From contig NZ_VAJL01000001.1 of NCBI RefSeq assembly GCF_006175945.1, positions 1,488,001 to 1,552,000 of the forward strand: a DNA stretch of 64,000 bases, in the 5' to 3' direction. This document shows, in pieces, positions 1 through 64,000 of this stretch. Below the pieces are notes generated by a model. That model ran no database searches. It was not told the origin of the DNA and was given only the letters and a program-made list of their open reading frames with translations. The translations under genes were made by a program, and so were the position numbers. How positions within the stretch are numbered: position 1 is the stretch's first letter; each line of letters begins with the position of its first letter. The stretch comes from Chryseobacterium mulctrae. Lineage in GTDB: Bacteria > Bacteroidota > Bacteroidia > Flavobacteriales > Weeksellaceae.

Positions 1-1053
1 AAGTCCTTTTTCTAAACTGTAGTGGAACAAATGATTATACCCTGTTCTCTGACTTTGCCAGATGAAATCTGTATTTGAATTCGGGAAAAACGTCAACGGA
101 TGCTGTGGTTCAACATATTTATCACTCGTTTCTTCGAACAATGTATTGATGAAGTTTCCTGTAACAGCATCATATTTATTCATTTTTAAATGATTCTGAC
201 CTCTGTTTAAAACCCCAACGAAAATAAATTTAGAATCCGGGCTCCAGGTAACTGCTGTTAAATACTGATCTTTTTCACCTTCTACTTTAAGGAAAGTTGT
301 AGACTGATTCTTAATATTATAAACTCCCAATGTCACTTCATGAGAAGTTTTTCCAGCCATCGGATATTTTATATTGGTATTCACTGCAGGAGTTACAGAC
401 CAGTCAATTACAGGATAATCTGCAACCATGGTCTGATCCATTCTGTAAAACGCTACATTTTCAGAATTGAGAGAAGGAAAAATTCCGGTATCAATTCCAA
501 ACTCGTTTCTGTGAACATTAGAAGCTCCGTTCAGAATATTTTCGTTAGAATCATTCGTTATCGCAACTTCTTTTCCGTTTTTATTGATGAATAGATTATT
601 GTTTTTTGTATAAACCAAAGTCTGATTATCTGCCAAGGTTTTTACATTAGAAGGATTATCTCCTAAATTTGCCGAACGTTTTACTTTCCAATCATTTCCT
701 GATTTCTCCAACCAATACGCTTGATTATTAGCCGTCAAATAAGCTTCAGAATTGGTGATAAATTTTACAGGAGGAAGACCTTTCAACTTTTTATCTGCAA
801 AATTTTTATTCAGCTGATATAAAGAGATCAAAGTATCCTGCTTATTCGTTTTAATATCCGTAGTCAAATATCCGCCTTTTACCGCCTGAATATAAGATTT
901 GCTGTCGCTTGACCATGAAAACTGTGAGATATTTTTTACCGCAAGATTAGTTCTCATCCCGTTTACAGCTTCCGCCATGGTAAATTTTTGAGTTTGAGCA
1001 AAAGCCGTTCCACCCAAAACAACCATCAATAAAGAAAATTTATATAATTTCAT
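1..1053 (-). CDS. Dipeptidyl peptidase IV-like S9 peptidase, N-terminal part
   Basis: The reading frame starts at an ATG at 1051-1053 and runs off the left edge, giving 351 codons and no stop. The first residues, MKLYKFSLLMVVLGGTAFAQ, form a signal peptide ending in AFA-Q, so the protein is exported. The rest reads like the beta-propeller of S9B (DPP IV-type) peptidases, with segments such as KNISQFSWSSDSKSY, KYPMAGKTSHEVTLGVYNI and LTAVTWSPDSKFIFVG. The propeller precedes the catalytic hydrolase domain, which lies outside the window. Periplasmic enzymes of this family remove dipeptides, usually Xaa-Pro, from peptides. The exact specificity cannot be judged without the catalytic half. Confidence 0.85.
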   Translation of the reverse strand, partial: MKLYKFSLLMVVLGGTAFAQTQKFTMAEAVNGMRTNLAVKNISQFSWSSDSKSYIQAVKGGYLTTDIKTNKQDTLISLYQLNKNFADKKLKGLPPVKFITNSEAYLTANNQAYWLEKSGNDWKVKRSANLGDNPSNVKTLADNQTLVYTKNNNLFINKNGKEVAITNDSNENILNGASNVHRNEFGIDTGIFPSLNSENVAFYRMDQTMVADYPVIDWSVTPAVNTNIKYPMAGKTSHEVTLGVYNIKNQSTTFLKVEGEKDQYLTAVTWSPDSKFIFVGVLNRGQNHLKMNKYDAVTGNFINTLFEETSDKYVEPQHPLTFFPNSNTDFIWQSQRTGYNHLFHYSLEKGL

Positions 1054-1219
1054 TGTATAAAATTGAATCCGTCAAAAATAAGAAATAAAAACCACCCGTT
1101 AAGAAATGTTAAAATAAAAAGATTATGAAAATGTATTTTAAACTTTAAAAAGGATTATATATCATAATTTGAAAAGTTCCTGAATAATATCATTTTACAG
1201 TTCTCAATACACAAATTGT

Positions 1220-1227
1220 TATCTTTG
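1220..1227 (+). promoter_or_regulatory. Probable -7 box of deoD
   Basis: TATCTTTG matches the Bacteroidota -7 consensus TAnnTTTG and lies 21 bases before the deoD ATG. No clear TTTG -33 element is visible at the usual distance, so the assignment is tentative. Confidence 0.4.
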
Positions 1228-1248
1228 TAAAAAATTTAAAACAAAAAT

Positions 1249-1959
1249 ATGAGCGTACACATCAGTGCAAAAAAGGGAGAGATTGCCAAAGTTGTTTTGC
1301 AACCGGGAGATCCGCTTCGTGCAAAATATATCGCAGAAAATTTTCTTGAAAACGCAAGATTAGTAAGTCAGACAAGAGGTATTTTTTACTACACTGGAAC
1401 TTACAAAGGGAAAGATATCTCTGTTGGAGCAAGCGGAATGGGTTTTCCAAGTATCGGAATTTATTCTTTCGAGCTTTACACGGAATATGAAGTTGATACA
1501 ATCATCAGAATTGGAACTTGTGGTGGATATTCGAGTGATGTGAAATTATTCGATATTTTGAATGTAGAAAACGCAGCCAGCGAAAGTACGTACGCAAAAT
1601 ATGCTTGGGGATTTGAAGAAGAGATCTTTTCTCACCAGGGAAATATTTATGATATTATCAACGAAACGGCTGAAGAATTAGGGTTAAAAGCTAAAGCAAC
1701 CAACATTCACAGCAGCGATATTTTTTACAGAAAAGATCCTGCCACACCGGTAATTGCTACAAAATACAATTGTCCTGCAGTAGAAATGGAAGCTTTCGGA
1801 TTGTTTGCCAATGCAAAACATTTAGGGAAAAATGCAGCGACTATTCTTACAGTTTCTGATATTATCCCAACTAAAGAATTTATTTCTGCTGACGAAAGAG
1901 AAAAAGCTTTGAAACCAATGATTGAATTGGCTTTAGAAGCAGCTTTGAAAGTGATTTAA
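1249..1959 (+). CDS. deoD: Purine nucleoside phosphorylase, DeoD type
   Basis: A cytosolic enzyme of purine salvage that phosphorolyses purine (deoxy)nucleosides to base and (deoxy)ribose 1-phosphate. The 236-residue product has the usual length of the hexameric DeoD family. Visible family signatures are the phosphate-binding VVLQPGDPLRAKYIAE near residue 18, the SGMGFPSIGIYSFEL segment near 62, the IIRIGTCGGY core near 85, the nucleoside-binding VEMEAFGLF segment, and TVSDII near the C-terminus, whose Asp corresponds to the general acid of the Escherichia coli enzyme. The gene stands alone, with its own -7-like box and a hairpin terminator shared with the convergent tatD gene. Confidence 0.93.
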   Translation: MSVHISAKKGEIAKVVLQPGDPLRAKYIAENFLENARLVSQTRGIFYYTGTYKGKDISVGASGMGFPSIGIYSFELYTEYEVDTIIRIGTCGGYSSDVKLFDILNVENAASESTYAKYAWGFEEEIFSHQGNIYDIINETAEELGLKAKATNIHSSDIFYRKDPATPVIATKYNCPAVEMEAFGLFANAKHLGKNAATILTVSDIIPTKEFISADEREKALKPMIELALEAALKVI

Positions 1960-1978
1960 TAAAAATCAATTGATAAAT

Positions 1979-2014
1979 AAAAAGAGCTTTACTTAATTAG
2001 TAGAGCTCTTTTTT
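1979..2014. terminator. Bidirectional terminator between deoD and tatD
   Basis: Arms AAAAAGAGCT (1979-1988) and AGCTCTTTTT (2004-2013) form a hairpin with A and T runs on both sides. It lies between two converging genes and can serve both strands. Confidence 0.8.
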
Positions 2015-2798
2015 ATATTCTGAAAAAATTTCTGGCGACTTCTGTAGTTTCATCGGCAACTTCAGAAATACTTGTTTTTTTGAGATGCGCGATAGTCTGT
2101 GCTACATAAGGCAAAAACGAAGGTTCGTTTCTGCGGTTTTGCATTCTCGGCATATTTTTCGGAAGCATAAAAGGTGCATCGGTTTCAATCATCATTCTGT
2201 CGAGTGGAACATATTTGATGACTTCTTCCAAATGTTTAAATCTGTTCGTATCACTTATTGCTCCGGTAAATCCTAAATAAAATCCTTTATCCAGATAAGT
2301 TTTCGCCTCTTCTAAAGTTCCAGTAAAACAATGAACAACTGCTTTTGGAAGTTTTGATAAATATTCGTCTGTGATTTCGTTGAATCTTTTGAAAGCTGCT
2401 CTTTCATGGAGAAAAAGAGGTTTATTAATTTCAATTGATAATTCTAGTTGAGCGCGATAACATTTTTCCTGAATGGGTCTTGGTGAAAAATCTCTGTCAA
2501 AATCCAGTCCACATTCTCCAACTGAAACTACATGATCTTGTTTCAATAATTTTCTTAATTCATTAATACTTTCATTGTTGAAAGATTTTGCATCGTGAGG
2601 ATGAATTCCTGCTGTAGAAAATAAAATTTCAGGATAATCTTCTACGATTTCAGCTGACTCTTTGCTTCCACGCACGCTCGTTCCTGTAAGAATCATTTGT
2701 TCTACTCCATTGTCGAGAGCTCGGTTGATAATTTCTTCTTGCTCATTGTAAAATTGTTTATTGGTCAGATTGATGCCAATATCGATAAATGTGTTCAT
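2013..2798 (-). CDS. tatD: TatD family metal-dependent deoxyribonuclease
   Basis: The 261-residue protein is a TIM-barrel hydrolase of the TatD family, which are Mg-dependent 3'-5' exonucleases linked to DNA repair and quality control. The N-terminus FIDIGINLTNKQF has the DIG-NL form of true TatD instead of the HxH form of YcfH/YjjV. Other signatures are TAGIHPHDAK, VGECGLDFDRDFSP, the HERAAF helix, VVHCFTGTLEEA, GFTGAIS, and IETDAPFMLP with the catalytic Asp. The start overlaps the stop of the upstream 106-residue gene by four bases (ATGA), so the two are probably translated together. A hairpin at 1979-2014 ends the transcript. Confidence 0.92.
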   Translation of the reverse strand: MNTFIDIGINLTNKQFYNEQEEIINRALDNGVEQMILTGTSVRGSKESAEIVEDYPEILFSTAGIHPHDAKSFNNESINELRKLLKQDHVVSVGECGLDFDRDFSPRPIQEKCYRAQLELSIEINKPLFLHERAAFKRFNEITDEYLSKLPKAVVHCFTGTLEEAKTYLDKGFYLGFTGAISDTNRFKHLEEVIKYVPLDRMMIETDAPFMLPKNMPRMQNRRNEPSFLPYVAQTIAHLKKTSISEVADETTEVARNFFRI

Positions 2799-3115
2799 TT
2801 TTTATTTGTTTTATTATTTATTAAAAAATATCTCGTTACATGTGCTCTGTTGATCGAGCTTTTGAAGGCTTTTTCAGAATAGAAACTTCTGTAATCAGAA
2901 TCAGTTGTTCCGTTGATTTCTCTTGTGATTTTAACCCAGATTAATTTTCGTCTTTTCTTTCTTTGTTTTAAAAATTTAGTGATTTCACTAAGCTGGTCTT
3001 CTATTGCTGACTTTTCAGTTCTCCTCCATTTTTTATTTCCATGCTTTTTCAAATAAGGTCCGATTTTACCATATTCGAAGCTTCTGAAAGTTCCTTTATT
3101 GTACATGTTTTTCAT
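2795..3115 (-). CDS. Small basic protein of unknown function
   Basis: I do not recognise this 106-residue protein. It is strongly basic, with runs such as KKHGNKKWRRTEKS and KQRKKRRKLIWVK, and has no signal peptide or membrane segment, so nucleic acid binding is possible but unproven. The gene overlaps tatD by four bases, which supports it being real and co-translated. A box CAAAATTA at 3152-3159 (TAATTTTG on the minus strand) could be its -7 element. Bacteroidota genomes often carry small basic proteins of this kind next to housekeeping genes. Confidence 0.6.
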   Translation of the reverse strand: MKNMYNKGTFRSFEYGKIGPYLKKHGNKKWRRTEKSAIEDQLSEITKFLKQRKKRRKLIWVKITREINGTTDSDYRSFYSEKAFKSSINRAHVTRYFLINNKTNKK

Positions 3116-3192
3116 CTGTCTTTATAAAAAAATTTAAAGCTAAAGTTTGGTCAAAATTACTTTGTTACTACGCAATCTTTTTACGTATCAAA

Positions 3193-3843
3193 TCATTCAT
3201 TCATAAAACCCTCCAAAAAACCAATCAGATTTTTTCCGCCGTGGCTCCAGCGAATTCCGTGGCCGTCTTTTTCTCTGACCTCAAAAACCAATTCGTGTTT
3301 GTAATGAAAGAAAACATTCCACCATGTTTTATGGTCTAAAATGAAATTAATTTTCTCCATAACGATTTGTTGTTTCTGCTGATTATTTCCTTTTACTTCG
3401 CCCCAAAATTGGTCTTCCATTCTTCCGACATGCTTTTCCCAAGCTCTTTGTGCAATGGTAATTTCCTGATTAAAAGATTTTTCGCAGGCTTCTATTAACA
3501 AACTTTTCAAAGGAGGAATTGCATTTTCGTCTCGCAGACTTGCTGAAGTCAGTCTTTGTCCTAAAATATTCAGCCAATACTCAAAAGGAATTTCTTCCAG
3601 TTGTTTTACTTTAATTGTATCTGAATTTTCAGAATCTAAAATATGAGTAAATAAATTGAAACTGTCATCACGATCAATTTTAATTTCATCGTTAAAAAAT
3701 GGAAGATCGAGATCTAAAGTTTTATCTTTAAATTTTTGAATATTCAGACTCAAATTTTTAAGATGTTCTTCAGCTAAAATTCCCTGATATTTTTCTTTCC
3801 AGTCTTTTGAAAATAATGGAATATAGTCTTCAAATAAGTTCAT
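3193..3843 (-). CDS. Conserved-looking protein of unknown function
   Basis: I do not recognise this 216-residue protein. It has no signal peptide or membrane segment and is mixed acidic and aromatic, ending in RWSHGGKNLIGFLEGF. It starts two bases after the stop of the upstream DUF434-like gene, so the pair forms an operon and may work together. Codon use and composition match the neighbours, with no sign of transfer. Confidence 0.7.
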   Translation of the reverse strand: MNLFEDYIPLFSKDWKEKYQGILAEEHLKNLSLNIQKFKDKTLDLDLPFFNDEIKIDRDDSFNLFTHILDSENSDTIKVKQLEEIPFEYWLNILGQRLTSASLRDENAIPPLKSLLIEACEKSFNQEITIAQRAWEKHVGRMEDQFWGEVKGNNQQKQQIVMEKINFILDHKTWWNVFFHYKHELVFEVREKDGHGIRWSHGGKNLIGFLEGFMNE

Positions 3844-3845
3844 GA

Positions 3846-4559
3846 TTAAAACATTTTCACAAGATCAACAGACAATTTTTCTTCGTTGATCAAATATTTA
3901 ACAAGATTAAACCAATTTTTAGAATGATCTAAGATCCAGGCATCAGAAGAAACAATTATTTCTGCATTTTCAACTAAAAATCTATCTGGATTAAACTCCA
4001 GTTCAACATTCCAATCAAAATTATTTTCTTGAGCAAGATCTAGAATTTTTTCTTTGATCCTTCCACTGTTTGAAACAGGTTGATCAAAGATCCAGATCAG
4101 TTTTTGTACCTGAGATCTTTGAAAAAATGTAGCAACCAATTCAATCGCTTTTTGTGTTTGATCGACTCTTTTGTAAGTTCCATGAACACCGGAAAGATCA
4201 CGAAAGCAACCGTCGATTCCTTCAAAAATATAAGCTTTAGAAAGTAAACTTTCCAATAAAATCAAAACATTAAAGCCATCAAGGTAAATCGTTTTATCTT
4301 TTATATCTAAAATTTGAAGTTCTTTATTTTTTCTGTTCTGAATCTGATCTTCAGAAGCCGAAGCTCCACGCAAAGCCTGAATTTGTCGGGCTTTCAATCG
4401 GTAATGATTCCCAATCAATTCTGAGGACGCTTTTTCTGCATAATTTCGACTCAGCAAATATTTCATATCCTGAATGGCTAATTTCAGTTTATCTATCTGC
4501 TTTTGTGAAGAAAATAAGGTGTCGTCGCCTGTGTTTTTTCCACGATTTCTATCGTTCAT
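3846..4559 (-). CDS. DUF434 / DUF5616-like protein
   Basis: The open frame extends upstream to 4721, but the ATG at 4557-4559 (MNDRNRGKNTGDDTLF) is the better start: the preceding 54 codons are low-complexity Lys/Leu/Ile sequence that overlaps the xylB regulatory region. The resulting 237-residue protein has an N-terminal helical part containing NHYRLKARQIQALRGASAS, typical of DUF434. A C-terminal part containing KTIYLDGFNVLILLESLLS and DGCFRDLSGVHGTYKR resembles a PIN/NYN-like fold with an acidic Asp after a beta strand. The family has no established biochemical role. It is probably co-transcribed with the 216-residue gene two bases downstream. Confidence 0.75.
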   Translation of the reverse strand: MNDRNRGKNTGDDTLFSSQKQIDKLKLAIQDMKYLLSRNYAEKASSELIGNHYRLKARQIQALRGASASEDQIQNRKNKELQILDIKDKTIYLDGFNVLILLESLLSKAYIFEGIDGCFRDLSGVHGTYKRVDQTQKAIELVATFFQRSQVQKLIWIFDQPVSNSGRIKEKILDLAQENNFDWNVELEFNPDRFLVENAEIIVSSDAWILDHSKNWFNLVKYLINEEKLSVDLVKMF

Positions 4560-4614
4560 ATTCAAAAATATAATTTTTGGAGCAAATTGTTCTATTTCAT
4601 TTAAAATTACATAT

Positions 4615-4630
4615 TTGCGCAATCGATTAC
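4615..4630. promoter_or_regulatory. AATCGATT-centred palindrome upstream of xylB
   Basis: TTGCGCAATCGATTAC contains the core AATCGATT (4621-4628) flanked by GC on the left. The same core with TGC/GCA flanks occurs twice in the kduI-susC spacer. It lies in the true intergenic region between the divergent DUF434-like gene and xylB, so a LacI-family or similar repressor could bind here. The regulator is not identified. Confidence 0.4.
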
Positions 4631-4851
4631 TCAAAATTAGCTTTTCGAGCTTCTTTTTGGGAAAAATCTTTTTTCTATAATCAAAATAATTTAAGTTTAA
4701 AATCAAATAATACAAATTCAAAATATACTTAAGACACTGAAAATAAAGGCTTAATATTAAATCCGTTATTTCAAATTTACATATTCTTAAAAATTTATTG
4801 AGTATTGCCTAAAATTATTACATTTAAAGGTTAACAATTATTAATTCATTA

Positions 4852-6336
4852 ATGAAGTTTATAGGATATGATGTTGGAAGCTCATCGATAAAGGCTTCTA
4901 TCGTAGATGAACAGGGTAAAGTGATTGCCCATGCAAAATATCCGGAAACAGAAATGCCTATTGATTCTCCAAAAATCGGTTGGGCAGAACAAGATCCGGA
5001 ACAATGGTGGCAAAATCTCAGAATTCTTACTCAAAAAGTAATTGCTGAAAGTCATATCGATAAAAACGAGATCAAAGGAATTGGTATTTCTTATCAGATG
5101 CACGGTTTGGTTTTGGTGGGAAAAGATAAAGAAGTTTTGCGTCCGTCAATAATTTGGTGCGACAGTCGTGCTGTTGAAACTGGTGACCAAGCTTTCAATG
5201 ATCTGGGTGAAAAAGTTTGTATGGATAAACTCCTTAATTCTCCAGGAAATTTCACTGCTTCAAAATTAAAATGGGTAAAAGAGAACGAGCCAGAAGTGTA
5301 TGAAAAGATCTGGAAATTTATGCTTCCCGGAGATTTTATTGCATTGAAATTAAGCGGTGAAGCAACAACAACCGTCACCGGACTTTCTGAAGGTGTACTT
5401 TGGGATTTCCAAAAACATCAACCTTCAAAAACTTTATTAAATCATTGGGGAATTGATGAATCATTGGTTTCAAAAGTGGTTGATAATTTTACAGAGCAAT
5501 GTGTCGTTTCAAAACAGGGAGCAGAAGAAAGTGGCTTACCCGAAGGAATTCCTATTCTTTACAGAGCAGGAGATCAACCGAATAACGCTTTGTCTTTAAA
5601 CGTCATGAATCCCGGAGAAATTGCCGCAACGGGAGGAACTTCTGGAGTTGTTTATGGAGTAACGGATAACATTCATTCTAAAGAATCTGTGCGAGTAAAC
5701 AATTTCGCACACATAAACCATACTCAGGAACAGCCGAGAATCGGGAAAATGCTTTGTTTAAATGGGGCAGGAATTCAGTACAGCTGGTTGAGACATCAGG
5801 TTGACCAGAAAAGACATTCTTACCAGGAACTGAATGATCTAGCATCGCAAATTCCAATCGGTTCGGACGGAGTTATCGTTTTACCATTTGGAAACGGAGC
5901 CGAAAGAGTTTTAAAAAATAAAGATATTGGTTCTTCTACTTACAATGTAAATTTTAACCGTCACAAAAGTGCTCATCTTTTTAGAGCAGGATTGGAAGGC
6001 ATTGCCTATTCTTTCGTTTAAGGAACTGAAATTCTGATGAATGACGGTCTTCAAAAAGGTATTATTAAAGCTGGAGGAGATAATTTATTTCGCTCTTCCT
6101 TATTTGCGCAATCGATTGCATCTTTGCTAGATACTGAAATTAGAATTTTTGATACTACAGGTTCAACGGGAGCGGCAAGAGCAGCGGCAATCGGAGCAGG
6201 AGCATTTGATACTCTCAACGATATTTTAACAGAAAAAGATATTACCACAACTTATATTCCTGATTTTAAAAATATGAATCAGTACAGGGAAAGCTATGGA
6301 AAGTGGAAAAACAAATTGGAGCAAGTAATAGAATAA
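4852..6336 (+). pseudogene. xylB: Xylulokinase, interrupted by an in-frame stop
   Basis: The two open parts, 4852-6021 and 6037-6336, are in the same frame and together make a 494-residue xylulokinase with codon 390 replaced by TAA (6019-6021). The kinase phosphorylates D-xylulose to xylulose 5-phosphate, the second step of xylose use. FGGY-family signatures are intact: GYDVGSSSIKASIVDEQGKV at the N-terminus, GISYQMHGLVLV, IIWCDSRA, AATGGTSGVVYG near residue 260, and GLEGIAYSFV directly before the stop. After it come GTEILMNDG and a GSTGAARAAAIGAGA segment that completes the ATP-binding domain. A tyrosine codon (TAT or TAC to TAA) is the likely original. The N-terminal fragment lacks the last fifth of the fold and is probably inactive, unless the stop is read through or is a sequencing error. 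Confidence 0.88.
6019..6021 (+). other. Premature TAA in xylB
   Basis: TAA sits between GLEGIAYSFV and GTEILMNDG, with no change of frame on either side. A single base change from a Tyr codon explains it. Confidence 0.85.
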
Positions 6337-6472
6337 ATAGTTGATGGTTATTAGTTGATGGATTGTAATTCAATATTTTAAAGTGAAATAATGTATTGTG
6401 AAATGCTTATAAGAACTTAGTTCTTAGTTTGGATGACGATAATGAATATTATTTTAAAGAATGACAAACTCG

Positions 6473-6552
6473 CAGCCCGACTTGAACGGAAATCCTTTTG
6501 CGAGGAGGAACAACGAACAAAAGATTAGGAGTGGAAGTCGGAATAGCTGCCC
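6473..6552 (+). repeat. Dispersed intergenic stem-loop repeat, copy 1
   Basis: The outer blocks GCAGCCCGACTTGAACG and GGAGTGGAAG...AGCTGCCC recur in opposite orientation at 47834-47938. The two blocks are imperfectly complementary and could fold into a long stem, and the inside differs between copies. It fills most of the 270-base xylB-xylA gap, in which I see nothing else. Confidence 0.7.
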
Positions 6553-6606
6553 AAATAAAAACTCAACGATAAATTCAAAAGATCAATAAAATTTAAAATA
6601 TATAAT

Positions 6607-7935
6607 ATGTCAGTTACATTAGGAAACAAAGAATATTTCAAAGGAATAGAAAAAATCAAGTTTGAAGGAAGAGAATCAGACAATCCGTTAGCGTTCAAAT
6701 TTTATGATGAGAATTTGGTGGTTCGTGGAAAAACGATGAAAGAATATTTCAAATTTGCCTCAGCTTATTGGCATACATTCTGTGCAACCGGTGGAGATCC
6801 GTTCGGAGCAGGAACTCAGCAATTTGACTGGTTGACTGCTTCTAATGCAAAGCAAAGAGCGACTGAAAAAATGGATGCTGCTTTCGAATTTTTCACAAAA
6901 CTGGGCGTTCCTTATTACTGTTTCCACGATTATGATTTGATCGACGAGGCAGATAATTTCCTAGAATCTACAAAAAGATTAGAATTCATCACCGATTACG
7001 CTAAAGAAAAACAAGCAGCTTCTGGTGTAAAATTACTTTGGGGAACATCTAACTGTTTTTCAAACCCCAGATTTATGAACGGTGCAGCAACCAATCCTTC
7101 ATTTGATGTTTTGGCTTACGCAGGAGGTCAGGTGAAAAATGCTTTGGACGCAACGATCAAATTAGGCGGAGAAAATTACGTTTTCTGGGGCGGTCGTGAA
7201 GGTTATATGTCTTTACTAAATACCAATATGAAGCGTGAACAGGAGCATATGGCGAAGTTTTTACATTTGGCTAAAGACTATGCAAGAGCTCAAGGTTTTA
7301 AAGGGACTTTCTTCATCGAGCCAAAACCAATGGAACCTACAAAACACCAATATGATTTTGATGCGGCAACTTGTTTAAATTTCCTTCGTCAGTACGATCT
7401 ATTGAATGATTTTAAATTAAATCTTGAGATAAATCACGCGACTTTAGCACAACATACTTTTGAGCACGAACTGCAAGTTGCGGCTGACAATAATGTTTTG
7501 GGAAGCATCGATGCGAACCGAGGAGATTACCAAAACGGTTGGGATACAGACCAATTCCCAGTTGATCTATATGAAATGACTCAGGCGATGTTGGTGATCA
7601 TTCAGGCTGGAGGTTTCCAAGGTGGAGGAGTTAATTTCGATGCTAAGATCAGAAGAAACTCTACAGATATTGAAGATATTTTCATCGCTCACATCAGCGG
7701 AATGGACAATTTTGCGAGGTCATTCTTAGCTGCTGATAAAATTTTAGAAAAATCAAAATATTCTGAGATCAGAACCAACAGATATGCTTCTTTCGACAGT
7801 GGAAAAGGAAAGGATTTCGAAGACGGAAATCTTTCTTTAACAGATCTTGCAACTTATGCTCAAGGTTTGGGAGAAGTTGGTAGAGAAAGCGGAAAACAGG
7901 AATATCTTGAGAGTATTATTAATCAATACTTGTAA
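6607..7935 (+). CDS. xylA: Xylose isomerase
   Basis: This cytosolic TIM-barrel enzyme converts D-xylose to D-xylulose. The 442-residue length is typical of class II xylose isomerases. Signatures include the [15 protein letters not shown] segment near residue 53, the active-site YCFHDYDL near 98 (His base and Asp), VFWGGREGY, the metal-binding [26 protein letters not shown], and [20 protein letters not shown] with its cluster of metal-ligand Asp residues. The gene follows the broken xylB by 270 bases, so it may have its own promoter or depend on read-through. Confidence 0.96.
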
Positions 7936-7973
7936 TATTGGTTGATCGCAAAGGCGCAAGTTTTTTTTACTTT

Positions 7974-8022
7974 GAAAATAATCCTTGCTGAGAATCTAAG
8001 ATTCTCAGCAAGGATTATTTTC
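7974..8022. repeat. Perfect 24-bp inverted repeat after xylA
   Basis: Arms 7974-7997 and 7999-8022 are perfect reverse complements around a single central base. No T tract follows the hairpin on the plus strand; the T run (7960-7968) precedes it, so a factor-independent terminator is not the obvious reading. A processing site or a mobile hairpin are alternatives. It is bracketed by copies of the CGCAAAGGCG-type repeat. Confidence 0.85.
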
Positions 8023-8087
8023 AATACTAATTATATTAAATTTTATCTGAGATAAAATCTTTGTGCCTTAAAAACATAATGCTTGTA

Positions 8088-8113
8088 AATTTCTTTGCGC
8101 CTTTGCGTAAAAC
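8088..8113. repeat. CGCAAAGG-type intergenic repeat before xylE
   Basis: TTTCTTTGCGCCTTTGCGTAA is the reverse complement of the CGCAAAG-GCGCAAAGA motif found at 29902, 32515, 33697 and (inverted) 47997. A half copy, GCAAAGGCGCAAG, lies at 7949-7961 just after xylA. Confidence 0.55.
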
Positions 8114-8147
8114 CCAAAAAAACAACAATTAAAAACTAAATCAAACT

Positions 8148-9569
8148 ATGCAAATAATAGATTCTGGTCCTAACTATTCTTCAGGAACAAAGGCGCAGAT
8201 CAATATGCTGTACGTTACCGTACTCACATTGGTCGCCACTTTGGGAGGACTTTTGTTTGGATACGACACCGCAGTGATTTCCGGAGCCGAAAAATCGATT
8301 CAGGAATATCTGATCATTCCTTTGGGATTGAGTTCATTGGCGCACGGAGCAACCATTTCGAGCGCATTGATCGGATGTATCATCGGTGGTGCAATTTCCG
8401 GGATGATCTCTACGAAACTGGGAAGAAAAAGATCATTGATGCTTTCTGCATTTTTGTTCTTCATCAGTGCTTTGGGAGCGGCCTATCCTGAATTTTTATT
8501 CTTCAAACACGGCGAACATTCAATGGGTGTTTTGCTGGCTTTTAATTTCTATAGAATTATCGGTGGAATTGGTGTAGGATTAGCTTCAGCGGTTTGTCCG
8601 ATGTATATTGGCGAAATTGCACCTGCTGAAATACGTGGAAAATTGGTTTCTTTAAATCAGTTTGCCATTATTTTTGGAATGCTGGTCGTTTATTTTGTAA
8701 ACTGGGGAATCGCAAGCGGGCAAACCGTAGAATGGATTAACGAAATCGGATGGCGATATATGTTTTTATCACTGACAATTCCTTCTGCCCTATTTGGAAT
8801 TCTATTATTTTTCGTTCCTGAAACGCCACGTTATCTAACTTTTATTAATAAAGATGCGGAGGCTCTTAAAATTTTAACCAAAATAAACGGAGAAGCCCGT
8901 GGAAAAGAAATTTTCTCTGAAATAAAAAGCACCGTCGTTGAGCAAAAAAGTGAGATTTTTGCCTTTGGAAAAACCGTCATTGTCATTGGAATTTTACTTT
9001 CTGTTTTCCAACAATTTGTAGGAATAAATGTGGCTTTGTATTATGCGCCAAGAATTTTCGAAAGTATGGGCGTTCATAAAGATTCTTCGATGCTACAAAC
9101 CGTTGTGATGGGATTGGTGAATGTTATATTTACGGTTATTGCAATCTTCACGGTGGATAAGTGGGGAAGAAAACCTTTATTGATTGTCGGTTCAGTTGGG
9201 ATGGCGATTGGAATGTTTGCGATTGCGATCTTATCTTATTATCAAATTATCGGGATTGCCACTTTGGTGTTTATTATCCTTTACACGGCTTCATTTATGA
9301 TGTCTTGGGGACCGATTTGCTGGGTTTTAATTTCAGAAATTTTCCCTAATAAAATAAGAGGAAGTGCGATTGCAATTGCTGTTGCCGCTCAATGGGCAGC
9401 CAATTATTTAATATCTTCCACTTATCCTTTTATGATGGAATTCAGTGGAGCTTTCACGTATGGATTTTACGGCGTGATGAGTGTATTATCGTTAGTTTTT
9501 GTTTGGAAATGGGTTCCTGAGACCAAAGGCAAATCTTTGGAAGAGATCGAAAAGATTTGGAAAAAATAA
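8148..9569 (+). CDS. xylE: Sugar:H+ symporter, XylE-like
   Basis: A 473-residue inner-membrane transporter of the MFS sugar porter family with about twelve membrane segments. Family motifs are GGLLFGYDTAVISGAE in helix 1, STKLGRKRSLML between helices 2 and 3, VPETPRYL after helix 6, QQFVGINVALYYAP in helix 7, DKWGRKPLL between helices 8 and 9, and VPETKGKSLEEIEKIW at the C-terminus. The QQxxGxN motif and the position after xylA suggest D-xylose import, although arabinose or glucose cannot be excluded. A GC-rich hairpin follows at 9602-9630. Confidence 0.9.
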   Translation: MQIIDSGPNYSSGTKAQINMLYVTVLTLVATLGGLLFGYDTAVISGAEKSIQEYLIIPLGLSSLAHGATISSALIGCIIGGAISGMISTKLGRKRSLMLSAFLFFISALGAAYPEFLFFKHGEHSMGVLLAFNFYRIIGGIGVGLASAVCPMYIGEIAPAEIRGKLVSLNQFAIIFGMLVVYFVNWGIASGQTVEWINEIGWRYMFLSLTIPSALFGILLFFVPETPRYLTFINKDAEALKILTKINGEARGKEIFSEIKSTVVEQKSEIFAFGKTVIVIGILLSVFQQFVGINVALYYAPRIFESMGVHKDSSMLQTVVMGLVNVIFTVIAIFTVDKWGRKPLLIVGSVGMAIGMFAIAILSYYQIIGIATLVFIILYTASFMMSWGPICWVLISEIFPNKIRGSAIAIAVAAQWAANYLISSTYPFMMEFSGAFTYGFYGVMSVLSLVFVWKWVPETKGKSLEEIEKIWKK

Positions 9570-9601
9570 AATATACTTCAGTTTTATAATTAATTTGTGT
9601 G

Positions 9602-9630
9602 GGCATCGAGTTTTTTCGGTGCTCTTTTTT
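9602..9630 (+). terminator. Terminator after xylE
   Basis: GGCATCGA (9602-9609) pairs with TCGGTGCT (9616-9623), with two G-T pairs, and is followed by CTTTTTT. This is a standard factor-independent terminator on the plus strand. Confidence 0.75.
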
Positions 9631-9648
9631 AATCAATTTAAAATTACT

Positions 9649-9912
9649 TCAATCAATATTTTCATTTTTTTTAAGTTGTTTAATTCTCCAAATAAATAGA
9701 ACTAATGCCATCAAAATTAATATTGCTCCAACTAAACATTGTGAAAAATAATCTATGTCTTGGGTTTTTGGACTCAATAAAACTCCTAAACCTACAATTA
9801 ATAAAAAAACACCTAACCCGACTTTTGTCTCAACATGAGTTCCTAAAGCACCAAAAATACCCATTAAAAACTCTGCTCCTATTTTCTTGAAAATTTTCTT
9901 GTTTTGTGACAT
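9649..9912 (-). CDS. Small membrane protein of unknown function
   Basis: I do not recognise the family of this 87-residue protein. It has two hydrophobic segments, about residues 27-46 (GTHVETKVGLGVFLLIVGLG) and 58-76 (QCLVGAILILMALVLFIW), and a basic C-terminal tail (RIKQLKKNE). This suggests an inner-membrane protein with both ends in the cytoplasm. It lies 18 bases after the antiporter gene on the same strand and may be co-transcribed with it. Confidence 0.6.
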   Translation of the reverse strand: MSQNKKIFKKIGAEFLMGIFGALGTHVETKVGLGVFLLIVGLGVLLSPKTQDIDYFSQCLVGAILILMALVLFIWRIKQLKKNENID

Positions 9913-9930
9913 CGAGATAATTTTTTAGAA

Positions 9931-11514
9931 TTAAATCATCCTTAAACGTTCTTCTTCAAGATCGATTTGGAATAATTGCTGACGGATTATTTCTTCATTA
10001 ATTTTCGGATCTTTATTAAGCTCTGAAAGATATTCACGCTGAGTTTCGAGCATTTCTATAAAGATAAGTTTCGTTTTCTCATTCATCCAACTGTCGTCGG
10101 CGGCTTTTGCACGTTCTTCCCAATGTCTAAGGAAAATTTCTAAACCTGCATGGTCTTTCAATTCGTTTTCATACTTGGTTTTAAGAAAATGATAAACATG
10201 TTGTTTCAAATCTTTTTTTAATTTTTGTTTCGTTAATTCTTCAGATTCTTCTTTGAAAACATCATCAAAAAACCGAGTACGTTTGATAAAATAAGGAAGC
10301 GTAAGACCCTGAACTAAAAGAGTAAGCAAAATAACGACAAACGTAATAAAGAGAATTAAATTTCTATGCGGAAAAGCTTCACCATTATCTAAAGTCACGG
10401 GAATTGCCAATGCTGCCGCCAACGAAACTACGCCCCGCATTCCTGTCCAGCCTAATAAAAGTGGCATCATCCAACGGCGTGTTCTTGAAGATGCATGAGG
10501 TTGTACACTTGGACGAAAAATCATCGTAGAAATTAATGCAGCATAAGAGCTAATCATTCTTGCAGCAATCAGAATTCCGGTTACTAAAATACCGTAACCG
10601 ATGGCTGTTTCCAAGGGAATCTGATCTTCCTTAAGCCCATCTACAATTTCCGGAAGTTCTAATCCAATGATGAGGAAAACTACACCATTTAGAATAAATA
10701 TCAGACTTTCCCAAACACTGTAGGCATGAATACGGCTTGTGCTGTTCAAAAATTTTAATCGTCTTGCCGACATAAAAAGTCCGCCAGCAACAACCGCCAA
10801 AACGCCCGAACTGTGAAGCTGCTCTGCAATCCAATACATCAAATAAGGTTCAATGATTGTCAATGCAATATCTGAAGGCGCATCGGTCGGAAGAAGTTTA
10901 TGTGCTTTTACAAAAAGCCATCCCAAAAGCAAACCAATACCAACGCCTCCAATGACCATCCAAAAGAAACTCATCGTTGCGTCCATCCAAATAAACTGAC
11001 CCGTTCCAACCGCAATCAAAGCGAATCGGAAAATGATCAATGATGAAGCGTCATTCAATAAACTTTCGCCTTCAAGAATGGTAGAGGTAGATTTTGGAAT
11101 TTTGACAAATTTAGTAATCGCGCCTGTACTCACCGCATCTGGTGGAGAAACGATTCCACCAAGTAAAAACCCTAAAGCAATTGTGAATCCCGGAATAAAA
11201 TAATTGGTAATTAAAGCCACTGATAAAGCGGTAAAAAATACGACCAGAAAAGCAAAACTCCCAATAATACGCCACCATTTCATCATTTCTTTAAAGGAAA
11301 TATTCCAGGCTGCATCACATAATAACGGCGGAAGAAATATAAAAAAGATAAGATCCGGATCAATTTTTATGACAGGTAATCCCGGAATGAAACTGATAAT
11401 CAAACCTCCAACAACCAATAAAATAGGGTAAGCAATTTTGAGTTTGGCAGCAAACATGTTTAAAACAACGATGACCGCAACCATTGCTAACAGAAAAGGT
11501 AAAAGACTGTGCAT
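9931..11514 (-). CDS. CPA1-type Na+/H+ (cation/proton) antiporter
   Basis: A 527-residue inner-membrane protein with about twelve hydrophobic helices followed by a roughly 110-residue charged cytoplasmic tail (from FKEESEELTKQKLKK). CPA1 family signatures are FFIFLPPLLCDAAW near residue 57, GGIVSPPDAVST near 120 with the ion-binding Asp, LEGESLLNDASSLIIF near 147 containing the conserved ND pair, and GWTGMRGVVSLAAALAIP in a late helix. Such proteins exchange cytoplasmic Na+ (or K+) for H+ and maintain pH and salt balance. The tail resembles regulatory C-termini of bacterial NhaP/Nhe-like proteins. Confidence 0.92.
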   Translation of the reverse strand: MHSLLPFLLAMVAVIVVLNMFAAKLKIAYPILLVVGGLIISFIPGLPVIKIDPDLIFFIFLPPLLCDAAWNISFKEMMKWWRIIGSFAFLVVFFTALSVALITNYFIPGFTIALGFLLGGIVSPPDAVSTGAITKFVKIPKSTSTILEGESLLNDASSLIIFRFALIAVGTGQFIWMDATMSFFWMVIGGVGIGLLLGWLFVKAHKLLPTDAPSDIALTIIEPYLMYWIAEQLHSSGVLAVVAGGLFMSARRLKFLNSTSRIHAYSVWESLIFILNGVVFLIIGLELPEIVDGLKEDQIPLETAIGYGILVTGILIAARMISSYAALISTMIFRPSVQPHASSRTRRWMMPLLLGWTGMRGVVSLAAALAIPVTLDNGEAFPHRNLILFITFVVILLTLLVQGLTLPYFIKRTRFFDDVFKEESEELTKQKLKKDLKQHVYHFLKTKYENELKDHAGLEIFLRHWEERAKAADDSWMNEKTKLIFIEMLETQREYLSELNKDPKINEEIIRQQLFQIDLEEERLRMI

Positions 11515-11700
11515 GATATTATTTGTGTTTTAAGATACAAAAATAGCAAATGTGCTGGCTTGAATTTTTTTTTATGATATTATTATATAAATCTTAATAC
11601 AAAAAAGCTTCTTTGAATTTCATCTTTTTTAAGCCATTTCCCAACCATAACAAACAACAGCCTCATAACACCAGTACTATGATATCACTATCTTTTATTA

Positions 11701-11745
11701 CTTACATATCATGAATCATTGGGTTGCTCAATCTCTGTTAATCAT
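11701..11745 (-). pseudogene. Decayed C-terminal remnant of the 12835-13872 lipoprotein family
   Basis: Read on the minus strand, this stretch gives RD-stop-ATQ-stop-FMICK, which aligns with the end of the intact lipoprotein gene (RNLATQGFMMWK). At DNA level, the ATCATGAATCATTGGGTTGC stretch matches ATCATAAATCCTTGGGTTGC at about 12846. It lies just after the stop of the 209-residue lipoprotein gene. Two stops within the matched region show that it is dead. Confidence 0.6.
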
Positions 11746-11746
11746 C

Positions 11747-12376
11747 TTATTGATTTTCAATAAATATTATATAATTGTTCATGAAATTTCTTGACTTGTC
11801 ATCCATTGTTTCAAATTCAAATATTTCATTCTTTTTCAAAACAAACTGAGTGTTAAAATTACGATTACAATATCCTTTGCCAGACTTGGAAACTTCATCT
11901 ATGATTTCAAAATGTTTTTTGGCAATTTCATCATTTTTAAATTCATAAATACGAATGTGAAAGTTATAATAATAGCTTGAAAAATTTTTATTACTTCGAT
12001 CGAATTTTGTTCTCTTATTATACTTGGTATTTTTTGACCTACTTTTAACTGAATAAATCCGCATCCCTTTCATATTAATATGATATTGAATATGCTTCAC
12101 ACAATCGAAAATAAAACTATATTCATCTTTTGATTTATCAACTGTATATAAGATTACCTCTACATCATTTTTTTCAAATTCTTTTTTTAAATTATTTATA
12201 AGACCCAAATTGTCGGGCATATTTACCGTATGAATAGTATCATGAGTATATTTTGGGTTAATCAGTTGATATAATATAGAATCCTCTACCTTTTTTTGAC
12301 AAGAAAGAACAATCAGACAGCTAAAGCTTATTAAAAGTGAGTGAAAAATTTCACTTTTTCTTACATTCTTATACAT
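11747..12376 (-). CDS. Putative lipoprotein, possible immunity protein
   Basis: I do not recognise this 209-residue family. The N-terminus has basic residues, a hydrophobic stretch and a lipobox ending LIVLSC-QKK (Cys 26), so it should be a lipid-anchored envelope protein. The mature part is rich in charged and Tyr/Asn residues without an enzyme motif. It is the last gene of the type VI effector cassette and is flanked on both sides by decayed copies of a neighbouring lipoprotein tail. Envelope lipoproteins beside T6SS effectors often act as immunity factors, but that role is inference here. Confidence 0.6.
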   Translation of the reverse strand: MYKNVRKSEIFHSLLISFSCLIVLSCQKKVEDSILYQLINPKYTHDTIHTVNMPDNLGLINNLKKEFEKNDVEVILYTVDKSKDEYSFIFDCVKHIQYHINMKGMRIYSVKSRSKNTKYNKRTKFDRSNKNFSSYYYNFHIRIYEFKNDEIAKKHFEIIDEVSKSGKGYCNRNFNTQFVLKKNEIFEFETMDDKSRNFMNNYIIFIENQ

Positions 12377-12424
12377 TTTTAATCACTTTAGATTTCACTT
12401 TAATTGCGATATTTCTCATTACTT

Positions 12425-12528
12425 TCAAATCATAAATCCTTGGCTTACCAAATCTTTTCCTTCGAGAAAACATAAAGTAATGCCGGCTGGAAATACACCA
12501 ATTTTGTCCATAATGTAATAAAAAACCG
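12425..12528 (-). pseudogene. C-terminal remnant of the 12835-13872 lipoprotein family
   Basis: On the minus strand, codons 12511-12425 read MDKIGVFPAGITLCFLEG then KDLVSQGFMI and a stop. This aligns along its whole length with the last 29 residues of the intact gene at 12835 (GGIFVPPITLYLPEGRNLATQ, then GFMMWK). Upstream codons continue the similarity weakly until the stop of the 96-residue gene. No full-length frame remains, so this is the tail of a deleted paralogue. Confidence 0.75.
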
Positions 12529-12819
12529 TTATTTCTTTTTTTGTCGCCTATTATGCTTTATGAGATAATATATTGAAATTGGAATCACTATAAATAGAGA
12601 GATTCCTAACGAAATAAATTCCGTAATTTGGTCATACCATCTGTATGAAAAATTAATCTGTACAAAAATGAAACGACAGATAAAAAGGAAGTTAAGCCCC
12701 GTTATAAAATACCAGAACCACCTTTTCCAAGTACTTTCATTATCAGTATAACTCTCCGCTACAATTCTGAAATAAAATAGTAGACTGGCTATTTGAATCA
12801 ATAAAACCAATACTATCAT
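12529..12819 (-). CDS. Small membrane protein in the T6SS effector cassette
   Basis: A 96-residue protein with three hydrophobic segments: about residues 1-20 (MIVLVLLIQIASLLFYFRIV), 32-52 (WKRWFWYFITGLNFLFICRF) and 67-88 (FISLGISLFIVIPISIYYLI), with a basic end (KHNRRQKKK). I do not recognise the family. It starts 15 bases after the stop of the lipoprotein gene and lies between the intact gene and a remnant of it. A small inner-membrane protein next to an effector with a hydrophobic, possibly pore-forming segment would suit an immunity role. This is inference. Confidence 0.6.
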   Translation of the reverse strand: MIVLVLLIQIASLLFYFRIVAESYTDNESTWKRWFWYFITGLNFLFICRFIFVQINFSYRWYDQITEFISLGISLFIVIPISIYYLIKHNRRQKKK

Positions 12820-12834
12820 ATCATTATTTTTTTA

Positions 12835-13872
12835 TTATTTCCACATCATAAATCCTTGGGTTGCTAAATTTCTGCCTTCTGGGAGATATAACGTGATTGG
12901 GGGTACAAATATTCCACCTTCTCCATATTTTAAAAATAATGCTCCTCCATTTCTTAAATCTGAATCTTGACTATTTGTTATTAATCTTAATAATCGTCCT
13001 TCTCCCATATATTCCATTTTATAGTCTTTTATAGTTTCCTGAGTATACTTATTTCCCATAATATCATTTTTATATTCTTCCAATGTTTCTTCAAGATTCT
13101 GTTTATCCCTGTAATATGATCCTTTAATTCTAACATTAGAAGGAAAATCAATTTTTAACTGTGCATCTAAATCTTTATTTATATAAATTCGTCCTACCAT
13201 ATTGTAAAACTCTAAAGCTTTTTTTCGTACCAATTCCTGATCTAATTTTTTTAAATTTTGGCCTTTTTTCCAGCCTTCAAATTCATATGGAACTTTTGCA
13301 TCAAATGTAAAATTAAATTCGTAATACTCTTTTCCTGCTGCTTCTTTCGGGCTTATCTTTTGAGTAATAACTTTTTCATCATCCAATCCCTTCTTAGATT
13401 TTTCATCAATGCTAATAATACTTATCATCACTTGCGACTCTTCTGTCAGCTTCGTTATTGGTAGAGCATCTTTTACACCTAAACTTTCATTATTTAGATT
13501 ACCTATTGGATACATTTTTACCGTAACTTTTTGATCGCCTGATTTTAAAAACAATGAACTGAGTGGGGTTGGTGTAATGTAATTGGATATTTCATAATCA
13601 TCAAATAAACTTACATCATTAACATAAATTTCTATTAAACAGTTCTTTTTACTCGTTCTAAAATAATATATTGGTTCACTATCATAATGCTTAATTTGTG
13701 AGTTAAGTTTCTCTACAAAATTAGCTTCTGTTATATCTTTTGCCTCTGGAAAAATATATTGGTTAATATCGTACATAGTTTTTTTATTGTAGTTTGTTGA
13801 TGATTGATTTTTATTTTGGCTACAGCTAGTTATACTTATTGCAAATGCCAGTATAAAAATTACTTTTTTCAT
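12835..13872 (-). CDS. Putative lipoprotein, candidate immunity protein for the 949-residue effector
   Basis: The 345-residue protein starts MKKVIFILAFAISITSC-SQ, a lipoprotein signal with Cys 17, so it is membrane-anchored in the envelope. The mature part looks beta-rich and has no known motif that I can name. The gene starts 10 bases after the stop of the large effector-like gene, and its last 30 codons recur as decayed copies at 12425 and 11701, so the family has been duplicated and lost locally. This gain and loss next to an effector is the pattern expected of immunity genes, but no direct evidence of function is present. Confidence 0.65.
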   Translation of the reverse strand: MKKVIFILAFAISITSCSQNKNQSSTNYNKKTMYDINQYIFPEAKDITEANFVEKLNSQIKHYDSEPIYYFRTSKKNCLIEIYVNDVSLFDDYEISNYITPTPLSSLFLKSGDQKVTVKMYPIGNLNNESLGVKDALPITKLTEESQVMISIISIDEKSKKGLDDEKVITQKISPKEAAGKEYYEFNFTFDAKVPYEFEGWKKGQNLKKLDQELVRKKALEFYNMVGRIYINKDLDAQLKIDFPSNVRIKGSYYRDKQNLEETLEEYKNDIMGNKYTQETIKDYKMEYMGEGRLLRLITNSQDSDLRNGGALFLKYGEGGIFVPPITLYLPEGRNLATQGFMMWK

Positions 13873-13882
13873 ATAGAAAATT

Positions 13883-16732
13883 TTATTCTGTTAACGGAAT
13901 CGGTTTATGGCTAATGACCTGCGGAGGAATCACCACAAATTTCTGAGACTTTTTCTCAATATTTATATCTTTTCCTTTTTTCTTCTGATCTTCTCTTTTA
14001 AAACTATATCCATATTCTCCTGCAACACCTGTAAAAATAACAGAATCTACATAATAAGGTTTTTTATCATTGGCATGGAAGAAATATCTGCGTTCAAGAA
14101 AAATACCAGTACTTATTTCAAATTTACCTCCTGCCTCTATATTTTTCACTGTAGTATTGGCTACATAATTAATAATATTCATCGCCCTTACAGGTACTTT
14201 TACATTAGCATCTATTTTTACATCTACCTTAAGCTCTTTGCTAGATCCTACTGTGGCTACCGAAGCATCTTTCACATTATCTTTTTTTAGTAAAAAGTTG
14301 GTAAGGTTGAGTTTTTTTTCGGCATTATGTATTTTAAGCTCAAAATCCATCCCGTAACCTCCTTTTACTGCTACAGAATATTCCGCTTTTGTGCCAAATA
14401 CTTTTTCTATCAATTCTGCGGTAACAAATGCAAGATATTCATTTACCTTCTCAAAAGAATCTCCCAACAATTGAAGATAATGGTCAGACAATCCTGCGGC
14501 CTCATGTGCATCTTTACTAAAAGGTCTTAAAATATGCCGGTTGAAGCCTATTGTAAGAAACTCAAGTCCTTTTTGAGAAAGGTCTATCACCTTGTAAACA
14601 GGTGTTTTTTCATAAACCAAGTCACCAAGGTTTTTCTTATGCTCATGATCGATCCCAAAAAGTGGAGAAAATGCCATTCTTTCTTCAAGGAGTGGCTGTA
14701 TTCCTACTTCTTCATCTTCTGCATAACGATAGCCTTTATAATAACTTACAGATGGGCTTGTGATAATGGTATGTCCTATTTTTGCAACAGTTCCTAACAG
14801 TTTTTTCTTTCTTATAGCTTCTATATTTCTTTCGGCTTTTTTTGCCATTATTTCAAGCTTTCCAGACATTTTCACTCCCGCTTTACTCATTCTGGCAAGT
14901 AATAGTTCTGCGGAAGCACCCTCTGTAACTATCAATAAAAGAATCTGTACTAATATTTCCAGCGTTACTGCTCCTGCTATAAATCCGTCAAACAAATTTG
15001 GATATTGTTCTGCATATTCTATTCGTTTGTCACATTTTCCTTTTTTATTAAAATCATAATATGCCGTAAAAGCTAAACCATAATTCTTTGCCATATCTTT
15101 TAGAAGCTCCAGAATAAAATCATTTATGCTATCTGCTATACCAAAAGGATCTACTGGGGTCAGAAGATTAAAATATTGATTGTAATTCTGAACCCAAGTA
15201 ATCTTATCATCTAAACCTTCTCGCTTAACAACATCTTCATCATCCATATAATATCTAGGTCTAACAGGTTGATTATAAAAACCATGAAATGCCCAAGCTA
15301 CATCAGCATAGGTGTGCAAATAAAGTCCCTTCTGATAACGGCAGGTTTCCAAACCAATTCTATGGGTATTTACAATGCCTTTCTTATCTGCTTCTGCATC
15401 CATCAGTACTCCTTTAATCTCATTTTCGAAGACATCAGTATTACGTAATGCTGCGGAAAACAAAAAATAATTCTTCATAAATTCCCAAGCCTCAGATTTA
15501 TCATATTTATAATCAAAAGAAGGTTTTATGGTAATTTTTTCATCTAACTTTTCAAAAGAGTATTCGATATTAGCTTCAGTAAGAGCTTCAGTATTGATTA
15601 CTCTGCCTTTGTGTGGTTTTTCCTGTTCAGTTAAACTGCTTTCAGAAAATGTGGTAAGTTTTTTATTTTGATCCGAGAGACTGCAGTTCTCTGTTTTTAC
15701 AGCTTCCAGCCTTATTTTAAGTTCTTTAATATTTTTGCTATCTCTAGGCGGAACAATTGCGGATATATGTAAGACATTATTTTTAAAAACTCCTTTAGAA
15801 TCCTTTGTTGTGGGGTTTTTCTCATCAAAAAGTTCTTGTTCTGGATTATCTCCGTTTTTATAGTAAACTCTTTCGTACTTGCAAGGTTCATATTTTTGAG
15901 TAAAATACTGTTCATCAGCAACAGTAACTGGGCTTAGACTTGTAATCTTTTCTGGGGGAAAAAATGATGTAATATTGAAAACAATATTCAATAGCTTGCT
16001 CTGATCTTTACCATGAAATAAGATTTGATCTCCATAGGATATCGTGAAATAGCTTTTGGCTATTACCGTATCTTTTACTTTTCCTGTTACGGCTAATAAA
16101 TTTTTTCCAGAAAAATAGTCGGCGAGAATCGTTGGAGCATTTCGAAGAAAAAACTGATAATTATCTTTAAGCGTTTTGTTATCAATATAAAAATCATTCA
16201 AATCATACTCTGAAGTCATACGCAAGGTCTTTGCAAAATCTTTAATCTCAACATCATTACCATCCGCAGATTTAAGGAAAAAACGAATAGTTAAAGGGAT
16301 GTTATATAATCCAAACCCTTTAAAATAGGCAGTAAATTTATGGTTTACGGCCACTTCATATATTTTTTGATCTATTGAGTCTCCCCAATATGCCTCAGTA
16401 ATTTTAGGTTTAGCAAATACAGAAATATCTAATTTTGTTAATATATTATCGTGTAAATCTGTAATAATCACATTAAAAATATGGGGAACTTCGTTGGAGC
16501 CTGCATAAGATTTTAGAATTTTTAATTCTGCCTTCTTACCTTTTGTTAAATCATTCGTGTCTAACTGCACATTGTTACTATAGATTTCCCAAATGGTTTC
16601 TGTGTTCGAGGAAACATTAACTGCTTCCATATCCAAAATGACGGTTTCTGTTTTTATTACGTCAAAATCTAAATGCAGAGAGCCATTACCATCATGAGTT
16701 TTGTTGTCGTATTGGGTGATTATTCTTGCCAT
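13883..16732 (-). CDS. Large putative T6SS effector of unknown activity
   Basis: The open frame extends to 16783, but the ATG at 16730-16732 (MARIITQYDNKTHDGNG) lies just after the PAAR-like gene stop and is preferred, giving 949 residues. No signal peptide is present. Residues 1-330 look like beta-sandwich repeats, for example KTETVILDMEAVNVS and LTIRFFLKSADGNDVEIKD. A middle, helix-rich part includes TYADVAWAFHGFYNQPVRPR, and a long hydrophobic helix spans about residues 583-613 (FDGFIAGAVTLEILVQILLL). The last 250 residues are beta-rich. The position directly after a PAAR-like gene and before lipoprotein genes indicates T6SS cargo. The hydrophobic helix suggests membrane insertion, but I recognise no toxin family. 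Confidence 0.65.
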   Translation of the reverse strand: MARIITQYDNKTHDGNGSLHLDFDVIKTETVILDMEAVNVSSNTETIWEIYSNNVQLDTNDLTKGKKAELKILKSYAGSNEVPHIFNVIITDLHDNILTKLDISVFAKPKITEAYWGDSIDQKIYEVAVNHKFTAYFKGFGLYNIPLTIRFFLKSADGNDVEIKDFAKTLRMTSEYDLNDFYIDNKTLKDNYQFFLRNAPTILADYFSGKNLLAVTGKVKDTVIAKSYFTISYGDQILFHGKDQSKLLNIVFNITSFFPPEKITSLSPVTVADEQYFTQKYEPCKYERVYYKNGDNPEQELFDEKNPTTKDSKGVFKNNVLHISAIVPPRDSKNIKELKIRLEAVKTENCSLSDQNKKLTTFSESSLTEQEKPHKGRVINTEALTEANIEYSFEKLDEKITIKPSFDYKYDKSEAWEFMKNYFLFSAALRNTDVFENEIKGVLMDAEADKKGIVNTHRIGLETCRYQKGLYLHTYADVAWAFHGFYNQPVRPRYYMDDEDVVKREGLDDKITWVQNYNQYFNLLTPVDPFGIADSINDFILELLKDMAKNYGLAFTAYYDFNKKGKCDKRIEYAEQYPNLFDGFIAGAVTLEILVQILLLIVTEGASAELLLARMSKAGVKMSGKLEIMAKKAERNIEAIRKKKLLGTVAKIGHTIITSPSVSYYKGYRYAEDEEVGIQPLLEERMAFSPLFGIDHEHKKNLGDLVYEKTPVYKVIDLSQKGLEFLTIGFNRHILRPFSKDAHEAAGLSDHYLQLLGDSFEKVNEYLAFVTAELIEKVFGTKAEYSVAVKGGYGMDFELKIHNAEKKLNLTNFLLKKDNVKDASVATVGSSKELKVDVKIDANVKVPVRAMNIINYVANTTVKNIEAGGKFEISTGIFLERRYFFHANDKKPYYVDSVIFTGVAGEYGYSFKREDQKKKGKDINIEKKSQKFVVIPPQVISHKPIPLTE

Positions 16733-16736
16733 TATA

Positions 16737-17207
16737 TCATTTGGTTTTAAAAAAAATGAAATGATTAGGGATTTTTTCTTCATTCAAATCCACAAACGGA
16801 AACAATTCTGTCAACACTTCTTTATCCGCATTCTTCACATTCTGCGCATTTGCCTCAGCGGTCTGCCCATGATTGATAATGGTAATACAGTCTGGTCCTC
16901 CGACAGGACAGGTAGCCTTGTTATCTTCTAAAAGGGGTTTTCCCTGATTATCTTCCAGCATGATTTTTTCATAATATCCACTCCATTGAGTAACAACTGC
17001 CTGACAAGGATTATTATTCATTTTTTTGCAGGATCCGAAGGTATTTTTCTCAAAGGTTTGTCCAATGTCTACATGAGTAGCTATAAGCTTTTTGCTTGCA
17101 TCATTGATGTAGCGTTTGCTCTGTGTTTTTACGGTAAGCTTATCAGGAGTTGTACCAAACTTACATTGGCAGGTTGCTCCATGGCAAACTAAATGTTTTT
17201 CACTCAT
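16737..17207 (-). CDS. PAAR-like (DUF4280) spike-tip protein
   Basis: The 156-residue protein starts MSEKHLVCHGATCQCKFGT, the DUF4280 pattern of PAAR-like proteins, with Cys/His positions that probably bind a metal. Later segments include LIATHVDIGQTFEKNTFGSC, KKMNNNPCQAV, TCPVGGPDCI and NHGQTAEANAQNV. PAAR proteins cap the VgrG trimer and carry effectors on the tip of the type VI needle. The gene lies between the LysM-like protein and the large effector gene, whose start is four bases past this stop, so the pair is probably translationally coupled. The PAAR-like protein probably docks the 949-residue protein on the spike. Confidence 0.85.
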   Translation of the reverse strand: MSEKHLVCHGATCQCKFGTTPDKLTVKTQSKRYINDASKKLIATHVDIGQTFEKNTFGSCKKMNNNPCQAVVTQWSGYYEKIMLEDNQGKPLLEDNKATCPVGGPDCITIINHGQTAEANAQNVKNADKEVLTELFPFVDLNEEKIPNHFIFFKTK

Positions 17208-17231
17208 AGTATTTTGTATTTTTTCTCAGAT

Positions 17232-18224
17232 TTACTGTTCGTATAACTGAAAATCAATTTTATATTCGGTGTTTTTCTCAAATGTTGAAAGATAACCTGT
17301 GATTGAAAATATCTCCCCGGTTTCTTTGTTCAATTTATACAGGAGATTAGCTTCTCCTTTTGTTCTGTTTTTATTGAACAGATTTTCATCTTCAGTTCCT
17401 GTTATTTTTAATGCTATTTTATTTCCTGTTGTATATTCTTTATTCAATACCAATTCTGTCCCATATCCAATTTCCTGTGTTAAACCCGAAAAATAAACCT
17501 GTAGAAAATCTTTTTTAAAAAATTGAGGATAGCTTCCATAAACAGGTAAAAAGAACAGTTTATAAAAAAGATTTCTTCCAAGCATCTCTTTCTTCAGATT
17601 AATATTTGCGTAAACCTTATTCATTTGTGTCAGAATCTGATCCGTAGTTTCAGACTGATAATAATCTTTCATTTTTGGAAGACAATCTGCTTTCCAGCGC
17701 TTAGCAATTTCTTCATGGTTGATGATATTTTCAAGCCCACCATTTTTCTTTACTGAAATCTGTAACGGATATAAAATCTGTTCTGCTTTTTCAAATAACT
17801 GTTCTATAACTTTATCAATTTCCTGATTGTTTACGTATGTTTTTTCTTTTGTCAGTTCCAAATGAAATGGAGTTCTTTTTATCTTTATTCTGTAGTGAAT
17901 CTGAAGATTTTTAGGTAAAAATTTGATAACGACTCCATAAGTTTTCTCACTGGAAACAACAGGAAGATCTAATGTTGTACTTTTCAGTAATTTCTGGTCT
18001 CTGGTCTCAAACTTATCAGCAGGAATATAAACGTATTCCACATATTTAGGCAGAGATAATGTCAATAACTCCTGAAAACTGCAGTGTTTATTATGAAAAT
18101 TCAAAAACTCTTCCGGAGTCATTTCATATTCTGCGGAAAATTCTTTAAGGTTTAAAATGCCTTCTACTTTAACCTTCTTATATTCATTTATCACCGAGTC
18201 TTTCATTTCAATTGTTTCCACCAA
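17232..18224 (-). CDS. LysM-like protein of the T6SS cassette
   Basis: A 330-residue protein without signal peptide. Residues about 20-70 (LKEFSAEYEMTPEEFLNFHN to KYVEYVYIPADKF) read like a LysM-type fold: a helix and turn with periodic Leu, then a strand ending in YIP. The remaining 260 residues have alternating beta and helical character and no named motif. It lies 24 bases before the PAAR-like gene. Many Bacteroidota T6SS effector clusters carry a similar LysM-like protein between VgrG and the PAAR-like protein, and an adaptor or chaperone role is plausible. I am sure of the context but not of the function. Confidence 0.6.
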   Translation of the reverse strand: MVETIEMKDSVINEYKKVKVEGILNLKEFSAEYEMTPEEFLNFHNKHCSFQELLTLSLPKYVEYVYIPADKFETRDQKLLKSTTLDLPVVSSEKTYGVVIKFLPKNLQIHYRIKIKRTPFHLELTKEKTYVNNQEIDKVIEQLFEKAEQILYPLQISVKKNGGLENIINHEEIAKRWKADCLPKMKDYYQSETTDQILTQMNKVYANINLKKEMLGRNLFYKLFFLPVYGSYPQFFKKDFLQVYFSGLTQEIGYGTELVLNKEYTTGNKIALKITGTEDENLFNKNRTKGEANLLYKLNKETGEIFSITGYLSTFEKNTEYKIDFQLYEQ

Positions 18225-18356
18225 TTCTTCGTTATCATTTATATTTATTAGTTTTTATCAGCAAATATTTTTTTTAAATTCATCACAGAATATAATTTTA
18301 TAATAGGTTGGAAATACTTTCAGTTTCTATTTATAAACAATCCTCAAAAAGTTTTT

Positions 18357-18965
18357 TTAATACTTTTCTAAATCAGAAAAACTTAAATCCTGTATTTTAG
18401 GTAAGGTTTTGATCGGTTTTAGTTTAGTGTTTTTTATATTCTTTTTGTTTGGGCTAAAATCTCTGTCATATTCACTTTTAGTTCCTTTTATTAAGTCTAT
18501 TTCAGTTTCGGATGTGGTTTCTTTTCCATCCCATAATACCCGTGATATTTTAATTAATTCAAAATTATTTTGCTTCAGCCTAAATTCATAACTGCTTTTA
18601 CGGTTATTAATATCTGTCAGCATTCGCAAGACTCCTTCTTCAATAAAAAAATCCGGAATGGGATTGCCATTGTGTTCTCCTTTTTTATTAATCGGATATT
18701 GAGGTTGAATAATTTTTGTAGAAGAAACCAGCATTTGAAGTTTCTTGTCAGGTTGTGAAAGGAATATTTGTAATCTCAAAGGTCTGGTCTCGTCTTCAAT
18801 ATTCATTTCCAACATCACTTTATCATTTTGTTTGTCATTATTCAAATCTCCCACTTCTTCTTGTACCAGAGACGTGTAATTATCTTTATTAATAGTTTTT
18901 TGTGAAAATACATCAGTCTTTGCTACAAATAATAATATGATGGTGTATACTGCTATTTTTTTCAT
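18357..18965 (-). CDS. Secreted protein with a DxNxD calcium-type motif
   Basis: A 202-residue protein with a signal peptide (MKKIAVYTIILLFVAKTDVFSQ, cleaved before Lys), so it is periplasmic. Just after the signal is VGDLNNDKQNDKVMLEM, an FG-GAP/EF-loop-like Asp-Asn-Asp calcium motif followed by a beta strand. The rest is beta-rich, with a basic Pro/Lys tail. It lies between the membrane protein and the LysM-like gene in the T6SS cassette. Its export makes it a candidate immunity protein against a lipase delivered to the periplasm, but this is inferred only from position. Confidence 0.6.
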   Translation of the reverse strand: MKKIAVYTIILLFVAKTDVFSQKTINKDNYTSLVQEEVGDLNNDKQNDKVMLEMNIEDETRPLRLQIFLSQPDKKLQMLVSSTKIIQPQYPINKKGEHNGNPIPDFFIEEGVLRMLTDINNRKSSYEFRLKQNNFELIKISRVLWDGKETTSETEIDLIKGTKSEYDRDFSPNKKNIKNTKLKPIKTLPKIQDLSFSDLEKY

Positions 18966-19001
18966 AATTCATTTTTTTTGTTGATAATCACCTGGACGGT
19001 A

Positions 19002-19346
19002 TTAATTATCCATCAAAGGATTATCTATTAGTGCGCTTGCTATAAGATAAATAGAAAAAAACAGCCACATTAAATATAGTAATCCAAGAAAAATAATAAT
19101 ACGGCTTACATATAAAATCCAATCCTTTTTTATCTTTTTTAAAAGAATAATATCTATAAGAACAAATAAAATACTGGTAGGTATACTTATTATCAAACCA
19201 AATTGCTTAATTATTTTCACAATAAGTTTTAAATTAATTGATTCAACAAGAGGACTATAAACAAATAAGAAATAAGCTGTCACTACCAGATTTGCTATTA
19301 AAAAAACCAACAGAATCTTACCAATACCTTGTGTTATACTTTTCAT
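19002..19346 (-). CDS. Small membrane protein next to the lipase-like effector
   Basis: A 114-residue protein with three hydrophobic segments: about residues 10-30 (ILLVFLIANLVVTAYFLFVY), 46-70 (IKQFGLIISIPTSILFVLID) and 78-106 (IIIFLGLLYLMWLFFSIYLI). It begins two bases after the stop of the lipase-like gene, so the two are coupled. Immunity proteins of T6SS phospholipases are often membrane or periplasmic proteins encoded next door, which makes this the first candidate. I do not recognise the family. Confidence 0.6.
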   Translation of the reverse strand: MKSITQGIGKILLVFLIANLVVTAYFLFVYSPLVESINLKLIVKIIKQFGLIISIPTSILFVLIDIILLKKIKKDWILYVSRIIIFLGLLYLMWLFFSIYLIASALIDNPLMDN

Positions 19347-19348
19347 AT

Positions 19349-21130
19349 TTATTTCTTTTTATATCCCGGATTTACTCCTGAACTGAATGAGTTTCTTAAC
19401 CCATCTTCAACTCTCTTCCACAATTGGGTATGGCTTAAACTATGGGATGCCATGGCTAAATAAGAAACAGAGCCCGGTGCTTTCATACTAGCATCTTTAA
19501 ATTTCTCTTCATCCTTTTCAGTAACCAGGCCAGCATGGTATTGAGTTACAAATTTTGAATACACTGCTAAGTTTTTTCTCAGTTTTGTAACTTCAGTATC
19601 TAATTTGCCAAAAACTACAGGCTCAATAGCATAATCAATTGTCCGTACAACAAAAGTTAACATGCTGGGTTTAATAAACTGACTTAATAACCTCATAAGC
19701 AGGTCTTCTAATTCACGTTTGTGTACGGCACCCTGTACTCCTTTTAAAAAAGCAGTAAATTCTCCTTTTTTATTTCTGGAATTATAGGGATCACTTTCAA
19801 AAATAGGTACGTCTAGAATAGGCAGGCTTTTTGTTTGTTTTTGAGGTGTCCATGAAGTTTCATCAATACTATCCGTGATTCCTTTATTTTCTCCAAATAT
19901 CCCGGCCAATAAACTCAATAAGTAACTGTCTTTTGGACTGGTCTTAATGGCTAAAAGAATATTTAAAACTTGTAAACCTTGTGTCAAGTTTAGATTTTTC
20001 ACCCACGTAGACTTGTCATAACCACCAGCAATCGAAGAATAATTTTTATGAACATGAGAGGTCCATTGCTGAAGACTATTTAAAAGATTAACAAATGAAG
20101 CTTTTTCTTTCTGTAGGTTTGAATTTTCGATCTTCAGAGAGTTGATGTACTTAATAAACTCACCTACTATAATATTAAATCCTAAAAAGCCTTTTGCCGT
20201 TTCCTGCCATGCTAACGTTGCTTTGTTTTTAAAATCCTGCCAGATCAGGCTTTTAAAATAGGTCATAATAATATCCTTATCGACACTTTTAACCATTTTT
20301 ATACCTGCTTCAAATCTATCCATTTGAAAAGACTTTAGTAAGCCCTCCAAATTAGTAAGGCTAAAATCAGCAATCAGTTGTTGAGTCAAATCATAGTCAT
20401 TATGTACATTAATGATTTTACATCCTTTATGTAATTTGGTATGATTCAGCTGGTGTTTCTTTTGAAAAAAAGGAGTCGATAAATAAGTGATACTTTTAAC
20501 TTTCCATAATTTTGGAAATTCTGTAATCTTACGGGGTTTCAAAATAGCAGATTTTGTGATCATTTCCTTACTGGAAACAAGTTCTGTAAATTGATTAATG
20601 ACATTCCCACCATGAGAATGACCAATCAAATGTAAATGTACCTCTTGATTTTTCCAGCCGGAATACGTTCTTAATAATACATCAAATAATCTCTCAGAAG
20701 CTACGATTCTTTCCTTAGTATCGTTGTCACCAGACCAGCTAAAAAACTGACCTTCAATATGCAGGTCGTGAAATTGAGGCTTAAGTTCCTTGAGCTTGTT
20801 CCAAAGATTGTTTAAACTCTCTTCAGTTTCTTTTTTGGTTTTTTCATCGTAATATTTCCAATATTCTGTATTGGCATGATGTTTTTTCCCGTCGGTATTG
20901 ATAGGATCCGTTGTTCCTGCTACAAACATCACAATATCAATAATTCGTCCCTCTCTTTTAGGAGGATCTTCAGGATTGTCTCCAAACAGTTTTCCGTTTT
21001 CAGCTGTTGCTATTAATTTTTTGGATGAAGAATAAGTCATTTTACCAACATACTCAGTATGCTGTCCTTTAACGATCTCAATAGAATCACCTTCTATGAT
21101 ACTTATCTTCGCAACATTATCGTTTGACAT
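19349..21130 (-). CDS. Lipase-like alpha/beta hydrolase, putative T6SS effector
   Basis: The 593-residue protein carries the serine-hydrolase elbow GHSHGG with nucleophile Ser 172, after the strand HLHLI. It is preceded by IDIVMFVAGTTDP near residue 64, which fits the oxyanion-hole region of class 3-like lipases. A long helical C-terminal half (residues 230-593) follows, with no membrane segment and no signal peptide. Residues 1-60 (MSNDNVAKISIIEGDSIEIV and so on) look like a small beta domain that may bind the spike. The start is three bases past the vgrG stop. Antibacterial Tle effectors hydrolyse phospholipids in the target periplasm, and similar activity is likely here, although the catalytic Asp and His cannot be assigned with confidence. 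Confidence 0.75.
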   Translation of the reverse strand: MSNDNVAKISIIEGDSIEIVKGQHTEYVGKMTYSSSKKLIATAENGKLFGDNPEDPPKREGRIIDIVMFVAGTTDPINTDGKKHHANTEYWKYYDEKTKKETEESLNNLWNKLKELKPQFHDLHIEGQFFSWSGDNDTKERIVASERLFDVLLRTYSGWKNQEVHLHLIGHSHGGNVINQFTELVSSKEMITKSAILKPRKITEFPKLWKVKSITYLSTPFFQKKHQLNHTKLHKGCKIINVHNDYDLTQQLIADFSLTNLEGLLKSFQMDRFEAGIKMVKSVDKDIIMTYFKSLIWQDFKNKATLAWQETAKGFLGFNIIVGEFIKYINSLKIENSNLQKEKASFVNLLNSLQQWTSHVHKNYSSIAGGYDKSTWVKNLNLTQGLQVLNILLAIKTSPKDSYLLSLLAGIFGENKGITDSIDETSWTPQKQTKSLPILDVPIFESDPYNSRNKKGEFTAFLKGVQGAVHKRELEDLLMRLLSQFIKPSMLTFVVRTIDYAIEPVVFGKLDTEVTKLRKNLAVYSKFVTQYHAGLVTEKDEEKFKDASMKAPGSVSYLAMASHSLSHTQLWKRVEDGLRNSFSSGVNPGYKKK

Positions 21131-21133
21131 ATC

Positions 21134-23092
21134 CTAATGCATATTGGTTTTTTCGTTGGCCTGTCCATTAATTTCAGTTTGAGAATGAATTTTATGATCC
21201 TTCTCACTATGAATTAATCTTTCTCCTTTTACTACTTTCTGACTATCCTGCTCAACCTCACTTTCTTTATTACCTTTAATAAATTCCATCATTTTTCCAA
21301 CAACATTGGTCATGAAGTTTCCTCCAATCATCACATTTTTCACTGCTCCCACGCTTTGTGAGCTATTCATGGTAATACTTTCTGTTTTGTTCATACCAAC
21401 GATATTACTTTGGTCTGCGCCTACAGAAGTACTCATATTTTGTCCCACCTTAATATCTAAATTTTCTCCTACATTAAAAGTCATATTTTTTGGGGAGGTT
21501 ACCGTTATATTTCCTTTTCCATCCATGAAATAGGTATTGCCACTTGGATCAATGATATTTACACTTCCTTCATCATCATTCATCAGAACTTTAATTCCAC
21601 TTTTTGTTTGAATGGATCTCATATGATTATTGATTCCGCCTCCCAAAGCTGTTCCCCCATGAAACATTCCCCCCATTACAAAAGGTCGGTCGGGATGATT
21701 GTGTACAAAGTTTACCATTACCTGATCGCCGACTTCTGGTATTGCAACATAACCTCTATTCTGAGTGATCTGATCTGTTCCTCCTGCATCAGGACTCATC
21801 ATTCGGATGAAATGAGTTGTGTCGTTTGTTTGCCAATCAAATCTTACCTGAACTCTTCCTTGTCCTTCAGGATCGGTGTTTGAAATGACAGTTGCGATCT
21901 GTGGCTGCGCAATAGGAACGGTAAATTCAGGTTTGGGTAGAAAGCCTGTATCAGATGCAATTCCTGCAAAACTTCCGGTGTAATGACCAATTGTATCTAT
22001 TTCATGAGTTGTTTCTGTAATCATGATTCTTGTGAAATACGAAGTTTCATTCGTATCAACTTTTCGCATTTCAATATCCACAGAACATCCCGGATGTAAA
22101 AAAGGAACGGTTGTAGAACCTGAAAGATTGAAAACATTCACCGCCTCGCTTCCAGAAGTGCTTTTTTGTGAATATTCAACATCCAAATGAGTTGTTGCTT
22201 TTATTGGAGCAACTCGTAATGATGGAGTTTTATAAATAGCATCGTTGTGTTGATAAGCCGTTTTTGCTAAATCTCCAACATGCTGAATCGGTGTTAAACC
22301 CGATTTCAAAACTTCATTCTTATTACTATTGTAGCCGTAAAATTGTGGTTTGGTATGAACCGCTTTTAATTCTACTTTTATGTCGTTTGCACTGCTTCCG
22401 TAAGTTAATTTAATCGGCTTATTTTGCGGTGGAAGTTTTCCAAAGTGCAGAACTTCTCCATCGTAATAAAACTGTTCGCCATATGCTTCTGCCATTCTTG
22501 CCAAATAATTGTAATGGGTTTCATCGTATTGACTGCTGTAAATAATTTGAGAATAATCATTTGTATCAATTCTGATATCAAAACGGCTTTTATCTAAACC
22601 CTGTTTTATCACTTCTTCAGCAATAATTCCCATATTGACAGCCTGATTTCCACCAAAACTTTGAATATGTGGTGCTCCATCCAATAAAATTGTTGGACTG
22701 TAACCTGACAAAACGATATTTCCCAGACTCATTTTCTCCTGACTGAAACCAACTCCCGTGATAACGCCTACAAAAGTGCGTTCAGGACTGTTTTCGATGT
22801 CTTTATAAGAAATGACAGCCGTTAATCTTTTTCCTAAAAATTTATTCGCTTCTTCTAAAGTATGGGTTTGGCGGTCGCCTAAAGTATCATGCGCTAAAGT
22901 CAGCGTAAATTCGTGGTGCTTCTGTGAGCTTTGGGTAAGCTTAAAATGTTTGTAATATTTGATCACCTTACCTTCAATGACCAAAGATAATTTTACCAGT
23001 CTGTTGATCCCGGTATGATGATTCTCTGAAATTCCTGCTGCATTCTGAGATGGTCGGAAAACGGAACCTCCAGATGTGTCAAAACTTTTCAT
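21134..23092 (-). CDS. vgrG: T6SS spike protein VgrG
   Basis: A 652-residue protein of normal VgrG length. The gp27-like part (residues 1-380) includes FVGVITGVGFSQEKMSLGNI, QYDETHYNYLARMAEAYGEQ and FYYDGEVLHFG. The gp5 OB-fold part includes RVQVRFDWQ, FIRMMSPDAGG, YVAIPEVGDQVMVNF and HPDRPFVMGGMFHGG, the classic VgrG hallmark. From about residue 490 the repeats (GNITVTSPKNMTFNVGENLD and following) form the beta-helical needle. The protein trimerises at the tip of the Hcp tube and carries effectors. The adjacent lipase-like gene starts three bases downstream and is probably its cargo. Confidence 0.95.
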   Translation of the reverse strand: MKSFDTSGGSVFRPSQNAAGISENHHTGINRLVKLSLVIEGKVIKYYKHFKLTQSSQKHHEFTLTLAHDTLGDRQTHTLEEANKFLGKRLTAVISYKDIENSPERTFVGVITGVGFSQEKMSLGNIVLSGYSPTILLDGAPHIQSFGGNQAVNMGIIAEEVIKQGLDKSRFDIRIDTNDYSQIIYSSQYDETHYNYLARMAEAYGEQFYYDGEVLHFGKLPPQNKPIKLTYGSSANDIKVELKAVHTKPQFYGYNSNKNEVLKSGLTPIQHVGDLAKTAYQHNDAIYKTPSLRVAPIKATTHLDVEYSQKSTSGSEAVNVFNLSGSTTVPFLHPGCSVDIEMRKVDTNETSYFTRIMITETTHEIDTIGHYTGSFAGIASDTGFLPKPEFTVPIAQPQIATVISNTDPEGQGRVQVRFDWQTNDTTHFIRMMSPDAGGTDQITQNRGYVAIPEVGDQVMVNFVHNHPDRPFVMGGMFHGGTALGGGINNHMRSIQTKSGIKVLMNDDEGSVNIIDPSGNTYFMDGKGNITVTSPKNMTFNVGENLDIKVGQNMSTSVGADQSNIVGMNKTESITMNSSQSVGAVKNVMIGGNFMTNVVGKMMEFIKGNKESEVEQDSQKVVKGERLIHSEKDHKIHSQTEINGQANEKTNMH

Positions 23093-23290
23093 ATCTGCGT
23101 AAATTTGGTGTATAGAGCATAAATTTATAAAATATTATTCATCTCGATATGATAAATCTTATTTATTTTGCTTAATCAATTTAATGGGAATGCAATTAGC
23201 TTGCCTTATGCATCTTACATTTCGGCAATGCTATTATTCTTTTTGAATCCTTCTTTTTGAAATTATTTTTTTTCAAAGAAGAATTAGGGC

Positions 23291-23322
23291 AAAAAAGACC
23301 GTCTTTTGAGGACAGTCTTTTA
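23291..23322 (-). terminator. Terminator after hcp
   Basis: Read on the minus strand, AAAAGACTGTC pairs with GACGGTCTTTT (one G-T pair) and is followed by a T run. It lies 32 bases past the hcp stop and separates hcp from vgrG, so hcp can be expressed alone at high level. Confidence 0.8.
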
Positions 23323-23353
23323 TATATTACTATAAATAATAAATCTGCAAATT

Positions 23354-23758
23354 TTAGCTTGTTGGCCAAATTCCTTCATAAGCAGAGTTACCATAGTTGA
23401 TTTTCTCAGCACTTACTACAAAGCTGATCAACATTGAGTTTTCGTCTACTGCATCGAAATCTACTTCGTGTTGAATTACATAACCGTTTTCCCAGTTTAA
23501 GGTAATCAAAGTTCCTTCTTCGTGAGATTTATTGAAAGTAATTTCGCCTGAAGTTGGCTTGTATTTTCCGTTTAACAATGACTCAAGGATGTCAGATTTT
23601 TCTGTTGCCTCGATCGTTAATTTGATTAATGCATTTGAAGGATCTGATGCTACTCTACCTGAAACATCTGTAGATCTTGAAACGCTGTAGTTCAGCTTTA
23701 GTAATTTTTGACCTTCGCTTCCGTTGAATTTTAAGATTCCTCTTGAATTTGCTGCCAT
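23354..23758 (-). CDS. tssD: T6SS tube protein TssD (Hcp)
   Basis: The 134-residue protein matches the Bacteroidota TssD family of Hcp-like tube proteins: GILKFNGSEGQKLLKLNYSV at the N-terminus, VSGRVASDPSNALIKLTIEA with its conserved substitution loop, and GEITFNKSHEEGTLITLNWE followed by the final strands. It forms stacked hexamers, the inner tube of the contractile T6SS, and is secreted with effectors. A strong -7 box (TATCTTTG) and its own terminator indicate a monocistronic, high-output gene, as expected for Hcp. No tssB, tssC, tssK or clpV genes lie in the window, so the core machine must be encoded elsewhere. Confidence 0.94.
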   Translation of the reverse strand: MAANSRGILKFNGSEGQKLLKLNYSVSRSTDVSGRVASDPSNALIKLTIEATEKSDILESLLNGKYKPTSGEITFNKSHEEGTLITLNWENGYVIQHEVDFDAVDENSMLISFVVSAEKINYGNSAYEGIWPTS

Positions 23759-23804
23759 AATAAGTAAATTTTAAATCGTTAGTATTTTTGTGATTTCTAT
23801 AACC

Positions 23805-23812
23805 CAAAGATA
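23805..23812 (-). promoter_or_regulatory. Probable -7 box of hcp/tssD
   Basis: TATCTTTG on the minus strand is a perfect TAnnTTTG element 46 bases before the start codon. The region upstream is A/T-rich without a clear TTTG -33 element. Confidence 0.5.
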
Positions 23813-24057
23813 GATACACCAAAAATATTTTTAAAACTTTTAAACTATTATTTCGAAAATTGTAGTAATTCTACGATTTCATGTAGTAAAACTACGATAG
23901 CTTTGCAAAGCTTTTAGAAATAGATTGTTCAGTACTATTTAATCAATAACATATAAAATTATAGCTTCTGCGTTATTGGTATTTATAATTTGATTAAATT
24001 TACCACCATTCCATACAAGGAATACGGATGGAAAATTAACGTTAGTCCAGAATACCT

Positions 24058-25086
24058 ATGACAAAGAAAAATGCCACTATTTATGATATTTCAAAGAAGC
24101 TAAACGTAAGTGTGGCAACGGTTTCCAGAGCATTGAATGATAATCCGAGAATCAGCCAGGCGACGAAAGATTTGGTGGTTAAAACGGCAAAGGAAATGAA
24201 CTATAAGCAGAATAACCTTGCCAAAGCTCTAAAAAGTGGGGAAACCAAAAACGTAGGAATCATCGTTCCGTACATTAATACCAACTTTTTCTCATCGGTT
24301 ATCCGTGGAATTGAGGAAGAGCTTTCTCTTCACGGTTATCACGTGATTATCTGCCAAAGTCATGAAGATGTTTTAACGGAAAAAAAGCATTTGAACACTT
24401 TATTAAATGCTCAGGTTGACGGAATTTTCATGTCTGTTTCCCGTACCACAGTAGACACGGAACATATTCAACAAATTTTAAATACATCCAATACGCCTAT
24501 TATATTTTTCGATAGAAAGAAAGATATTCCGGGAATTAGCACAGTTACCATTGATGACTACAAAGGTGGGTACATGGCAACCGAGCATCTTATTTCTGAA
24601 GGGTATAAAAACATCTGTCACTTTGCCGGAGACTTGAATCTTGAGATTTATCAAAACCGTCTGAATGGTTATAAACAGGCTTTAATTGATCACAAATTTC
24701 AGGTAAAAGAAGAAAACATCATTTCTACGGGAAGTTCGATTGAAGCAGGAATTGATGCCATCAAAACTTTATGGAGCAGACCATCCATTCCGGATGCTAT
24801 ATTTTCTTCCAGTGATTTTGCAGCGTTGGGAGCTTGTCAGGAATTAAAGAAGCGTAAGATTAAAATTCCTCAGGAAGTTGCTGTTATCGGCTTCTCCAAT
24901 GAACCTTTTACCCAGTTTATGGAACTTCCGATGAGCTCGATGGATCAGACTCCGTTGATTATGGGAAATATGGCTGGACAGGTTTTCCTTGATCATATTA
25001 AAGATAATTCTTCCGGAGTTTCTATTGAGAAGAAGGTTGTTCTTGCACCGAAGATTTGTGTAAGGAAGTCTTCAAAAAGGAAATAG
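24058..25086 (+). CDS. LacI family transcriptional regulator
   Basis: The 342-residue protein has the N-terminal helix-turn-helix TIYDISKKLNVSVATVSRAL followed by the hinge helix NLAKALKSG, and a periplasmic-binding-protein-like effector domain (NVGIIVPYINTNFFSSVIRG to AVIGFSNEPFTQFMELP). LacI-type repressors leave their operator when a sugar or sugar acid binds. The gene lies between the T6SS cassette and the hexuronate genes, and AATCGATT palindromes lie in the kduI-susC spacer, so it probably controls the pectin locus with a uronate or KDG-like inducer. This link is inferred from position, and no autoregulatory site is obvious. Confidence 0.92.
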   Translation: MTKKNATIYDISKKLNVSVATVSRALNDNPRISQATKDLVVKTAKEMNYKQNNLAKALKSGETKNVGIIVPYINTNFFSSVIRGIEEELSLHGYHVIICQSHEDVLTEKKHLNTLLNAQVDGIFMSVSRTTVDTEHIQQILNTSNTPIIFFDRKKDIPGISTVTIDDYKGGYMATEHLISEGYKNICHFAGDLNLEIYQNRLNGYKQALIDHKFQVKEENIISTGSSIEAGIDAIKTLWSRPSIPDAIFSSSDFAALGACQELKKRKIKIPQEVAVIGFSNEPFTQFMELPMSSMDQTPLIMGNMAGQVFLDHIKDNSSGVSIEKKVVLAPKICVRKSSKRK

Positions 25087-25599
25087 TTTTTTAAATTTCT
25101 TTTGTCTTGAAACAAAAGAAACAAAAATTCAAGACTTGGAACTGAAAGGCTAAAAATAAGCAATACTCTCTAAAAATTCTAAAACTTGCGCGAGTTCAAG
25201 ATGAATACTTTGATTGTTAATTTGTGTCGCGCTTCAAACAGAAGAATTTTCTTAACGTTCGCATCGCTTATTTTCTTAACACTTTCATTTCCTATGTCGT
25301 ATTGAAGGCAAATAAAATATTTTTCACTATTATCTTTACAGTGTTTGTCATTCTGACGAAGGAAGAATCTCAGCTTTACTTTATTTTGCGAGTAAATCAA
25401 AGATTTCACAAATTCAAATAATAGAAATAAACGAAAGATTAAAACTTACACGTGAAAAATTCCCCTCCAGAGGAGGGGTGGCAAAAATTCGTAAGAATTT
25501 TTGACGGGGTGGTTTGTTTTCGCAGGAATGTAGAAATTGGTTTTGTTTTAATATGAATTAAAATTTGTTATTCATTTTTATTTAATTATTTTTAATTAA
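25087..25599. repeat. Gene-free spacer with lineage-type repeats
   Basis: No convincing gene is present. GTCATTCTGACGAAGGAAGA at about 25347-25366 is related to the sequence at 30053-30077. At 25455-25522, a GGGGTGG-containing block (CCCCTCCAGAGGAGGGGTGG, then a short hairpin, then GACGGGGTGGTTT) has the form of a repeated flavobacterial intergenic element. An A/T-rich stretch around 25576-25600 contains ATTTAATTATTTTTAATTAAAT. Confidence 0.6.
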
Positions 25600-25642
25600 A
25601 TAATTGTTTGAATTGACGGATAGTGTCAATTCAAACAATTAT
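25600..25642. promoter_or_regulatory. Perfect 18-bp inverted repeat upstream of the 25661 gene
   Basis: Arms 25600-25617 (ATAATTGTTTGAATTGAC) and 25625-25642 are exact reverse complements around a 7-base loop. The hairpin ends 18 bases before the preferred ATG at 25661, so it is either an operator or a structured leader. Confidence 0.75.
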
Positions 25643-25660
25643 GTTCAATTTTACTCCACT

Positions 25661-26641
25661 ATGGACAGAAAAATTCTATTAAATCAATTAGAATTAGCGT
25701 ATTCTCCTTTAACGGCTTATGAATTCGCTGTTGTAAAAAATGATAAACTAATTGAAAGGGCTTTAAAAAGGTCAAGTTTATATGTTATTGCGCAAAGACC
25801 TGCAATAACATTCGAAAATTTATACTCCGATAATAAGGAATTTAAATTAAACTTCGAAATACATCAACAAGGAAATGTAAATATTTTAAAATGCGAACTT
25901 CCTTTTGACCAAGAAATATTTGGATTAATTAAAGATAATGAAGTGGAGATTGCAATTAATTATCTCAATGATTCTTTAAAAGAAGAAAATCCTTTCAGTA
26001 ATATTCATGGTTTTTCTTTATTAAGTAATAGGAATAATAAAAAAGAATTTATAGTATGGTTTTCGCCTGAAAAACTATTGCAAAACTGGTGGAAAGGTTT
26101 CGTTAATTGCGCTATTTTAGGAGATTGGAGTTCATTTTTATCATATCAAGTACATTATGTTGGAAAAGCTACTAAACAAAGTATTTTGAAAAGATTAACA
26201 GGTCATTCAACATTGCAAGATATACTTTCATTGCAAACTCCTGTAACTGAAAAACAATTACCTGCAAATGAAATAGTAATTTTACCATTTGAATTTCAAG
26301 ATAATTTACAAATAGAATCTTTTAGTTCTATGTCTAATATAGACGACATGGTTGACAGCTTTTTAGGAAAAAACTATCCTGAACAAGAAAAAGTTTTTTT
26401 AGATGCAGAAAAAGCTTTGATAAAAGCTATGGAACCATCATACAATAATGAAATGTTTAAAAAATATCCTATCAGTAAAGATGGACTGTACTCCGACAAA
26501 TATAATTCTATATCTTACACTTTCACAGATCCAATTATTCTAAAATATAATAATGGAGATATTAGAGGTGGATTAACTCATATTGGGGGAGATACGATTT
26601 TAATAAGTGACAATACAACCTTCGAATTAATTAAACACTAA
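25661..26641 (+). CDS. Protein of unknown function with a GIY-YIG-like segment
   Basis: The open frame can begin at a TTG at 25604, but that would translate the 18-bp inverted repeat. The ATG at 25661 (MDRKILLNQLELAYSPLTAY) gives a 326-residue protein. I do not recognise the family. Residues about 160-195 (YQVHYVGKATKQSILKRL, then TGHSTLQDIL) resemble the YIG-to-Arg part of GIY-YIG domains. A clear GIY strand before it is missing, so nuclease activity is doubtful. Composition is more A-rich than the neighbours, and the gene stands alone between the LacI regulator and uxaA, so it may be an insertion in the locus. Confidence 0.6.
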   Translation: MDRKILLNQLELAYSPLTAYEFAVVKNDKLIERALKRSSLYVIAQRPAITFENLYSDNKEFKLNFEIHQQGNVNILKCELPFDQEIFGLIKDNEVEIAINYLNDSLKEENPFSNIHGFSLLSNRNNKKEFIVWFSPEKLLQNWWKGFVNCAILGDWSSFLSYQVHYVGKATKQSILKRLTGHSTLQDILSLQTPVTEKQLPANEIVILPFEFQDNLQIESFSSMSNIDDMVDSFLGKNYPEQEKVFLDAEKALIKAMEPSYNNEMFKKYPISKDGLYSDKYNSISYTFTDPIILKYNNGDIRGGLTHIGGDTILISDNTTFELIKH

Positions 26642-26731
26642 GAAATCGATGTTGTAGATTTGTGCAATTAGTGACTTTCTGCAAATACAATAATCTTATC
26701 ACAGATTCTAAATACGGTTATCAACAAAAAA

Positions 26732-26766
26732 GAAAATGCTCTCTACACGATGTAGAAAGCATTTTC
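26732..26766. terminator. Bidirectional terminator between the unknown gene and uxaA
   Basis: GAAAATGCT (26732-26740) pairs with AGCATTTTC (26758-26766), and inner CTAC pairs with GTAG. It lies between converging genes. Confidence 0.7.
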
Positions 26767-26794
26767 AACCCTAATATTTAATATAATTAACCCA

Positions 26795-28414
26795 CTACAA
26801 AGAGACACCTCGTCTCCATGGAATGAAATCATTCTGATTAAGAACGTCTGCTTTGGTTTTTACTTCACCGCTGGCTACGTTGATGATGAGTTCCAGAAGT
26901 TCGTCTGCTGCTTCGGGAATTGTTTTTTCTCCGCTGATTACGGTACCTGCATTGAAATCAATAATGTCTGACATTTTTTCTGCCAAAATTGTGTTGGAAG
27001 AGATCTTCACAACCGGCGTAATCGGATTTCCCATCGGTGTTCCAAGACCTGTAGTAAAAAGCACCACTGTCGCTCCTGAACCGACTAAAGCCGTTGTACA
27101 TTCGGCATCATTTCCTGGGGTACACAGAAGATTCAGACCTGGTTTTGTAGCATATTCTGTAAAGTCGAGAACTTCTACAATTGGTGCTGCACCGCCTTTT
27201 TTTGCGGCTCCTGCAGATTTCATGGCATCGGTAATTAAACCGTCTTTAATATTTCCGGGAGACGGATTCATATCAAATCCTGAACCTGCCGCAACCACAG
27301 AGGCTTCAAAATCTTTCATCAGTTTCAGGAACTTTACACCGTCTTCATCGTTGATACAACGGTTGACCAGCTCCTGCTCTACTCCACACAATTCTGGGAA
27401 CTCGGCCAACATGGTTGTTCCACCAACTGCCGCCATAATATCTGAAACTTCACCCAAAACAGGGTTCGCAGAAATTCCCGAAAAACCGTCTGACCCACCA
27501 CATTCCAAACCAATATTTAGTTTAGTGATGGATGCTGGTTTTCTTTCTATGTCGTTGGCTTTTTTAATACCTTCATAAGAATCTTTGATAACACCAGTCA
27601 GCATTTCATCGATAGTTCCTGATTTTTGTTGCTCGTAAACAACGATTGGTTTTTTATTATTTGGAGCCAAAGCGTGCAGTGCATCCATAAAGATTTGCAC
27701 CTGAAGATTTTGGCAACCTAAGCTGAGAACCGTTGCTCCTGCAACATTCGGGTTGTTGACATATCCTGCGAACAGTCTTCCCAATGCTTCCGCATCCTGA
27801 CGAATTCCACCACAACCACCTTGATGTGTGATGAATCTTACGTCTATATTTTTAAATATTCTTGTATCTTCTTCTTTTTCTTCTTCTTCAACAACGTCAG
27901 TCGCTCCACCATTTAATAATGACCGTAACAACAATTGATGTTTGCTGGCTTTATCATGAAGTAATTCTTTTTCAAAAATATCCTTCAGTGTTTCGATATT
28001 TTTGTTTTCGCAGAATACCAATGGGAAAAATAACCAGACGTTTTCTGTTCCTACCTGTCCGTCTTCACGGTGGTAGCCCATGAAAGTACGGTCTTTCCAT
28101 TTGTCTACATTGGGTGGAGTCCAGCCTAAAGTTTCGGTTTTCCCGACTACTTTTGCACTTTGGTGCTTTACGTTTTCGGTGGTAATGACTTCGCCTTTTT
28201 TGATAGATTGGTTGGCTTTTCCAACGATTACGCCATACATCAAAATATGGTCGCCATCCTCAAAATCTACGGCGGCGAATTTATGTTTTGCTTTAATATC
28301 TTTAAGAATCGTATAATCTGTACCGTCTAGATGCACCGATTCTCCGGCAGGCAAATCCATCAATGCTACAATAACGTTGTCTTTAGGATTTACTTTCAGT
28401 ACTTTCTTTTGCAT
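26795..28414 (-). CDS. uxaA: Altronate dehydratase
   Basis: A cytosolic 539-residue lyase that dehydrates D-altronate to 2-keto-3-deoxygluconate (KDG), the third step of galacturonate use. It has the N-terminal SAF-like domain (residues 1-95, NPKDNVIVALMDLPAGESV) and the large C-terminal UxaA domain. Conserved segments are TFMGYHREDGQVGTENVW, THQGGCGGIRQDAE, GLECGGSDGFSGISANP and FPELCGVEQELVNRC, with Cys residues suited to binding an iron or Fe-S centre. The gene is last in the minus-strand hexuronate cluster, five bases after uxaB. Confidence 0.94.
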   Translation of the reverse strand: MQKKVLKVNPKDNVIVALMDLPAGESVHLDGTDYTILKDIKAKHKFAAVDFEDGDHILMYGVIVGKANQSIKKGEVITTENVKHQSAKVVGKTETLGWTPPNVDKWKDRTFMGYHREDGQVGTENVWLFFPLVFCENKNIETLKDIFEKELLHDKASKHQLLLRSLLNGGATDVVEEEEKEEDTRIFKNIDVRFITHQGGCGGIRQDAEALGRLFAGYVNNPNVAGATVLSLGCQNLQVQIFMDALHALAPNNKKPIVVYEQQKSGTIDEMLTGVIKDSYEGIKKANDIERKPASITKLNIGLECGGSDGFSGISANPVLGEVSDIMAAVGGTTMLAEFPELCGVEQELVNRCINDEDGVKFLKLMKDFEASVVAAGSGFDMNPSPGNIKDGLITDAMKSAGAAKKGGAAPIVEVLDFTEYATKPGLNLLCTPGNDAECTTALVGSGATVVLFTTGLGTPMGNPITPVVKISSNTILAEKMSDIIDFNAGTVISGEKTIPEAADELLELIINVASGEVKTKADVLNQNDFIPWRRGVSL

Positions 28415-28419
28415 GATTT

Positions 28420-29883
28420 TTAAGAATAAAATTGAATGAAATTTTTGTAGGCAGTTTCTATGTCATTGTGGTCGATTTCGTACAATGCTTTTGATACTGC
28501 AGCTTTCAGACCTTCAACTTGTGTAAGGTCGGTATCCCAGAACAGTTTTTCGCTCAACGAAAGTTCTGAAACTACTTCGTAATCTTCGTTTTTCCAGATT
28601 TCCTTGAATCTGTTTATGATTGCTTCTTCGTCATTCAGAGGAAGAGACTTTTCACCAAAACTTCCCTGATAGAATCTGATTAAACTTGCCAGAGAGAACG
28701 TTAAGTTCAACGGAAGTTTGTTATTTCTTTCAACATAAGTCAACAAACTCGGAACCACTCTTACTTTAAATTTAGAAACAAAATATAAAGCAATACTCGC
28801 CAAATGGTGTTTGATGAAAGGATTTCTAAATCTGTCAAATACTTCTTCCGCAAATTCTTTCAACTCAGTTTCATCTAAACCTAAAGTTTGATTGACTTCA
28901 TTGAATATCGATTCGCTTAAAAAAGTTCCGATAAACTGGTCATCGATTGCTTCTTTTACGATTTCTTTTCCTGCTAAAATTGCCGGAGCCAACATCAATG
29001 TATGTCCGCCATTCAGAATTCTAACTTTTCTTAAACGGTATGGCTGAATATCATCCACTACCAAAATCTGTTCGTTGATTTTATCGAAAGGAATTCTTTG
29101 TTTTAAATCTTCACCTCCCTGAATCACCCATAAAAGGAATGTTTCTGAAACCACCATCATTGGATCTTCATAATCCAACTGGTCTTCATAAGTTGCAGCA
29201 TCATCTTTCGGATATCCCGGAACGATTCTGTCTACCAAAGTATTGTGGAAGTGATTACTCTGTTCAATCCATTGCGCAAAACCTTCTTCTAAATTCCAAA
29301 GTTGGGCATATTTTAAAATAATATCTCTTAAAACGAAAGCATTTTCTTCGATCAGTTCGCAAGGAATAATTCTTAATCCTTTGTCTGCTGCTCCATTGAA
29401 ATACTTGTATCTTTCGTGCAGTAAAACCGCTACTTTCGCAGGGAAATTTTTATGCGGACCTTCGTAAGAAGTTTCTGTTTCATCATAAGCGATTCCTGTT
29501 TCGGTCGTATTAGAAAATACAAATTCAAGCTCTTCTTCTTTTGCTAATTCTAAGAAACTGTTGTAATCCGCATAGGGATTAATTGACTTCTGAATAACTG
29601 AAATCACGCATTTTTCATCGATGATTTCTCCTTTTTTAATTCCTCTTGAAAATAAAGTGTACAAATTCCCCTGTTCTTCAAGCTTGTGAACCGAACCATT
29701 TGGTGTTGGCTGAATATTGACAATTCCTGCATTGAAATCTGCCTCTTTATTTAATTTATCAATTACATAATCTGTAAATCCGCGCATGAAGTTTCCTCCA
29801 CCGAACTGTACGATTTTGATTGGTAATTTTGTATCTATACCGCTGTTTTGACGGTTTAACTGTTGTTTTGTCTGATTTTCCAT
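28420..29883 (-). CDS. uxaB: Tagaturonate reductase
   Basis: The open frame reaches 29958, but the upstream part runs through a CGCAAAGG-type repeat. The ATG at 29881-29883 (MENQTKQQLNRQNSG) is preferred and gives 487 residues, the usual length. The enzyme reduces tagaturonate to altronate with NADH. Mannitol-dehydrogenase-like signatures are the Rossmann segment VQFGGGNFMRGFTDYVIDKL, VFSNTTETGIAYDE, the active-site VDRIVPGYPKDDA, and LRKVRILNGGHTLM with the catalytic Lys-Asn-His pattern. The gene precedes uxaA by five bases, so the two form one unit. Confidence 0.94.
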   Translation of the reverse strand: MENQTKQQLNRQNSGIDTKLPIKIVQFGGGNFMRGFTDYVIDKLNKEADFNAGIVNIQPTPNGSVHKLEEQGNLYTLFSRGIKKGEIIDEKCVISVIQKSINPYADYNSFLELAKEEELEFVFSNTTETGIAYDETETSYEGPHKNFPAKVAVLLHERYKYFNGAADKGLRIIPCELIEENAFVLRDIILKYAQLWNLEEGFAQWIEQSNHFHNTLVDRIVPGYPKDDAATYEDQLDYEDPMMVVSETFLLWVIQGGEDLKQRIPFDKINEQILVVDDIQPYRLRKVRILNGGHTLMLAPAILAGKEIVKEAIDDQFIGTFLSESIFNEVNQTLGLDETELKEFAEEVFDRFRNPFIKHHLASIALYFVSKFKVRVVPSLLTYVERNNKLPLNLTFSLASLIRFYQGSFGEKSLPLNDEEAIINRFKEIWKNEDYEVVSELSLSEKLFWDTDLTQVEGLKAAVSKALYEIDHNDIETAYKNFIQFYS

Positions 29884-30220
29884 CTTCTTGTTGATGATTT
29901 TTAACGCAAAGTCCGCAAAGGTTTTTTGGACAAAATGCTGTATATTTTCCGTTCGCAAAGGCGTTTCACTTAGCTAAGAGCGCTATAAAATTGCTTTGCT
30001 TCTTATTTATTTTGGTTTCTTACAATTTCATCAAAATTAATTTACTCCACCCCTTCCTTCGACAAGCTCAGGATGACATGTGATTTAATTCTGATGAAAT
30101 TTTCAAGGCATTTTTCCTCCCTTTAGGGTTGGGGAAAAGAAAAATGATTTGAAATTTCTTTTCAAACCTTCAAGGTTTTTGAAACCTTGAAGGTTTATTT
30201 TTTTATTACAAAATTTCAGT
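29884..30220. repeat. uxaB-exuT spacer with several repeats
   Basis: The gap contains no gene. A copy of the CGCAAAGGCG-type repeat lies at 29902-29970 (ACGCAAAGTCCGCAAAGG, then TTCGCAAAGGCGTTTCACTT). CCTTCGACAAGCTCAGGATG lies at 30055-30074, a common flavobacterial intergenic motif. AAACCTTCAAGGTTT (30164-30178) forms a perfect 15-bp hairpin with 30182-30196 and may end the exuT-like transcript. Confidence 0.65.
30164..30196. terminator. Perfect 15-bp hairpin after the exuT-like gene
   Basis: Arms 30164-30178 and 30182-30196 with a 3-base loop. The minus-strand side is followed by A-rich sequence, so factor-independent termination there is uncertain; a T run lies on the plus-strand side. 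It may equally be a repeat element. Confidence 0.5.
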
Positions 30221-31750
30221 TTATTTACTGATCACTTTATACTTTGGAACCAACATTTTCATAACTGTCCATGCGATTAGATACGCAACTGCACAGATAG
30301 AGAAAATAATCATATATCCTTTGTCGATACCGTCTGAAACAACTGCTCCTGATTTTTCTAATTGTTCGAAGAAACCATCCGGTAATCTTTCGTTGATATA
30401 TTGAGGATATTTTTCCAGCAAAGGAACTCCATCAACGGTTGACCAAGCTTTATGTGCATGATCGAACAATAATCCTGAAGATTTATTGATAATGAATGAA
30501 CCAATTCCTCCTGCCATTCCGCCAATTCCTGTAATGGTTGCGATGGCTTTTTTCGGGAACATATCGCCAACTGTAGAGAAAATATTCGCTGACCAAGCTT
30601 GGTGTGCTGCTCCTGCGACACCAATAATTAATACCGGAATCCAATATGTTGCTGCACCTAAAGGTTGTGCTAAAAGCGCTAACAAAGGGAAAAATGCGAA
30701 AATTAACATCGCTTTCATTCTTCCATTATACGCATTCATTCCTTTCTTTTCAACAAAATATTTTGGAAGCCACCCTCCAATAATTGACAGTAAAGTAATC
30801 ATGTACAATACAAATAATGGCAATGCACTTTGTGTAGAATCCATTCCGTAAACCGAACTTAAATACGCCGGAGTCCAGAATAAAAAGAACCACCAAACAC
30901 CGTCTGTCATAAATTTTCCAAAAGCAAAAGCCCAAGTTTGTCTGTAACTGAAACATTCTCTGAATGTGAATACTTTTTCCGGAACTGAAGTGTCTTCATT
31001 AGGTAGATCATCCTGATCCTGGTTGATATAAGTAAGCTCATGTTCGTTAACTCTCTTGTGTAAATGAGGCTTTTTGTAAACAAATACCCAAAGTCCCATC
31101 CAAACAAATCCTAAAGCACCAATGATGATAAATGCCCATTCCCAACCCATTGATTTTGCAATAAAGGGAATTGTAACCGGTGCTGCCAAAGCTCCTACCG
31201 TTGCTCCTGCATTCCAGATACTTGTAGAAAATGCTCTGTCTTTTTTAGGAAAATATTCTGCTGTCGTCTTAATCGCTGCCGGAAAATTTCCAGCTTCACC
31301 AATTGCCAAAACGAAACGTGCAAAAATGAATAAAGTAACACTTGTACTGATTACTGCAGAAACGCTTCCTACATTTCCGATAATTTCTTTAGACTCGTGA
31401 AAACCTACAAACCAGCTTCCGGTAAGAATTCCTGAAGTTGCGATCCCGCAGAATGCATGTAAAACTGCACCAATAGACCAAACTCCGATTGCCCAAAGGA
31501 AACCCTTTTTGGTATCCATCCAATCGACAAACTTTCCTGCGAAAAGCATTCCTACAGCATAAAATATTGAAAATAATGCCGTGATGTTTCCGTAATCGTT
31601 GTTATTCCAATGAAATTCCGGTGCGATAAAATCTTTCCACGTCAATGATAAAACCTGACGATCCAAATAATTGATCGTGGTTGCAAGAAATAACAGCAAA
31701 CATATTGTCCACCTATATTGTGTCGGTTTAAGAGATTTAACTGAACTCAT
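30221..31750 (-). CDS. exuT: MFS hexuronate transporter, ExuT-like
   Basis: A 509-residue inner-membrane transporter of the anion:cation symporter branch of the MFS. It has about twelve membrane segments and starts KPTQYRWTICLLLFLATTIN-YLDRQVLSL, the YxDR motif of ExuT/GudP. Further signatures are RFVLAIGEAGNFPAAIKTTA, FPKKDRAFSTSIWNAGATVG, and ITGIGGMAGGIGSFI. It probably imports galacturonate and glucuronate released by the pectin-degrading enzymes. It lies between eda and uxaB on the same strand. An inserted extramembrane stretch (ILTGSWFVGFHESKEIIGNV) between early helices explains its greater length. Confidence 0.88.
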   Translation of the reverse strand: MSSVKSLKPTQYRWTICLLLFLATTINYLDRQVLSLTWKDFIAPEFHWNNNDYGNITALFSIFYAVGMLFAGKFVDWMDTKKGFLWAIGVWSIGAVLHAFCGIATSGILTGSWFVGFHESKEIIGNVGSVSAVISTSVTLFIFARFVLAIGEAGNFPAAIKTTAEYFPKKDRAFSTSIWNAGATVGALAAPVTIPFIAKSMGWEWAFIIIGALGFVWMGLWVFVYKKPHLHKRVNEHELTYINQDQDDLPNEDTSVPEKVFTFRECFSYRQTWAFAFGKFMTDGVWWFFLFWTPAYLSSVYGMDSTQSALPLFVLYMITLLSIIGGWLPKYFVEKKGMNAYNGRMKAMLIFAFFPLLALLAQPLGAATYWIPVLIIGVAGAAHQAWSANIFSTVGDMFPKKAIATITGIGGMAGGIGSFIINKSSGLLFDHAHKAWSTVDGVPLLEKYPQYINERLPDGFFEQLEKSGAVVSDGIDKGYMIIFSICAVAYLIAWTVMKMLVPKYKVISK

Positions 31751-31772
31751 ATTAGTTTTTAGAATTTAGTTA

Positions 31773-32432
31773 TTATTTTAAAGTTTGGATGATATCCAAT
31801 ACTTTCTTAGTTTCACTTTCTATCGTTGCATAGTCTTTCGCAAGCATCAATTCTCTGCTTACTAATTTGCTTCCCATTCCTACTGCAGAAACTCCAGCTT
31901 TGAACCAGCTTTCGATACTTTCTTTTGTGGTATCAACTCCTCCAGTCGGCATAAAATGCAGATTTGGGAAAACGTCTCTAATTGCACTCATAAATCCTGC
32001 ACCTAAAGCATTACCTGGGAATAATTTAATAAAAGTCACTCCTGCAGTTTCAGCAGCGATAATTTCTGTCGGAGTCATACAACCTGGACTGTACAACAAA
32101 TCTTTTGGAATTAAAAATGCTGCAACTTCCGCCACAAAACCGGGACTGATGAAGAAATCTGCACCAGCTTTATAATATTCTTCTGCTTGCTTTACATTCT
32201 TGATCGTTCCAATTCCAAGAAGCATTTCAGGCATTTCTGCATTACGAACTTCTACCATTTTTATGAAATTACTCAACGCTGCTTCTCCACGACTCGTATA
32301 TTCTACCGCACGAATTCCTGCTTTGTAAAGTGATCTTAATATTTCTAAAGTTACCGTTTCATCAGCATTATAATACAAAGGCAAAGCTCCCTGATTAATG
32401 ATGGTGTTTGTAACTAATTGAATTTTTGTCAT
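31773..32432 (-). CDS. eda: KDPG/KHG aldolase
   Basis: A 219-residue class I aldolase that cleaves 2-keto-3-deoxy-6-phosphogluconate to pyruvate and glyceraldehyde 3-phosphate. Signatures are GIRAVEYTSRGEAAL near residue 38 with the Glu base, GIGTIKNVKQAEEYYKAGAD, FFISPGFV, SPGCMTPTEI, VTFIKLFPGNALG with the Schiff-base Lys, and MPTGGVDTTKESI. The gene starts 22 bases before the exuT-like gene. It is the last enzyme of both the Uxa and Kdu branches in this cluster. Confidence 0.94.
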   Translation of the reverse strand: MTKIQLVTNTIINQGALPLYYNADETVTLEILRSLYKAGIRAVEYTSRGEAALSNFIKMVEVRNAEMPEMLLGIGTIKNVKQAEEYYKAGADFFISPGFVAEVAAFLIPKDLLYSPGCMTPTEIIAAETAGVTFIKLFPGNALGAGFMSAIRDVFPNLHFMPTGGVDTTKESIESWFKAGVSAVGMGSKLVSRELMLAKDYATIESETKKVLDIIQTLK

Positions 32433-32514
32433 TTTGTTTAATTATTTTGTTTGAAAATAATCTTTGATGGCGGTTTATCCATCCTTTAGTATGCTGTATT
32501 TGCCAGACTTTCGT

Positions 32515-32597
32515 TTTTAACGCAAAGGGTGCAAAGATTTTTTTTTTTTAAACTTGATGTATATTTTTAAGTTCGCAAAGGTGTTTCACTTAAATAT
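32515..32597 (-). repeat. CGCAAAGGCG-type intergenic repeat, kdgK-eda gap
   Basis: ACGCAAAGGGTGCAAAGATT, a T run, then ACTTGATGTATATTTTTAAG and TTCGCAAAGGTGTTTCACTT. The same order of blocks occurs at 33697-33780 and, inverted, at 47997-48080. The remainder of the 222-base gap is featureless. Confidence 0.75.
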
Positions 32598-32654
32598 GAC
32601 AACAAATGTTTTTAATTTTAAGCAAGTTGCTATAAACTATCAACTAACAACGAT

Positions 32655-33662
32655 CTATCTCTTAATTCTTCCTCCGGAATTTCCGTTCATTACTTCTTCA
32701 ATATCTTCTGCGCTGCAATAATTGATGTCGCCTAAAATAGTATGTTTTATGGCACAAGCTGCGTTGGCAAATTTTAATGCTTTTTCGTCATCGAAATTTA
32801 ATAATCCATAAATTAAACCTGCTGCAAAAGCATCTCCCGTTCCGATTCTATCAACTACAGGATTTACTTCCAACAATTCTGTTTCAAAATAATTCCCATC
32901 GACTAAAGCTCTTCCCTGCGTTTGCTGAGAACTTGCTGTAACGCCTATTCTTATTTTGTCGAAAATTTTATGAATAGAAGGACATTGTTTTTTTAATTCC
33001 TCACAAGCTTCCATAAACCCTTGTTGGTCTGATGAAAATTGAGTTCCAAGAATTTCATTAATTTCATTGACACCACCGATGAAAATCGTTGAATAAGAAA
33101 CCAATTCTTTTAAAACCTCATTTCCGTTTTTACCGTATTTCCAAAGATTGGAACGGTAAGCAGGATCTGTAGTTATTTCAATTCCCATTTCACGAGCGGT
33201 TAATAAACCTTCTTTCAAAGTTTCGTAAGCACCTTCTGAAATTCCAGGACTGATGCCTGTCCAGTGGAAATATTTGCAACCTTCTAAAGCTTTTTTCCAG
33301 TCAACCTGTTGTGGTTTGATGTTGGCAAAAGAACCGTTCAATCTGTTGTAAGCAATTCTGCTCGCACGAACTGATGAACCAACTTCAAGAAAATATAATC
33401 CTAAAGGATGATCATTTTTATTAATGAAAGATGTATTGATCCCAAAACTTTTGATGAAAGACAATGCAGATTCTCCCACAAAATCGTCAGAAACATTGCT
33501 GATGTGCGTTACTTCGCAGCCCATTGTTGCCAATGAAGAAGCTACGTTGAGCTCGGTTCCTCCGAAAAAGAATTCCATTTCGTGGCTCTGTCTCATCGTT
33601 TTGTTTCCTGGAGGTGAAAGTCTCATGATGATTTCACCGAAAGTAAGTATTTTACTAGCCAT
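32655..33662 (-). CDS. kdgK: 2-keto-3-deoxygluconate kinase
   Basis: A 335-residue PfkB-family sugar kinase that phosphorylates KDG to KDPG. The N-terminal half contains LTFGEIIMRLSPPGNKTMRQ, FFGGTELNVASSLATMGCEV and KNDHPLGLYFLEVG. The C-terminal signature VVDRIGTGDAFAAGLIYGLL contains the anion hole and catalytic Asp (GTGDAF). The gene lies between uxaC and eda on the minus strand, as expected for the common step where the galacturonate and unsaturated-uronate routes meet. Confidence 0.93.
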   Translation of the reverse strand: MASKILTFGEIIMRLSPPGNKTMRQSHEMEFFFGGTELNVASSLATMGCEVTHISNVSDDFVGESALSFIKSFGINTSFINKNDHPLGLYFLEVGSSVRASRIAYNRLNGSFANIKPQQVDWKKALEGCKYFHWTGISPGISEGAYETLKEGLLTAREMGIEITTDPAYRSNLWKYGKNGNEVLKELVSYSTIFIGGVNEINEILGTQFSSDQQGFMEACEELKKQCPSIHKIFDKIRIGVTASSQQTQGRALVDGNYFETELLEVNPVVDRIGTGDAFAAGLIYGLLNFDDEKALKFANAACAIKHTILGDINYCSAEDIEEVMNGNSGGRIKR

Positions 33663-33980
33663 ATTTTAAATACTCTTTAATCTCTGCTGTTATTTAGACA
33701 CAAAGTGCGCTAAGATTTTTCTTTTAAAACTTGATGTATATTTTTAAGTTCGCAAAGGCGTTCTACTCAGCCAAGCTCACAAAGATTTTTCAAATTGAGA
33801 AAAATTGCAGATATGAAAATTATTGTTTTTCTGAACCATTAAAGTTTTGAGCTTAAAAAACTTAACTCCTTAATGGTTCAAATTTATTTTTTATTTCTCG
33901 CAGATTGAGCAAATTTTGCAGATTTAAAAATGATCTGCGTAATCAGCTCAATCTGCGGGAGATTTTATTTCATTCGAAAC
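33663..33980. repeat. uxaC-kdgK spacer filled with repeats
   Basis: This 318-base gap has no gene. It holds a CGCAAAGGCG-type copy at 33697-33780, and a hairpin GAACCATTAA (33833-33842) / TTAATGGTTC (33870-33879). At 33895-33966 is an ATCTGCG-type repeat whose ends (TCTCGCAGATTGAGC and GCTCAATCTGCGGGAGA) are reverse complements, so the unit folds into a long stem. A related unit lies at 52374-52455. Confidence 0.7.
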
Positions 33981-35378
33981 TTAAAAATCGAAATAATTTT
34001 TAGCGTTATGATAACAGATATCGGAAATGGTTTTTCCAATTAATTCCATATCATCCGGCAATTCACCGTTTTTCATTTCTTCACCGAATAAGTTACAAAG
34101 AACTCTTCTGAAATATTCATGTCTTGGGAAAGAAAGAAAACTTCTTGAATCCGTTAGCATTCCAACGAAACAGCTAATTAATCCCATATTTGAAAGGGCA
34201 TTCATCTGCTTAATCATCCCGTCTTTCTGATCTAAGAACCACCATCCAGAACCGAATTGTACTTTTCCTTTAATACTGCCGTCATTAAAATTTCCGATCA
34301 TTGTTGCGAAAATCTCGTTGTCGGCAGGATTTAAGTTATATAGAATAGTTTTGGTGAGTTTATCTTTTCCGTCTAAAGCGTTTAATAATTTAGATAAAGT
34401 TTCAGCCTGAACGAAATCGCCAATAGAATCCCATCCTGTATCAGGACCTAAAATTCTGTGCATTCTTTCATTATTGTTTCTCAAAGCTCCCAAGTGAAAC
34501 TGCTGAACCCATCCGAATTTGTGATATGTTTCGCCCAAGAATAATAAAATGGCAGTTTTGAACTGATTTACCTGTTTTTCGGCAATTACTTTTCCAGCTA
34601 ATTTATCAGTAAAAATTGTTGAAACTTCTGTTTCTGAAGCTTCCTCGAAAGAAATATTGTTCAATCCGTGGTCGCAAAGTCTGCATCCGTTTTCGTGGAA
34701 ATATTCTACTCTTTTTAGTAAAGCATCGCACAAAGTCTGGTAAGAATTGATTTCAATTCCTGCCGACTCGCCTAATTTAGAAATATAATCTGCGAAGTTA
34801 TGGTTTTCAATTAAAATAGCTTTATCAGGACGGAAAGCTGTACTTACTTTAATAGAGAAATCGCTTTTCGCCAAATCCTGATGATAATTTAAAATATCTG
34901 TAGGATCTTCCGTTGTACACAAAGATTCTACATTCATCATCTTTAGCAAACCTCTTGTCGATTTTTCAGGAGTCTGAAGCTGAGAAGTGATATTTTCATA
35001 AATTTCTGAAGCATTGTTTTCATTCAACAATTCATCAATTCCGAAATATCTTTTTAATTCTAAATGCGTCCAGTGATACAAAGGGTTTCTTAAAGTATAA
35101 GGAACAGTTTTTGCCCATGCTTCAAACTTTTCTTTGTCTGAAGCATCACCTGTGATAAACTTTTCGTTTACCCCCATGGTACGCATCGCTCTCCATTTAT
35201 AATGATCACCTGCAATCCAAACCTTTGAAATATTTTCGAAAACTGTGTCTTCTGCAATATCTTTAGGAATTAAATGGTTGTGATAATCAATAATGGGCTG
35301 TTTTTCAGCAAAATTGAAGTATAGCTCTTCAGCGTATTTATTTTGTAATAAAAAGTTATCTGTAATAAAAGATTTCAT
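33981..35378 (-). CDS. uxaC: Uronate isomerase
   Basis: A 465-residue amidohydrolase-superfamily enzyme that isomerises galacturonate to tagaturonate and glucuronate to fructuronate. Signatures are PIIDYHNHLIPKDIAED at residue 28 with the HxH metal ligands, IAGDHYKWRAMRTMG, LCTTEDPTDILNYH, DHGLNNI, FHLGALRNNNERMHRILGPD, and SWxFLD-like GSGWWFLDQKDGM. RSFLSFPRHEYFRRVLCNL near the C-terminus is also typical. It lies 18 bases after kduD in the operon that starts with kduI. Confidence 0.95.
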   Translation of the reverse strand: MKSFITDNFLLQNKYAEELYFNFAEKQPIIDYHNHLIPKDIAEDTVFENISKVWIAGDHYKWRAMRTMGVNEKFITGDASDKEKFEAWAKTVPYTLRNPLYHWTHLELKRYFGIDELLNENNASEIYENITSQLQTPEKSTRGLLKMMNVESLCTTEDPTDILNYHQDLAKSDFSIKVSTAFRPDKAILIENHNFADYISKLGESAGIEINSYQTLCDALLKRVEYFHENGCRLCDHGLNNISFEEASETEVSTIFTDKLAGKVIAEKQVNQFKTAILLFLGETYHKFGWVQQFHLGALRNNNERMHRILGPDTGWDSIGDFVQAETLSKLLNALDGKDKLTKTILYNLNPADNEIFATMIGNFNDGSIKGKVQFGSGWWFLDQKDGMIKQMNALSNMGLISCFVGMLTDSRSFLSFPRHEYFRRVLCNLFGEEMKNGELPDDMELIGKTISDICYHNAKNYFDF

Positions 35379-35396
35379 TTCTGTAAAATTCTTGTG

Positions 35397-36179
35397 TTAC
35401 TCATTAGCAGGTTTCCCGATGGTCGCCAAAATTCCTCCATCAACGTAAATAATTTGTCCGTTGATAAATTTGCTTGCGTCTGAAGCTAAGAAAATAGCTG
35501 TTCCTGCAAGATCTTCCGGGTTTCCCCATCTTCCTTCCGGAGTTCTGCTGATGATAAAGTCGTTAAACGGATGACCGTCTACTCTGATTGGTTCTGTTTG
35601 AGATGTTGCAAAATATCCGGGTCCGATTCCGTTTACCTGAATGTTGTGTTTTGCCCATTCTGTTGCTAAATTTTTGGTAAGCATTTTTAGTCCGCCTTTT
35701 GCAGAAGCATACGCTACTACATTGTCACGACCAAGCTCACTCATCATAGAGCAAATATTAATGATTTTACCAGATTTTCTTTTGATCATGTGTTTCCCAA
35801 CTAATTTGGACATGATAAAAGGACCGGTAAGATCTACATCGATTACTTTTCTAAAGTCTTCAACATCCATCTCAATTGCGGGAACACGTTTGATGATTCC
35901 TGCATTGTTGACCAAGATGTCTATTTTCCCATGAGTAGCTTCCATAAGGGCTACCTTCTGAGCTGCTTCACGTTCGTCTGTTACATCAAAAAGATAGCCT
36001 GTAGCACTATACCCTTTACTGTGGTAATAATCTAATGCTTCATCTAATTTTGATGGAGTTGTACTTGTGATTGCCAGTTCAGCACCTGCTGCAGCAAGAC
36101 CTTCAGCCATTGCCATTCCTAATCCGTGAGTTCCGCCTGTAACAACGGCAACTTTACCGGATAAATCGAATAAATTCAT
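35397..36179 (-). CDS. kduD: 2-dehydro-3-deoxy-D-gluconate 5-dehydrogenase
   Basis: A 260-residue short-chain dehydrogenase. The NAD-binding motif VVTGGTHGLGMAMAEGLAAA is at residue 13, the NNAG motif occurs in DILVNNAGIIKR, and the catalytic Ser-Tyr-Lys set is in NICSMMSELGRDNVVAYASAKGG. A QVNGIGPGYFAT segment and a C-terminal GGILATIGKPANE follow. KduD reduces 5-keto-4-deoxyuronate-derived 2,5-diketo-3-deoxygluconate to KDG. The partner kduI lies 10 bases upstream, which favours this specificity over gluconate 5-dehydrogenase. Confidence 0.92.
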   Translation of the reverse strand: MNLFDLSGKVAVVTGGTHGLGMAMAEGLAAAGAELAITSTTPSKLDEALDYYHSKGYSATGYLFDVTDEREAAQKVALMEATHGKIDILVNNAGIIKRVPAIEMDVEDFRKVIDVDLTGPFIMSKLVGKHMIKRKSGKIINICSMMSELGRDNVVAYASAKGGLKMLTKNLATEWAKHNIQVNGIGPGYFATSQTEPIRVDGHPFNDFIISRTPEGRWGNPEDLAGTAIFLASDASKFINGQIIYVDGGILATIGKPANE

Positions 36180-36189
36180 GTAGAAAAAA

Positions 36190-37026
36190 TTACTTTAGTT
36201 CGTTAGTTTTAACAGCGTCCATATCGCCATAATCCATATTTTCTCCTGCCATTCCCCAGATAAATGTATAGTTGGAAGTACCAACTCCTGAGTGAATAGA
36301 CCATTCCGGAGACAAGACCGCTTCATTGTTTTTCATAAAAATATGACGCGTCTCATTCGGCTGACCAAGAAAATGACTTACCGCCTGACCTTCTTCCAAA
36401 TCAAAATAAAAATAAGCTTCCATTCTACGGGTATGCGTGTGAGAAGGCATTGTGTTCCAAACACTTCCTTCGTGCAGCTCGGTCATTCCCATTTGTAGTT
36501 GGCAGGTTTCTAATACGCTGTTTACAATCAGTTTATTAATTGTACGTCTGTTTGCGTATTTTGTCTCACCTAATTCTACAATTTCAGCTTCGTTTTTAGT
36601 GATTTTCTTTGTAGGAAAAGTGTGATGCGCCGGAGCTGAGTTGAAATAAAATAAAGTCTGACCCTCATTTCCGTTTTCAAAAACAACATCTTTTTCGCCT
36701 TTTCCGATGTATAAAGCTTCTTTGTTTCCAAGCTCGAAAACCTCTCCGTCGACAGTTACCTTTCCGGCAGCGCCTACGTTGATGATTCCTAATTCTCTTC
36801 TGTCTAAGAAGTTTTGCGCTTTCAGATCATCGGTTGGCTCCAGTTTCAATGCGCTTTTTACAGGCATTACACCACCTACAATCATTCTGTCGTACATAGA
36901 ATACACTACATTGATCTGATCTTCATTAAATAAATCATTCATCAAAAACTCCCTTCTCAGGTCTTCAGTTGTATATTTTTTTACATCTTCAGGATGATGG
37001 GCGTAACGAAATTCTGATTTTGTCAT
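36190..37026 (-). CDS. kduI: 4-deoxy-L-threo-5-hexosulose-uronate ketol-isomerase
   Basis: A 278-residue cupin-fold, zinc-dependent isomerase that converts 5-keto-4-deoxyuronate, made from unsaturated galacturonate, to 2,5-diketo-3-deoxygluconate. Family segments are FRYAHHPEDVKKYTTEDLRR, FLDRRELGIINVGAAGKVTV, and the metal-site TMPSHTHTRRMEAYFYFDLE. EWSIHSGVGTSNYTFIWGMA follows near the C-terminus. It is the first gene of the minus-strand cluster and faces susC across a regulatory spacer, so it is probably induced together with pectin binding and breakdown genes. Confidence 0.95.
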   Translation of the reverse strand: MTKSEFRYAHHPEDVKKYTTEDLRREFLMNDLFNEDQINVVYSMYDRMIVGGVMPVKSALKLEPTDDLKAQNFLDRRELGIINVGAAGKVTVDGEVFELGNKEALYIGKGEKDVVFENGNEGQTLFYFNSAPAHHTFPTKKITKNEAEIVELGETKYANRRTINKLIVNSVLETCQLQMGMTELHEGSVWNTMPSHTHTRRMEAYFYFDLEEGQAVSHFLGQPNETRHIFMKNNEAVLSPEWSIHSGVGTSNYTFIWGMAGENMDYGDMDAVKTNELK

Positions 37027-37076
37027 ACTCTAGATTTTAAACTTAAATTATGGTTTTTAAAAACCTGTTAAACATT

Positions 37077-37090
37077 GCGTAATCGATTGC
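37077..37090. promoter_or_regulatory. LacI-type operator candidate near kduI
   Basis: GCGTAATCGATTGC contains AATCGATT (37081-37088) with a right half GC and an imperfect left half. It lies 51 bases before the kduI start, in position to block its promoter. Confidence 0.5.
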
Positions 37091-37705
37091 ATTAAATTAC
37101 ACTAAAATTCCACAGAAATACTTGTCGATAAATATATAGATTATATGTATTCGGTTAACAAAAAATTAATTTTAATTTATAATTAACTAAAAATCAATTA
37201 TATAAATTTTAAATTAATAACAAAAAACTTAAAATAAAGAAGTAAAAGTGTCAGATTTTTTTACAGAAATGCAATGTAACGACTGTAAAAAATAAAAATC
37301 ATGCCAAATATTTTAACACAACCCCACTAAATATATTATATATAAGGATAAGATTAAATTAATACACATTGTTTGTTAATTTAAGTGAAAAATTATCATT
37401 TATAAAATACACAAGTTTTTCTGAATGAAAAAGATGATAAAAATCAGATGTAACTATAAAAATTACAGTTTGGATATGCTTTTTGGGAGTTTTTGGAAGC
37501 TTGAAATACTCTTATTTGCGCTGATTTCTTATCATTATAATCATTAAACATCAAATTATTTTCACATTTTTCAATCTTTAAAACAAATAATAAAACTAAC
37601 CACAAAGCACTGAAAATCAAAATAATAAAACAATAAACAAGCTTAACATTTTATGTTTATTAACAAATTAAACAGTCAAATTAATAGAAAAATAACATTT
37701 TTTTC

Positions 37706-37735
37706 TTTGCGTAATGGAAAATAATATTAGTTTAG
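37706..37735 (+). promoter_or_regulatory. Probable promoter of the susC operon
   Basis: TTTG at 37706-37709, an 18-base spacer, then TAGTTTAG at 37728-37735 matches the Bacteroidota pattern TTTG/TAnnTTTG with one mismatch. Transcription would start near 37741, giving a leader of about 158 bases with the operator candidate inside it. Confidence 0.4.
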
Positions 37736-37765
37736 GAGCTAAGATATTTTATTAAGAATAATTAC

Positions 37766-37777
37766 GCAATCGATTGC
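37766..37777. promoter_or_regulatory. LacI-type operator candidate before susC
   Basis: GCAATCGATTGC is a perfect 12-bp palindrome with a central CG, as LacI-family operators usually have. It lies about 30 bases downstream of the predicted start of transcription. Confidence 0.55.
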
Positions 37778-37898
37778 ACTCAGAAAAGCGTACATCATTA
37801 AAATATTCCTAGAAACAGAATACTTAAAAATCCACAAAAAAATTAGGGAAGTTATTGGCTTCTCAAACCACACATTAAACTATATAAGGATACAATAA

Positions 37899-40895
37899 AT
37901 GGATAAAAAGGTACAATCAATAAAGTGGTTATATTTAACTGTTTTTCTGCTTCCCGTACTTGCTATGGCTCAGGAAAAAGAAACCAAGATTGACGAAGTT
38001 GTCTTGGTAGGATATACTAAAGTTTCTAAAAAAGATGTTACTAACTCCGTATCTTCTGTAAAGGCTGAAGCAATCAAAGATATGCCATCAACCAATGCTG
38101 CCGAAGCAATTCAGGGAAGAATGGCAGGAGTACAGGTTTCATTAAGTGAAGGCTCACCCGGAGCCGATGTAGACATTGTCATCAGAGGAGGTAATTCTAT
38201 TACAGGAAGTAATGCTCCCCTTTACATTGTAGATGGAGTTCAAATGGATAATGCACTATCTATTTTATCTCCAAAAGAAATTGAATCTATTGAAGTTTTA
38301 AAAGACGCATCTTCTACCAATATCTACGGAGCCAGAGGAGCCAACGGTGTTGTTATGATCACCACAAAAGGAGGTCGCAAAAGAGCAAAAACATCAATTA
38401 ATTATAATGGATTTTTAGGGGTAAGGAAAATTCAAAATACGATCGATGTATTAGATCCGTACCAATATGTGCTGTATCAATATGAAGTATATAATAAAGG
38501 TGGAGTTCAGACGGATATTGATGCTTTCAAGGCAAGATATGGAACTTACGACCAGTTAAGCAAATACAAAGACGTACAAAAAAGAGACTGGCAAGACGAG
38601 GTTTTTGGGAGAGAAGCATTTAACTTTACTCATAACCTTGCTGTCACCGGAGGATCTGACAATTCATCTTTCGCATTATCTTTAAATAATGTAGAGGAAG
38701 ATGGGATTATGATTGGATCTGGTTTTAAAAGAAGCATGCTCAACTTCAAATATGATTATGATATTTCTAAGAAATTAAATTTCACTTTAAATACAAGATA
38801 CAGCAGACAAACCATCTTCGGAACAGGAACCTCATCTACAGGTTCACAAAGTACCAACCGACTAAGGAATGCAGTAAGGTATCAACCATTTGAAGGAGGA
38901 TCTAACGTAAACGTTGATGATTTTGATCCTTTATTTGCAAATGAAACCAATCTTGTAAATCCTATTCTTTTAGCGAACAATGAGATTAAAGAAAATGGAA
39001 GAAATGACTTGTTATTAAACGGAACTTTAGAATATAAAATCAGCAAAGATTTTACTTTCAGGAGTGTTATCGGATATTTGCAGAGGGATGAATATATTAA
39101 TCAGTTTTCGGGAGCCATAACTTCTGTGGCAAGACAGAATAATGATCAACCGGTAGTTGTTTTAAACAAATCTCAAACAAGAAGAATTACCAATACTAAT
39201 ACTTTAAATTATAGAAAGACATTTGGAAGTCATAAATTAGATCTATTAGTAGGACAGGAAATCGTAAAAACAGATGGAGAATCATTAGGAATGACTATAA
39301 AATGGTTTCCAAAATCTATAAGTGCTGAAGAAGCATTTGCTAACATTCAGTCGGCTTCTCCTCCAGGTGGGTTGGTACAAGATGCTCCTAAAGCAGGAAG
39401 AAACCCTGACCGATTGGCATCATTTTTTGGTAGAGCCAACTATATCTTCAAAAATAAATACATCCTTACTGCTTCCATGAGAGCCGATGGTTCAAGTGTT
39501 TTTGGAGCTGGAAATCAATGGGGCTACTTCCCTGCAGCTTCTGCCGCTTGGAAAATTACTGAAGAAAATTTCTTAAAAGAAAGCCAAACCATCAGTGAAT
39601 TAAAACTTCGTTTAGGATATGGTCTTTCTGGAAATAACAGAATCGGATCTTTCTTATATGATACTTTCTTCACAACGTCATCTGATTATGGATATGCTTT
39701 TGGCACCAATGTAACTCCAGGTGCTACAACAGGAAATATCTTAGCAAACAAAAATGTGACTTGGGAAAAATCTGCTTCTAAAAACCTAGGTTTAGATTTT
39801 GGCTTATTTAAAGGAAAAGTATATGGAACTTTAGATGTTTATCAAACGGATACCAAAGACTTATTACTTTTAGCTCAAATTCCTAAAGACAGAGGTTACG
39901 AATATCAATATCAAAACTCTGGAAGTACTACGAATAAAGGTATTGAATTCTCCATCGGAAGTGCTATCATTAACAAGGAAAATTTCACTTGGAAAATGGA
40001 TGCGAATATCTCTTCAAACAGAAACACCATTAAAAGTTTAGGAAATAATGCATCTCCAAGTTCTTTTTCTTACCTGTACCCTTCAGGTTGGCAAAACAGC
40101 TTGAATGACTTCTTAGTACAGGTTGGTAAGCCAGTAGGTACTTTTTGGGGATATCAAACAGCAGGAAGATATGAAGTAAGTGATTTCGATTATAATCCAG
40201 CAACGCAGGTTTATACACTGAAAGCAGGTATTCCTAGCTCTGCAGCCGCTGCAAACGGAGCAAAACTAATACAACCTGGAGATCTTAAGCTTCAAGATTT
40301 AAACGGTGACGGTATTATTGATAATAAAGATATGACCGATCTAGGAAATGCCCAACCTAAATTCTATGGTGGTTTTAGCCAGAATTTCCGTTACAAAAAC
40401 TGGGATATGAGCTTAATGTTTAATTTCTCTGTTGGAAATAAAGTGTATAACGCTAACAAAATCGAATATTCAACACAATATTTATACAAAGACAATAACA
40501 TGTTAGCTGAAGTGGCCGACAGATGGAGATGGTTCGATGATGCAGGTGTAAAAGTAAATGACCCAACAGCTTTAGCTGCATTAAATGCCAATACAACAGG
40601 ATGGACTCCACCTGCAGGTGCTTATTTCTTACATTCGTATGCTATTGAAGACGGATCTTTCTTAAGACTAAACAACGTAACTTTAGGGTATTCTCTTGGA
40701 AAAGAATTTACTAAACAATTAGGACTTTCAAACTTCAGACTGTATTTCACAATGAATAATGTCTTTACCATTACTGGTTATTCAGGATATGATCCAGAAG
40801 CTAATACCAGAAGAAATCCTTTAACACCTGGTGTAGATTATGCCGCTTATCCAAGAAGCAGATTTATCTTATCAGGAGTTGACATCACTTTTTAA
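37899..40895 (+). CDS. SusC-like TonB-dependent outer-membrane transporter
   Basis: A 998-residue outer-membrane protein that imports oligosaccharides together with the following SusD-like lipoprotein. A signal peptide (MDKKVQSIKWLYLTVFLLPV, ending AMA-Q) is followed at once by the TonB box KIDEVVLVGYTKV and the plug domain (AAEAIQGRMAGVQV, LYIVDGVQMD, IEVLKDASSTNIYGARGANG with its GVVMITTKGG end). The 22-strand barrel follows, ending in RFILSGVDITF. The usual N-terminal carboxypeptidase-regulatory-like domain between signal and TonB box is missing. Substrate is inferred to be pectin fragments from the pectin enzymes encoded downstream. Confidence 0.95.
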   Translation: MDKKVQSIKWLYLTVFLLPVLAMAQEKETKIDEVVLVGYTKVSKKDVTNSVSSVKAEAIKDMPSTNAAEAIQGRMAGVQVSLSEGSPGADVDIVIRGGNSITGSNAPLYIVDGVQMDNALSILSPKEIESIEVLKDASSTNIYGARGANGVVMITTKGGRKRAKTSINYNGFLGVRKIQNTIDVLDPYQYVLYQYEVYNKGGVQTDIDAFKARYGTYDQLSKYKDVQKRDWQDEVFGREAFNFTHNLAVTGGSDNSSFALSLNNVEEDGIMIGSGFKRSMLNFKYDYDISKKLNFTLNTRYSRQTIFGTGTSSTGSQSTNRLRNAVRYQPFEGGSNVNVDDFDPLFANETNLVNPILLANNEIKENGRNDLLLNGTLEYKISKDFTFRSVIGYLQRDEYINQFSGAITSVARQNNDQPVVVLNKSQTRRITNTNTLNYRKTFGSHKLDLLVGQEIVKTDGESLGMTIKWFPKSISAEEAFANIQSASPPGGLVQDAPKAGRNPDRLASFFGRANYIFKNKYILTASMRADGSSVFGAGNQWGYFPAASAAWKITEENFLKESQTISELKLRLGYGLSGNNRIGSFLYDTFFTTSSDYGYAFGTNVTPGATTGNILANKNVTWEKSASKNLGLDFGLFKGKVYGTLDVYQTDTKDLLLLAQIPKDRGYEYQYQNSGSTTNKGIEFSIGSAIINKENFTWKMDANISSNRNTIKSLGNNASPSSFSYLYPSGWQNSLNDFLVQVGKPVGTFWGYQTAGRYEVSDFDYNPATQVYTLKAGIPSSAAAANGAKLIQPGDLKLQDLNGDGIIDNKDMTDLGNAQPKFYGGFSQNFRYKNWDMSLMFNFSVGNKVYNANKIEYSTQYLYKDNNMLAEVADRWRWFDDAGVKVNDPTALAALNANTTGWTPPAGAYFLHSYAIEDGSFLRLNNVTLGYSLGKEFTKQLGLSNFRLYFTMNNVFTITGYSGYDPEANTRRNPLTPGVDYAAYPRSRFILSGVDITF

Positions 40896-40905
40896 ACCTA
40901 ATATT

Positions 40906-42729
40906 ATGAAGAAGAATAAATTTTTAACAATACTATTTGCTGTTGCAGGAGTAATATCTTTAAACTCTTGTGATGATTACCTGGATGTAGAAAGCTTATC
41001 TAATACAGCCGAAAAACAACAATTTGACTCTGCTCCAGACACTTTCTCCGCTTTGGTAGGCGTTTATAACGCTACTATGGGTGACAATACCTATGGCCAG
41101 AGAATGAACTTAATCCTTACTCAATCAGGTGACGATTTAAGAACTTCTGGTGATTATAACGCGAATGACAGAAGAGGAATTAGTTGCTTCGGCGCAATTC
41201 CTACAAATACTGAGCTATTAAGACCTTTCTTAGATACTTATGCCGGAATTGAAAGAGCGAATCTTGTCATTAAAAACATCCCGCTTTCACCAGTGATGCA
41301 AACTGGTTCAGCAGCAGATAAGACGTTAATGAACAGATATTTGGGCGAGGCTTTAACATTGAGAGCCCAATTCTACTATGATCTTATAAAAAACTGGGGC
41401 GATGTACCTTTCCAAGATGTACCTTCAGCCTATCTTCCTGACTTGTATCTTGCAAAAACGGATAGAGATATTATTTATGATAAAATTCTTGAAGATTTGC
41501 TTAAAGCTGAAGCTCTTGTACCTTGGAGATCCGAAGGAGGAACTACTGCACAAAGAATTTCAAAAGGTGCAGTTAAAGGTTTAAGAGCCAGAATTGCTTT
41601 AGCAAGAGCAGGATATTCTTTAAGAAGAAATCCTCAACAAATGCTGCAGGGGTCTAATCCTCAGAAATATTACCAGATCGCTTATGATGAGTGTAAAGAC
41701 ATTATCAATTCTGCTCAGCATCAGCTTAATCCTAGCTATGAAGGATTATTCAGATCATTACATACCAATTCTCAGGATGCTACGAATGAGGTGATCTATG
41801 CGATCGGAGCTTTCGGAGGAAACTCAAGAACAGACAGTAAAATCGGTTACTATAACGGTTTAAGACATGATGATACCGATTGGAAATCTTCAGGTGGAAT
41901 CAGTGCAATTCCTGTTTATTTTTATGAATTTACAAAATATGATCTAAGAAGAGATGTTAACATCGCCATCTATAGAGTAAATACTACAAAACAGGAAGAG
42001 CTTCAGACATCTATCAACTGGAATGACGGTAAATTTAGAAAATCTTGGACCTCAATTACAGGAACATCTCAAAACTTAGGGATCGATTGGCCAATGCTTA
42101 GATATTCAGATATTTTATTAATGTTTGCAGAAGCTGATAACGAATTACACGGTGGTCCATCTGCCGATGCGATCAATGCAGTGATGGCAGTAAGACAAAG
42201 AGCCTATGCAGGTAATTTAGGTCAGGTAGGAACGATTCCAACTGGTAAAGCAGCTTTCTTCGATTATATCGTGAAAGAAAGACAGCTTGAATTTGGTGGT
42301 GAAGGATTAAGAAAATATGATCTTATCCGTTGGAATTTATTAGAAACTAAAATTAATGAAACAAGAGCTAAGCTTACCCAGTTCATGAATGGTACGGGAG
42401 CATATGCAAACGTTCCTGAATATATTTTCTACAAAAAGCCAACCTATGTTCCAACAAAAACGGCTCAACAAAATGTATTAGACATTGATTTCTATACAAC
42501 TGCAGGAGTTGCAAAAGCAGATATTTTCTACAGTCCAAATCAATCTGTTGCTACACCATCAGGTTATACAAAAGTAAACTGGAGATTAGCAATGACTCAG
42601 CCATACATAAGTGGAGATCCTATCAAGAGTTATGCATATTATTTCCAGCCTAACAGGAAAGAGCTATTACCATTAGCATTAGACGTTGTAAACTCTAATT
42701 ATAATCTTACCCAAGATTATGGTTATTAG
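40906..42729 (+). CDS. SusD/RagB-like surface lipoprotein
   Basis: An open frame begins at 40840 inside susC, but the ATG at 40906 (MKKNKFLTILFAVAGVISLNSC) gives a proper lipoprotein signal with Cys 22 and leaves a 10-base gap to susC. The 607-residue protein has the N-terminal DDYLDVESLSN, ALVGVYNATMGD, LGEALTLRAQFYYDLIKNWG with TPR helices, DILLMFAEADNELHG, and IVKERQLEFGGEGLRKYDLIRWN, all SusD/RagB marks. It caps the SusC barrel and binds glycans at the cell surface. A strong hairpin terminator follows. Confidence 0.95.
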   Translation: MKKNKFLTILFAVAGVISLNSCDDYLDVESLSNTAEKQQFDSAPDTFSALVGVYNATMGDNTYGQRMNLILTQSGDDLRTSGDYNANDRRGISCFGAIPTNTELLRPFLDTYAGIERANLVIKNIPLSPVMQTGSAADKTLMNRYLGEALTLRAQFYYDLIKNWGDVPFQDVPSAYLPDLYLAKTDRDIIYDKILEDLLKAEALVPWRSEGGTTAQRISKGAVKGLRARIALARAGYSLRRNPQQMLQGSNPQKYYQIAYDECKDIINSAQHQLNPSYEGLFRSLHTNSQDATNEVIYAIGAFGGNSRTDSKIGYYNGLRHDDTDWKSSGGISAIPVYFYEFTKYDLRRDVNIAIYRVNTTKQEELQTSINWNDGKFRKSWTSITGTSQNLGIDWPMLRYSDILLMFAEADNELHGGPSADAINAVMAVRQRAYAGNLGQVGTIPTGKAAFFDYIVKERQLEFGGEGLRKYDLIRWNLLETKINETRAKLTQFMNGTGAYANVPEYIFYKKPTYVPTKTAQQNVLDIDFYTTAGVAKADIFYSPNQSVATPSGYTKVNWRLAMTQPYISGDPIKSYAYYFQPNRKELLPLALDVVNSNYNLTQDYGY

Positions 42730-42760
42730 TAAAAATATACATTCATATTAATTAATTTTC

Positions 42761-42804
42761 AGTACAGACTTCCTCCTTTTTCGGGAGAAGGTCTGTACTT
42801 TTCT
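42761..42804 (+). terminator. Terminator after the SusC/SusD pair
   Basis: AGTACAGAC (42761-42769) pairs with GTCTGTACT (42791-42799), with extra pairing inside, followed by TTTCTTC. It separates binding/import genes from the pectinase genes. Confidence 0.75.
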
Positions 42805-42882
42805 TCAAAAAAAATTTAGAAAAGATTTTTAAAAGTTGAAATTTCAGCCTATCAACTGACAACTAAAAACGATCAACAACTT

Positions 42883-43905
42883 ATGCAGTTTTCAGGTTTA
42901 AAAAATAGTACATTCTTCTTTATTTTTTCAGTAGTCATAATTAGTCTTCTTTCTTTCAAAGCTAATGATGAAAAAACCATCATCGTTTCGAAAGACGGAA
43001 AAGGAAATTTTACGACTATTCAACAGGCAATCGACGCTGTTGAAGAAGGAACATCGGTAAGAACAAAAATTATAATAAAACCAGGAACCTACAGAGAAAA
43101 AGTTACTGTCACTGCTACAAAAAGCCCAATAATTTTAATCGGTGAAAAAGCAGATAACACGATTTTAGTTTACGGCGATTATGCTTCAAAGCAAAACGCA
43201 GAAGGCAAAAATATAGGAACTACAGGTTCATCTACTCTATTTATTTTTTCAGATAATTTTTCAGCAAAAAATATCACCTTTCAAAATGATGCAGGACCAG
43301 TTGGGCAAGCCGTTGCTGTTCTCACCACAGGAGACAAAATTGCTTTTGAAAACTGCCGATTCTTAGGATTTCAGGATACTCTATACACCAAAGGAACTCA
43401 GGATAACCCGGATAAGAGCAAAACTTCCAGAAATTATTTTAAAAACTGCTACATCGAAGGAACTACAGACTATATTTTCGGAGCTGGCACTGCCGTTTTT
43501 GAAGATTGTACAATATATTCCAAAAAAAATGCATCTTATGTTACTGCTGCCTCTACTCCGGAAGGAGCTGAGTTTGGTTACGTATTTATTAACTGTAATT
43601 TAACAGGTGATGCATCAGCAAATTCTGTATATTTGGGAAGACCTTGGAGACCTTTTGCAAAAACAGTTTACATCAATTGTGCAATCGATTCCACAATAAA
43701 AAAAGAAGGTTGGCATAACTGGTCTAAACCTGATGCTGAAAAGACAACTTTCTATGCAGAATATAATTCAAAAGGAGCCGGAGCAGATTCCTCAAAAAGA
43801 GTTTTCTGGTCTCATCAGCTAACGAAAGATCAGGCTAAAAAATATTCAGCAAAAAATATTTTGAAAGGAAAAGACAACTGGAACTTTACAAAAAGTTTTA
43901 AATAA
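42883..43905 (+). CDS. Pectin methylesterase (CE8)
   Basis: A 340-residue exported esterase that removes methyl groups from homogalacturonan, preparing it for lyase and polygalacturonase. After a signal peptide (about residues 10-27) the right-handed beta-helix shows GKGNFTTIQQAIDAVEEGTS, GTYREKVTV, GQAVAVLTTGDKIAFENC with the Gln, FLGFQDTLYTK and EGTTDYIFGAGTAVFEDC with the two catalytic Asp residues, and YLGRPWRPFAKTVYIN with the active-site Arg. All catalytic residues are present. It opens the enzyme group after the susD terminator. Confidence 0.93.
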   Translation: MQFSGLKNSTFFFIFSVVIISLLSFKANDEKTIIVSKDGKGNFTTIQQAIDAVEEGTSVRTKIIIKPGTYREKVTVTATKSPIILIGEKADNTILVYGDYASKQNAEGKNIGTTGSSTLFIFSDNFSAKNITFQNDAGPVGQAVAVLTTGDKIAFENCRFLGFQDTLYTKGTQDNPDKSKTSRNYFKNCYIEGTTDYIFGAGTAVFEDCTIYSKKNASYVTAASTPEGAEFGYVFINCNLTGDASANSVYLGRPWRPFAKTVYINCAIDSTIKKEGWHNWSKPDAEKTTFYAEYNSKGAGADSSKRVFWSHQLTKDQAKKYSAKNILKGKDNWNFTKSFK

Positions 43906-43948
43906 ATTATTTTTTCCGTGAAAAATTAAAAGTTCTCTTCTTTTGAAA

Positions 43949-44032
43949 CTGTAATCAATCCCATAGGGATTTGCTGTTAATAGAAAAAGTAAATGTAAAA
44001 AACGAAGCTCCGTAGGAGCGACCTGTCAATTT
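43949..44032 (+). repeat. Dispersed intergenic repeat, CCCATAGGGATTT type
   Basis: ATCCCATAGGGATTTGCTG, a short A-rich stretch, and ACGAAGCTCCGTAGGAGCGA (CTCC/GGAG hairpin), then CCTGTC. The form is that of a repeated flavobacterial intergenic element, but only one copy lies in this window, so the repeat status is from memory. Confidence 0.45.
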
Positions 44033-44077
44033 ATTATATTTTAAAAATTCAATGAAATAAAATTTTAATTATTTTAA

Positions 44078-45496
44078 ATGAAATTCAGTCTAAAACATAA
44101 AATCTTTACCACTGGCATTTTTACAATGTTCGTTTTGTCGGTTTCGGCTCAGGAGAAAACGTTGAGTTTCCCTGGCGCAGAAGGTTTCGGAAGATACACA
44201 ACTGGAGGAAGAGGCGGAAAAGTTTTATTTGTAACAAAATTGACAGACGACGGTTCAGAAGGAACTTTAAGATATGTTTTAGACCAAAAAGGAGCAAGAT
44301 ATATTGTTTTCAAAACAGCAGGAACGATCTACTTGGAATCTCCATTAAAAATAAAAGAAGGCAATGTCACCATTGCCGGACAAACTGCTCCAGGCGACGG
44401 AATTACCATTGCCAACTACGAAACTTTTGTTGCGGCAGATAACGTAATTATTCGTTTTTTACGTTTCAGAATGGGAGATCAGAAAAAATTTGAAGGTGAT
44501 GCATTAGGGGCAAGATTTATAAAAAATTTAATCGTCGATCATTGCTCAATGAGTTGGTCTACCGACGAGACGGTTTCTATTTATGTGAATGAAAATACCA
44601 CACTTCAATGGTGCATAATTTCAGAAAGTTTAAGAAATTCTGCCCATCAAAAAGGCGCTCACGGATACGGCGGAATTGCAGGTGGAAAATTCGCTTCTTT
44701 TCATCATAACATGTATGCTCATCACGACAGCAGAAATCCCAGATTGGGTGAGTATGCAGGAAGTAAATTTGCATTGACCGATTTAACTGATTTTAGAAAT
44801 AATGTCATTTACAATTGGGGACACAACAATGTCTACGGCGGTGAAGGAATGAATGTAAATATGGTTAATAATTACTATAAACCAGGTCCCGCATCGATGA
44901 ACAAAAAAAGAATTGTAGCCATCGATAAAAACGAAAAACCTGAAACCGAAGTTTACAACATTTGGGGTAAATATTATATCAACGGAAATGTCTCTGAAGA
45001 AAATCCTGATGTAACCGCAGACAACTGGAATGCAGGCGTTTTTAATCAAATGAAACCTTCTTACAATTTGACTGATGCTGATAAAAATTCAATAAAAATA
45101 AATCAGCCACACGATATTCAGAATAATGTAAAAACACATTCCGCAAAAGAAGCGTATGAAAAAATATTGCAGATTGGCGGGGCAAGTTTAGTGAGAGATG
45201 TAATAGACATCCGTATTTTAAAAGAGGTAAAAAATGGTACTTTCACATATAACGGTTCACTTGGAAGTAAAAACGGGATCATCGATTCGCAAAATGATAT
45301 CGGTGGGTTTCCAGATTTAAAACCCGGAAAACCCCTACTCGATTCAGACAACGACGGAATGCCCGATGAATGGGAAAAAACACACAATCTCGATCCTAAA
45401 AAAGCCAATGCAAACGGAAGAGATTTAGATAAAAATTATGATAATATCGAGGTCTACATAAATGACCTTGTTAAAAAAATAACCGATAAACAGTAG
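44078..45496 (+). CDS. Pectate lyase (PL1)
   Basis: A 472-residue exported lyase that cleaves demethylated homogalacturonan by beta-elimination, giving unsaturated oligogalacturonides. Signal peptide to about residue 24 (VSAQ). The beta-helix contains LSFPGAEGFGRYTTGGRGGK, GSEGTLRYVLDQKGARYIVF, VTIAGQTAPGDGITI, VIIRFLRFRMGDQ, VDHCSMSWSTDETVS and HHDSRNPRLG with the catalytic Arg, typical of PL1. The C-terminal stretch DSDNDGMPDEWEKTHNLDP is a thrombospondin-3-like calcium motif often found at the end of Bacteroidota pectate lyases. Confidence 0.92.
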   Translation: MKFSLKHKIFTTGIFTMFVLSVSAQEKTLSFPGAEGFGRYTTGGRGGKVLFVTKLTDDGSEGTLRYVLDQKGARYIVFKTAGTIYLESPLKIKEGNVTIAGQTAPGDGITIANYETFVAADNVIIRFLRFRMGDQKKFEGDALGARFIKNLIVDHCSMSWSTDETVSIYVNENTTLQWCIISESLRNSAHQKGAHGYGGIAGGKFASFHHNMYAHHDSRNPRLGEYAGSKFALTDLTDFRNNVIYNWGHNNVYGGEGMNVNMVNNYYKPGPASMNKKRIVAIDKNEKPETEVYNIWGKYYINGNVSEENPDVTADNWNAGVFNQMKPSYNLTDADKNSIKINQPHDIQNNVKTHSAKEAYEKILQIGGASLVRDVIDIRILKEVKNGTFTYNGSLGSKNGIIDSQNDIGGFPDLKPGKPLLDSDNDGMPDEWEKTHNLDPKKANANGRDLDKNYDNIEVYINDLVKKITDKQ

Positions 45497-45544
45497 AAAG
45501 TCACTGAAATTTTTAAGTAAATGGTTATCTAAAACGAAAGAATT

Positions 45545-46549
45545 ATGTCAATAAAATTAAACATATTCAAAATCATATTAACTGGAGCAGTTTTTGCGAC
45601 CAATATGTCATTTGCTCAGCAAAATGTAATTGAAAAAATACGCAAAAATCCTAAAACACCCTTTTCGTATGCCGAATTATCGATAAAAGAAGGCGGAAAA
45701 TGGCAGGGAAACGAATACATCGGCGGAACTTTTAAAAACGTAAATGAGTTAACGCTTCCTGCAGAGCATACCGACCATTCTTACTACATCAGATACGAAG
45801 GAATTGGTTTAGAAAACAACCAAATCGGTTACAGACTGTATCTGGATTGGAGAAATGCTACAGATATTTTTGGTAAAAAAGTAAATACTTTGGTTTTGCC
45901 TGAAGTCGGTCAGGATGGTTTTGAAACATATCATCATGATGCAGTTTGGGGGCAGGATATTTTGAAATCAGGTCGCACCATCGGAATCGGTTCTTACGGA
46001 AGATATGATGACCAAAATGATTTTGTGGAAACTTTTAAAACCGTAAAAAGCACGACCGCAAAAGTTTTTAATGAAAATGATAAATCTTTTGCAACCATCG
46101 ATTACAAAGGTTGGAAAACTTGGGGAAAAGCGGTTGATCTTCAATCGAAACTGACCATTTTCAACAAAGATCGTTTTGTAAAAGTTGATTTAAGTTTAGA
46201 TCAAACGCTTTCAGGTTTATGCACAGGAATTGTCGCTTTCAAAGATATTCCAATGAAACAGGGAATCAGCAAAAACAAAAAATGGGGCTACATTGCTACT
46301 TACGGAACGCAGACTTTAGCAAAAAAAGAAGACAATCTTGGGATGGTGGTATTCTACCCCATCGAAAGTTTTGATAAATCTGTGAAAGCAAAATCTACGC
46401 ATATCGTCGTTTTTAAGAAGACAAAAAATGTTTCATATTACTTTATGGGGGCTTGGTCGCAAGAACCAAACGGAATTAAAACCCAAGCAGAATTCTATAA
46501 AGATTTAGATAAAAAATTAGAAATTTTAGATAATAACAATCAACTTTAA
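45545..46549 (+). CDS. DUF4861 family protein of the pectin locus
   Basis: A 334-residue exported protein (signal peptide ending SFAQ at about residue 25). Segments EGGKWQGNEYIGGTFKNVNE, HSYYIRYEGIGLENNQIGYR, YLDWRNATDIFGKK, and HHDAVWGQDILKSGRTIGIG match the DUF4861 family, which recurs in pectin and rhamnogalacturonan utilisation loci. No catalytic activity is established for it to my knowledge. It precedes the GH105 gene by six bases, so the two are one translational unit and may act on the same oligosaccharides. Confidence 0.8.
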   Translation: MSIKLNIFKIILTGAVFATNMSFAQQNVIEKIRKNPKTPFSYAELSIKEGGKWQGNEYIGGTFKNVNELTLPAEHTDHSYYIRYEGIGLENNQIGYRLYLDWRNATDIFGKKVNTLVLPEVGQDGFETYHHDAVWGQDILKSGRTIGIGSYGRYDDQNDFVETFKTVKSTTAKVFNENDKSFATIDYKGWKTWGKAVDLQSKLTIFNKDRFVKVDLSLDQTLSGLCTGIVAFKDIPMKQGISKNKKWGYIATYGTQTLAKKEDNLGMVVFYPIESFDKSVKAKSTHIVVFKKTKNVSYYFMGAWSQEPNGIKTQAEFYKDLDKKLEILDNNNQL

Positions 46550-46555
46550 AATTGA

Positions 46556-47821
46556 ATGACAATGAGTTTTATTGATCAAAAATTAAAAATATATGCAGTT
46601 GCAGTTTTAAGTTCAGGAATGTTCTTAGCTTGTGCTCAAACAAAAACGACAGTTGCCTCAAAACCAGCAAAAGAAACTTCACAATCAGGAAAAGTAGTTC
46701 CAACTAACCTAAAATGGTCTGAAAGAATGATGCTTTCAGAAATGCAGAGATTTCCTGAAGCATGGATGCTCGATTTCAGCAAAAGCCCAAAGTGGACGTA
46801 TCCTTCAGCAATCGTTTTGGATGGAGCCGAGCAACTTTATATTAAAACTGGCAAAAAAGAATACTACGATTACATAAGTGAATTTGGAGAAAAACTGATC
46901 AAAGAAGACGGTACCATTCTTACCTACGATATCGAAAAATACAATATCGATATGTTGAATAGCGGAAACGTATTGCTTTATCTTTATGAAAAAGAGAAAA
47001 AAGAAAAATACCTGAAAGCGCTACAAACACTTCGTTTGCAAATCGAAGGACAACCAAGAACTAATGAAGGTTCTTTCTGGCATAAAAAAATATATCCTTA
47101 TCAGGTTTGGTTAGATGGTCTTTATATGGGAATGCCTTTCTACACGCATTACACAAAAGATTTCACCAAAGGTGCAGATGCAGCAAAAGCCTATGATGAT
47201 ATCGTTTTCCAGTTTGATTCTGTACAAAAAAATCTTTTAGACAAAAAAACAGGATTGCTTTATCACGCTTGGGATGAAAGTAAGGAACAAGCTTGGGCAA
47301 ACAAAGAAACCGGCCTCTCGCCTAATTTTTGGGGAAGAGCAATGGGTTGGTACGGAATGGCAATGGTAGACGTTCTGGATTATTTGCCAGAAAATCATCC
47401 GGGAAGAGCAAGAATTATTTCTTACATAAAATCTTACTCTGACGCTGTTATTAAATATCAGGATAAAAAATCTGGTCTTTGGTATCAGGTTTTAGATAAG
47501 CCATTAGCAAATGGTAATTACGAAGAAGCAACGGCTTCAGCAATGTTTGTTTACACGATGATTAAATCGGTTAACAAAGGTTATCTTCCAAAATCATACA
47601 AAGTAGCTGCTAAAAAAGGCTACGACGGGATCATCAAAAACCTGATTACAGTTGATGAAAACGGTGTCGTAAATTTAAATAAATGTTGTGCTGTTGCCGG
47701 TTTAGGAGGAAAACCTTACAGAGATGGTTCTTATGAATATTATGTCAATGAAGAGATCCGTTCTAATGATGGAAAGGGAACAGGACCATTCATTTTGGCA
47801 AGTTTAGAATTTGAGAAGTAG
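46556..47821 (+). CDS. GH105 unsaturated rhamnogalacturonyl hydrolase
   Basis: A 421-residue enzyme with a lipoprotein-type signal (VLSSGMFLAC, Cys about 24), so it is probably anchored in the periplasm. The alpha/alpha-toroid shows YPSAIVLDGAEQLY, YNIDMLNSGNVLLYLYE, YQVWLDGLYMGMPFYTHY with the catalytic Asp, LLYHAWDESKEQAWANKETG, FWGRAMGWYGMAMVDVLDYL and GSYEYYVNEEIRSNDGKGTG, all GH105 (YteR/YesR) marks. It removes the unsaturated uronate from the end of pectin oligosaccharides, feeding KduI/KduD. It is the last gene before the repeat and IS cluster. Confidence 0.92.
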   Translation: MTMSFIDQKLKIYAVAVLSSGMFLACAQTKTTVASKPAKETSQSGKVVPTNLKWSERMMLSEMQRFPEAWMLDFSKSPKWTYPSAIVLDGAEQLYIKTGKKEYYDYISEFGEKLIKEDGTILTYDIEKYNIDMLNSGNVLLYLYEKEKKEKYLKALQTLRLQIEGQPRTNEGSFWHKKIYPYQVWLDGLYMGMPFYTHYTKDFTKGADAAKAYDDIVFQFDSVQKNLLDKKTGLLYHAWDESKEQAWANKETGLSPNFWGRAMGWYGMAMVDVLDYLPENHPGRARIISYIKSYSDAVIKYQDKKSGLWYQVLDKPLANGNYEEATASAMFVYTMIKSVNKGYLPKSYKVAAKKGYDGIIKNLITVDENGVVNLNKCCAVAGLGGKPYRDGSYEYYVNEEIRSNDGKGTGPFILASLEFEK

Positions 47822-47833
47822 AATGAATATTTG

Positions 47834-47938
47834 GGCAGCTTTATCCGCCTTCCACTCCCGCTTTTTTCTGAAAAATCTCCAGGGCTTTTCCCCACATCAT
47901 TTTTCAGAAAAGAGCTACGTTCAAGTCGGGCTGCATGC
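47834..47938 (-). repeat. Dispersed intergenic stem-loop repeat, copy 2
   Basis: Reverse-complement copy of the 6473-6552 element: GGGCAGCTTTATCCGCCTTC and CCACTCCC at the left, CGTTCAAGTCGGGCTGC at the right. The middle differs and has its own hairpin (TTTTTCTGAAAAAT / ATTTTTCAGAAAA). Confidence 0.7.
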
Positions 47939-47996
47939 AATTCAACGTATAAAAAGTTTCAAATTTTTGGAAAAAGCGCTGAAATTTAAAACATCA

Positions 47997-48080
47997 AGCC
48001 TTTGCTGAGTGAAACGCCTTTGCGAACTTAAAAATATACATCAAGTTTTAAAAAAATCTTTGCGCTCTTTGCGTTAAAAA
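47997..48080 (+). repeat. CGCAAAGGCG-type repeat, inverted copy
   Basis: GAGTGAAACGCCTTTGCGAA, TTAAAAATATACATCAAGT, TTTGCGCTCTTTGCGTTAAA: the same blocks as 32515 and 33697 in opposite orientation relative to the window, directly before the GH43 start. Confidence 0.75.
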
Positions 48081-48138
48081 CAAACCAGATCAAAAATCTG
48101 ATTTTATGACAAACAAAATTTTAAATATACTTTCAATA

Positions 48139-48145
48139 ACCACAC
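48139..48145. repeat. Left target-site duplication of the IS
   Basis: ACCACAC, repeated at 50763-50769. IS21-family elements make duplications of 4-8 bp; one more A may belong to it. Confidence 0.85.
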
Positions 48146-48281
48146 TGTAAATTCCAGTGATATTGACCACCCAATTTCAATTCAAAGTGACCAGGTAATT
48201 TCGGTTTAAATTGACCACCCTTAAATTTGATAAAAACTCTTGTTTTTCATGTGTCAATTAGTATTCAAATATAATAAATAA

Positions 48282-49019
48282 TTACTCCCTGTTAACTCCT
48301 CTCTTTTTTCTCATAGATTCCCCCTGGAGTTCCAGGCGGTGAGACTGATGTATAAGTCTGTCCAGAATAGCATCGGCAATGGTCTTTTCACCAATAATGT
48401 CATACCAGCCCTGCACCGGGATCTGCGATGTTACAATGATGGATCCGTTGTTGTGACGGTCTTCTATGATCTCCAGAAGGGTTATCCTGTTGGCACTGTC
48501 CAAAGCCTGAAGACCAAAATCATCAAGGATGATCACATCCTGTCTTTGTATTTTTGCAAGTTCGCGCAGGTATGACCCGTCTGCTTTTGCCATTTTTAGT
48601 TTGGCAAACAGCTTGGAAGTATTAAAATAATTGACCTTGAAGCCTTCGATACAGGCCTGATAGCCCAATGCGGTTCCCAGGTAACTTTTACCCACGCCTG
48701 TACTTCCTGTGATCAGGATGTTTTCATTTTTTTCTACGAACTCACATCCTGCAAGACGCATTACCAGATTACGGTCGAGATTGCGGGTGTCATCGAAGTT
48801 GATACTTTCAATACTGGACCTGTAATGGAACTTTGCATTTTTGATGCTTCGCTCTATGCGCCTGTTGTGCCTCTCATCCCATTCGGCATCGATGAGCATC
48901 GATATAAACTGGTCGAGGGTATAATGGTCTGTCCTTCCGCTTTCAATAGCGGTCTTAAAGGCATTGTGCATGCCGTAAAGCTTCATTTGCTTCATTTTGC
49001 TCACTGTCGGTTCGTTCAT
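48282..49019 (-). CDS. istB: IS21-family helper ATPase IstB
   Basis: A 245-residue AAA+ ATPase that assists the IstA transposase in target capture. Motifs: Walker A GSTGVGKSYLGTALGYQAC near residue 105, Walker B DVIILDDFGLQALD near 163, sensor-1 NNGSIIVTSQIPVQGWYDII, and DAILDRLIHQSHRLELQGES near the C-terminus. The N-terminal helical part starts EPTVSKMKQMKLYGMHNAF. It follows istA by 12 bases in the same orientation. Length and motifs are complete, so it should be active. Confidence 0.95.
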   Translation of the reverse strand: MNEPTVSKMKQMKLYGMHNAFKTAIESGRTDHYTLDQFISMLIDAEWDERHNRRIERSIKNAKFHYRSSIESINFDDTRNLDRNLVMRLAGCEFVEKNENILITGSTGVGKSYLGTALGYQACIEGFKVNYFNTSKLFAKLKMAKADGSYLRELAKIQRQDVIILDDFGLQALDSANRITLLEIIEDRHNNGSIIVTSQIPVQGWYDIIGEKTIADAILDRLIHQSHRLELQGESMRKKRGVNRE

Positions 49020-49031
49020 AACTGTTGATAT

Positions 49032-50582
49032 TTAATGATAATATTGTTTTCCTCTGATGTTGCCGTGATCAGGCAGTTCCTGCTCCTTTTCTTCTTTTTC
49101 CGGATCGATCATCTGATCCAGATTGTTCTCCAATATCTTCTGTACGGTCTTAAAGCTGTAGATCTTAAAATCCAATGCCCGTTTACAAGCATTTATCAAT
49201 CGCTCTCTTCCTACTTTCTTTTCGAACTTCAGGATTCCCAGGCAGCTTTTGTAAGCTTGCTCGGGATGATTCCGACTGTCGATAATTTGGAGGATATATT
49301 CTCCCACTGCAGTATCAATACTGTTTGCCCAATCGATAAAGCGGGCAGCACTCCATCCGGCCACGAACTGGTGGGTGCTGGCTAAATGTTCTGTAATGGT
49401 CGTGTAGACATAAGGCTTGTAATTGCGTCTGTGCATCGCGATCCTGTTGTATTTATAGTAGATCTCCACAGTGGAAGATGTGTATAGGATCTTGATCTTT
49501 TTCTTGATATACTGGTACGGAACACTGTAGTAGTTCTTATCCCGGCTCAACTGTACGTGCCCGTTCTGCATCACTGTTGCAAAGGATTGGTACCTGATCT
49601 CAAAACGACGCTCAGGCAGTGGGCGCAGCTGCTGCTTCTCGTCCTCCAGGAACAGCTCGTAGCGGGAGTAAGGGCGTCCTGTGAGCTTGCGTTTGTTATG
49701 AGAGTCCAACAGATCCCAGATCTCACTATTTAGTTCATCCAGGCCGCAGGATCCCTGTTGAAGGTTGGCGTAGATCCTTCTGTACAGGATCTTTACCGCT
49801 CCCTCTACCAAGGATTTATCCCTCGGTTTGTAAGCCCTGGCAGGCAAGATGGTCGTTTCATAATGTTCGGCCAGATCGGCCAGGGTCTCATTGATGGTGG
49901 GTTCAAAACGGCTGCTTTTGATCACTGCGGATTTTAAATTATCAGGAACGATCGCTGCCGGTGTGCCTTCAAAAAAGCGGATGGCATTTTCTACAGAACG
50001 TACAAAATCTTCCTTCTGCTGGCTCATAGAGGCTTCAGCATACGTGTACTGGCTTGCTCCCAGAATAGCTACAAAAAACTGAACTTCTTTAAGCTCCCCG
50101 CTTTCCTTATCAATAATGGAGAGTGTTTTCCCTGCATAATCGACATACATCTTATCACCGGATTTGTGATTCATATGCATCACCGGGTTCACACGCTTGC
50201 CCCATATCTTGTAATGATGCCGGAACTGTGAACTCTGAAAACCATCAGGATGCAGTGCAAGATATTGCTCCCACATATGATGGATAGTGATTCCTACCTT
50301 TTTGAGCTCACGTTCCATCTTTGGGAAAAAATCGTACAGGGACTGTAGTTTGGGGCTAATGGACTCCGCGGTGGTATTGGAAAACAAAAGTTCCAGCTCG
50401 GCATCTGTCTTGGCATTGATCGCATCAAGGTTTAAGCCCAGAATCTCATACAATGAGATGTATTTTTTAACGGTATTTCTGGAAAGGGATAAATAGCTGC
50501 TTATAAATAACTTGCTCTTTCCAGTGCTGTAGAATTTTATGACTTTTCTAATTTTACTCATGTCTGTTATTTTATTTGCCAT
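49032..50582 (-). CDS. istA: IS21-family transposase IstA
   Basis: A 516-residue DDE transposase. An N-terminal helix-turn-helix (SKLFISSYLSLSRNTVKKYI) precedes the RNase H-like core. The core contains DKMYVDYAGKTLSIID near residue 145 (first Asp), AAIVPDNLKSAVIKS near 210 (second Asp), and KSLVEGAVKILYRRIY near 260 (Glu). A C-terminal DNA-binding part with NYYSVPYQYIKKKIKILY follows. All three catalytic acids are present. It starts 180 bases inside the right end of the element, after the terminal repeats. Confidence 0.95.
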   Translation of the reverse strand: MANKITDMSKIRKVIKFYSTGKSKLFISSYLSLSRNTVKKYISLYEILGLNLDAINAKTDAELELLFSNTTAESISPKLQSLYDFFPKMERELKKVGITIHHMWEQYLALHPDGFQSSQFRHHYKIWGKRVNPVMHMNHKSGDKMYVDYAGKTLSIIDKESGELKEVQFFVAILGASQYTYAEASMSQQKEDFVRSVENAIRFFEGTPAAIVPDNLKSAVIKSSRFEPTINETLADLAEHYETTILPARAYKPRDKSLVEGAVKILYRRIYANLQQGSCGLDELNSEIWDLLDSHNKRKLTGRPYSRYELFLEDEKQQLRPLPERRFEIRYQSFATVMQNGHVQLSRDKNYYSVPYQYIKKKIKILYTSSTVEIYYKYNRIAMHRRNYKPYVYTTITEHLASTHQFVAGWSAARFIDWANSIDTAVGEYILQIIDSRNHPEQAYKSCLGILKFEKKVGRERLINACKRALDFKIYSFKTVQKILENNLDQMIDPEKEEKEQELPDHGNIRGKQYYH

Positions 50583-50762
50583 AATCCGCTTTTTTTAACG
50601 AATGTATGACGCTAACATCATGAAAAAATCAAGTCGTTTTTATCTCAAATATAACCCAGATAACAGGTGGTCATTTTGGACCGGAAAGTGGTGGTCACTT
50701 TGCTCCGAAATCAGTGGTCAATTTACTCCGAAATTAGGTGGTCAATTTGACCGTCTTTTCCA

Positions 50763-50769
50763 ACCACAC
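50763..50769. repeat. Right target-site duplication of the IS
   Basis: ACCACAC, identical to 48139-48145. Confidence 0.85.
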
Positions 50770-52373
50770 TTTCCATAGCATCAAATTTTTTGAATGCACA
50801 GGAAAAACCATACGTTTCAGAAGTCTGGACTGCCGATCAGGGAAAAACTTACAGAAACCCGATCTTATATGCAGATTATTCAGATCCTGATGTTACCCGT
50901 GTTGGTGATGATTATTATCTGACCGCTTCAAGTTTCAATGAAGCTCCGGGATTACCAATTCTTCATTCAAAAGATATGGTCAACTGGAAATTGGTCAACT
51001 ATGCTTTGCCAGAAGTTTTACCTTCAAAAAATTTCAGTACACCCAAAAGAGGTGACGGAGTTTGGGCTCCTGCAATCCGTTTTCATCAAGGTGAATTCTA
51101 CATTTATTGGGGCGACCCAGATTTCGGAATTTATATGGTGAAAACCAAAGATCCGTTGGGAAAGTGGGAAGATCCTGTTTTGGTCATGGAAGGAAAAGGT
51201 TTAATTGATTCTTGTCCGTTCTGGGATGAAGACGGAAATGCTTACTTAGTTCATGGTTGGGCAGGAAGCCGTGCAGGAGTTAAAAGTTTGCTTTCCATCA
51301 ATAAAATGAATCCTGAAGGAACGAAAGTTTTAGATAAAGGCGTTCACATTTTTGATGGACATGATGCTCATCCAACCGTTGAAGGTCCGAAAATATACAA
51401 AAGAAACGGTTATTACTATATTTTCGCTCCGGCAGGTGGCGTTGCTACAGGTTGGCAATTGGTTTTAAGATCAAAAAACATTTACGGTCCTTACGAAGAA
51501 AAAATAGTTCTTGAGCAGGGAAAAACAAAAATAAACGGACCTCATCAAGGAGCTTGGGTTGACACACCTTCAGGTGAAGACTGGTTCTATCATTTTCAGG
51601 ATGTGGATGCAGGTGGAAGGATCGTGCATCTTCAGCCTATGAAATGGGAAAAAGACTGGCCTGTAATGGGAATCGACAACGATAAAAACGGAATCGGCGA
51701 ACCGGTTTTAACGTATAAAAAACCAAACGTTGGTAAAACTTATCCAATCGTTACTCCACCGGAAACAGATGAGTTTGATGGTGAAAAATTAGGTTTACAA
51801 TGGCAATGGAGTGCGAATGAAAACATCGTTTGGTCGTCAAAACTTCCAGGACAGAAATTTTTGAGATTGTTCTCCATGAAGATGGCTGAAAATGATAAAA
51901 ACCTTTGGAATGTTCCGAATCTTTTGACTCAAAAATTCCCGGCTCCGAATTTTGTGGCTTCCACTAAAGTTAAATTAACTCCAGAAGATGCAAAAGAAGG
52001 AAAAACTGCCGGACTTTTAATAATGGGAATGGATCACACATCGATTGTTATTACGAATAAAACTGACGGATATTATGTACAGTTAAGAAAAGCCGAAAAG
52101 GCTGAAAAAGGTGGTGAAGAAAAAGTATTGTTTGAAGCTAAATTAAAATCAAACGAGGCTTATTTTAAAGTGAATATCAACGAGCCGAACGGAATTTGCA
52201 CATTCAGTTACAGCGAAAACGGTAAGAATTTCATAAAAGTTGGCGAGCCATTTCAGGCAAAACCAGGAAAATGGATTGGCGCTAAAGTAGGCTTATATTC
52301 TGTAAGCACACAAAAAGCAAACCGCGGTGGCTACGCAGATTTTGAATATTTCAGAGTAACTAAAAACTAATTT

Positions 52374-52455
52374 AATCTCTCGCAAATTTTGCTGATTTCG
52401 CAGATAATTTTTAAATAATTAAAATCTGCATAATCTGTTTAATCTGCGAGAACTT
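52374..52455 (+). repeat. ATCTGCGAGA-type intergenic repeat, second unit
   Basis: TCTCTCGCAAATTTTGCTGA, then GATAATTTTTAAATAATT, then TTTAATCTGCGAGAAC. It has the same blocks and partial dyad symmetry as the unit at 33895-33966, and lies between the GH43 and GH28 genes. Confidence 0.65.
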
Positions 52456-52532
52456 AAAATACGAAACCTAACGTTTTTTGAAATCCGTTAGGTTTGATAA
52501 GATCATCAACAGAAAATTAAAGAATAAATATA

Positions 52533-54038
52533 ATGAAGAAGTCGTTTAAAATCATCAGTCTTGCTGCAGTAATGCTGTTTTCAGGACAGATTTATGCTCA
52601 AAATAAAGATATTTACACAGGAATAGAGTTTAAAATGCCACAGGTGAAAGAAACTTCTTTTCCAGCGAATACCGTTTCTATCAAAGATTTTGGAGGTGTT
52701 GCAGGAGGTAAAGTAAAAAATACAGAAGCTTTCAAAAAAGCAATCGATGCTTTGGTAAAAAAAGGAGGTGGTAAACTTGTCGTTCCAAGAGGAATGTGGT
52801 TAACCGGACCAATTATTTTGCAAAGCAACATTAATCTACATATTGAAGAAGGGGCTTTTGTGGTTTTCAGTAAAGATAAAAACGACTATCCTTTGGTAGA
52901 TGTAAGTTTTGAAGGGTTGGAAACGATTCGTTGTCAATCTCCTATTTCTGCAAAAAATGCTAAAAATATTGCGATTACCGGAAAAGGAGTAATCGATGGA
53001 AGTGGTGATACATGGAGAGCCATTAAAAAAAGTAAAATGGCAGAATCTCAATGGAAAGAAATTGTAAAATCAGGCGGAATTCTTTCTGCAGACGGAAAAA
53101 ACTGGTACCCATCAGAAAGTTATAAAAAAGGATTCGAAAGCAGCTCTAGCTTCAATGTCCCCGATAAAATTTCAAAATCTGAACTGGAATCTGTAAAAGA
53201 TTTTCTTCGTCCGGTAATGGTGAGCATCGTTGGTTGTGACCAAGTTTTATTGGATGGACCGACTTTCCAAAATTCTCCGGCTTGGAACTTACATCCATTA
53301 ATGACATCAAACCTTATTTTAAGAAATCTTACAGTAAGAAATCCGTGGTATTCTCAAAATGGTGACGGTGTAGATTTAGAATCTTGTAAAAATGTTTTGA
53401 TCTACGACAATACCTTTGATGTAGGAGATGATGCAATCTGCATTAAATCAGGAAAAAATGAAGACGGAAGAAAAAGAGGAATGCCTACTGAAAATGTAAT
53501 CATCAAAAATAATGTGGTTTACCATGGTCACGGAGGTTTCGTTATCGGAAGTGAAATGTCTGGTGGAGCTAGAAATATTCACGTTTCCGATTGTACATTT
53601 ATTGGAACTGATATTGGTCTTCGTTTCAAAACAACTCGTGGAAGAGGTGGTATTGTTGAAAATATTTATGTAAAAAACATTGATATGATCAATATTCCGA
53701 CTCAGACGATTGGTTTTAATATGTTCTACGAAGGAGCTTCTCCTGTTTTAGAAGACGGGCAAAAAGAAGAAGGCAACAAAGCTCCTGAAAAAGTATTTCC
53801 AGTAACTGAGGAAACTCCAATTTTCAGAAATATTTATTTTAAAGTTTTCAGGAAAAAGCTGTATCGGTTGAATACTAGGCTTTTATATAGATTATCAAAA
53901 AAGTCAGGTAACGATTTGGTAACGGTGCTTATTGCTTTGCTTTTCAACGTGTTTCCGTTAGCTCATAGCAAATATATGGAAATTGAAATCACAATAAAAG
54001 TTTTAAAATCAGATTTGTATTCTAAACTTAATAGATAA
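52533..54038 (+). CDS. Polygalacturonase (GH28) with a foreign C-terminus
   Basis: A 501-residue exported protein (signal peptide MKKSFKIISLAAVMLFSGQI then YAQ). It hydrolyses homogalacturonan. The beta-helix holds the GH28 motifs NPWYSQNGDGVDLESCKN (NxD), FDVGDDAICIKSG (DD), VVYHGHGGFVIGSEMSGGAR (GHG) and GLRFKTTRGRGGIVENIYVK (RxK). The normal family sequence ends at ETPIFRNIYFK (about residue 437); the following 64 residues (VFRKKLYRLNTRLLYRLSKK and onward) look nothing like GH28 and come from the element that begins here. The last coils of the helix are missing, so stability and activity are doubtful. Confidence 0.85.
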   Translation: MKKSFKIISLAAVMLFSGQIYAQNKDIYTGIEFKMPQVKETSFPANTVSIKDFGGVAGGKVKNTEAFKKAIDALVKKGGGKLVVPRGMWLTGPIILQSNINLHIEEGAFVVFSKDKNDYPLVDVSFEGLETIRCQSPISAKNAKNIAITGKGVIDGSGDTWRAIKKSKMAESQWKEIVKSGGILSADGKNWYPSESYKKGFESSSSFNVPDKISKSELESVKDFLRPVMVSIVGCDQVLLDGPTFQNSPAWNLHPLMTSNLILRNLTVRNPWYSQNGDGVDLESCKNVLIYDNTFDVGDDAICIKSGKNEDGRKRGMPTENVIIKNNVVYHGHGGFVIGSEMSGGARNIHVSDCTFIGTDIGLRFKTTRGRGGIVENIYVKNIDMINIPTQTIGFNMFYEGASPVLEDGQKEEGNKAPEKVFPVTEETPIFRNIYFKVFRKKLYRLNTRLLYRLSKKSGNDLVTVLIALLFNVFPLAHSKYMEIEITIKVLKSDLYSKLNR

Positions 54039-54054
54039 TAAAACTGCATTAAAG

Positions 54055-54103
54055 CTATAAACGATAAAACAATAGTGCTATCCATTATTTTTATCGTTTA
54101 TAG
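54055..54103 (-). terminator. Terminator of the restriction-ATPase operon
   Basis: Arms 54055-54069 (CTATAAACGATAAAA) and 54089-54103 are perfect 15-bp reverse complements, 16 bases past the stop of the last gene (54119). The arms are A/T-rich, so it may be a weak terminator or an RNA stabilising hairpin. Confidence 0.6.
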
Positions 54104-54118
54104 TTACATCAACTAACT

Positions 54119-56551
54119 CTATTTTTTCCAATCGTATTTAGTATGGTCACAGCCACATCTAATTTTTTTAGCGACTGTATCATAATTCTTCAACGAAACT
54201 CTTGGTCTTTTACATTCCAATTCTTGACAAATAAAAATATTTTCCAATTCCAATATGTCTGACCAAAATGCTTTTAAATCTCCTATTTTAGGATTAAATG
54301 GATTATCGTGAGAACAAATATTACCTAAAATAGAGGAACTTTCAATTCTATCAATAACTGGAAATTTAGATTTTAGATCAGTACTACATTTCTTAATCTC
54401 TGATTTAATTCCCATTATTAATTCATAAGGCATCCTATGTTCATTAGAATCATTATACTGGAAACTTAATTTGGCTTCAATGCTTACGGCTACTTCTTTT
54501 AAAGCATGTTCAAGATATCTTCTAATAGGATTCCCTAAGTTTTCAATATTACTTTCAGATAAGCATTTTTCAATTTTTTCCCTTAAATCATTAGGCTGTT
54601 CATCAAAAAAAGTTCCATTATTTTCAGTCCATTTAATCTCGTTGATTAACCAGCCTTTCTTTTTTGCCAATGGGGTAACGAAATTTGTAAACCAATCTAA
54701 TTCGTGAGTAAGAAGGATAATCTGATAACCTGAAAATTTTTCGAAGATTAATTCAGCAAATCGTTTTCTATGATTTGAGTCGAAACTCGAAATAACGTCA
54801 TCAAGTACAAGAAACTCATTTATATTATTAAATGCTTTTACAGAAGCTAAAAAAAAGGAAATGCCAAAACAATTTAGATGAGATTCACTAAAATATTTTT
54901 GAGGTGGAGAAACCCACTTCGCGTTATATTTGTACTCAATTGTAATTCCGTTCAATTCATCTTCTTCACCTATTGTAACAATTTTAATTTCCTGAAAAGG
55001 TTCTCCAGGATTCATATATTGATAATATTCATTAATAGTCTCCGAAAATGTATTTATAAAGTTTTCTAAACCCTCCTTTTGAACTTTTACAAACTCATTA
55101 TAGATTATTTCCAGTGTTTTACGCTGGCTTTCCAATTTTATTTTTTGCTTTTCAAATTGTTTAATTTTTAGAAAGGCATCTTTTGAGGCTGATATATTCG
55201 CAAATAATTCAGTTGAGTTATCTTTTTTAAGTGTTTCCTGAATAACTTTTATTCTGCCTGAAATCACAGTTTGAAAATCAAAATCGGATAGTAATAAATC
55301 AATTGTCTCTTTACTAGGTATTTTATTTCCAGATGTTACCTTTTCAACACTTGCTTTTTGATATTCCTCTAATTTCTTCTTTATTGAACTAATACCAGTT
55401 TTTATCTTAGCATTACTATCGTCAATCATTAAACTTTCCAAAAGAAGATTATCTATCCGTTTTATCCTCTCGGTAGAAATAGAATCTGCTAATTGCTTAG
55501 CCCTATCAAAAGAAGCCTTTTTCTTGGATGACTCTTCAATCGCTTTTAATCTTTTAGTTATATCACTTTGTAAATCCTCCCTGTTTTTCGGTTGTAAACA
55601 TAATGGGCAACTGTCATCTTTGTGATATTTCTTTAAAACAGTTTCGCCTGTTTTTAATAATTCATTCAAGAAGGTCTGCATAATACTTTGAACATCGTTC
55701 GCTATTTTTTCAAATTCATCATAATAGTTTGAGTAAGTATTATTTATTAATTGTATTTCTGATTTAAGTGTATTTAATATATTATTGTTTTTATCTAAAA
55801 ATGAAAGTTCCTTATTAAGCTTGTCATTTGTCGACTTTTTCAAATACTCCAAAACAGTATCAATATCAGCCAAGCTTTTCACTTCTATTCCTATTTTCAG
55901 GGGTTCTATTTTTTCATTTATTTTTTCAAATAAGTTTCTTTCCTGACTGATAGAAGCTCCTAATTTTGCAATCAAAACTCCTTTTTGAGTGTTTATTTGC
56001 GCTTCAAAATTTTGATTTTTAATTTCAGTATTTATGGCTCTGTAGCTCTTCCCTAAAACTTCTTTTTTCTTTGTAACTTCTGAAAAACCAATAATATCCG
56101 ATAGATACTTTAGCTTATCACTTTTAGTATCATCAATAAAATCAGTCAAATATTGATATCTTAAAAGTAGGTTTTCCTCTTTTGAGTTATTAATGTAGTT
56201 TTTAAAATCATCAGAGTTATTTGACAACCCAATTTCCAATTTATCTCTTTTTGCAAATAGCGTTTTAGCTCCATCAAGAGTTGATTCTTTAACATACGAA
56301 ATATTCACTTCTGAAATATCATCCTGATTTAAAGAAGCATTTCTAAGAGCATCCTTTAAATCAATTTCACTGTTGCTGGAAAGGTGTTCAACCCGATTTG
56401 TATAAAACCATTCGATTGCATCAGAAATACTGCTTTTTCCTGTGCCATTATCACCGTACAATACAATTGACTTACCTTCTAAAGGTAAAACCAACTTATC
56501 CTTAACTCCTCTTACTCCCGAGATGTTTATGTTTTTAATTTTTACTTTCAT
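54119..56551 (-). CDS. SMC/RloC-like ATPase with a zinc hook
   Basis: An 810-residue ABC/SMC-type ATPase. Walker A LYGDNGTGKSSISDAIEWFY is at 31-50. Long coiled-coil arms follow, meeting at a CPLC zinc-hook (Cys 315, Cys 318). The ABC signature region YFSESHLN is at 553-560, Walker B EFLVLDDVISSFD at 579-591, and the switch His in ILLTHE at 616. After residue 650 comes a C-terminal domain with RRYLEHALKEVAV (677-689) and LGNICSHDNPF (742-752), then Cys 775, 780, 799, 801 and His 803, which could bind a second zinc. This plan resembles RloC/PrrC-type restriction-linked guard proteins, but their anticodon-nuclease triad cannot be assigned here. It overlaps the 62-residue gene by 17 bases. Confidence 0.8.
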   Translation of the reverse strand: MKVKIKNINISGVRGVKDKLVLPLEGKSIVLYGDNGTGKSSISDAIEWFYTNRVEHLSSNSEIDLKDALRNASLNQDDISEVNISYVKESTLDGAKTLFAKRDKLEIGLSNNSDDFKNYINNSKEENLLLRYQYLTDFIDDTKSDKLKYLSDIIGFSEVTKKKEVLGKSYRAINTEIKNQNFEAQINTQKGVLIAKLGASISQERNLFEKINEKIEPLKIGIEVKSLADIDTVLEYLKKSTNDKLNKELSFLDKNNNILNTLKSEIQLINNTYSNYYDEFEKIANDVQSIMQTFLNELLKTGETVLKKYHKDDSCPLCLQPKNREDLQSDITKRLKAIEESSKKKASFDRAKQLADSISTERIKRIDNLLLESLMIDDSNAKIKTGISSIKKKLEEYQKASVEKVTSGNKIPSKETIDLLLSDFDFQTVISGRIKVIQETLKKDNSTELFANISASKDAFLKIKQFEKQKIKLESQRKTLEIIYNEFVKVQKEGLENFINTFSETINEYYQYMNPGEPFQEIKIVTIGEEDELNGITIEYKYNAKWVSPPQKYFSESHLNCFGISFFLASVKAFNNINEFLVLDDVISSFDSNHRKRFAELIFEKFSGYQIILLTHELDWFTNFVTPLAKKKGWLINEIKWTENNGTFFDEQPNDLREKIEKCLSESNIENLGNPIRRYLEHALKEVAVSIEAKLSFQYNDSNEHRMPYELIMGIKSEIKKCSTDLKSKFPVIDRIESSSILGNICSHDNPFNPKIGDLKAFWSDILELENIFICQELECKRPRVSLKNYDTVAKKIRCGCDHTKYDWKK

Positions 56552-56723
56552 CTTGTTCTCTCAACTTTTGGAGTTCGTTTTTAACATTGGTGTCAGTCAG
56601 TTTATCATCATTGTAGAGTTGAACTAACATTGATGCAATATTTTTATCAACATCTTTGATTTCTTCTATTCCTTTAAAAAAATCATCTAATATTTCCTTT
56701 CCTGATTTTACTTTTTCTCCCAT
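56535..56723 (-). CDS. 62-residue acidic helical protein
   Basis: A short protein (MGEKVKSGKEILDDFFKGIE and so on), rich in Asp, Glu and Lys, with heptad-like spacing and no Cys or aromatic core. It is probably a helical bundle or partner peptide. I do not recognise it. It starts nine bases after the stop of the GIY-YIG gene and overlaps the ATPase start by 17 bases, which supports translation. A role as regulator or partner of the ATPase is plausible but is inference. Confidence 0.6.
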   Translation of the reverse strand: MGEKVKSGKEILDDFFKGIEEIKDVDKNIASMLVQLYNDDKLTDTNVKNELQKLREQDESKN

Positions 56724-56732
56724 ATTCCTAAT

Positions 56733-57188
56733 TTAGTTAAAATATTCCCAATCAACTTTAAAACTTGTTGTAAGTGTGTTATTTAAAATTTCAAACCCTG
56801 TTTTGTTATTACATATCGGGTAAACTCCAAAATTTTTCACAAAATCCAAGATGAAATAACTCTCTAAATCCTCTATTCTAAATTGCCAGATATTCCTTAA
56901 CATTTCAAAATTAATATAGGTAAATAACAATGGCTCAACTTTTCGATAGTTCGTTAAGCCAACGTTTTTAGACTTACCGTCAAAATGTCCAGATAGTCTA
57001 CTACCTATACTATTTGTTTTTCGCTCGCTCATTCCAATATAGAGAAGTTTTGACTTCTTAAAAGGATACTGAATATCTAAAGACTGACTAAATATAAAAT
57101 ACAAGCCAGCAATGCCATTTAGTGGTCTTATATTGTTTGGTTCAAATGGCATAGGGTTGTCAAAATATATAGATATCTCATTCTCCAT
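56733..57188 (-). CDS. GIY-YIG nuclease-like protein
   Basis: A 151-residue protein with the elements of a GIY-YIG domain: GLYFIFSQ (GLY at 28-30), KLLYIGMSERK (YIG at 50-52), the conserved Arg 64 in GSRLSGHF, and Glu 109 in EDLESYFILDF, followed by YPICNN with Asn 127. The catalytic residues appear intact, so it may cut DNA as a single-domain nuclease. It starts four bases past the Mod stop. GIY-YIG proteins next to restriction systems can be auxiliary nucleases; the target is unknown. Confidence 0.7.
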   Translation of the reverse strand: MENEISIYFDNPMPFEPNNIRPLNGIAGLYFIFSQSLDIQYPFKKSKLLYIGMSERKTNSIGSRLSGHFDGKSKNVGLTNYRKVEPLLFTYINFEMLRNIWQFRIEDLESYFILDFVKNFGVYPICNNKTGFEILNNTLTTSFKVDWEYFN

Positions 57189-57192
57189 TCTA

Positions 57193-59133
57193 TTAAAACG
57201 CCTTAAATTTTTCTCCCATATAGTGCTTCAGATTCCATTTCTTGGTAGTGTCTAACGCACGTTCCAAGACAATAACCTTTTGGTCTGTATGAGTTTTGAA
57301 ATACTCTACGGTTTCCGCTGATAACGAGCCGTCTAGACAAATTAATGTTTCTTTTTCGCCATCTGATGCTAGAAAAACTTCATTCTTCTTGAATTGCTCT
57401 TGTAGAATAGTTGTGTAATTCAGCTTAAAGCCGTTTTTAATCAATATTTCGGTAATGAGTTCATCTCGGTTGAAAGCGGTTATCAATTGTGCTTCTTTGT
57501 CGGTAATGTACTTTTTCAATGCTTCTACATTTTCCTCGTCTGATTTTTCAGGGTCAGGAGCATATTCTGCTCTTGGAAAATTAGATTTTGCTAACTTAAA
57601 GACTTTGAAACCAAGTCCATTTAGCTGATTATTTTTATCCTCCTTTTTATCAAATAAATCAGGCTGTTCACTTTCCTTTTCTTTAATGATTTTCTCGACA
57701 ACTCGTTTATTACGTTCTATTGTAATATCACTGATTTTTTTAAACCCTGAGTTGTAAGCTTCGCTTTTTGAGTCTGTAGCTTCAGGAAGTTGTACTAAGA
57801 TATATCTCCGATTTCCATTGTCTGCTTTATTCAGTTCTGTTACTGAATGTCCTGTAGTTCCAGAACCAGCAAAGAAGTCAAGAATAATATCATTTTTATT
57901 AGATGAAATCAAAATACATTTTTTTATTATTTCTACTGGCTTTGGGTAATCAAATATCTTTCCCCCTAAGAGATTTTTTAAATCAATAGAAGCTTTTTTA
58001 TTCCCATCTATATTTTTCCACAAGTCAGATGGCTGTTTCAGCCTTCCTTCGAGATAAAACTTTAGGTATGGCTTCCAAACTGTCAATTCATTTTCTTTAG
58101 ACTCTTTCCATTCAATCATCCCGTCATTCTCAAATTCTTTATATTTACTTAAGGAACATCTCCACCTGCTTTCATATCCCCCTGGTCCGATTGGAAAAAC
58201 TTCCGTGTTATTTGGAGCCATTAAGGGAAAATACATACTGGGTCTATCTTCTCTTTTATCTTCCCCGCCCGTTTTCCGTAGAGGTCTAGTTAGATATTGT
58301 CCTCTTTGGTCAGATTGGTTATAAATCTGCTTATCATTATCATCAAAATCTACTCCATTAAAATCACCTTGGTCTGTTTTGGAATAAATAATTATGTAAT
58401 CCAATTCAGAAACTAGCCCTCTAGTACCTTGACCTGTAGGAGTACCTGTTAATCGACTTACTTGCCCTAAAAAGTTCTCTTCTCCAAATACCTCATCACA
58501 CAACTTTCTTAAATGATGTACCTCATTGTCATCAATAGAAATAAATATCATCCCATCTTCATGCAACAATTGTCTTGCAATAAGCAAACGACTGTACATC
58601 ATATTCAACCAATTACTGTGAAAACGTCCGTCCGTTTCTATATTAGAATCAATTTTATAGCCATGCTCGGTTATTTCTGCATCTTCCCAATATTCTTTTC
58701 TGTCTTGATTAAACTTATCAGAATATACAAAATCGTTCCCAGTGTTATATGGTGGGTCTATGTATATACATTTTATTTGTTCCCGATAGCTTTGGCTTAA
58801 TAGTTTAAGTACGGCTAAGTTTTCGCCTTCAATAATCAGGTTTTCGCTTTCGGTTGGGTTTACACTTCTGGCTTCGTCATAAATCAATGTAGCATCGGTA
58901 GGTGTGAATGCTTCACGTTTAGCGTTGCTCTTGCCAAACCAACGAAATTCATAGCGTTCTGTCTCGTTTATACTATTATAGTCAATTACTTTTTTTAGTT
59001 CATTGATATTGAGTGCGCCATCATTGGTAAACAGGTCAGGCATCAACCTTTTAAGTTGTTCTAACCGTTCTTTATTCCAATCGTGAGATTGTACATTTTC
59101 CAGTGGATTAATTATATATTCTTGATTGCTCAT
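57193..59133 (-). CDS. mod: Type III DNA adenine methyltransferase (Mod)
   Basis: A 646-residue modification subunit that methylates adenine at a short asymmetric site and directs the Res subunit. The catalytic motif DPPYNTG is at 126-132 and the AdoMet-binding FAGSGTTGHS at 421-430. This order, DPPY before FxGxG, is that of beta-class type III Mod proteins, with the target recognition domain between them (residues 220-400). The C-terminal 150 residues carry the Res-contact region. The start codon overlaps the Res stop (TAATG), so Mod is translated after Res. Confidence 0.94.
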   Translation of the reverse strand: MSNQEYIINPLENVQSHDWNKERLEQLKRLMPDLFTNDGALNINELKKVIDYNSINETERYEFRWFGKSNAKREAFTPTDATLIYDEARSVNPTESENLIIEGENLAVLKLLSQSYREQIKCIYIDPPYNTGNDFVYSDKFNQDRKEYWEDAEITEHGYKIDSNIETDGRFHSNWLNMMYSRLLIARQLLHEDGMIFISIDDNEVHHLRKLCDEVFGEENFLGQVSRLTGTPTGQGTRGLVSELDYIIIYSKTDQGDFNGVDFDDNDKQIYNQSDQRGQYLTRPLRKTGGEDKREDRPSMYFPLMAPNNTEVFPIGPGGYESRWRCSLSKYKEFENDGMIEWKESKENELTVWKPYLKFYLEGRLKQPSDLWKNIDGNKKASIDLKNLLGGKIFDYPKPVEIIKKCILISSNKNDIILDFFAGSGTTGHSVTELNKADNGNRRYILVQLPEATDSKSEAYNSGFKKISDITIERNKRVVEKIIKEKESEQPDLFDKKEDKNNQLNGLGFKVFKLAKSNFPRAEYAPDPEKSDEENVEALKKYITDKEAQLITAFNRDELITEILIKNGFKLNYTTILQEQFKKNEVFLASDGEKETLICLDGSLSAETVEYFKTHTDQKVIVLERALDTTKKWNLKHYMGEKFKAF

Positions 59134-61850
59134 TATTTTTCTGTTATTGCGTTAATATCATTTACAGATTCGTCTTTAAAAAACATATAGTCTTTTACTG
59201 GTGCTTTGTATTTTACGTCTACTCCCAATGCATTGAAATGTTTAACCGCACAAAGAATTTTATACACTTCGCTTTCTTTCAATGCTTTTTTATCATTGAT
59301 ATCGTTAGTTCCTTTAGTTTCAATGACAAAATAAAACTCACTTTCCTTTCCATCTTTCAATTGTTTTCGTTTCATCACAATACCAAAATCTGGTTCATAT
59401 TCTCCAATTGGTGTCGGAATTTTATAATAGCTAGGGAGTTTTAAGAAACAAATCAGTTCGTCATCACGGTCTGCACCTAAAGCAAACTTTCTTTCTACAT
59501 CACTATCAATTAACATTTTGTCGAAAACTCCTTTTTGAGGTGTGTCCACGTAACCAGAATCATTAATATTCTTGACAAAATCATCAAATTCAAAAGGAAA
59601 TGCTTCATTAGTAAGATGATAATCCAAACCACGTAGCATCTCTTCCAATTCGATATTCTTTATTAAGTTTGCTGATTGATGAATGTATTGTGGTGGATTC
59701 TTAGCAAAGTCTTCGTGATTGGTTAATTGTTTGACAATTTCAAAAAGAGAATTATAAGATAGACCAGTGTTTTCACTTAGCTCTTCCACTAAATCCAAAG
59801 GCGTATAGAAAGCTTTTAGTTTATAGGTTTCTTTTCCTGCAAATTCATCCTGAATACCAGTTTCGCTAATATTCCCGATAGTTCTGCTTGATACTTCTGC
59901 CTGATAATCGGCGATTGAAATAGCGTTTAATGCTTCTATACTCCGTGCAATCAAAGCCTGTTCGTTAAAAGCAACCGAAAAGTTTGTTTTCCTAGCCAAA
60001 GCTTTCCAAAAACGCTTGAAAGCCTGATTAATAGTTTCATTTTGATTACGTTTAAAACGAACCTCATTTTGTGGTTTGCCTTTATGCGTATGACTCATTC
60101 CTGCTCCAGCTTGTGCTGTACCATAAACTTCTTTAATTTCTTCTTGATATTGGGTTACAAAGGTTTCGTATGTTTCGTTTGGAATGACAGTTAATTGATT
60201 AACACGTTTTTCTTCTGCTACATCCAAGGCATCATAAACACGCTGTCCGTTTTGATTAACAGCAATACGCAAACCACGACCAATTTCCTGACGCTTTTTG
60301 ATTTCGGAATATGAATTATTTAGCGTTGCGATGTTGAATATATTAGGATTATCCCAACCCACACCCAAGGCGGAATGGGAAAAAATAAACTCAATTTTAT
60401 TCGCTACGGAATCTCCATAAGACAATAGCTCTTCTTTGTCTTTTAAAATAGCGTCAAAAACATCTGAGTTTTTACGCATTGAAGTTTCATTGTCGGTAAA
60501 TTCTCCTTTCCCTGTTTTAGCAAAATAAAATCCCTGAATTCCTTCAATATGTTCATTTGATGGAATTTTTCCATCGTGAAATTCGGGATATAATGTTTTA
60601 TACTTTTCTATAAACAAATTTTTAATAATAGGTTCATCACTTACGTAGTTAGCTACTTTATCTATAAAAATTAATGAAAGGCATTTAATATCCTGCATCT
60701 GTAATTTTTGCTTTTTGGTAAAATGACGGATAATCAGCCATTCCAATTGCAAAGCCCAAATACTCTCTATATTTCCTGAAGTTTGCTTCTCAAAAATTTG
60801 TGTTCCATTGGTAAAAGTTACTGACCATTTTTGTGTTCTTAAACTCTTATTGATTCGTTCAATGCTATATTTGAGATAACTTGGATTGTTGGTTATAGCC
60901 CCTAGATTATCACCATCTTTCAACCATTTGGTTTCCTTGAATTCTATCTTACCATTAGCAGATTGATGCCACGCTTTAATTTTTGCCCTGATTGGATTTT
61001 TACCGTTTTGAATTTCAGTCAATTCTAATTTCAATGTAGCTTCATCGTTCTTTTCAGTGACAGTCAATACCTCAATCTTTTTTACCAAACCTTGTCTGTA
61101 ACTATCGTAAGGAGTAAGACGGTAAATAAGGTTTTTAACAATTTTATGCGTAGCAGAATATCTTAATTTGAAAAGCGGATTGAGTTTAGCAATTTGTTTA
61201 ACAGAATTAACCGTATCCATTCCTTCCTGTGGTTCGTCCATCACAATTATCGGGTTTGTTCTTCCGATCGCTTCGATAAACGGGACATTAGCAAATAAAT
61301 CTTCACGTTTTGATTGATTTAAGATTTTATCTTCGGAGTTAAACGAAGCCAATGTCATAATCATTATTTGAGGATGTTGCTCCTCAATAAAATTTGTTAC
61401 GTTACTCAGTTTTTTACTGTTGTACTCAAATGATTTTGGAATAAAGCCGTAAATATCTTCCAATTGCTTCTCAAATGTTTTTAATGTCTTTAAAACACCC
61501 TGACGGATGGCGACTGATGGTACTAGAATGATAAATTTTGTAAAAGCATAATGTTTATATAGCTCGCAAATGGTTTTAACATAAACTAGTGTTTTACCTG
61601 TCCCTGTTTCCATTTCAATTGTTAGCTCTCTGTCCTTCGAAATCTTTGCTGTATTTTCTTCGATTCCATTTTCTATTAAAACTTCCTTCTTATTCTCTAA
61701 AACCTGTTCATCAAGTAGGGTACAATTATTAGAGCGAATACCATCAAAACAAGCATTATCAAATGTGTTTTTGATATTGCCATCAAATACTTTAACAATC
61801 GATTGAATGGCAACTTCCTGATACTTGAGTTCTTCTAATTTTATTTGCAT
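59133..61850 (-). CDS. res: Type III restriction helicase-nuclease (Res)
   Basis: A 905-residue restriction subunit. SF2 helicase motifs are Walker A METGTGKT at 80-87, IIVMDEPQEGMD (motif II, DEPQ) at 202-212, LRYSATHKIV (motif III), and SALGVGWDNPNIF with RQEIGRGLR (motifs V and VI). The C-terminal endonuclease shows YEPDFGIVMKRK and FYFVIETKGT, a PD-(D/E)XK site. With Mod it translocates on DNA and cuts near unmethylated sites. The start overlaps the stop of the regulator gene (TAATG). All motifs look intact, so the enzyme should be active. Confidence 0.94.
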   Translation of the reverse strand: MQIKLEELKYQEVAIQSIVKVFDGNIKNTFDNACFDGIRSNNCTLLDEQVLENKKEVLIENGIEENTAKISKDRELTIEMETGTGKTLVYVKTICELYKHYAFTKFIILVPSVAIRQGVLKTLKTFEKQLEDIYGFIPKSFEYNSKKLSNVTNFIEEQHPQIMIMTLASFNSEDKILNQSKREDLFANVPFIEAIGRTNPIIVMDEPQEGMDTVNSVKQIAKLNPLFKLRYSATHKIVKNLIYRLTPYDSYRQGLVKKIEVLTVTEKNDEATLKLELTEIQNGKNPIRAKIKAWHQSANGKIEFKETKWLKDGDNLGAITNNPSYLKYSIERINKSLRTQKWSVTFTNGTQIFEKQTSGNIESIWALQLEWLIIRHFTKKQKLQMQDIKCLSLIFIDKVANYVSDEPIIKNLFIEKYKTLYPEFHDGKIPSNEHIEGIQGFYFAKTGKGEFTDNETSMRKNSDVFDAILKDKEELLSYGDSVANKIEFIFSHSALGVGWDNPNIFNIATLNNSYSEIKKRQEIGRGLRIAVNQNGQRVYDALDVAEEKRVNQLTVIPNETYETFVTQYQEEIKEVYGTAQAGAGMSHTHKGKPQNEVRFKRNQNETINQAFKRFWKALARKTNFSVAFNEQALIARSIEALNAISIADYQAEVSSRTIGNISETGIQDEFAGKETYKLKAFYTPLDLVEELSENTGLSYNSLFEIVKQLTNHEDFAKNPPQYIHQSANLIKNIELEEMLRGLDYHLTNEAFPFEFDDFVKNINDSGYVDTPQKGVFDKMLIDSDVERKFALGADRDDELICFLKLPSYYKIPTPIGEYEPDFGIVMKRKQLKDGKESEFYFVIETKGTNDINDKKALKESEVYKILCAVKHFNALGVDVKYKAPVKDYMFFKDESVNDINAITEK

Positions 61851-62167
61851 TAATCGTTGTTATTGGTTTTATTGTTGTATTTAATTTTTTGTTCCGCTAC
61901 TTTTAAAGCTTTTGTTCCCAAATCCTCATTCTTAATTTCATTTAGAATTTTGTCACTTAAATACTGAATTAAGAGGTCGTCTCTATCTAAATCGAGAATT
62001 TCGGCAAGTTTTATGATTTGTTCTTTTGTCGCTTTTCGTTCGTTTCGTTCAATTTTGCTAAGTATGGCGGTATCCACGTCCAATTCTGCACATACGTGTC
62101 GTAAAAGTAATCCTTTACGCTCCCTTGCTTCTCGGAGTATTTCACCTGTCGTTGTATTTTTTTTCAT
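61850..62167 (-). CDS. XRE-type helix-turn-helix regulator
   Basis: A 105-residue protein with an XRE/C-protein-like helix-turn-helix in residues 8-62: GEILREARERKGLLLRHVCA, then ELDVDTAILSKIERNERKAT. The last 40 residues are charged. It is first in the operon and its stop overlaps the Res start. Two dyads with TTGaC/TTGtC half-sites, one over the predicted -7 box and one over its start region, suggest that it represses its own operon. Comparable C proteins time the expression of restriction genes after entry into a new host. Confidence 0.88.
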   Translation of the reverse strand: MKKNTTTGEILREARERKGLLLRHVCAELDVDTAILSKIERNERKATKEQIIKLAEILDLDRDDLLIQYLSDKILNEIKNEDLGTKALKVAEQKIKYNNKTNNND

Positions 62168-62181
62168 TTGTCAAAAGACAA
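62168..62181. promoter_or_regulatory. Inverted repeat TTGTC-N4-GACAA before the XRE gene
   Basis: TTGTCAAAAGACAA, immediately before the start codon. Binding here would block transcription or translation. Confidence 0.5.
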
Positions 62182-62195
62182 TTTTAATTTATAAC

Positions 62196-62217
62196 TTGAC
62201 TTATTTTGTCAAATATA
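62196..62217 (-). promoter_or_regulatory. Operator over the predicted -7 box of the restriction operon
   Basis: TTGAC-N7-GTCAA at 62196-62212 shares its half-site with the 62168 dyad. TATATTTG on the minus strand (62210-62217) fits TAnnTTTG and overlaps it. No clear -33 box is seen. Confidence 0.5.
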
Positions 62218-62372
62218 AGAGATTGTTACGTATATTTTATGATTAATAAATTAAAAATATCTTGTACTTAACCTTAATGGCTCTAATACATATTAAGCAT
62301 TTCAGATTTATACTGATATTTTAAAGATCATACGCTATAGTGATTGAATAGTTAATAAAATTCTAGGTAATT

Positions 62373-63641
62373 CTAATGTCTTCTTTTCCGAGGATATTGC
62401 TTTTTTTTCATTTGGTTAGCAAACTGTTCTTCTTCGTAATCCTCGCCCTGTGCATCGGGTAACAGGCTAAACAATCCCAAATCGGTATTAGGCGAATGTT
62501 CCGGTGAGAGAAACTCAAAAAGGTCTTTTTGCGGTAGGTTCTCTATTCCATTTCCTTTAGAAATGGTGTTATCTTGTATCTTTAATTCGGGTTTATTTCC
62601 GTTATTCCACCAATCATTAAATACGTTTGCCGACAAATTTCTGTCTAATTGTGAGCCGTTCCAAACGCTACGGCTTTCGTAGTCTATAAAGGTCATACCG
62701 TAAATTCGTCCTTCACTGTTTCTGCGGGTAATCGTATTAATTCCTTGTTCTGTAAGTTGTTTTCTAAACTCCATTTCGTTGCTAGTAGTGTGTATGGCAA
62801 GCTCCACCGTATTTTTCAGAACTGCCCTTACAGGCGTGGTTTTCATTTTCTCTTTGGATTTCTCGAAGTGTTTTTGCAGTTGTGCAACGCCTGCATCTTT
62901 TCCGAAAAGTGATGCTTTAAAAGGATTGCTTGCCTTATTGCCGTTCTCATCCAAAGCTAAATAGACCAATCCGTTTACAGGTTGTCCGTTCCGTTCGCCT
63001 TTGACTTCTTCTGCTGTGATGTTGAACAGAGAAAGCAAAGCATTGTAATTACCCATAGTCGAAAAGCTGTAATTCTTTGGCAAATGGCGAACTACCGAAG
63101 CAATCTGACTTTTGATGTCGCCATTTTTATGATTTATAGGCTTGAAAATTTTGTTGACTTGTTTCTGCTCCTGCTCGATGGCTTTGTTTAGGTTATATTT
63201 AGTTTCCAAATCCCGACAGATAGCCATTGAGCGTGGGTGGTCGTAATCATCGGGGATTTTCTTGCCGTCAATTCCCACGCAGGTAGAAACGATATGGATA
63301 TGCGTGCGGTCTATGTCTGTATGTTTGAACACGATATACGGCTGATTGCCGTAGCCCATACGTTCCATATATTCCTGAGCCATATCCGTAAACTGCTCAT
63401 CGCTGATTTTATCCGAAGGATCTGGGTTCAGCGATATATGCCGTACCGTCTTTTCCGTTTTGATATTAGCAGACAGATATGGTTCAAAGCATTTATTAAA
63501 ATAGGCAACGGAATACTTACCGTCCACCGTGTCGGGTATCTTGTTCAGCAATAAAACCGCTCCGTTTTCCTTATCCACTTTTTGTTGATTGTACAAAATC
63601 GCTCCGTACATATTACTTCCCTTTCCGATTTTTGCAATCAT
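62373..63641 (-). CDS. mobB: MobB-like relaxase
   Basis: A 422-residue relaxase of the Bacteroidota MobB type. The metal-binding histidine triad is in VFKHTDIDRTHIHIVSTCVG at 104-123, and N-terminal MIAKIGKGSNMYGAILYNQQ is typical of the group. It nicks the transfer origin and carries the strand into the recipient. The C-terminus is charged (NQMKKKQYPRKRRH). It lies four bases after the MobA-like gene. A coupling protein gene (mobC/traG), common downstream in conjugative transposons, is replaced here by the restriction operon, about 200 bases on. Confidence 0.9.
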   Translation of the reverse strand: MIAKIGKGSNMYGAILYNQQKVDKENGAVLLLNKIPDTVDGKYSVAYFNKCFEPYLSANIKTEKTVRHISLNPDPSDKISDEQFTDMAQEYMERMGYGNQPYIVFKHTDIDRTHIHIVSTCVGIDGKKIPDDYDHPRSMAICRDLETKYNLNKAIEQEQKQVNKIFKPINHKNGDIKSQIASVVRHLPKNYSFSTMGNYNALLSLFNITAEEVKGERNGQPVNGLVYLALDENGNKASNPFKASLFGKDAGVAQLQKHFEKSKEKMKTTPVRAVLKNTVELAIHTTSNEMEFRKQLTEQGINTITRRNSEGRIYGMTFIDYESRSVWNGSQLDRNLSANVFNDWWNNGNKPELKIQDNTISKGNGIENLPQKDLFEFLSPEHSPNTDLGLFSLLPDAQGEDYEEEQFANQMKKKQYPRKRRH

Positions 63642-63645
63642 AATT

Positions 63646-64000
63646 TCACTCTTTATTCAGATATTTCTTTTCAAATTCCTGTGTCAAACGGATAACTTCT
63701 TTAGTAACTTGTACCAATTCGATGGTTTCCTTTTCCAATCTAAAAAGGTAAGTTCCTGCTTTTTTCTCGGAAAAATTACGGTACAATATCTTCACAATCT
63801 GATTGTAATTTGTTCCGATTGATCGGAACTGACTAAAAAATCGCGTCAACTTTTCGTGATATTCTATTGCATCCATATCCATTTTCACGGTCTTTACCGT
63901 CTTTTGAAAGATACAGGCTGTAATAAAATGAGCAAGTGCTTTCATTCTTGACTGGTCAAAGAGGGCAAGAAATTTGGCATTATCCTCCGCATTCAAATTG
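63646..64000 (-). CDS. mobA: MobA-like relaxosome protein, 5' end cut by the window
   Basis: The frame is open to the right edge. A TTG at 63994-63996 could be used but is unlikely; the readable part continues as NLNAEDNAKFLALFDQSRMK, so the true start is beyond 64000. The 116 or more residues contain HFITACIFQKTVKTVKMDMD and NQIVKILYRNF, the pattern of MobA/MobC-type accessory proteins that help the relaxase at oriT. It precedes mobB by four bases. An oriT would be expected upstream, outside the window. Confidence 0.75.
   Translation of the reverse strand, partial: NLNAEDNAKFLALFDQSRMKALAHFITACIFQKTVKTVKMDMDAIEYHEKLTRFFSQFRSIGTNYNQIVKILYRNFSEKKAGTYLFRLEKETIELVQVTKEVIRLTQEFEKKYLNKE

Follow-up and report, generated by a model that had tools for sequence, protein, structure and literature searches.

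PrrC guards the restriction enzyme EcoprrI and, according to the accessible parts of two sources, sets a precedent for an ABC ATPase gene within a restriction–modification (R-M) operon (PMC2610378, PMC3710099). The anticodon nuclease RloC, in the passages available from one of these sources, is a zinc-hook ABC ATPase of 658–897 residues with a catalytic R-x3-E-x36–52-H spacing in a HEPN-like C-terminal domain, linked to type I or III R-M genes in 8 of 73 cases (PMC2610378). Lamassu (ABC-3C) operons, as set out in the part of the source consulted, are ordered as an effector, LmuA, a small middle protein, LmuC, and an SMC-like ATPase, LmuB; the effectors vary, and the effector list of those passages does not include a GIY-YIG protein (PMC10586767). 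The locus described here resembles each of these systems in part.

The operon and its carrier element

The window (the whole 64-kb stretch of Chryseobacterium mulctrae DNA analysed) contains six open reading frames (ORFs) on the minus strand, and an ORF check of the window confirmed the coordinates and tight junctions of the one-strand operon described in the first-pass annotation. An XRE-family HTH regulator (61850..62167; Pfam HTH_3, 4.6e-9) comes first, followed by the type III restriction subunit Res (59133..61850; PADLOC REase_III, 1.4e-168; RE_endonuc, 2e-30; ResIII, 2.4e-16) and the methyltransferase Mod (57193..59133; PADLOC MTase_III, 1.1e-163; N6_N4_Mtase, 2.5e-35; a DPPY motif in the translation). 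With an N6/N4 methyltransferase domain in Mod, and helicase and endonuclease domains in Res, the pair belongs to the type III R-M systems. The last three genes, denoted the trio or cassette, encode a GIY-YIG nuclease-like protein of 151 residues (56733..57188), a conserved 62-residue protein that is a putative adaptor (56535..56723) and a zinc-hook SMC/Rad50-like ATPase of 810 residues (54119..56551; SMC_N, 1.1e-11). The XRE/Res and Res/Mod junctions are 1-base overlaps, gaps of 4 and 9 bases separate Mod from the GIY-YIG gene and the latter from the small gene, and the small and ATPase genes overlap by 17 bases. Promoter pattern matches were at chance level.

The operon sits on an integrated mobilizable element, as had been proposed. 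It is adjoined on the same strand by genes for a MobA/VirD2-type relaxase (62373..63641; Pfam Relaxase, 1.8e-27) and a MobC-like protein (63646..63996, passing the window end, with the full ORF at 63646–64080; MobC_2, 4.4e-48). The insert of ~16.6 kb interrupts a GH28 gene, with an integrase-like gene (labelled by eye) and an 11-bp direct repeat at the insert ends; the left copy, TTTATTTTAAA, marks the carrier edge in the split GH28 gene (53833..53843, no strand assigned), and its right-hand counterpart falls outside the window.

The three-gene cassette and its relatives

A pattern scan, which picks up close relatives only, found 52 loci with the GIY-YIG protein, and in 51 of them all three genes are present in the same order; the loci bearing the trio span several phyla. 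Among the three genes, Mantel correlations range from 0.83 to 0.91 (46 sets), with none of 999 permutations as high. In the pairs computed, dN/dS is mostly 0.04–0.14, although the small gene reaches 0.24 and 0.31 in two close pairs and dS is saturated for two of the genes in the window pair. A short overlap joins the small gene to the ATPase gene in 48 of 50 loci (starts picked by our own rule), and at one locus (L053) an ORF related to the small protein runs in frame into the ATPase start. Conservation across phyla, low dN/dS and this overlap argue that the trio is not a chance assembly; its spread across phyla rules out a random arrangement confined to this genome and, with the conserved order, bears out the earlier view that the last three genes belong together.

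The limits of the unit are visible in DNA. Where cassettes have differing neighbours, homology begins at the GIY-YIG start and ends at the ATPase end: blocks with 83–88% DNA identity start −9 to +15 bp from the aligned GIY-YIG start and stop within ~50 bp of the ATPase stop, and pairs sharing such a block behind differing upstream genes are L002/L010, L002/L007, L007/L010, L003/L024 and L004/L005. Because homology is bounded by the GIY-YIG start and the ATPase end, it is the trio as a whole that is exchanged. Comparison of the aligned loci thus shows that the trio order is kept, that its genes co-vary, that purifying selection acts on them and that the block moves whole, as judged from these homology limits, between differing R-M operons.

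The GIY-YIG protein of the window has no Pfam match at 1e-3 and no match to PDB sequences at E 1. Its annotation relies on sub-threshold matches and invariant residues: at a limit of E 5, all 27 aligned relatives match PF20815 (best 2.4e-4) and 24 of the 27 match PF01541, with weak scores throughout, and none of 27 sequences departs from G28-L-Y30, Y50-I-G52, R64, E109 or N127. We take the GIY, YIG, Arg, Glu and Asn residues to be the active-site positions of the GIY-YIG nuclease superfamily, and all of these are kept. Median pairwise identity decreases from the GIY-YIG protein (0.68) to the small protein (0.43) and the ATPase (0.39). In the small protein, K6, G8, F15 and D26 are invariant in 27 aligned relatives. 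The CPLC hook of the ATPase (residues 315–318) is invariant in 28 of 28 aligned sequences, as are the Walker A motif and the SES signature in the aligned relatives; R677, E681, R706, E710, S747 and H748 of the C-terminal domain are likewise invariant, and a Cys-rich tail lies beyond them.

The order of effector, small protein and SMC-like ATPase is that of Lamassu, and Lamassu was our first reading, as several PADLOC LmuB models match the window ATPase. With the one LmuB model surveyed, out of several, the window ATPase scores 1.2e-27. The 12 best LmuB loci reach 2.8e-54 to 4.1e-146, an SbcC-like protein (L134, with an LSGGE signature and an adjoining SbcD-like gene) reaches 2.7e-30, and the LmuB model finds matches in 9 of 14 control genomes. 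The match is therefore at the SMC/SbcC background, and assignment of the ATPase to LmuB, and with it Lamassu membership, was rejected. The 62-residue protein has no PADLOC match at E 1e-3, and so does not qualify as LmuC; the gene preceding LmuB encodes 151–184 residues in 11 of the 12 best loci and 231 in the other. The trio ATPase also differs from LmuB by an additional C-terminal domain of ~170 residues.

Two sister operons (L066 and L144), for whose type we know of no name, contain helicase, AIPR-type, Mod, DUF1016-type and Res genes together with a zinc-hook ATPase and a short protein; the helicase, AIPR, DUF1016, Mod and Res labels were assigned by eye, with tblastn as a second basis in the case of the L066 Mod and Res genes. 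The sister ATPases align over their full length with that of the trio (probability 99.8, E 3.1e-29, 698 columns) and share its SESH signature, CxxC hook and Cys-rich tail. As in the window, a short gene (72–73 residues) overlaps the ATPase start, and type III-like Mod and Res genes are part of the operon. Unlike the trio, the sisters have an AIPR-type protein and a helicase, with no GIY-YIG relative in L066 and none read in L144, and a relation of their short proteins to that of the trio could not be demonstrated (probability 0.3).

Restriction genes around the cassette

The trio module is rare. The GIY-YIG protein occurs in 4 of 296 genomes of the family, the A2 profile in 2 of 296 of the order (the second a fragment with stops) and the ATPase profile, at E 1e-30, in 2 of 395 of the phylum (the second an AIPR-type sister), the window's genome being included each time. 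One plasmid match was found. Phage records contained no GIY-YIG relative, and 19 pattern matches in viral contigs included no true one, so a phage origin of the trio was rejected. Owing to this rarity, co-occurrence was counted on 56 loci: the pattern-scan loci without L052 (a 123-residue GIY-YIG match with no match to the small protein or ATPase in 4.1 kb downstream), plus the window, L062, L063, L064 and L065.

In 21 of these 56 loci, the same-strand run has R-M genes ahead of the trio (11 type III or type III-like, 4 whole or partial type I, 6 IIG-type), and 35 have no detected R-M gene in the operon. We assigned the labels from PADLOC and Pfam scans of chosen ORFs and from tblastn with R-M seeds taken from trio loci, so that an R-M gene could be missed. 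Several labels are soft: L003 (best MTase_II, next MTase_III), L031 (IIG, or type I with a specificity gene), L005 (a IIG gene ~6 kb upstream within the run), L015 (HsdM and RhuM only) and L041/L042 (Res only, where the contig begins). Left uncounted were a methyltransferase–specificity fusion ~4.5 kb upstream on the same strand (L038), a IIG relative ~7 kb upstream (L029), HsdR and HsdS (L021) and a Type ISP-like gene (L026) downstream on the opposite strand, and a weak downstream match (L032). Most R-M-linked loci have the genes on one strand with gaps of 2 to ~130 bases and the trio at the operon 3′ end. In a two-sided control (29 loci, each flanked by 5 kb or more to left and right; the commonest 25 of 76 and 93 families), R-M matches upstream outnumber those downstream among the families listed: ResIII 6, N6_Mtase 4, Eco57I 4, HSDR_N 3 and N6_N4_Mtase 3 of 58 genes, compared with N6_N4_Mtase 2, Type_ISP_C 1 and HSDR_N 1 of 58. 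We judge that a random gene would be preceded by R-M genes in fewer than 21 of 56 loci. Other defence genes also neighbour trio loci.

The proposed partnership with the type III system survives only in part. The last three genes do form a set, often with R-M genes ahead of it, but type III or type III-like systems precede it in only 11 of the 56 loci and type I or IIG systems in 10; since 35 have no R-M gene found in the operon, the trio occurs mostly without restriction genes, which contradicts a strict partnership. Examined from the Mod side, only the window itself has the trio among 30 Mod relatives with DNA returned (25 with at least 1 kb past Mod).

The phylogeny of the ATPase agrees with exchange between R-M contexts. 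On its tree (L015 scored as 'none'; some loci with incomplete ATPases absent), no fewer than 12 changes are required to account for the R-M type labels, and type III labels are no more clustered than shuffled ones (5 changes against a mean of 5.8; 110 of 500 as low), whereas R-M linkage as such is clustered in one part (7 changes against a shuffled mean of 15.0). Cassettes whose ATPases are ~91% identical follow type III genes in one case, IIG genes in another and no R-M genes in a third, which speaks against a contact dedicated to a single R-M enzyme. That the trio moves as a unit and often stands behind quite different restriction systems suggests that it is a general second defence layer and not part of one restriction enzyme.

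Possible roles of the cassette

Our preferred reading, which we hold at about even chances, is that the trio would be a self-contained, mobile, Lamassu/RloC-like cassette for DNA-sensing defence, which a type III operon acquired at its 3′ end and which would act as a second layer. The zinc-hook ATPase, aided by the small protein, would assemble into an SMC/Rad50-like complex able to detect abnormal DNA, presumably free ends or the products of blocked replication, and a linked restriction enzyme would provide these. ATP-driven head closure would then license the GIY-YIG protein to cut DNA, and the ATPase C-terminal domain may serve as a docking site or contribute a second, HEPN-like RNase activity. 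Defence would thus begin with restriction, and the cassette would follow as a second layer, whatever the R-M type. Against this stand the clustering of R-M linkage in one part of the ATPase tree and, as far as the Lamassu passages go, the higher conservation of the GIY-YIG protein than of its two partners, whereas Lamassu effectors vary (PMC10586767). Given the 35 of 56 loci without an R-M gene in the operon, coupling to restriction may also be mere co-location of defence genes.

Less probable is that the ATPase and GIY-YIG protein amplify restriction by Mre11–Rad50/SbcCD-like end processing of restricted DNA, with no cell killing. The ATPase profile matches SMC and Rad50 structures, and the linked type III, I and IIG systems should all make DNA ends, in keeping with a linkage that ignores R-M type. 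Most loci lack a detected R-M gene to be amplified, and we know of no GIY-YIG enzyme that acts as a processive exonuclease.

We consider it unlikely that the cassette is a guard in the style of PrrC and EcoprrI, which contact with Res/Mod would silence and a phage inhibitor of restriction would release. Its place behind R-M genes recalls the PrrC gene inside an R-M operon (PMC2610378, PMC3710099), and the comparison with PrrC and RloC drawn in the first-pass annotation was apt in that the operon of one cassette (L063) holds a PrrC-like gene and an RloC-like gene adjoins another trio relative. PrrC, as far as the sources describe it, lacks the zinc-hook insert (PMC2610378) and is bound to a single type I enzyme; the trio swaps its R-M partner and carries a GIY-YIG gene. 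An enzyme-specific contact would hardly outlast the swaps seen among ~91% identical ATPases, and most loci have no detected R-M gene to guard.

Equally doubtful is that the ATPase would be an RloC-type tRNase with a C-terminal HEPN domain, helped or regulated by the GIY-YIG and small proteins. Its zinc hook and 810 residues agree with RloC as described in the passages available (PMC2610378), and two invariant R-x3-E candidates precede the invariant Ser-His: R706-x3-E710-x37-H748 fits the published spacing, and R677-x3-E681 resembles the RloC helix by sequence, but E681-x66-H748 exceeds that spacing and neither sister ATPase has an Arg opposite R677, in a region where the alignment is weak. The C-terminal profile matches six RloC-like proteins over 19 columns (probability 6.4%, E 0.0057) and five PrrC-like proteins over 16 (0.4%), in a test of low power, since RloC and PrrC themselves reach only 30%. 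With the motif present and invariant and the domain homology not significant, we treat the ATPase as no more than a candidate member of RloC. Unlike RloC, the trio has constant GIY-YIG and small partners, and its type I/III linkage (13 of 51 non-redundant loci, leaving out the near copies L009, L013, L027, L028 and L042) compares with 8 of 73 for RloC in the part of the source available (Fisher p 0.05; sets drawn differently; PMC2610378).

It is most improbable that the trio is an unrelated defence unit beside R-M genes by chance within defence islands: its rarity among Mod relatives, the occasional downstream R-M genes and the other defence neighbours would fit, but its same-strand position with short gaps at operon 3′ ends, reached repeatedly with differing R-M types, and the upstream excess of R-M matches among the families listed would not.

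A broader proposal, which we offer more tentatively than the second-layer cassette itself, is that a 'SESH' zinc-hook ATPase with an adaptor of 60–75 residues might be an unrecognised, widespread accessory of restriction operons with exchangeable nucleases, GIY-YIG here and AIPR-type in the sisters. Ends from any restriction enzyme would trigger a second, stronger response, and the GIY-YIG version would be a sealed cassette moving between R-M types.

In the literature searched, we found no description of the set of GIY-YIG protein, small protein and zinc-hook ATPase, nor of a GIY-YIG enzyme paired with an SMC/Rad50-like defence ATPase; the trio adds such an enzyme to these ATPases. R-M systems are usually regarded as complete machines, and the attachment of a sealed block to type I, IIG and III systems alike suggests that restriction can be equipped with a common second layer. 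One portable cassette makes the fate that follows restriction cutting, or its failure, testable.

The six-gene operon and its carrier element

Re-reading the window DNA bore out the six open reading frames and the junctions first annotated for the minus-strand operon at 54119..62167. Pfam and PADLOC scans identify Res and Mod as type III subunits of the ordinary kind. For the 151-aa protein all Pfam scores are sub-threshold; with the limit set to E 5, all 27 aligned relatives hit PF20815 (GIY_YIG_2) and 24 of the 27 hit PF01541. Invariant in the alignment are GLY, YIG, R64, E109 and N127, which we take to be the catalytic positions of the GIY-YIG superfamily. Domain and defence-profile scans returned no family match for the 62-aa protein. 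In the aligned ATPases the Walker A motif, the CPLC hook (315-318) and the SES signature are invariant, as are Asp and Ser residues in the Walker B/SSFD region; the residue after SES is His in 27 of 28 sequences. Directly 3' of the ATPase stop codon, an AT-rich inverted repeat (54056-54110) that is absent from the promoter/terminator-scan list is a candidate terminator.

The operon is adjoined by relaxase and MobC genes (Pfam), and lies in an insert of ~16.6 kb that interrupts a GH28 gene (52533-54038, with the remaining part ~16.6 kb further on, in the extended DNA beyond the window, L083). The insert is bounded by an integrase-like gene past the window end, a label read from sequence, and by the 11-bp direct repeat TTTATTTTAAA at its ends (window 53833-53843 and extended position 70419-70429). 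By eye, a 224-aa ORF within the element (L083 3247-3921; extended 65247-65921) looks like an AbiEii-type nucleotidyltransferase. Elsewhere in the window, also by eye, a 345-aa ORF (25604-26641) resembles another GIY-YIG domain in its stretch YVGK...RLTGH, VgrG- and PAAR-type secretion-system look-alikes with large neighbours occupy 13883-23092, and a two-gene unit at 48282-50582 resembles an IS21-type istA/istB pair.

A three-gene cassette exchanged as a unit

The last three genes, encoding the GIY-YIG protein, the small protein and the ATPase, keep their order, are co-inherited, are under selection and are exchanged together. A scan with the GIY protein of a collection holding one genome per species (84,980 species), which detects close relatives only, gave 52 loci, 51 of them with all three matches in that order. 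In 48 of 50 loci the small gene runs 8-26 bases into the ATPase gene, with starts set by our own rule. Bacteroidota account for 33 of 56 loci, the others including Planctomycetota, Elusimicrobiota, Chloroflexota, Pseudomonadota, Verrucomicrobiota and Bacillota; taxa come from record titles and taxonomy, and many records are MAGs, in which binning may err. At one locus (L053) the small ORF continues in frame into the ATPase start, with later frames broken there. On an Aliiroseovarius (Rhodobacterales) plasmid (L062) the GIY gene is divergent from the small-ATPase pair, still adjacent, and the cassette adjoins TniB/TniQ-type transposition genes. Pairwise distances correlate among the three proteins (r 0.83-0.91 over 46 sets). 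Most dN/dS values lie at 0.04-0.14; the short gene has 0.24 and 0.31 in two close pairs.

On a quick-method ATPase tree (52 rows), restriction-modification (R-M) type labels require at least 12 changes against a shuffled mean of 17.4. Linked versus unlinked loci require 7, and R-M linkage is therefore concentrated in one region of the tree; the type III label, at 5 changes versus 5.8 shuffled, shows no clustering beyond that of randomised labels, of which 110 of 500 scored as low. In five pairs with differing upstream genes, 83-88% DNA identity sets in at -9 to +15 bp relative to the aligned start of GIY and stops within ~50 bp of the ATPase stop, whereas in pairs of the same R-M type (L004/L014, L012/L013, L008/L009, L008/L024) it runs on upstream.

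Restriction partners and defence neighbours

The first-pass annotation had cast the trio as partners of the type III system. Our count covered 56 loci (51 of the 52 GIY loci, L052 being dropped, plus the window and L062-L065), with labels of our own. R-M genes lie upstream in the same-strand run at 21 of 56 (18 of 51 without near copies), and just 11 of 56 are type III or III-like: eight like the window (the window, L002, L006, L008, L009, L023, L024, L065) and three others (L003, L041, L042). Four are type I or part thereof (L004, L014, L015, L063) and six IIG or IIG-like (L005, L010, L011, L012, L013, L031). Linkage is looser at L003 (173 bp) and, with genes intervening, at L005, L015, L023, L031 and L065. 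At the remaining 35 of 56 loci no R-M gene was detected upstream in the same-strand run, the upstream flanks being short in some.

Among the 25 commonest families per side in a control of 29 loci (two nearest long genes each side, 58 per side), those upstream include ResIII (6), N6_Mtase (4), Eco57I (4), HSDR_N (3) and N6_N4_Mtase (3), versus N6_N4_Mtase (2), Type_ISP_C (1) and HSDR_N (1) downstream. PMC2610378 gives type I/III linkage for 8 of 73 RloC genes, against 13 of 51 for the trio (Fisher p 0.05, the sets being sampled differently). Of the 30 Mod relatives for which DNA was retrieved, 25 of them extending 1 kb or more past Mod, the window is the sole one to carry the trio; two close relatives (L115, L116) have longer flanks without it, and the contig of a third (L117) stops ~0.3 kb after Mod. 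The window's own genome holds a second Mod relative (G000:C2:30363-31799, 37% identity). A contact-based guard of one R-M enzyme is a less likely role for the cassette, because the same cassette tolerates various R-M partners or none.

The genes around the cassette are such as would accompany defence systems stacked in layers. At L063 it lies downstream of a type I operon in which there is also a PrrC-like gene (13383-14519; AAA_13 4.2e-15; R-x3-E-x31-H, with Ser preceding the His; PrrC literature, PMC3710099). Downstream at L022 come a KTSC-like gene and then an RloC-like gene (13313-15610; hook CLFC; R-x3-E-x37-H). Other neighbours are a HEPN protein (L065), Shedu-type (L031), RhuM (L015) and an FRG protein (L026). 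By eye, a 71-80 aa KTSC-like gene recurs beside the cassette, either before GIY or after the ATPase (L010, L016, L021, L022, L041, L042, L046, L049, L050); the L010 copy had no Pfam match at 0.01.

The ATPase and a possible mode of action

Although Lamassu has the same gene order (PMC10586767), by sequence the trio is not a Lamassu system: the LmuB model, the best PADLOC match of the ATPase (9.7e-28), also fires in control genomes (9 of 14) and gives 2.7e-30 to an SbcC-like protein whose neighbour resembles SbcD (L134; labels by eye), while the 12 best LmuB loci, where a 151-231 aa gene directly precedes LmuB, reach 2.8e-54 to 4.1e-146. In a comparison with six RloC-like proteins (hook; R-x3-E, then 38-40 residues, then S-H), the strong match is confined to 123 columns of the ATPase lobe; the C-terminal domain by itself gave 19 columns at 6.4% probability, versus 30% for RloC-like against PrrC-like in the same test. 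The invariant R706-x3-E710-x37-H748 fits the RloC spacing published in PMC2610378, and R677-x3-E681 matches the RloC helix look. From sequence, R706/E710 or R677/E681 is a candidate catalytic pair, and either or neither may serve. The closest full-length relatives found are ATPases of a conserved sister operon (L066 5748-18390; L144 5914-18501; probability 99.8, E 3.1e-29, 698 columns), which runs helicase, 72-73 aa gene, zinc-hook ATPase, AIPR-type, Mod, DUF1016-type, Res. Its helicase, AIPR and DUF1016 labels are presumptive, read from sequence.

The literature searched, which took in few subscription papers or preprints, gave no description of this gene set (related work: PMC8565338, PMC10952713). 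Our best reading is a putative DNA-sensing ATPase that, aided by the small protein as adaptor, would license the GIY-YIG nuclease to cut a presumed DNA target. Such a cassette could act alone, and would benefit from the DNA ends that restriction by a linked enzyme produces.
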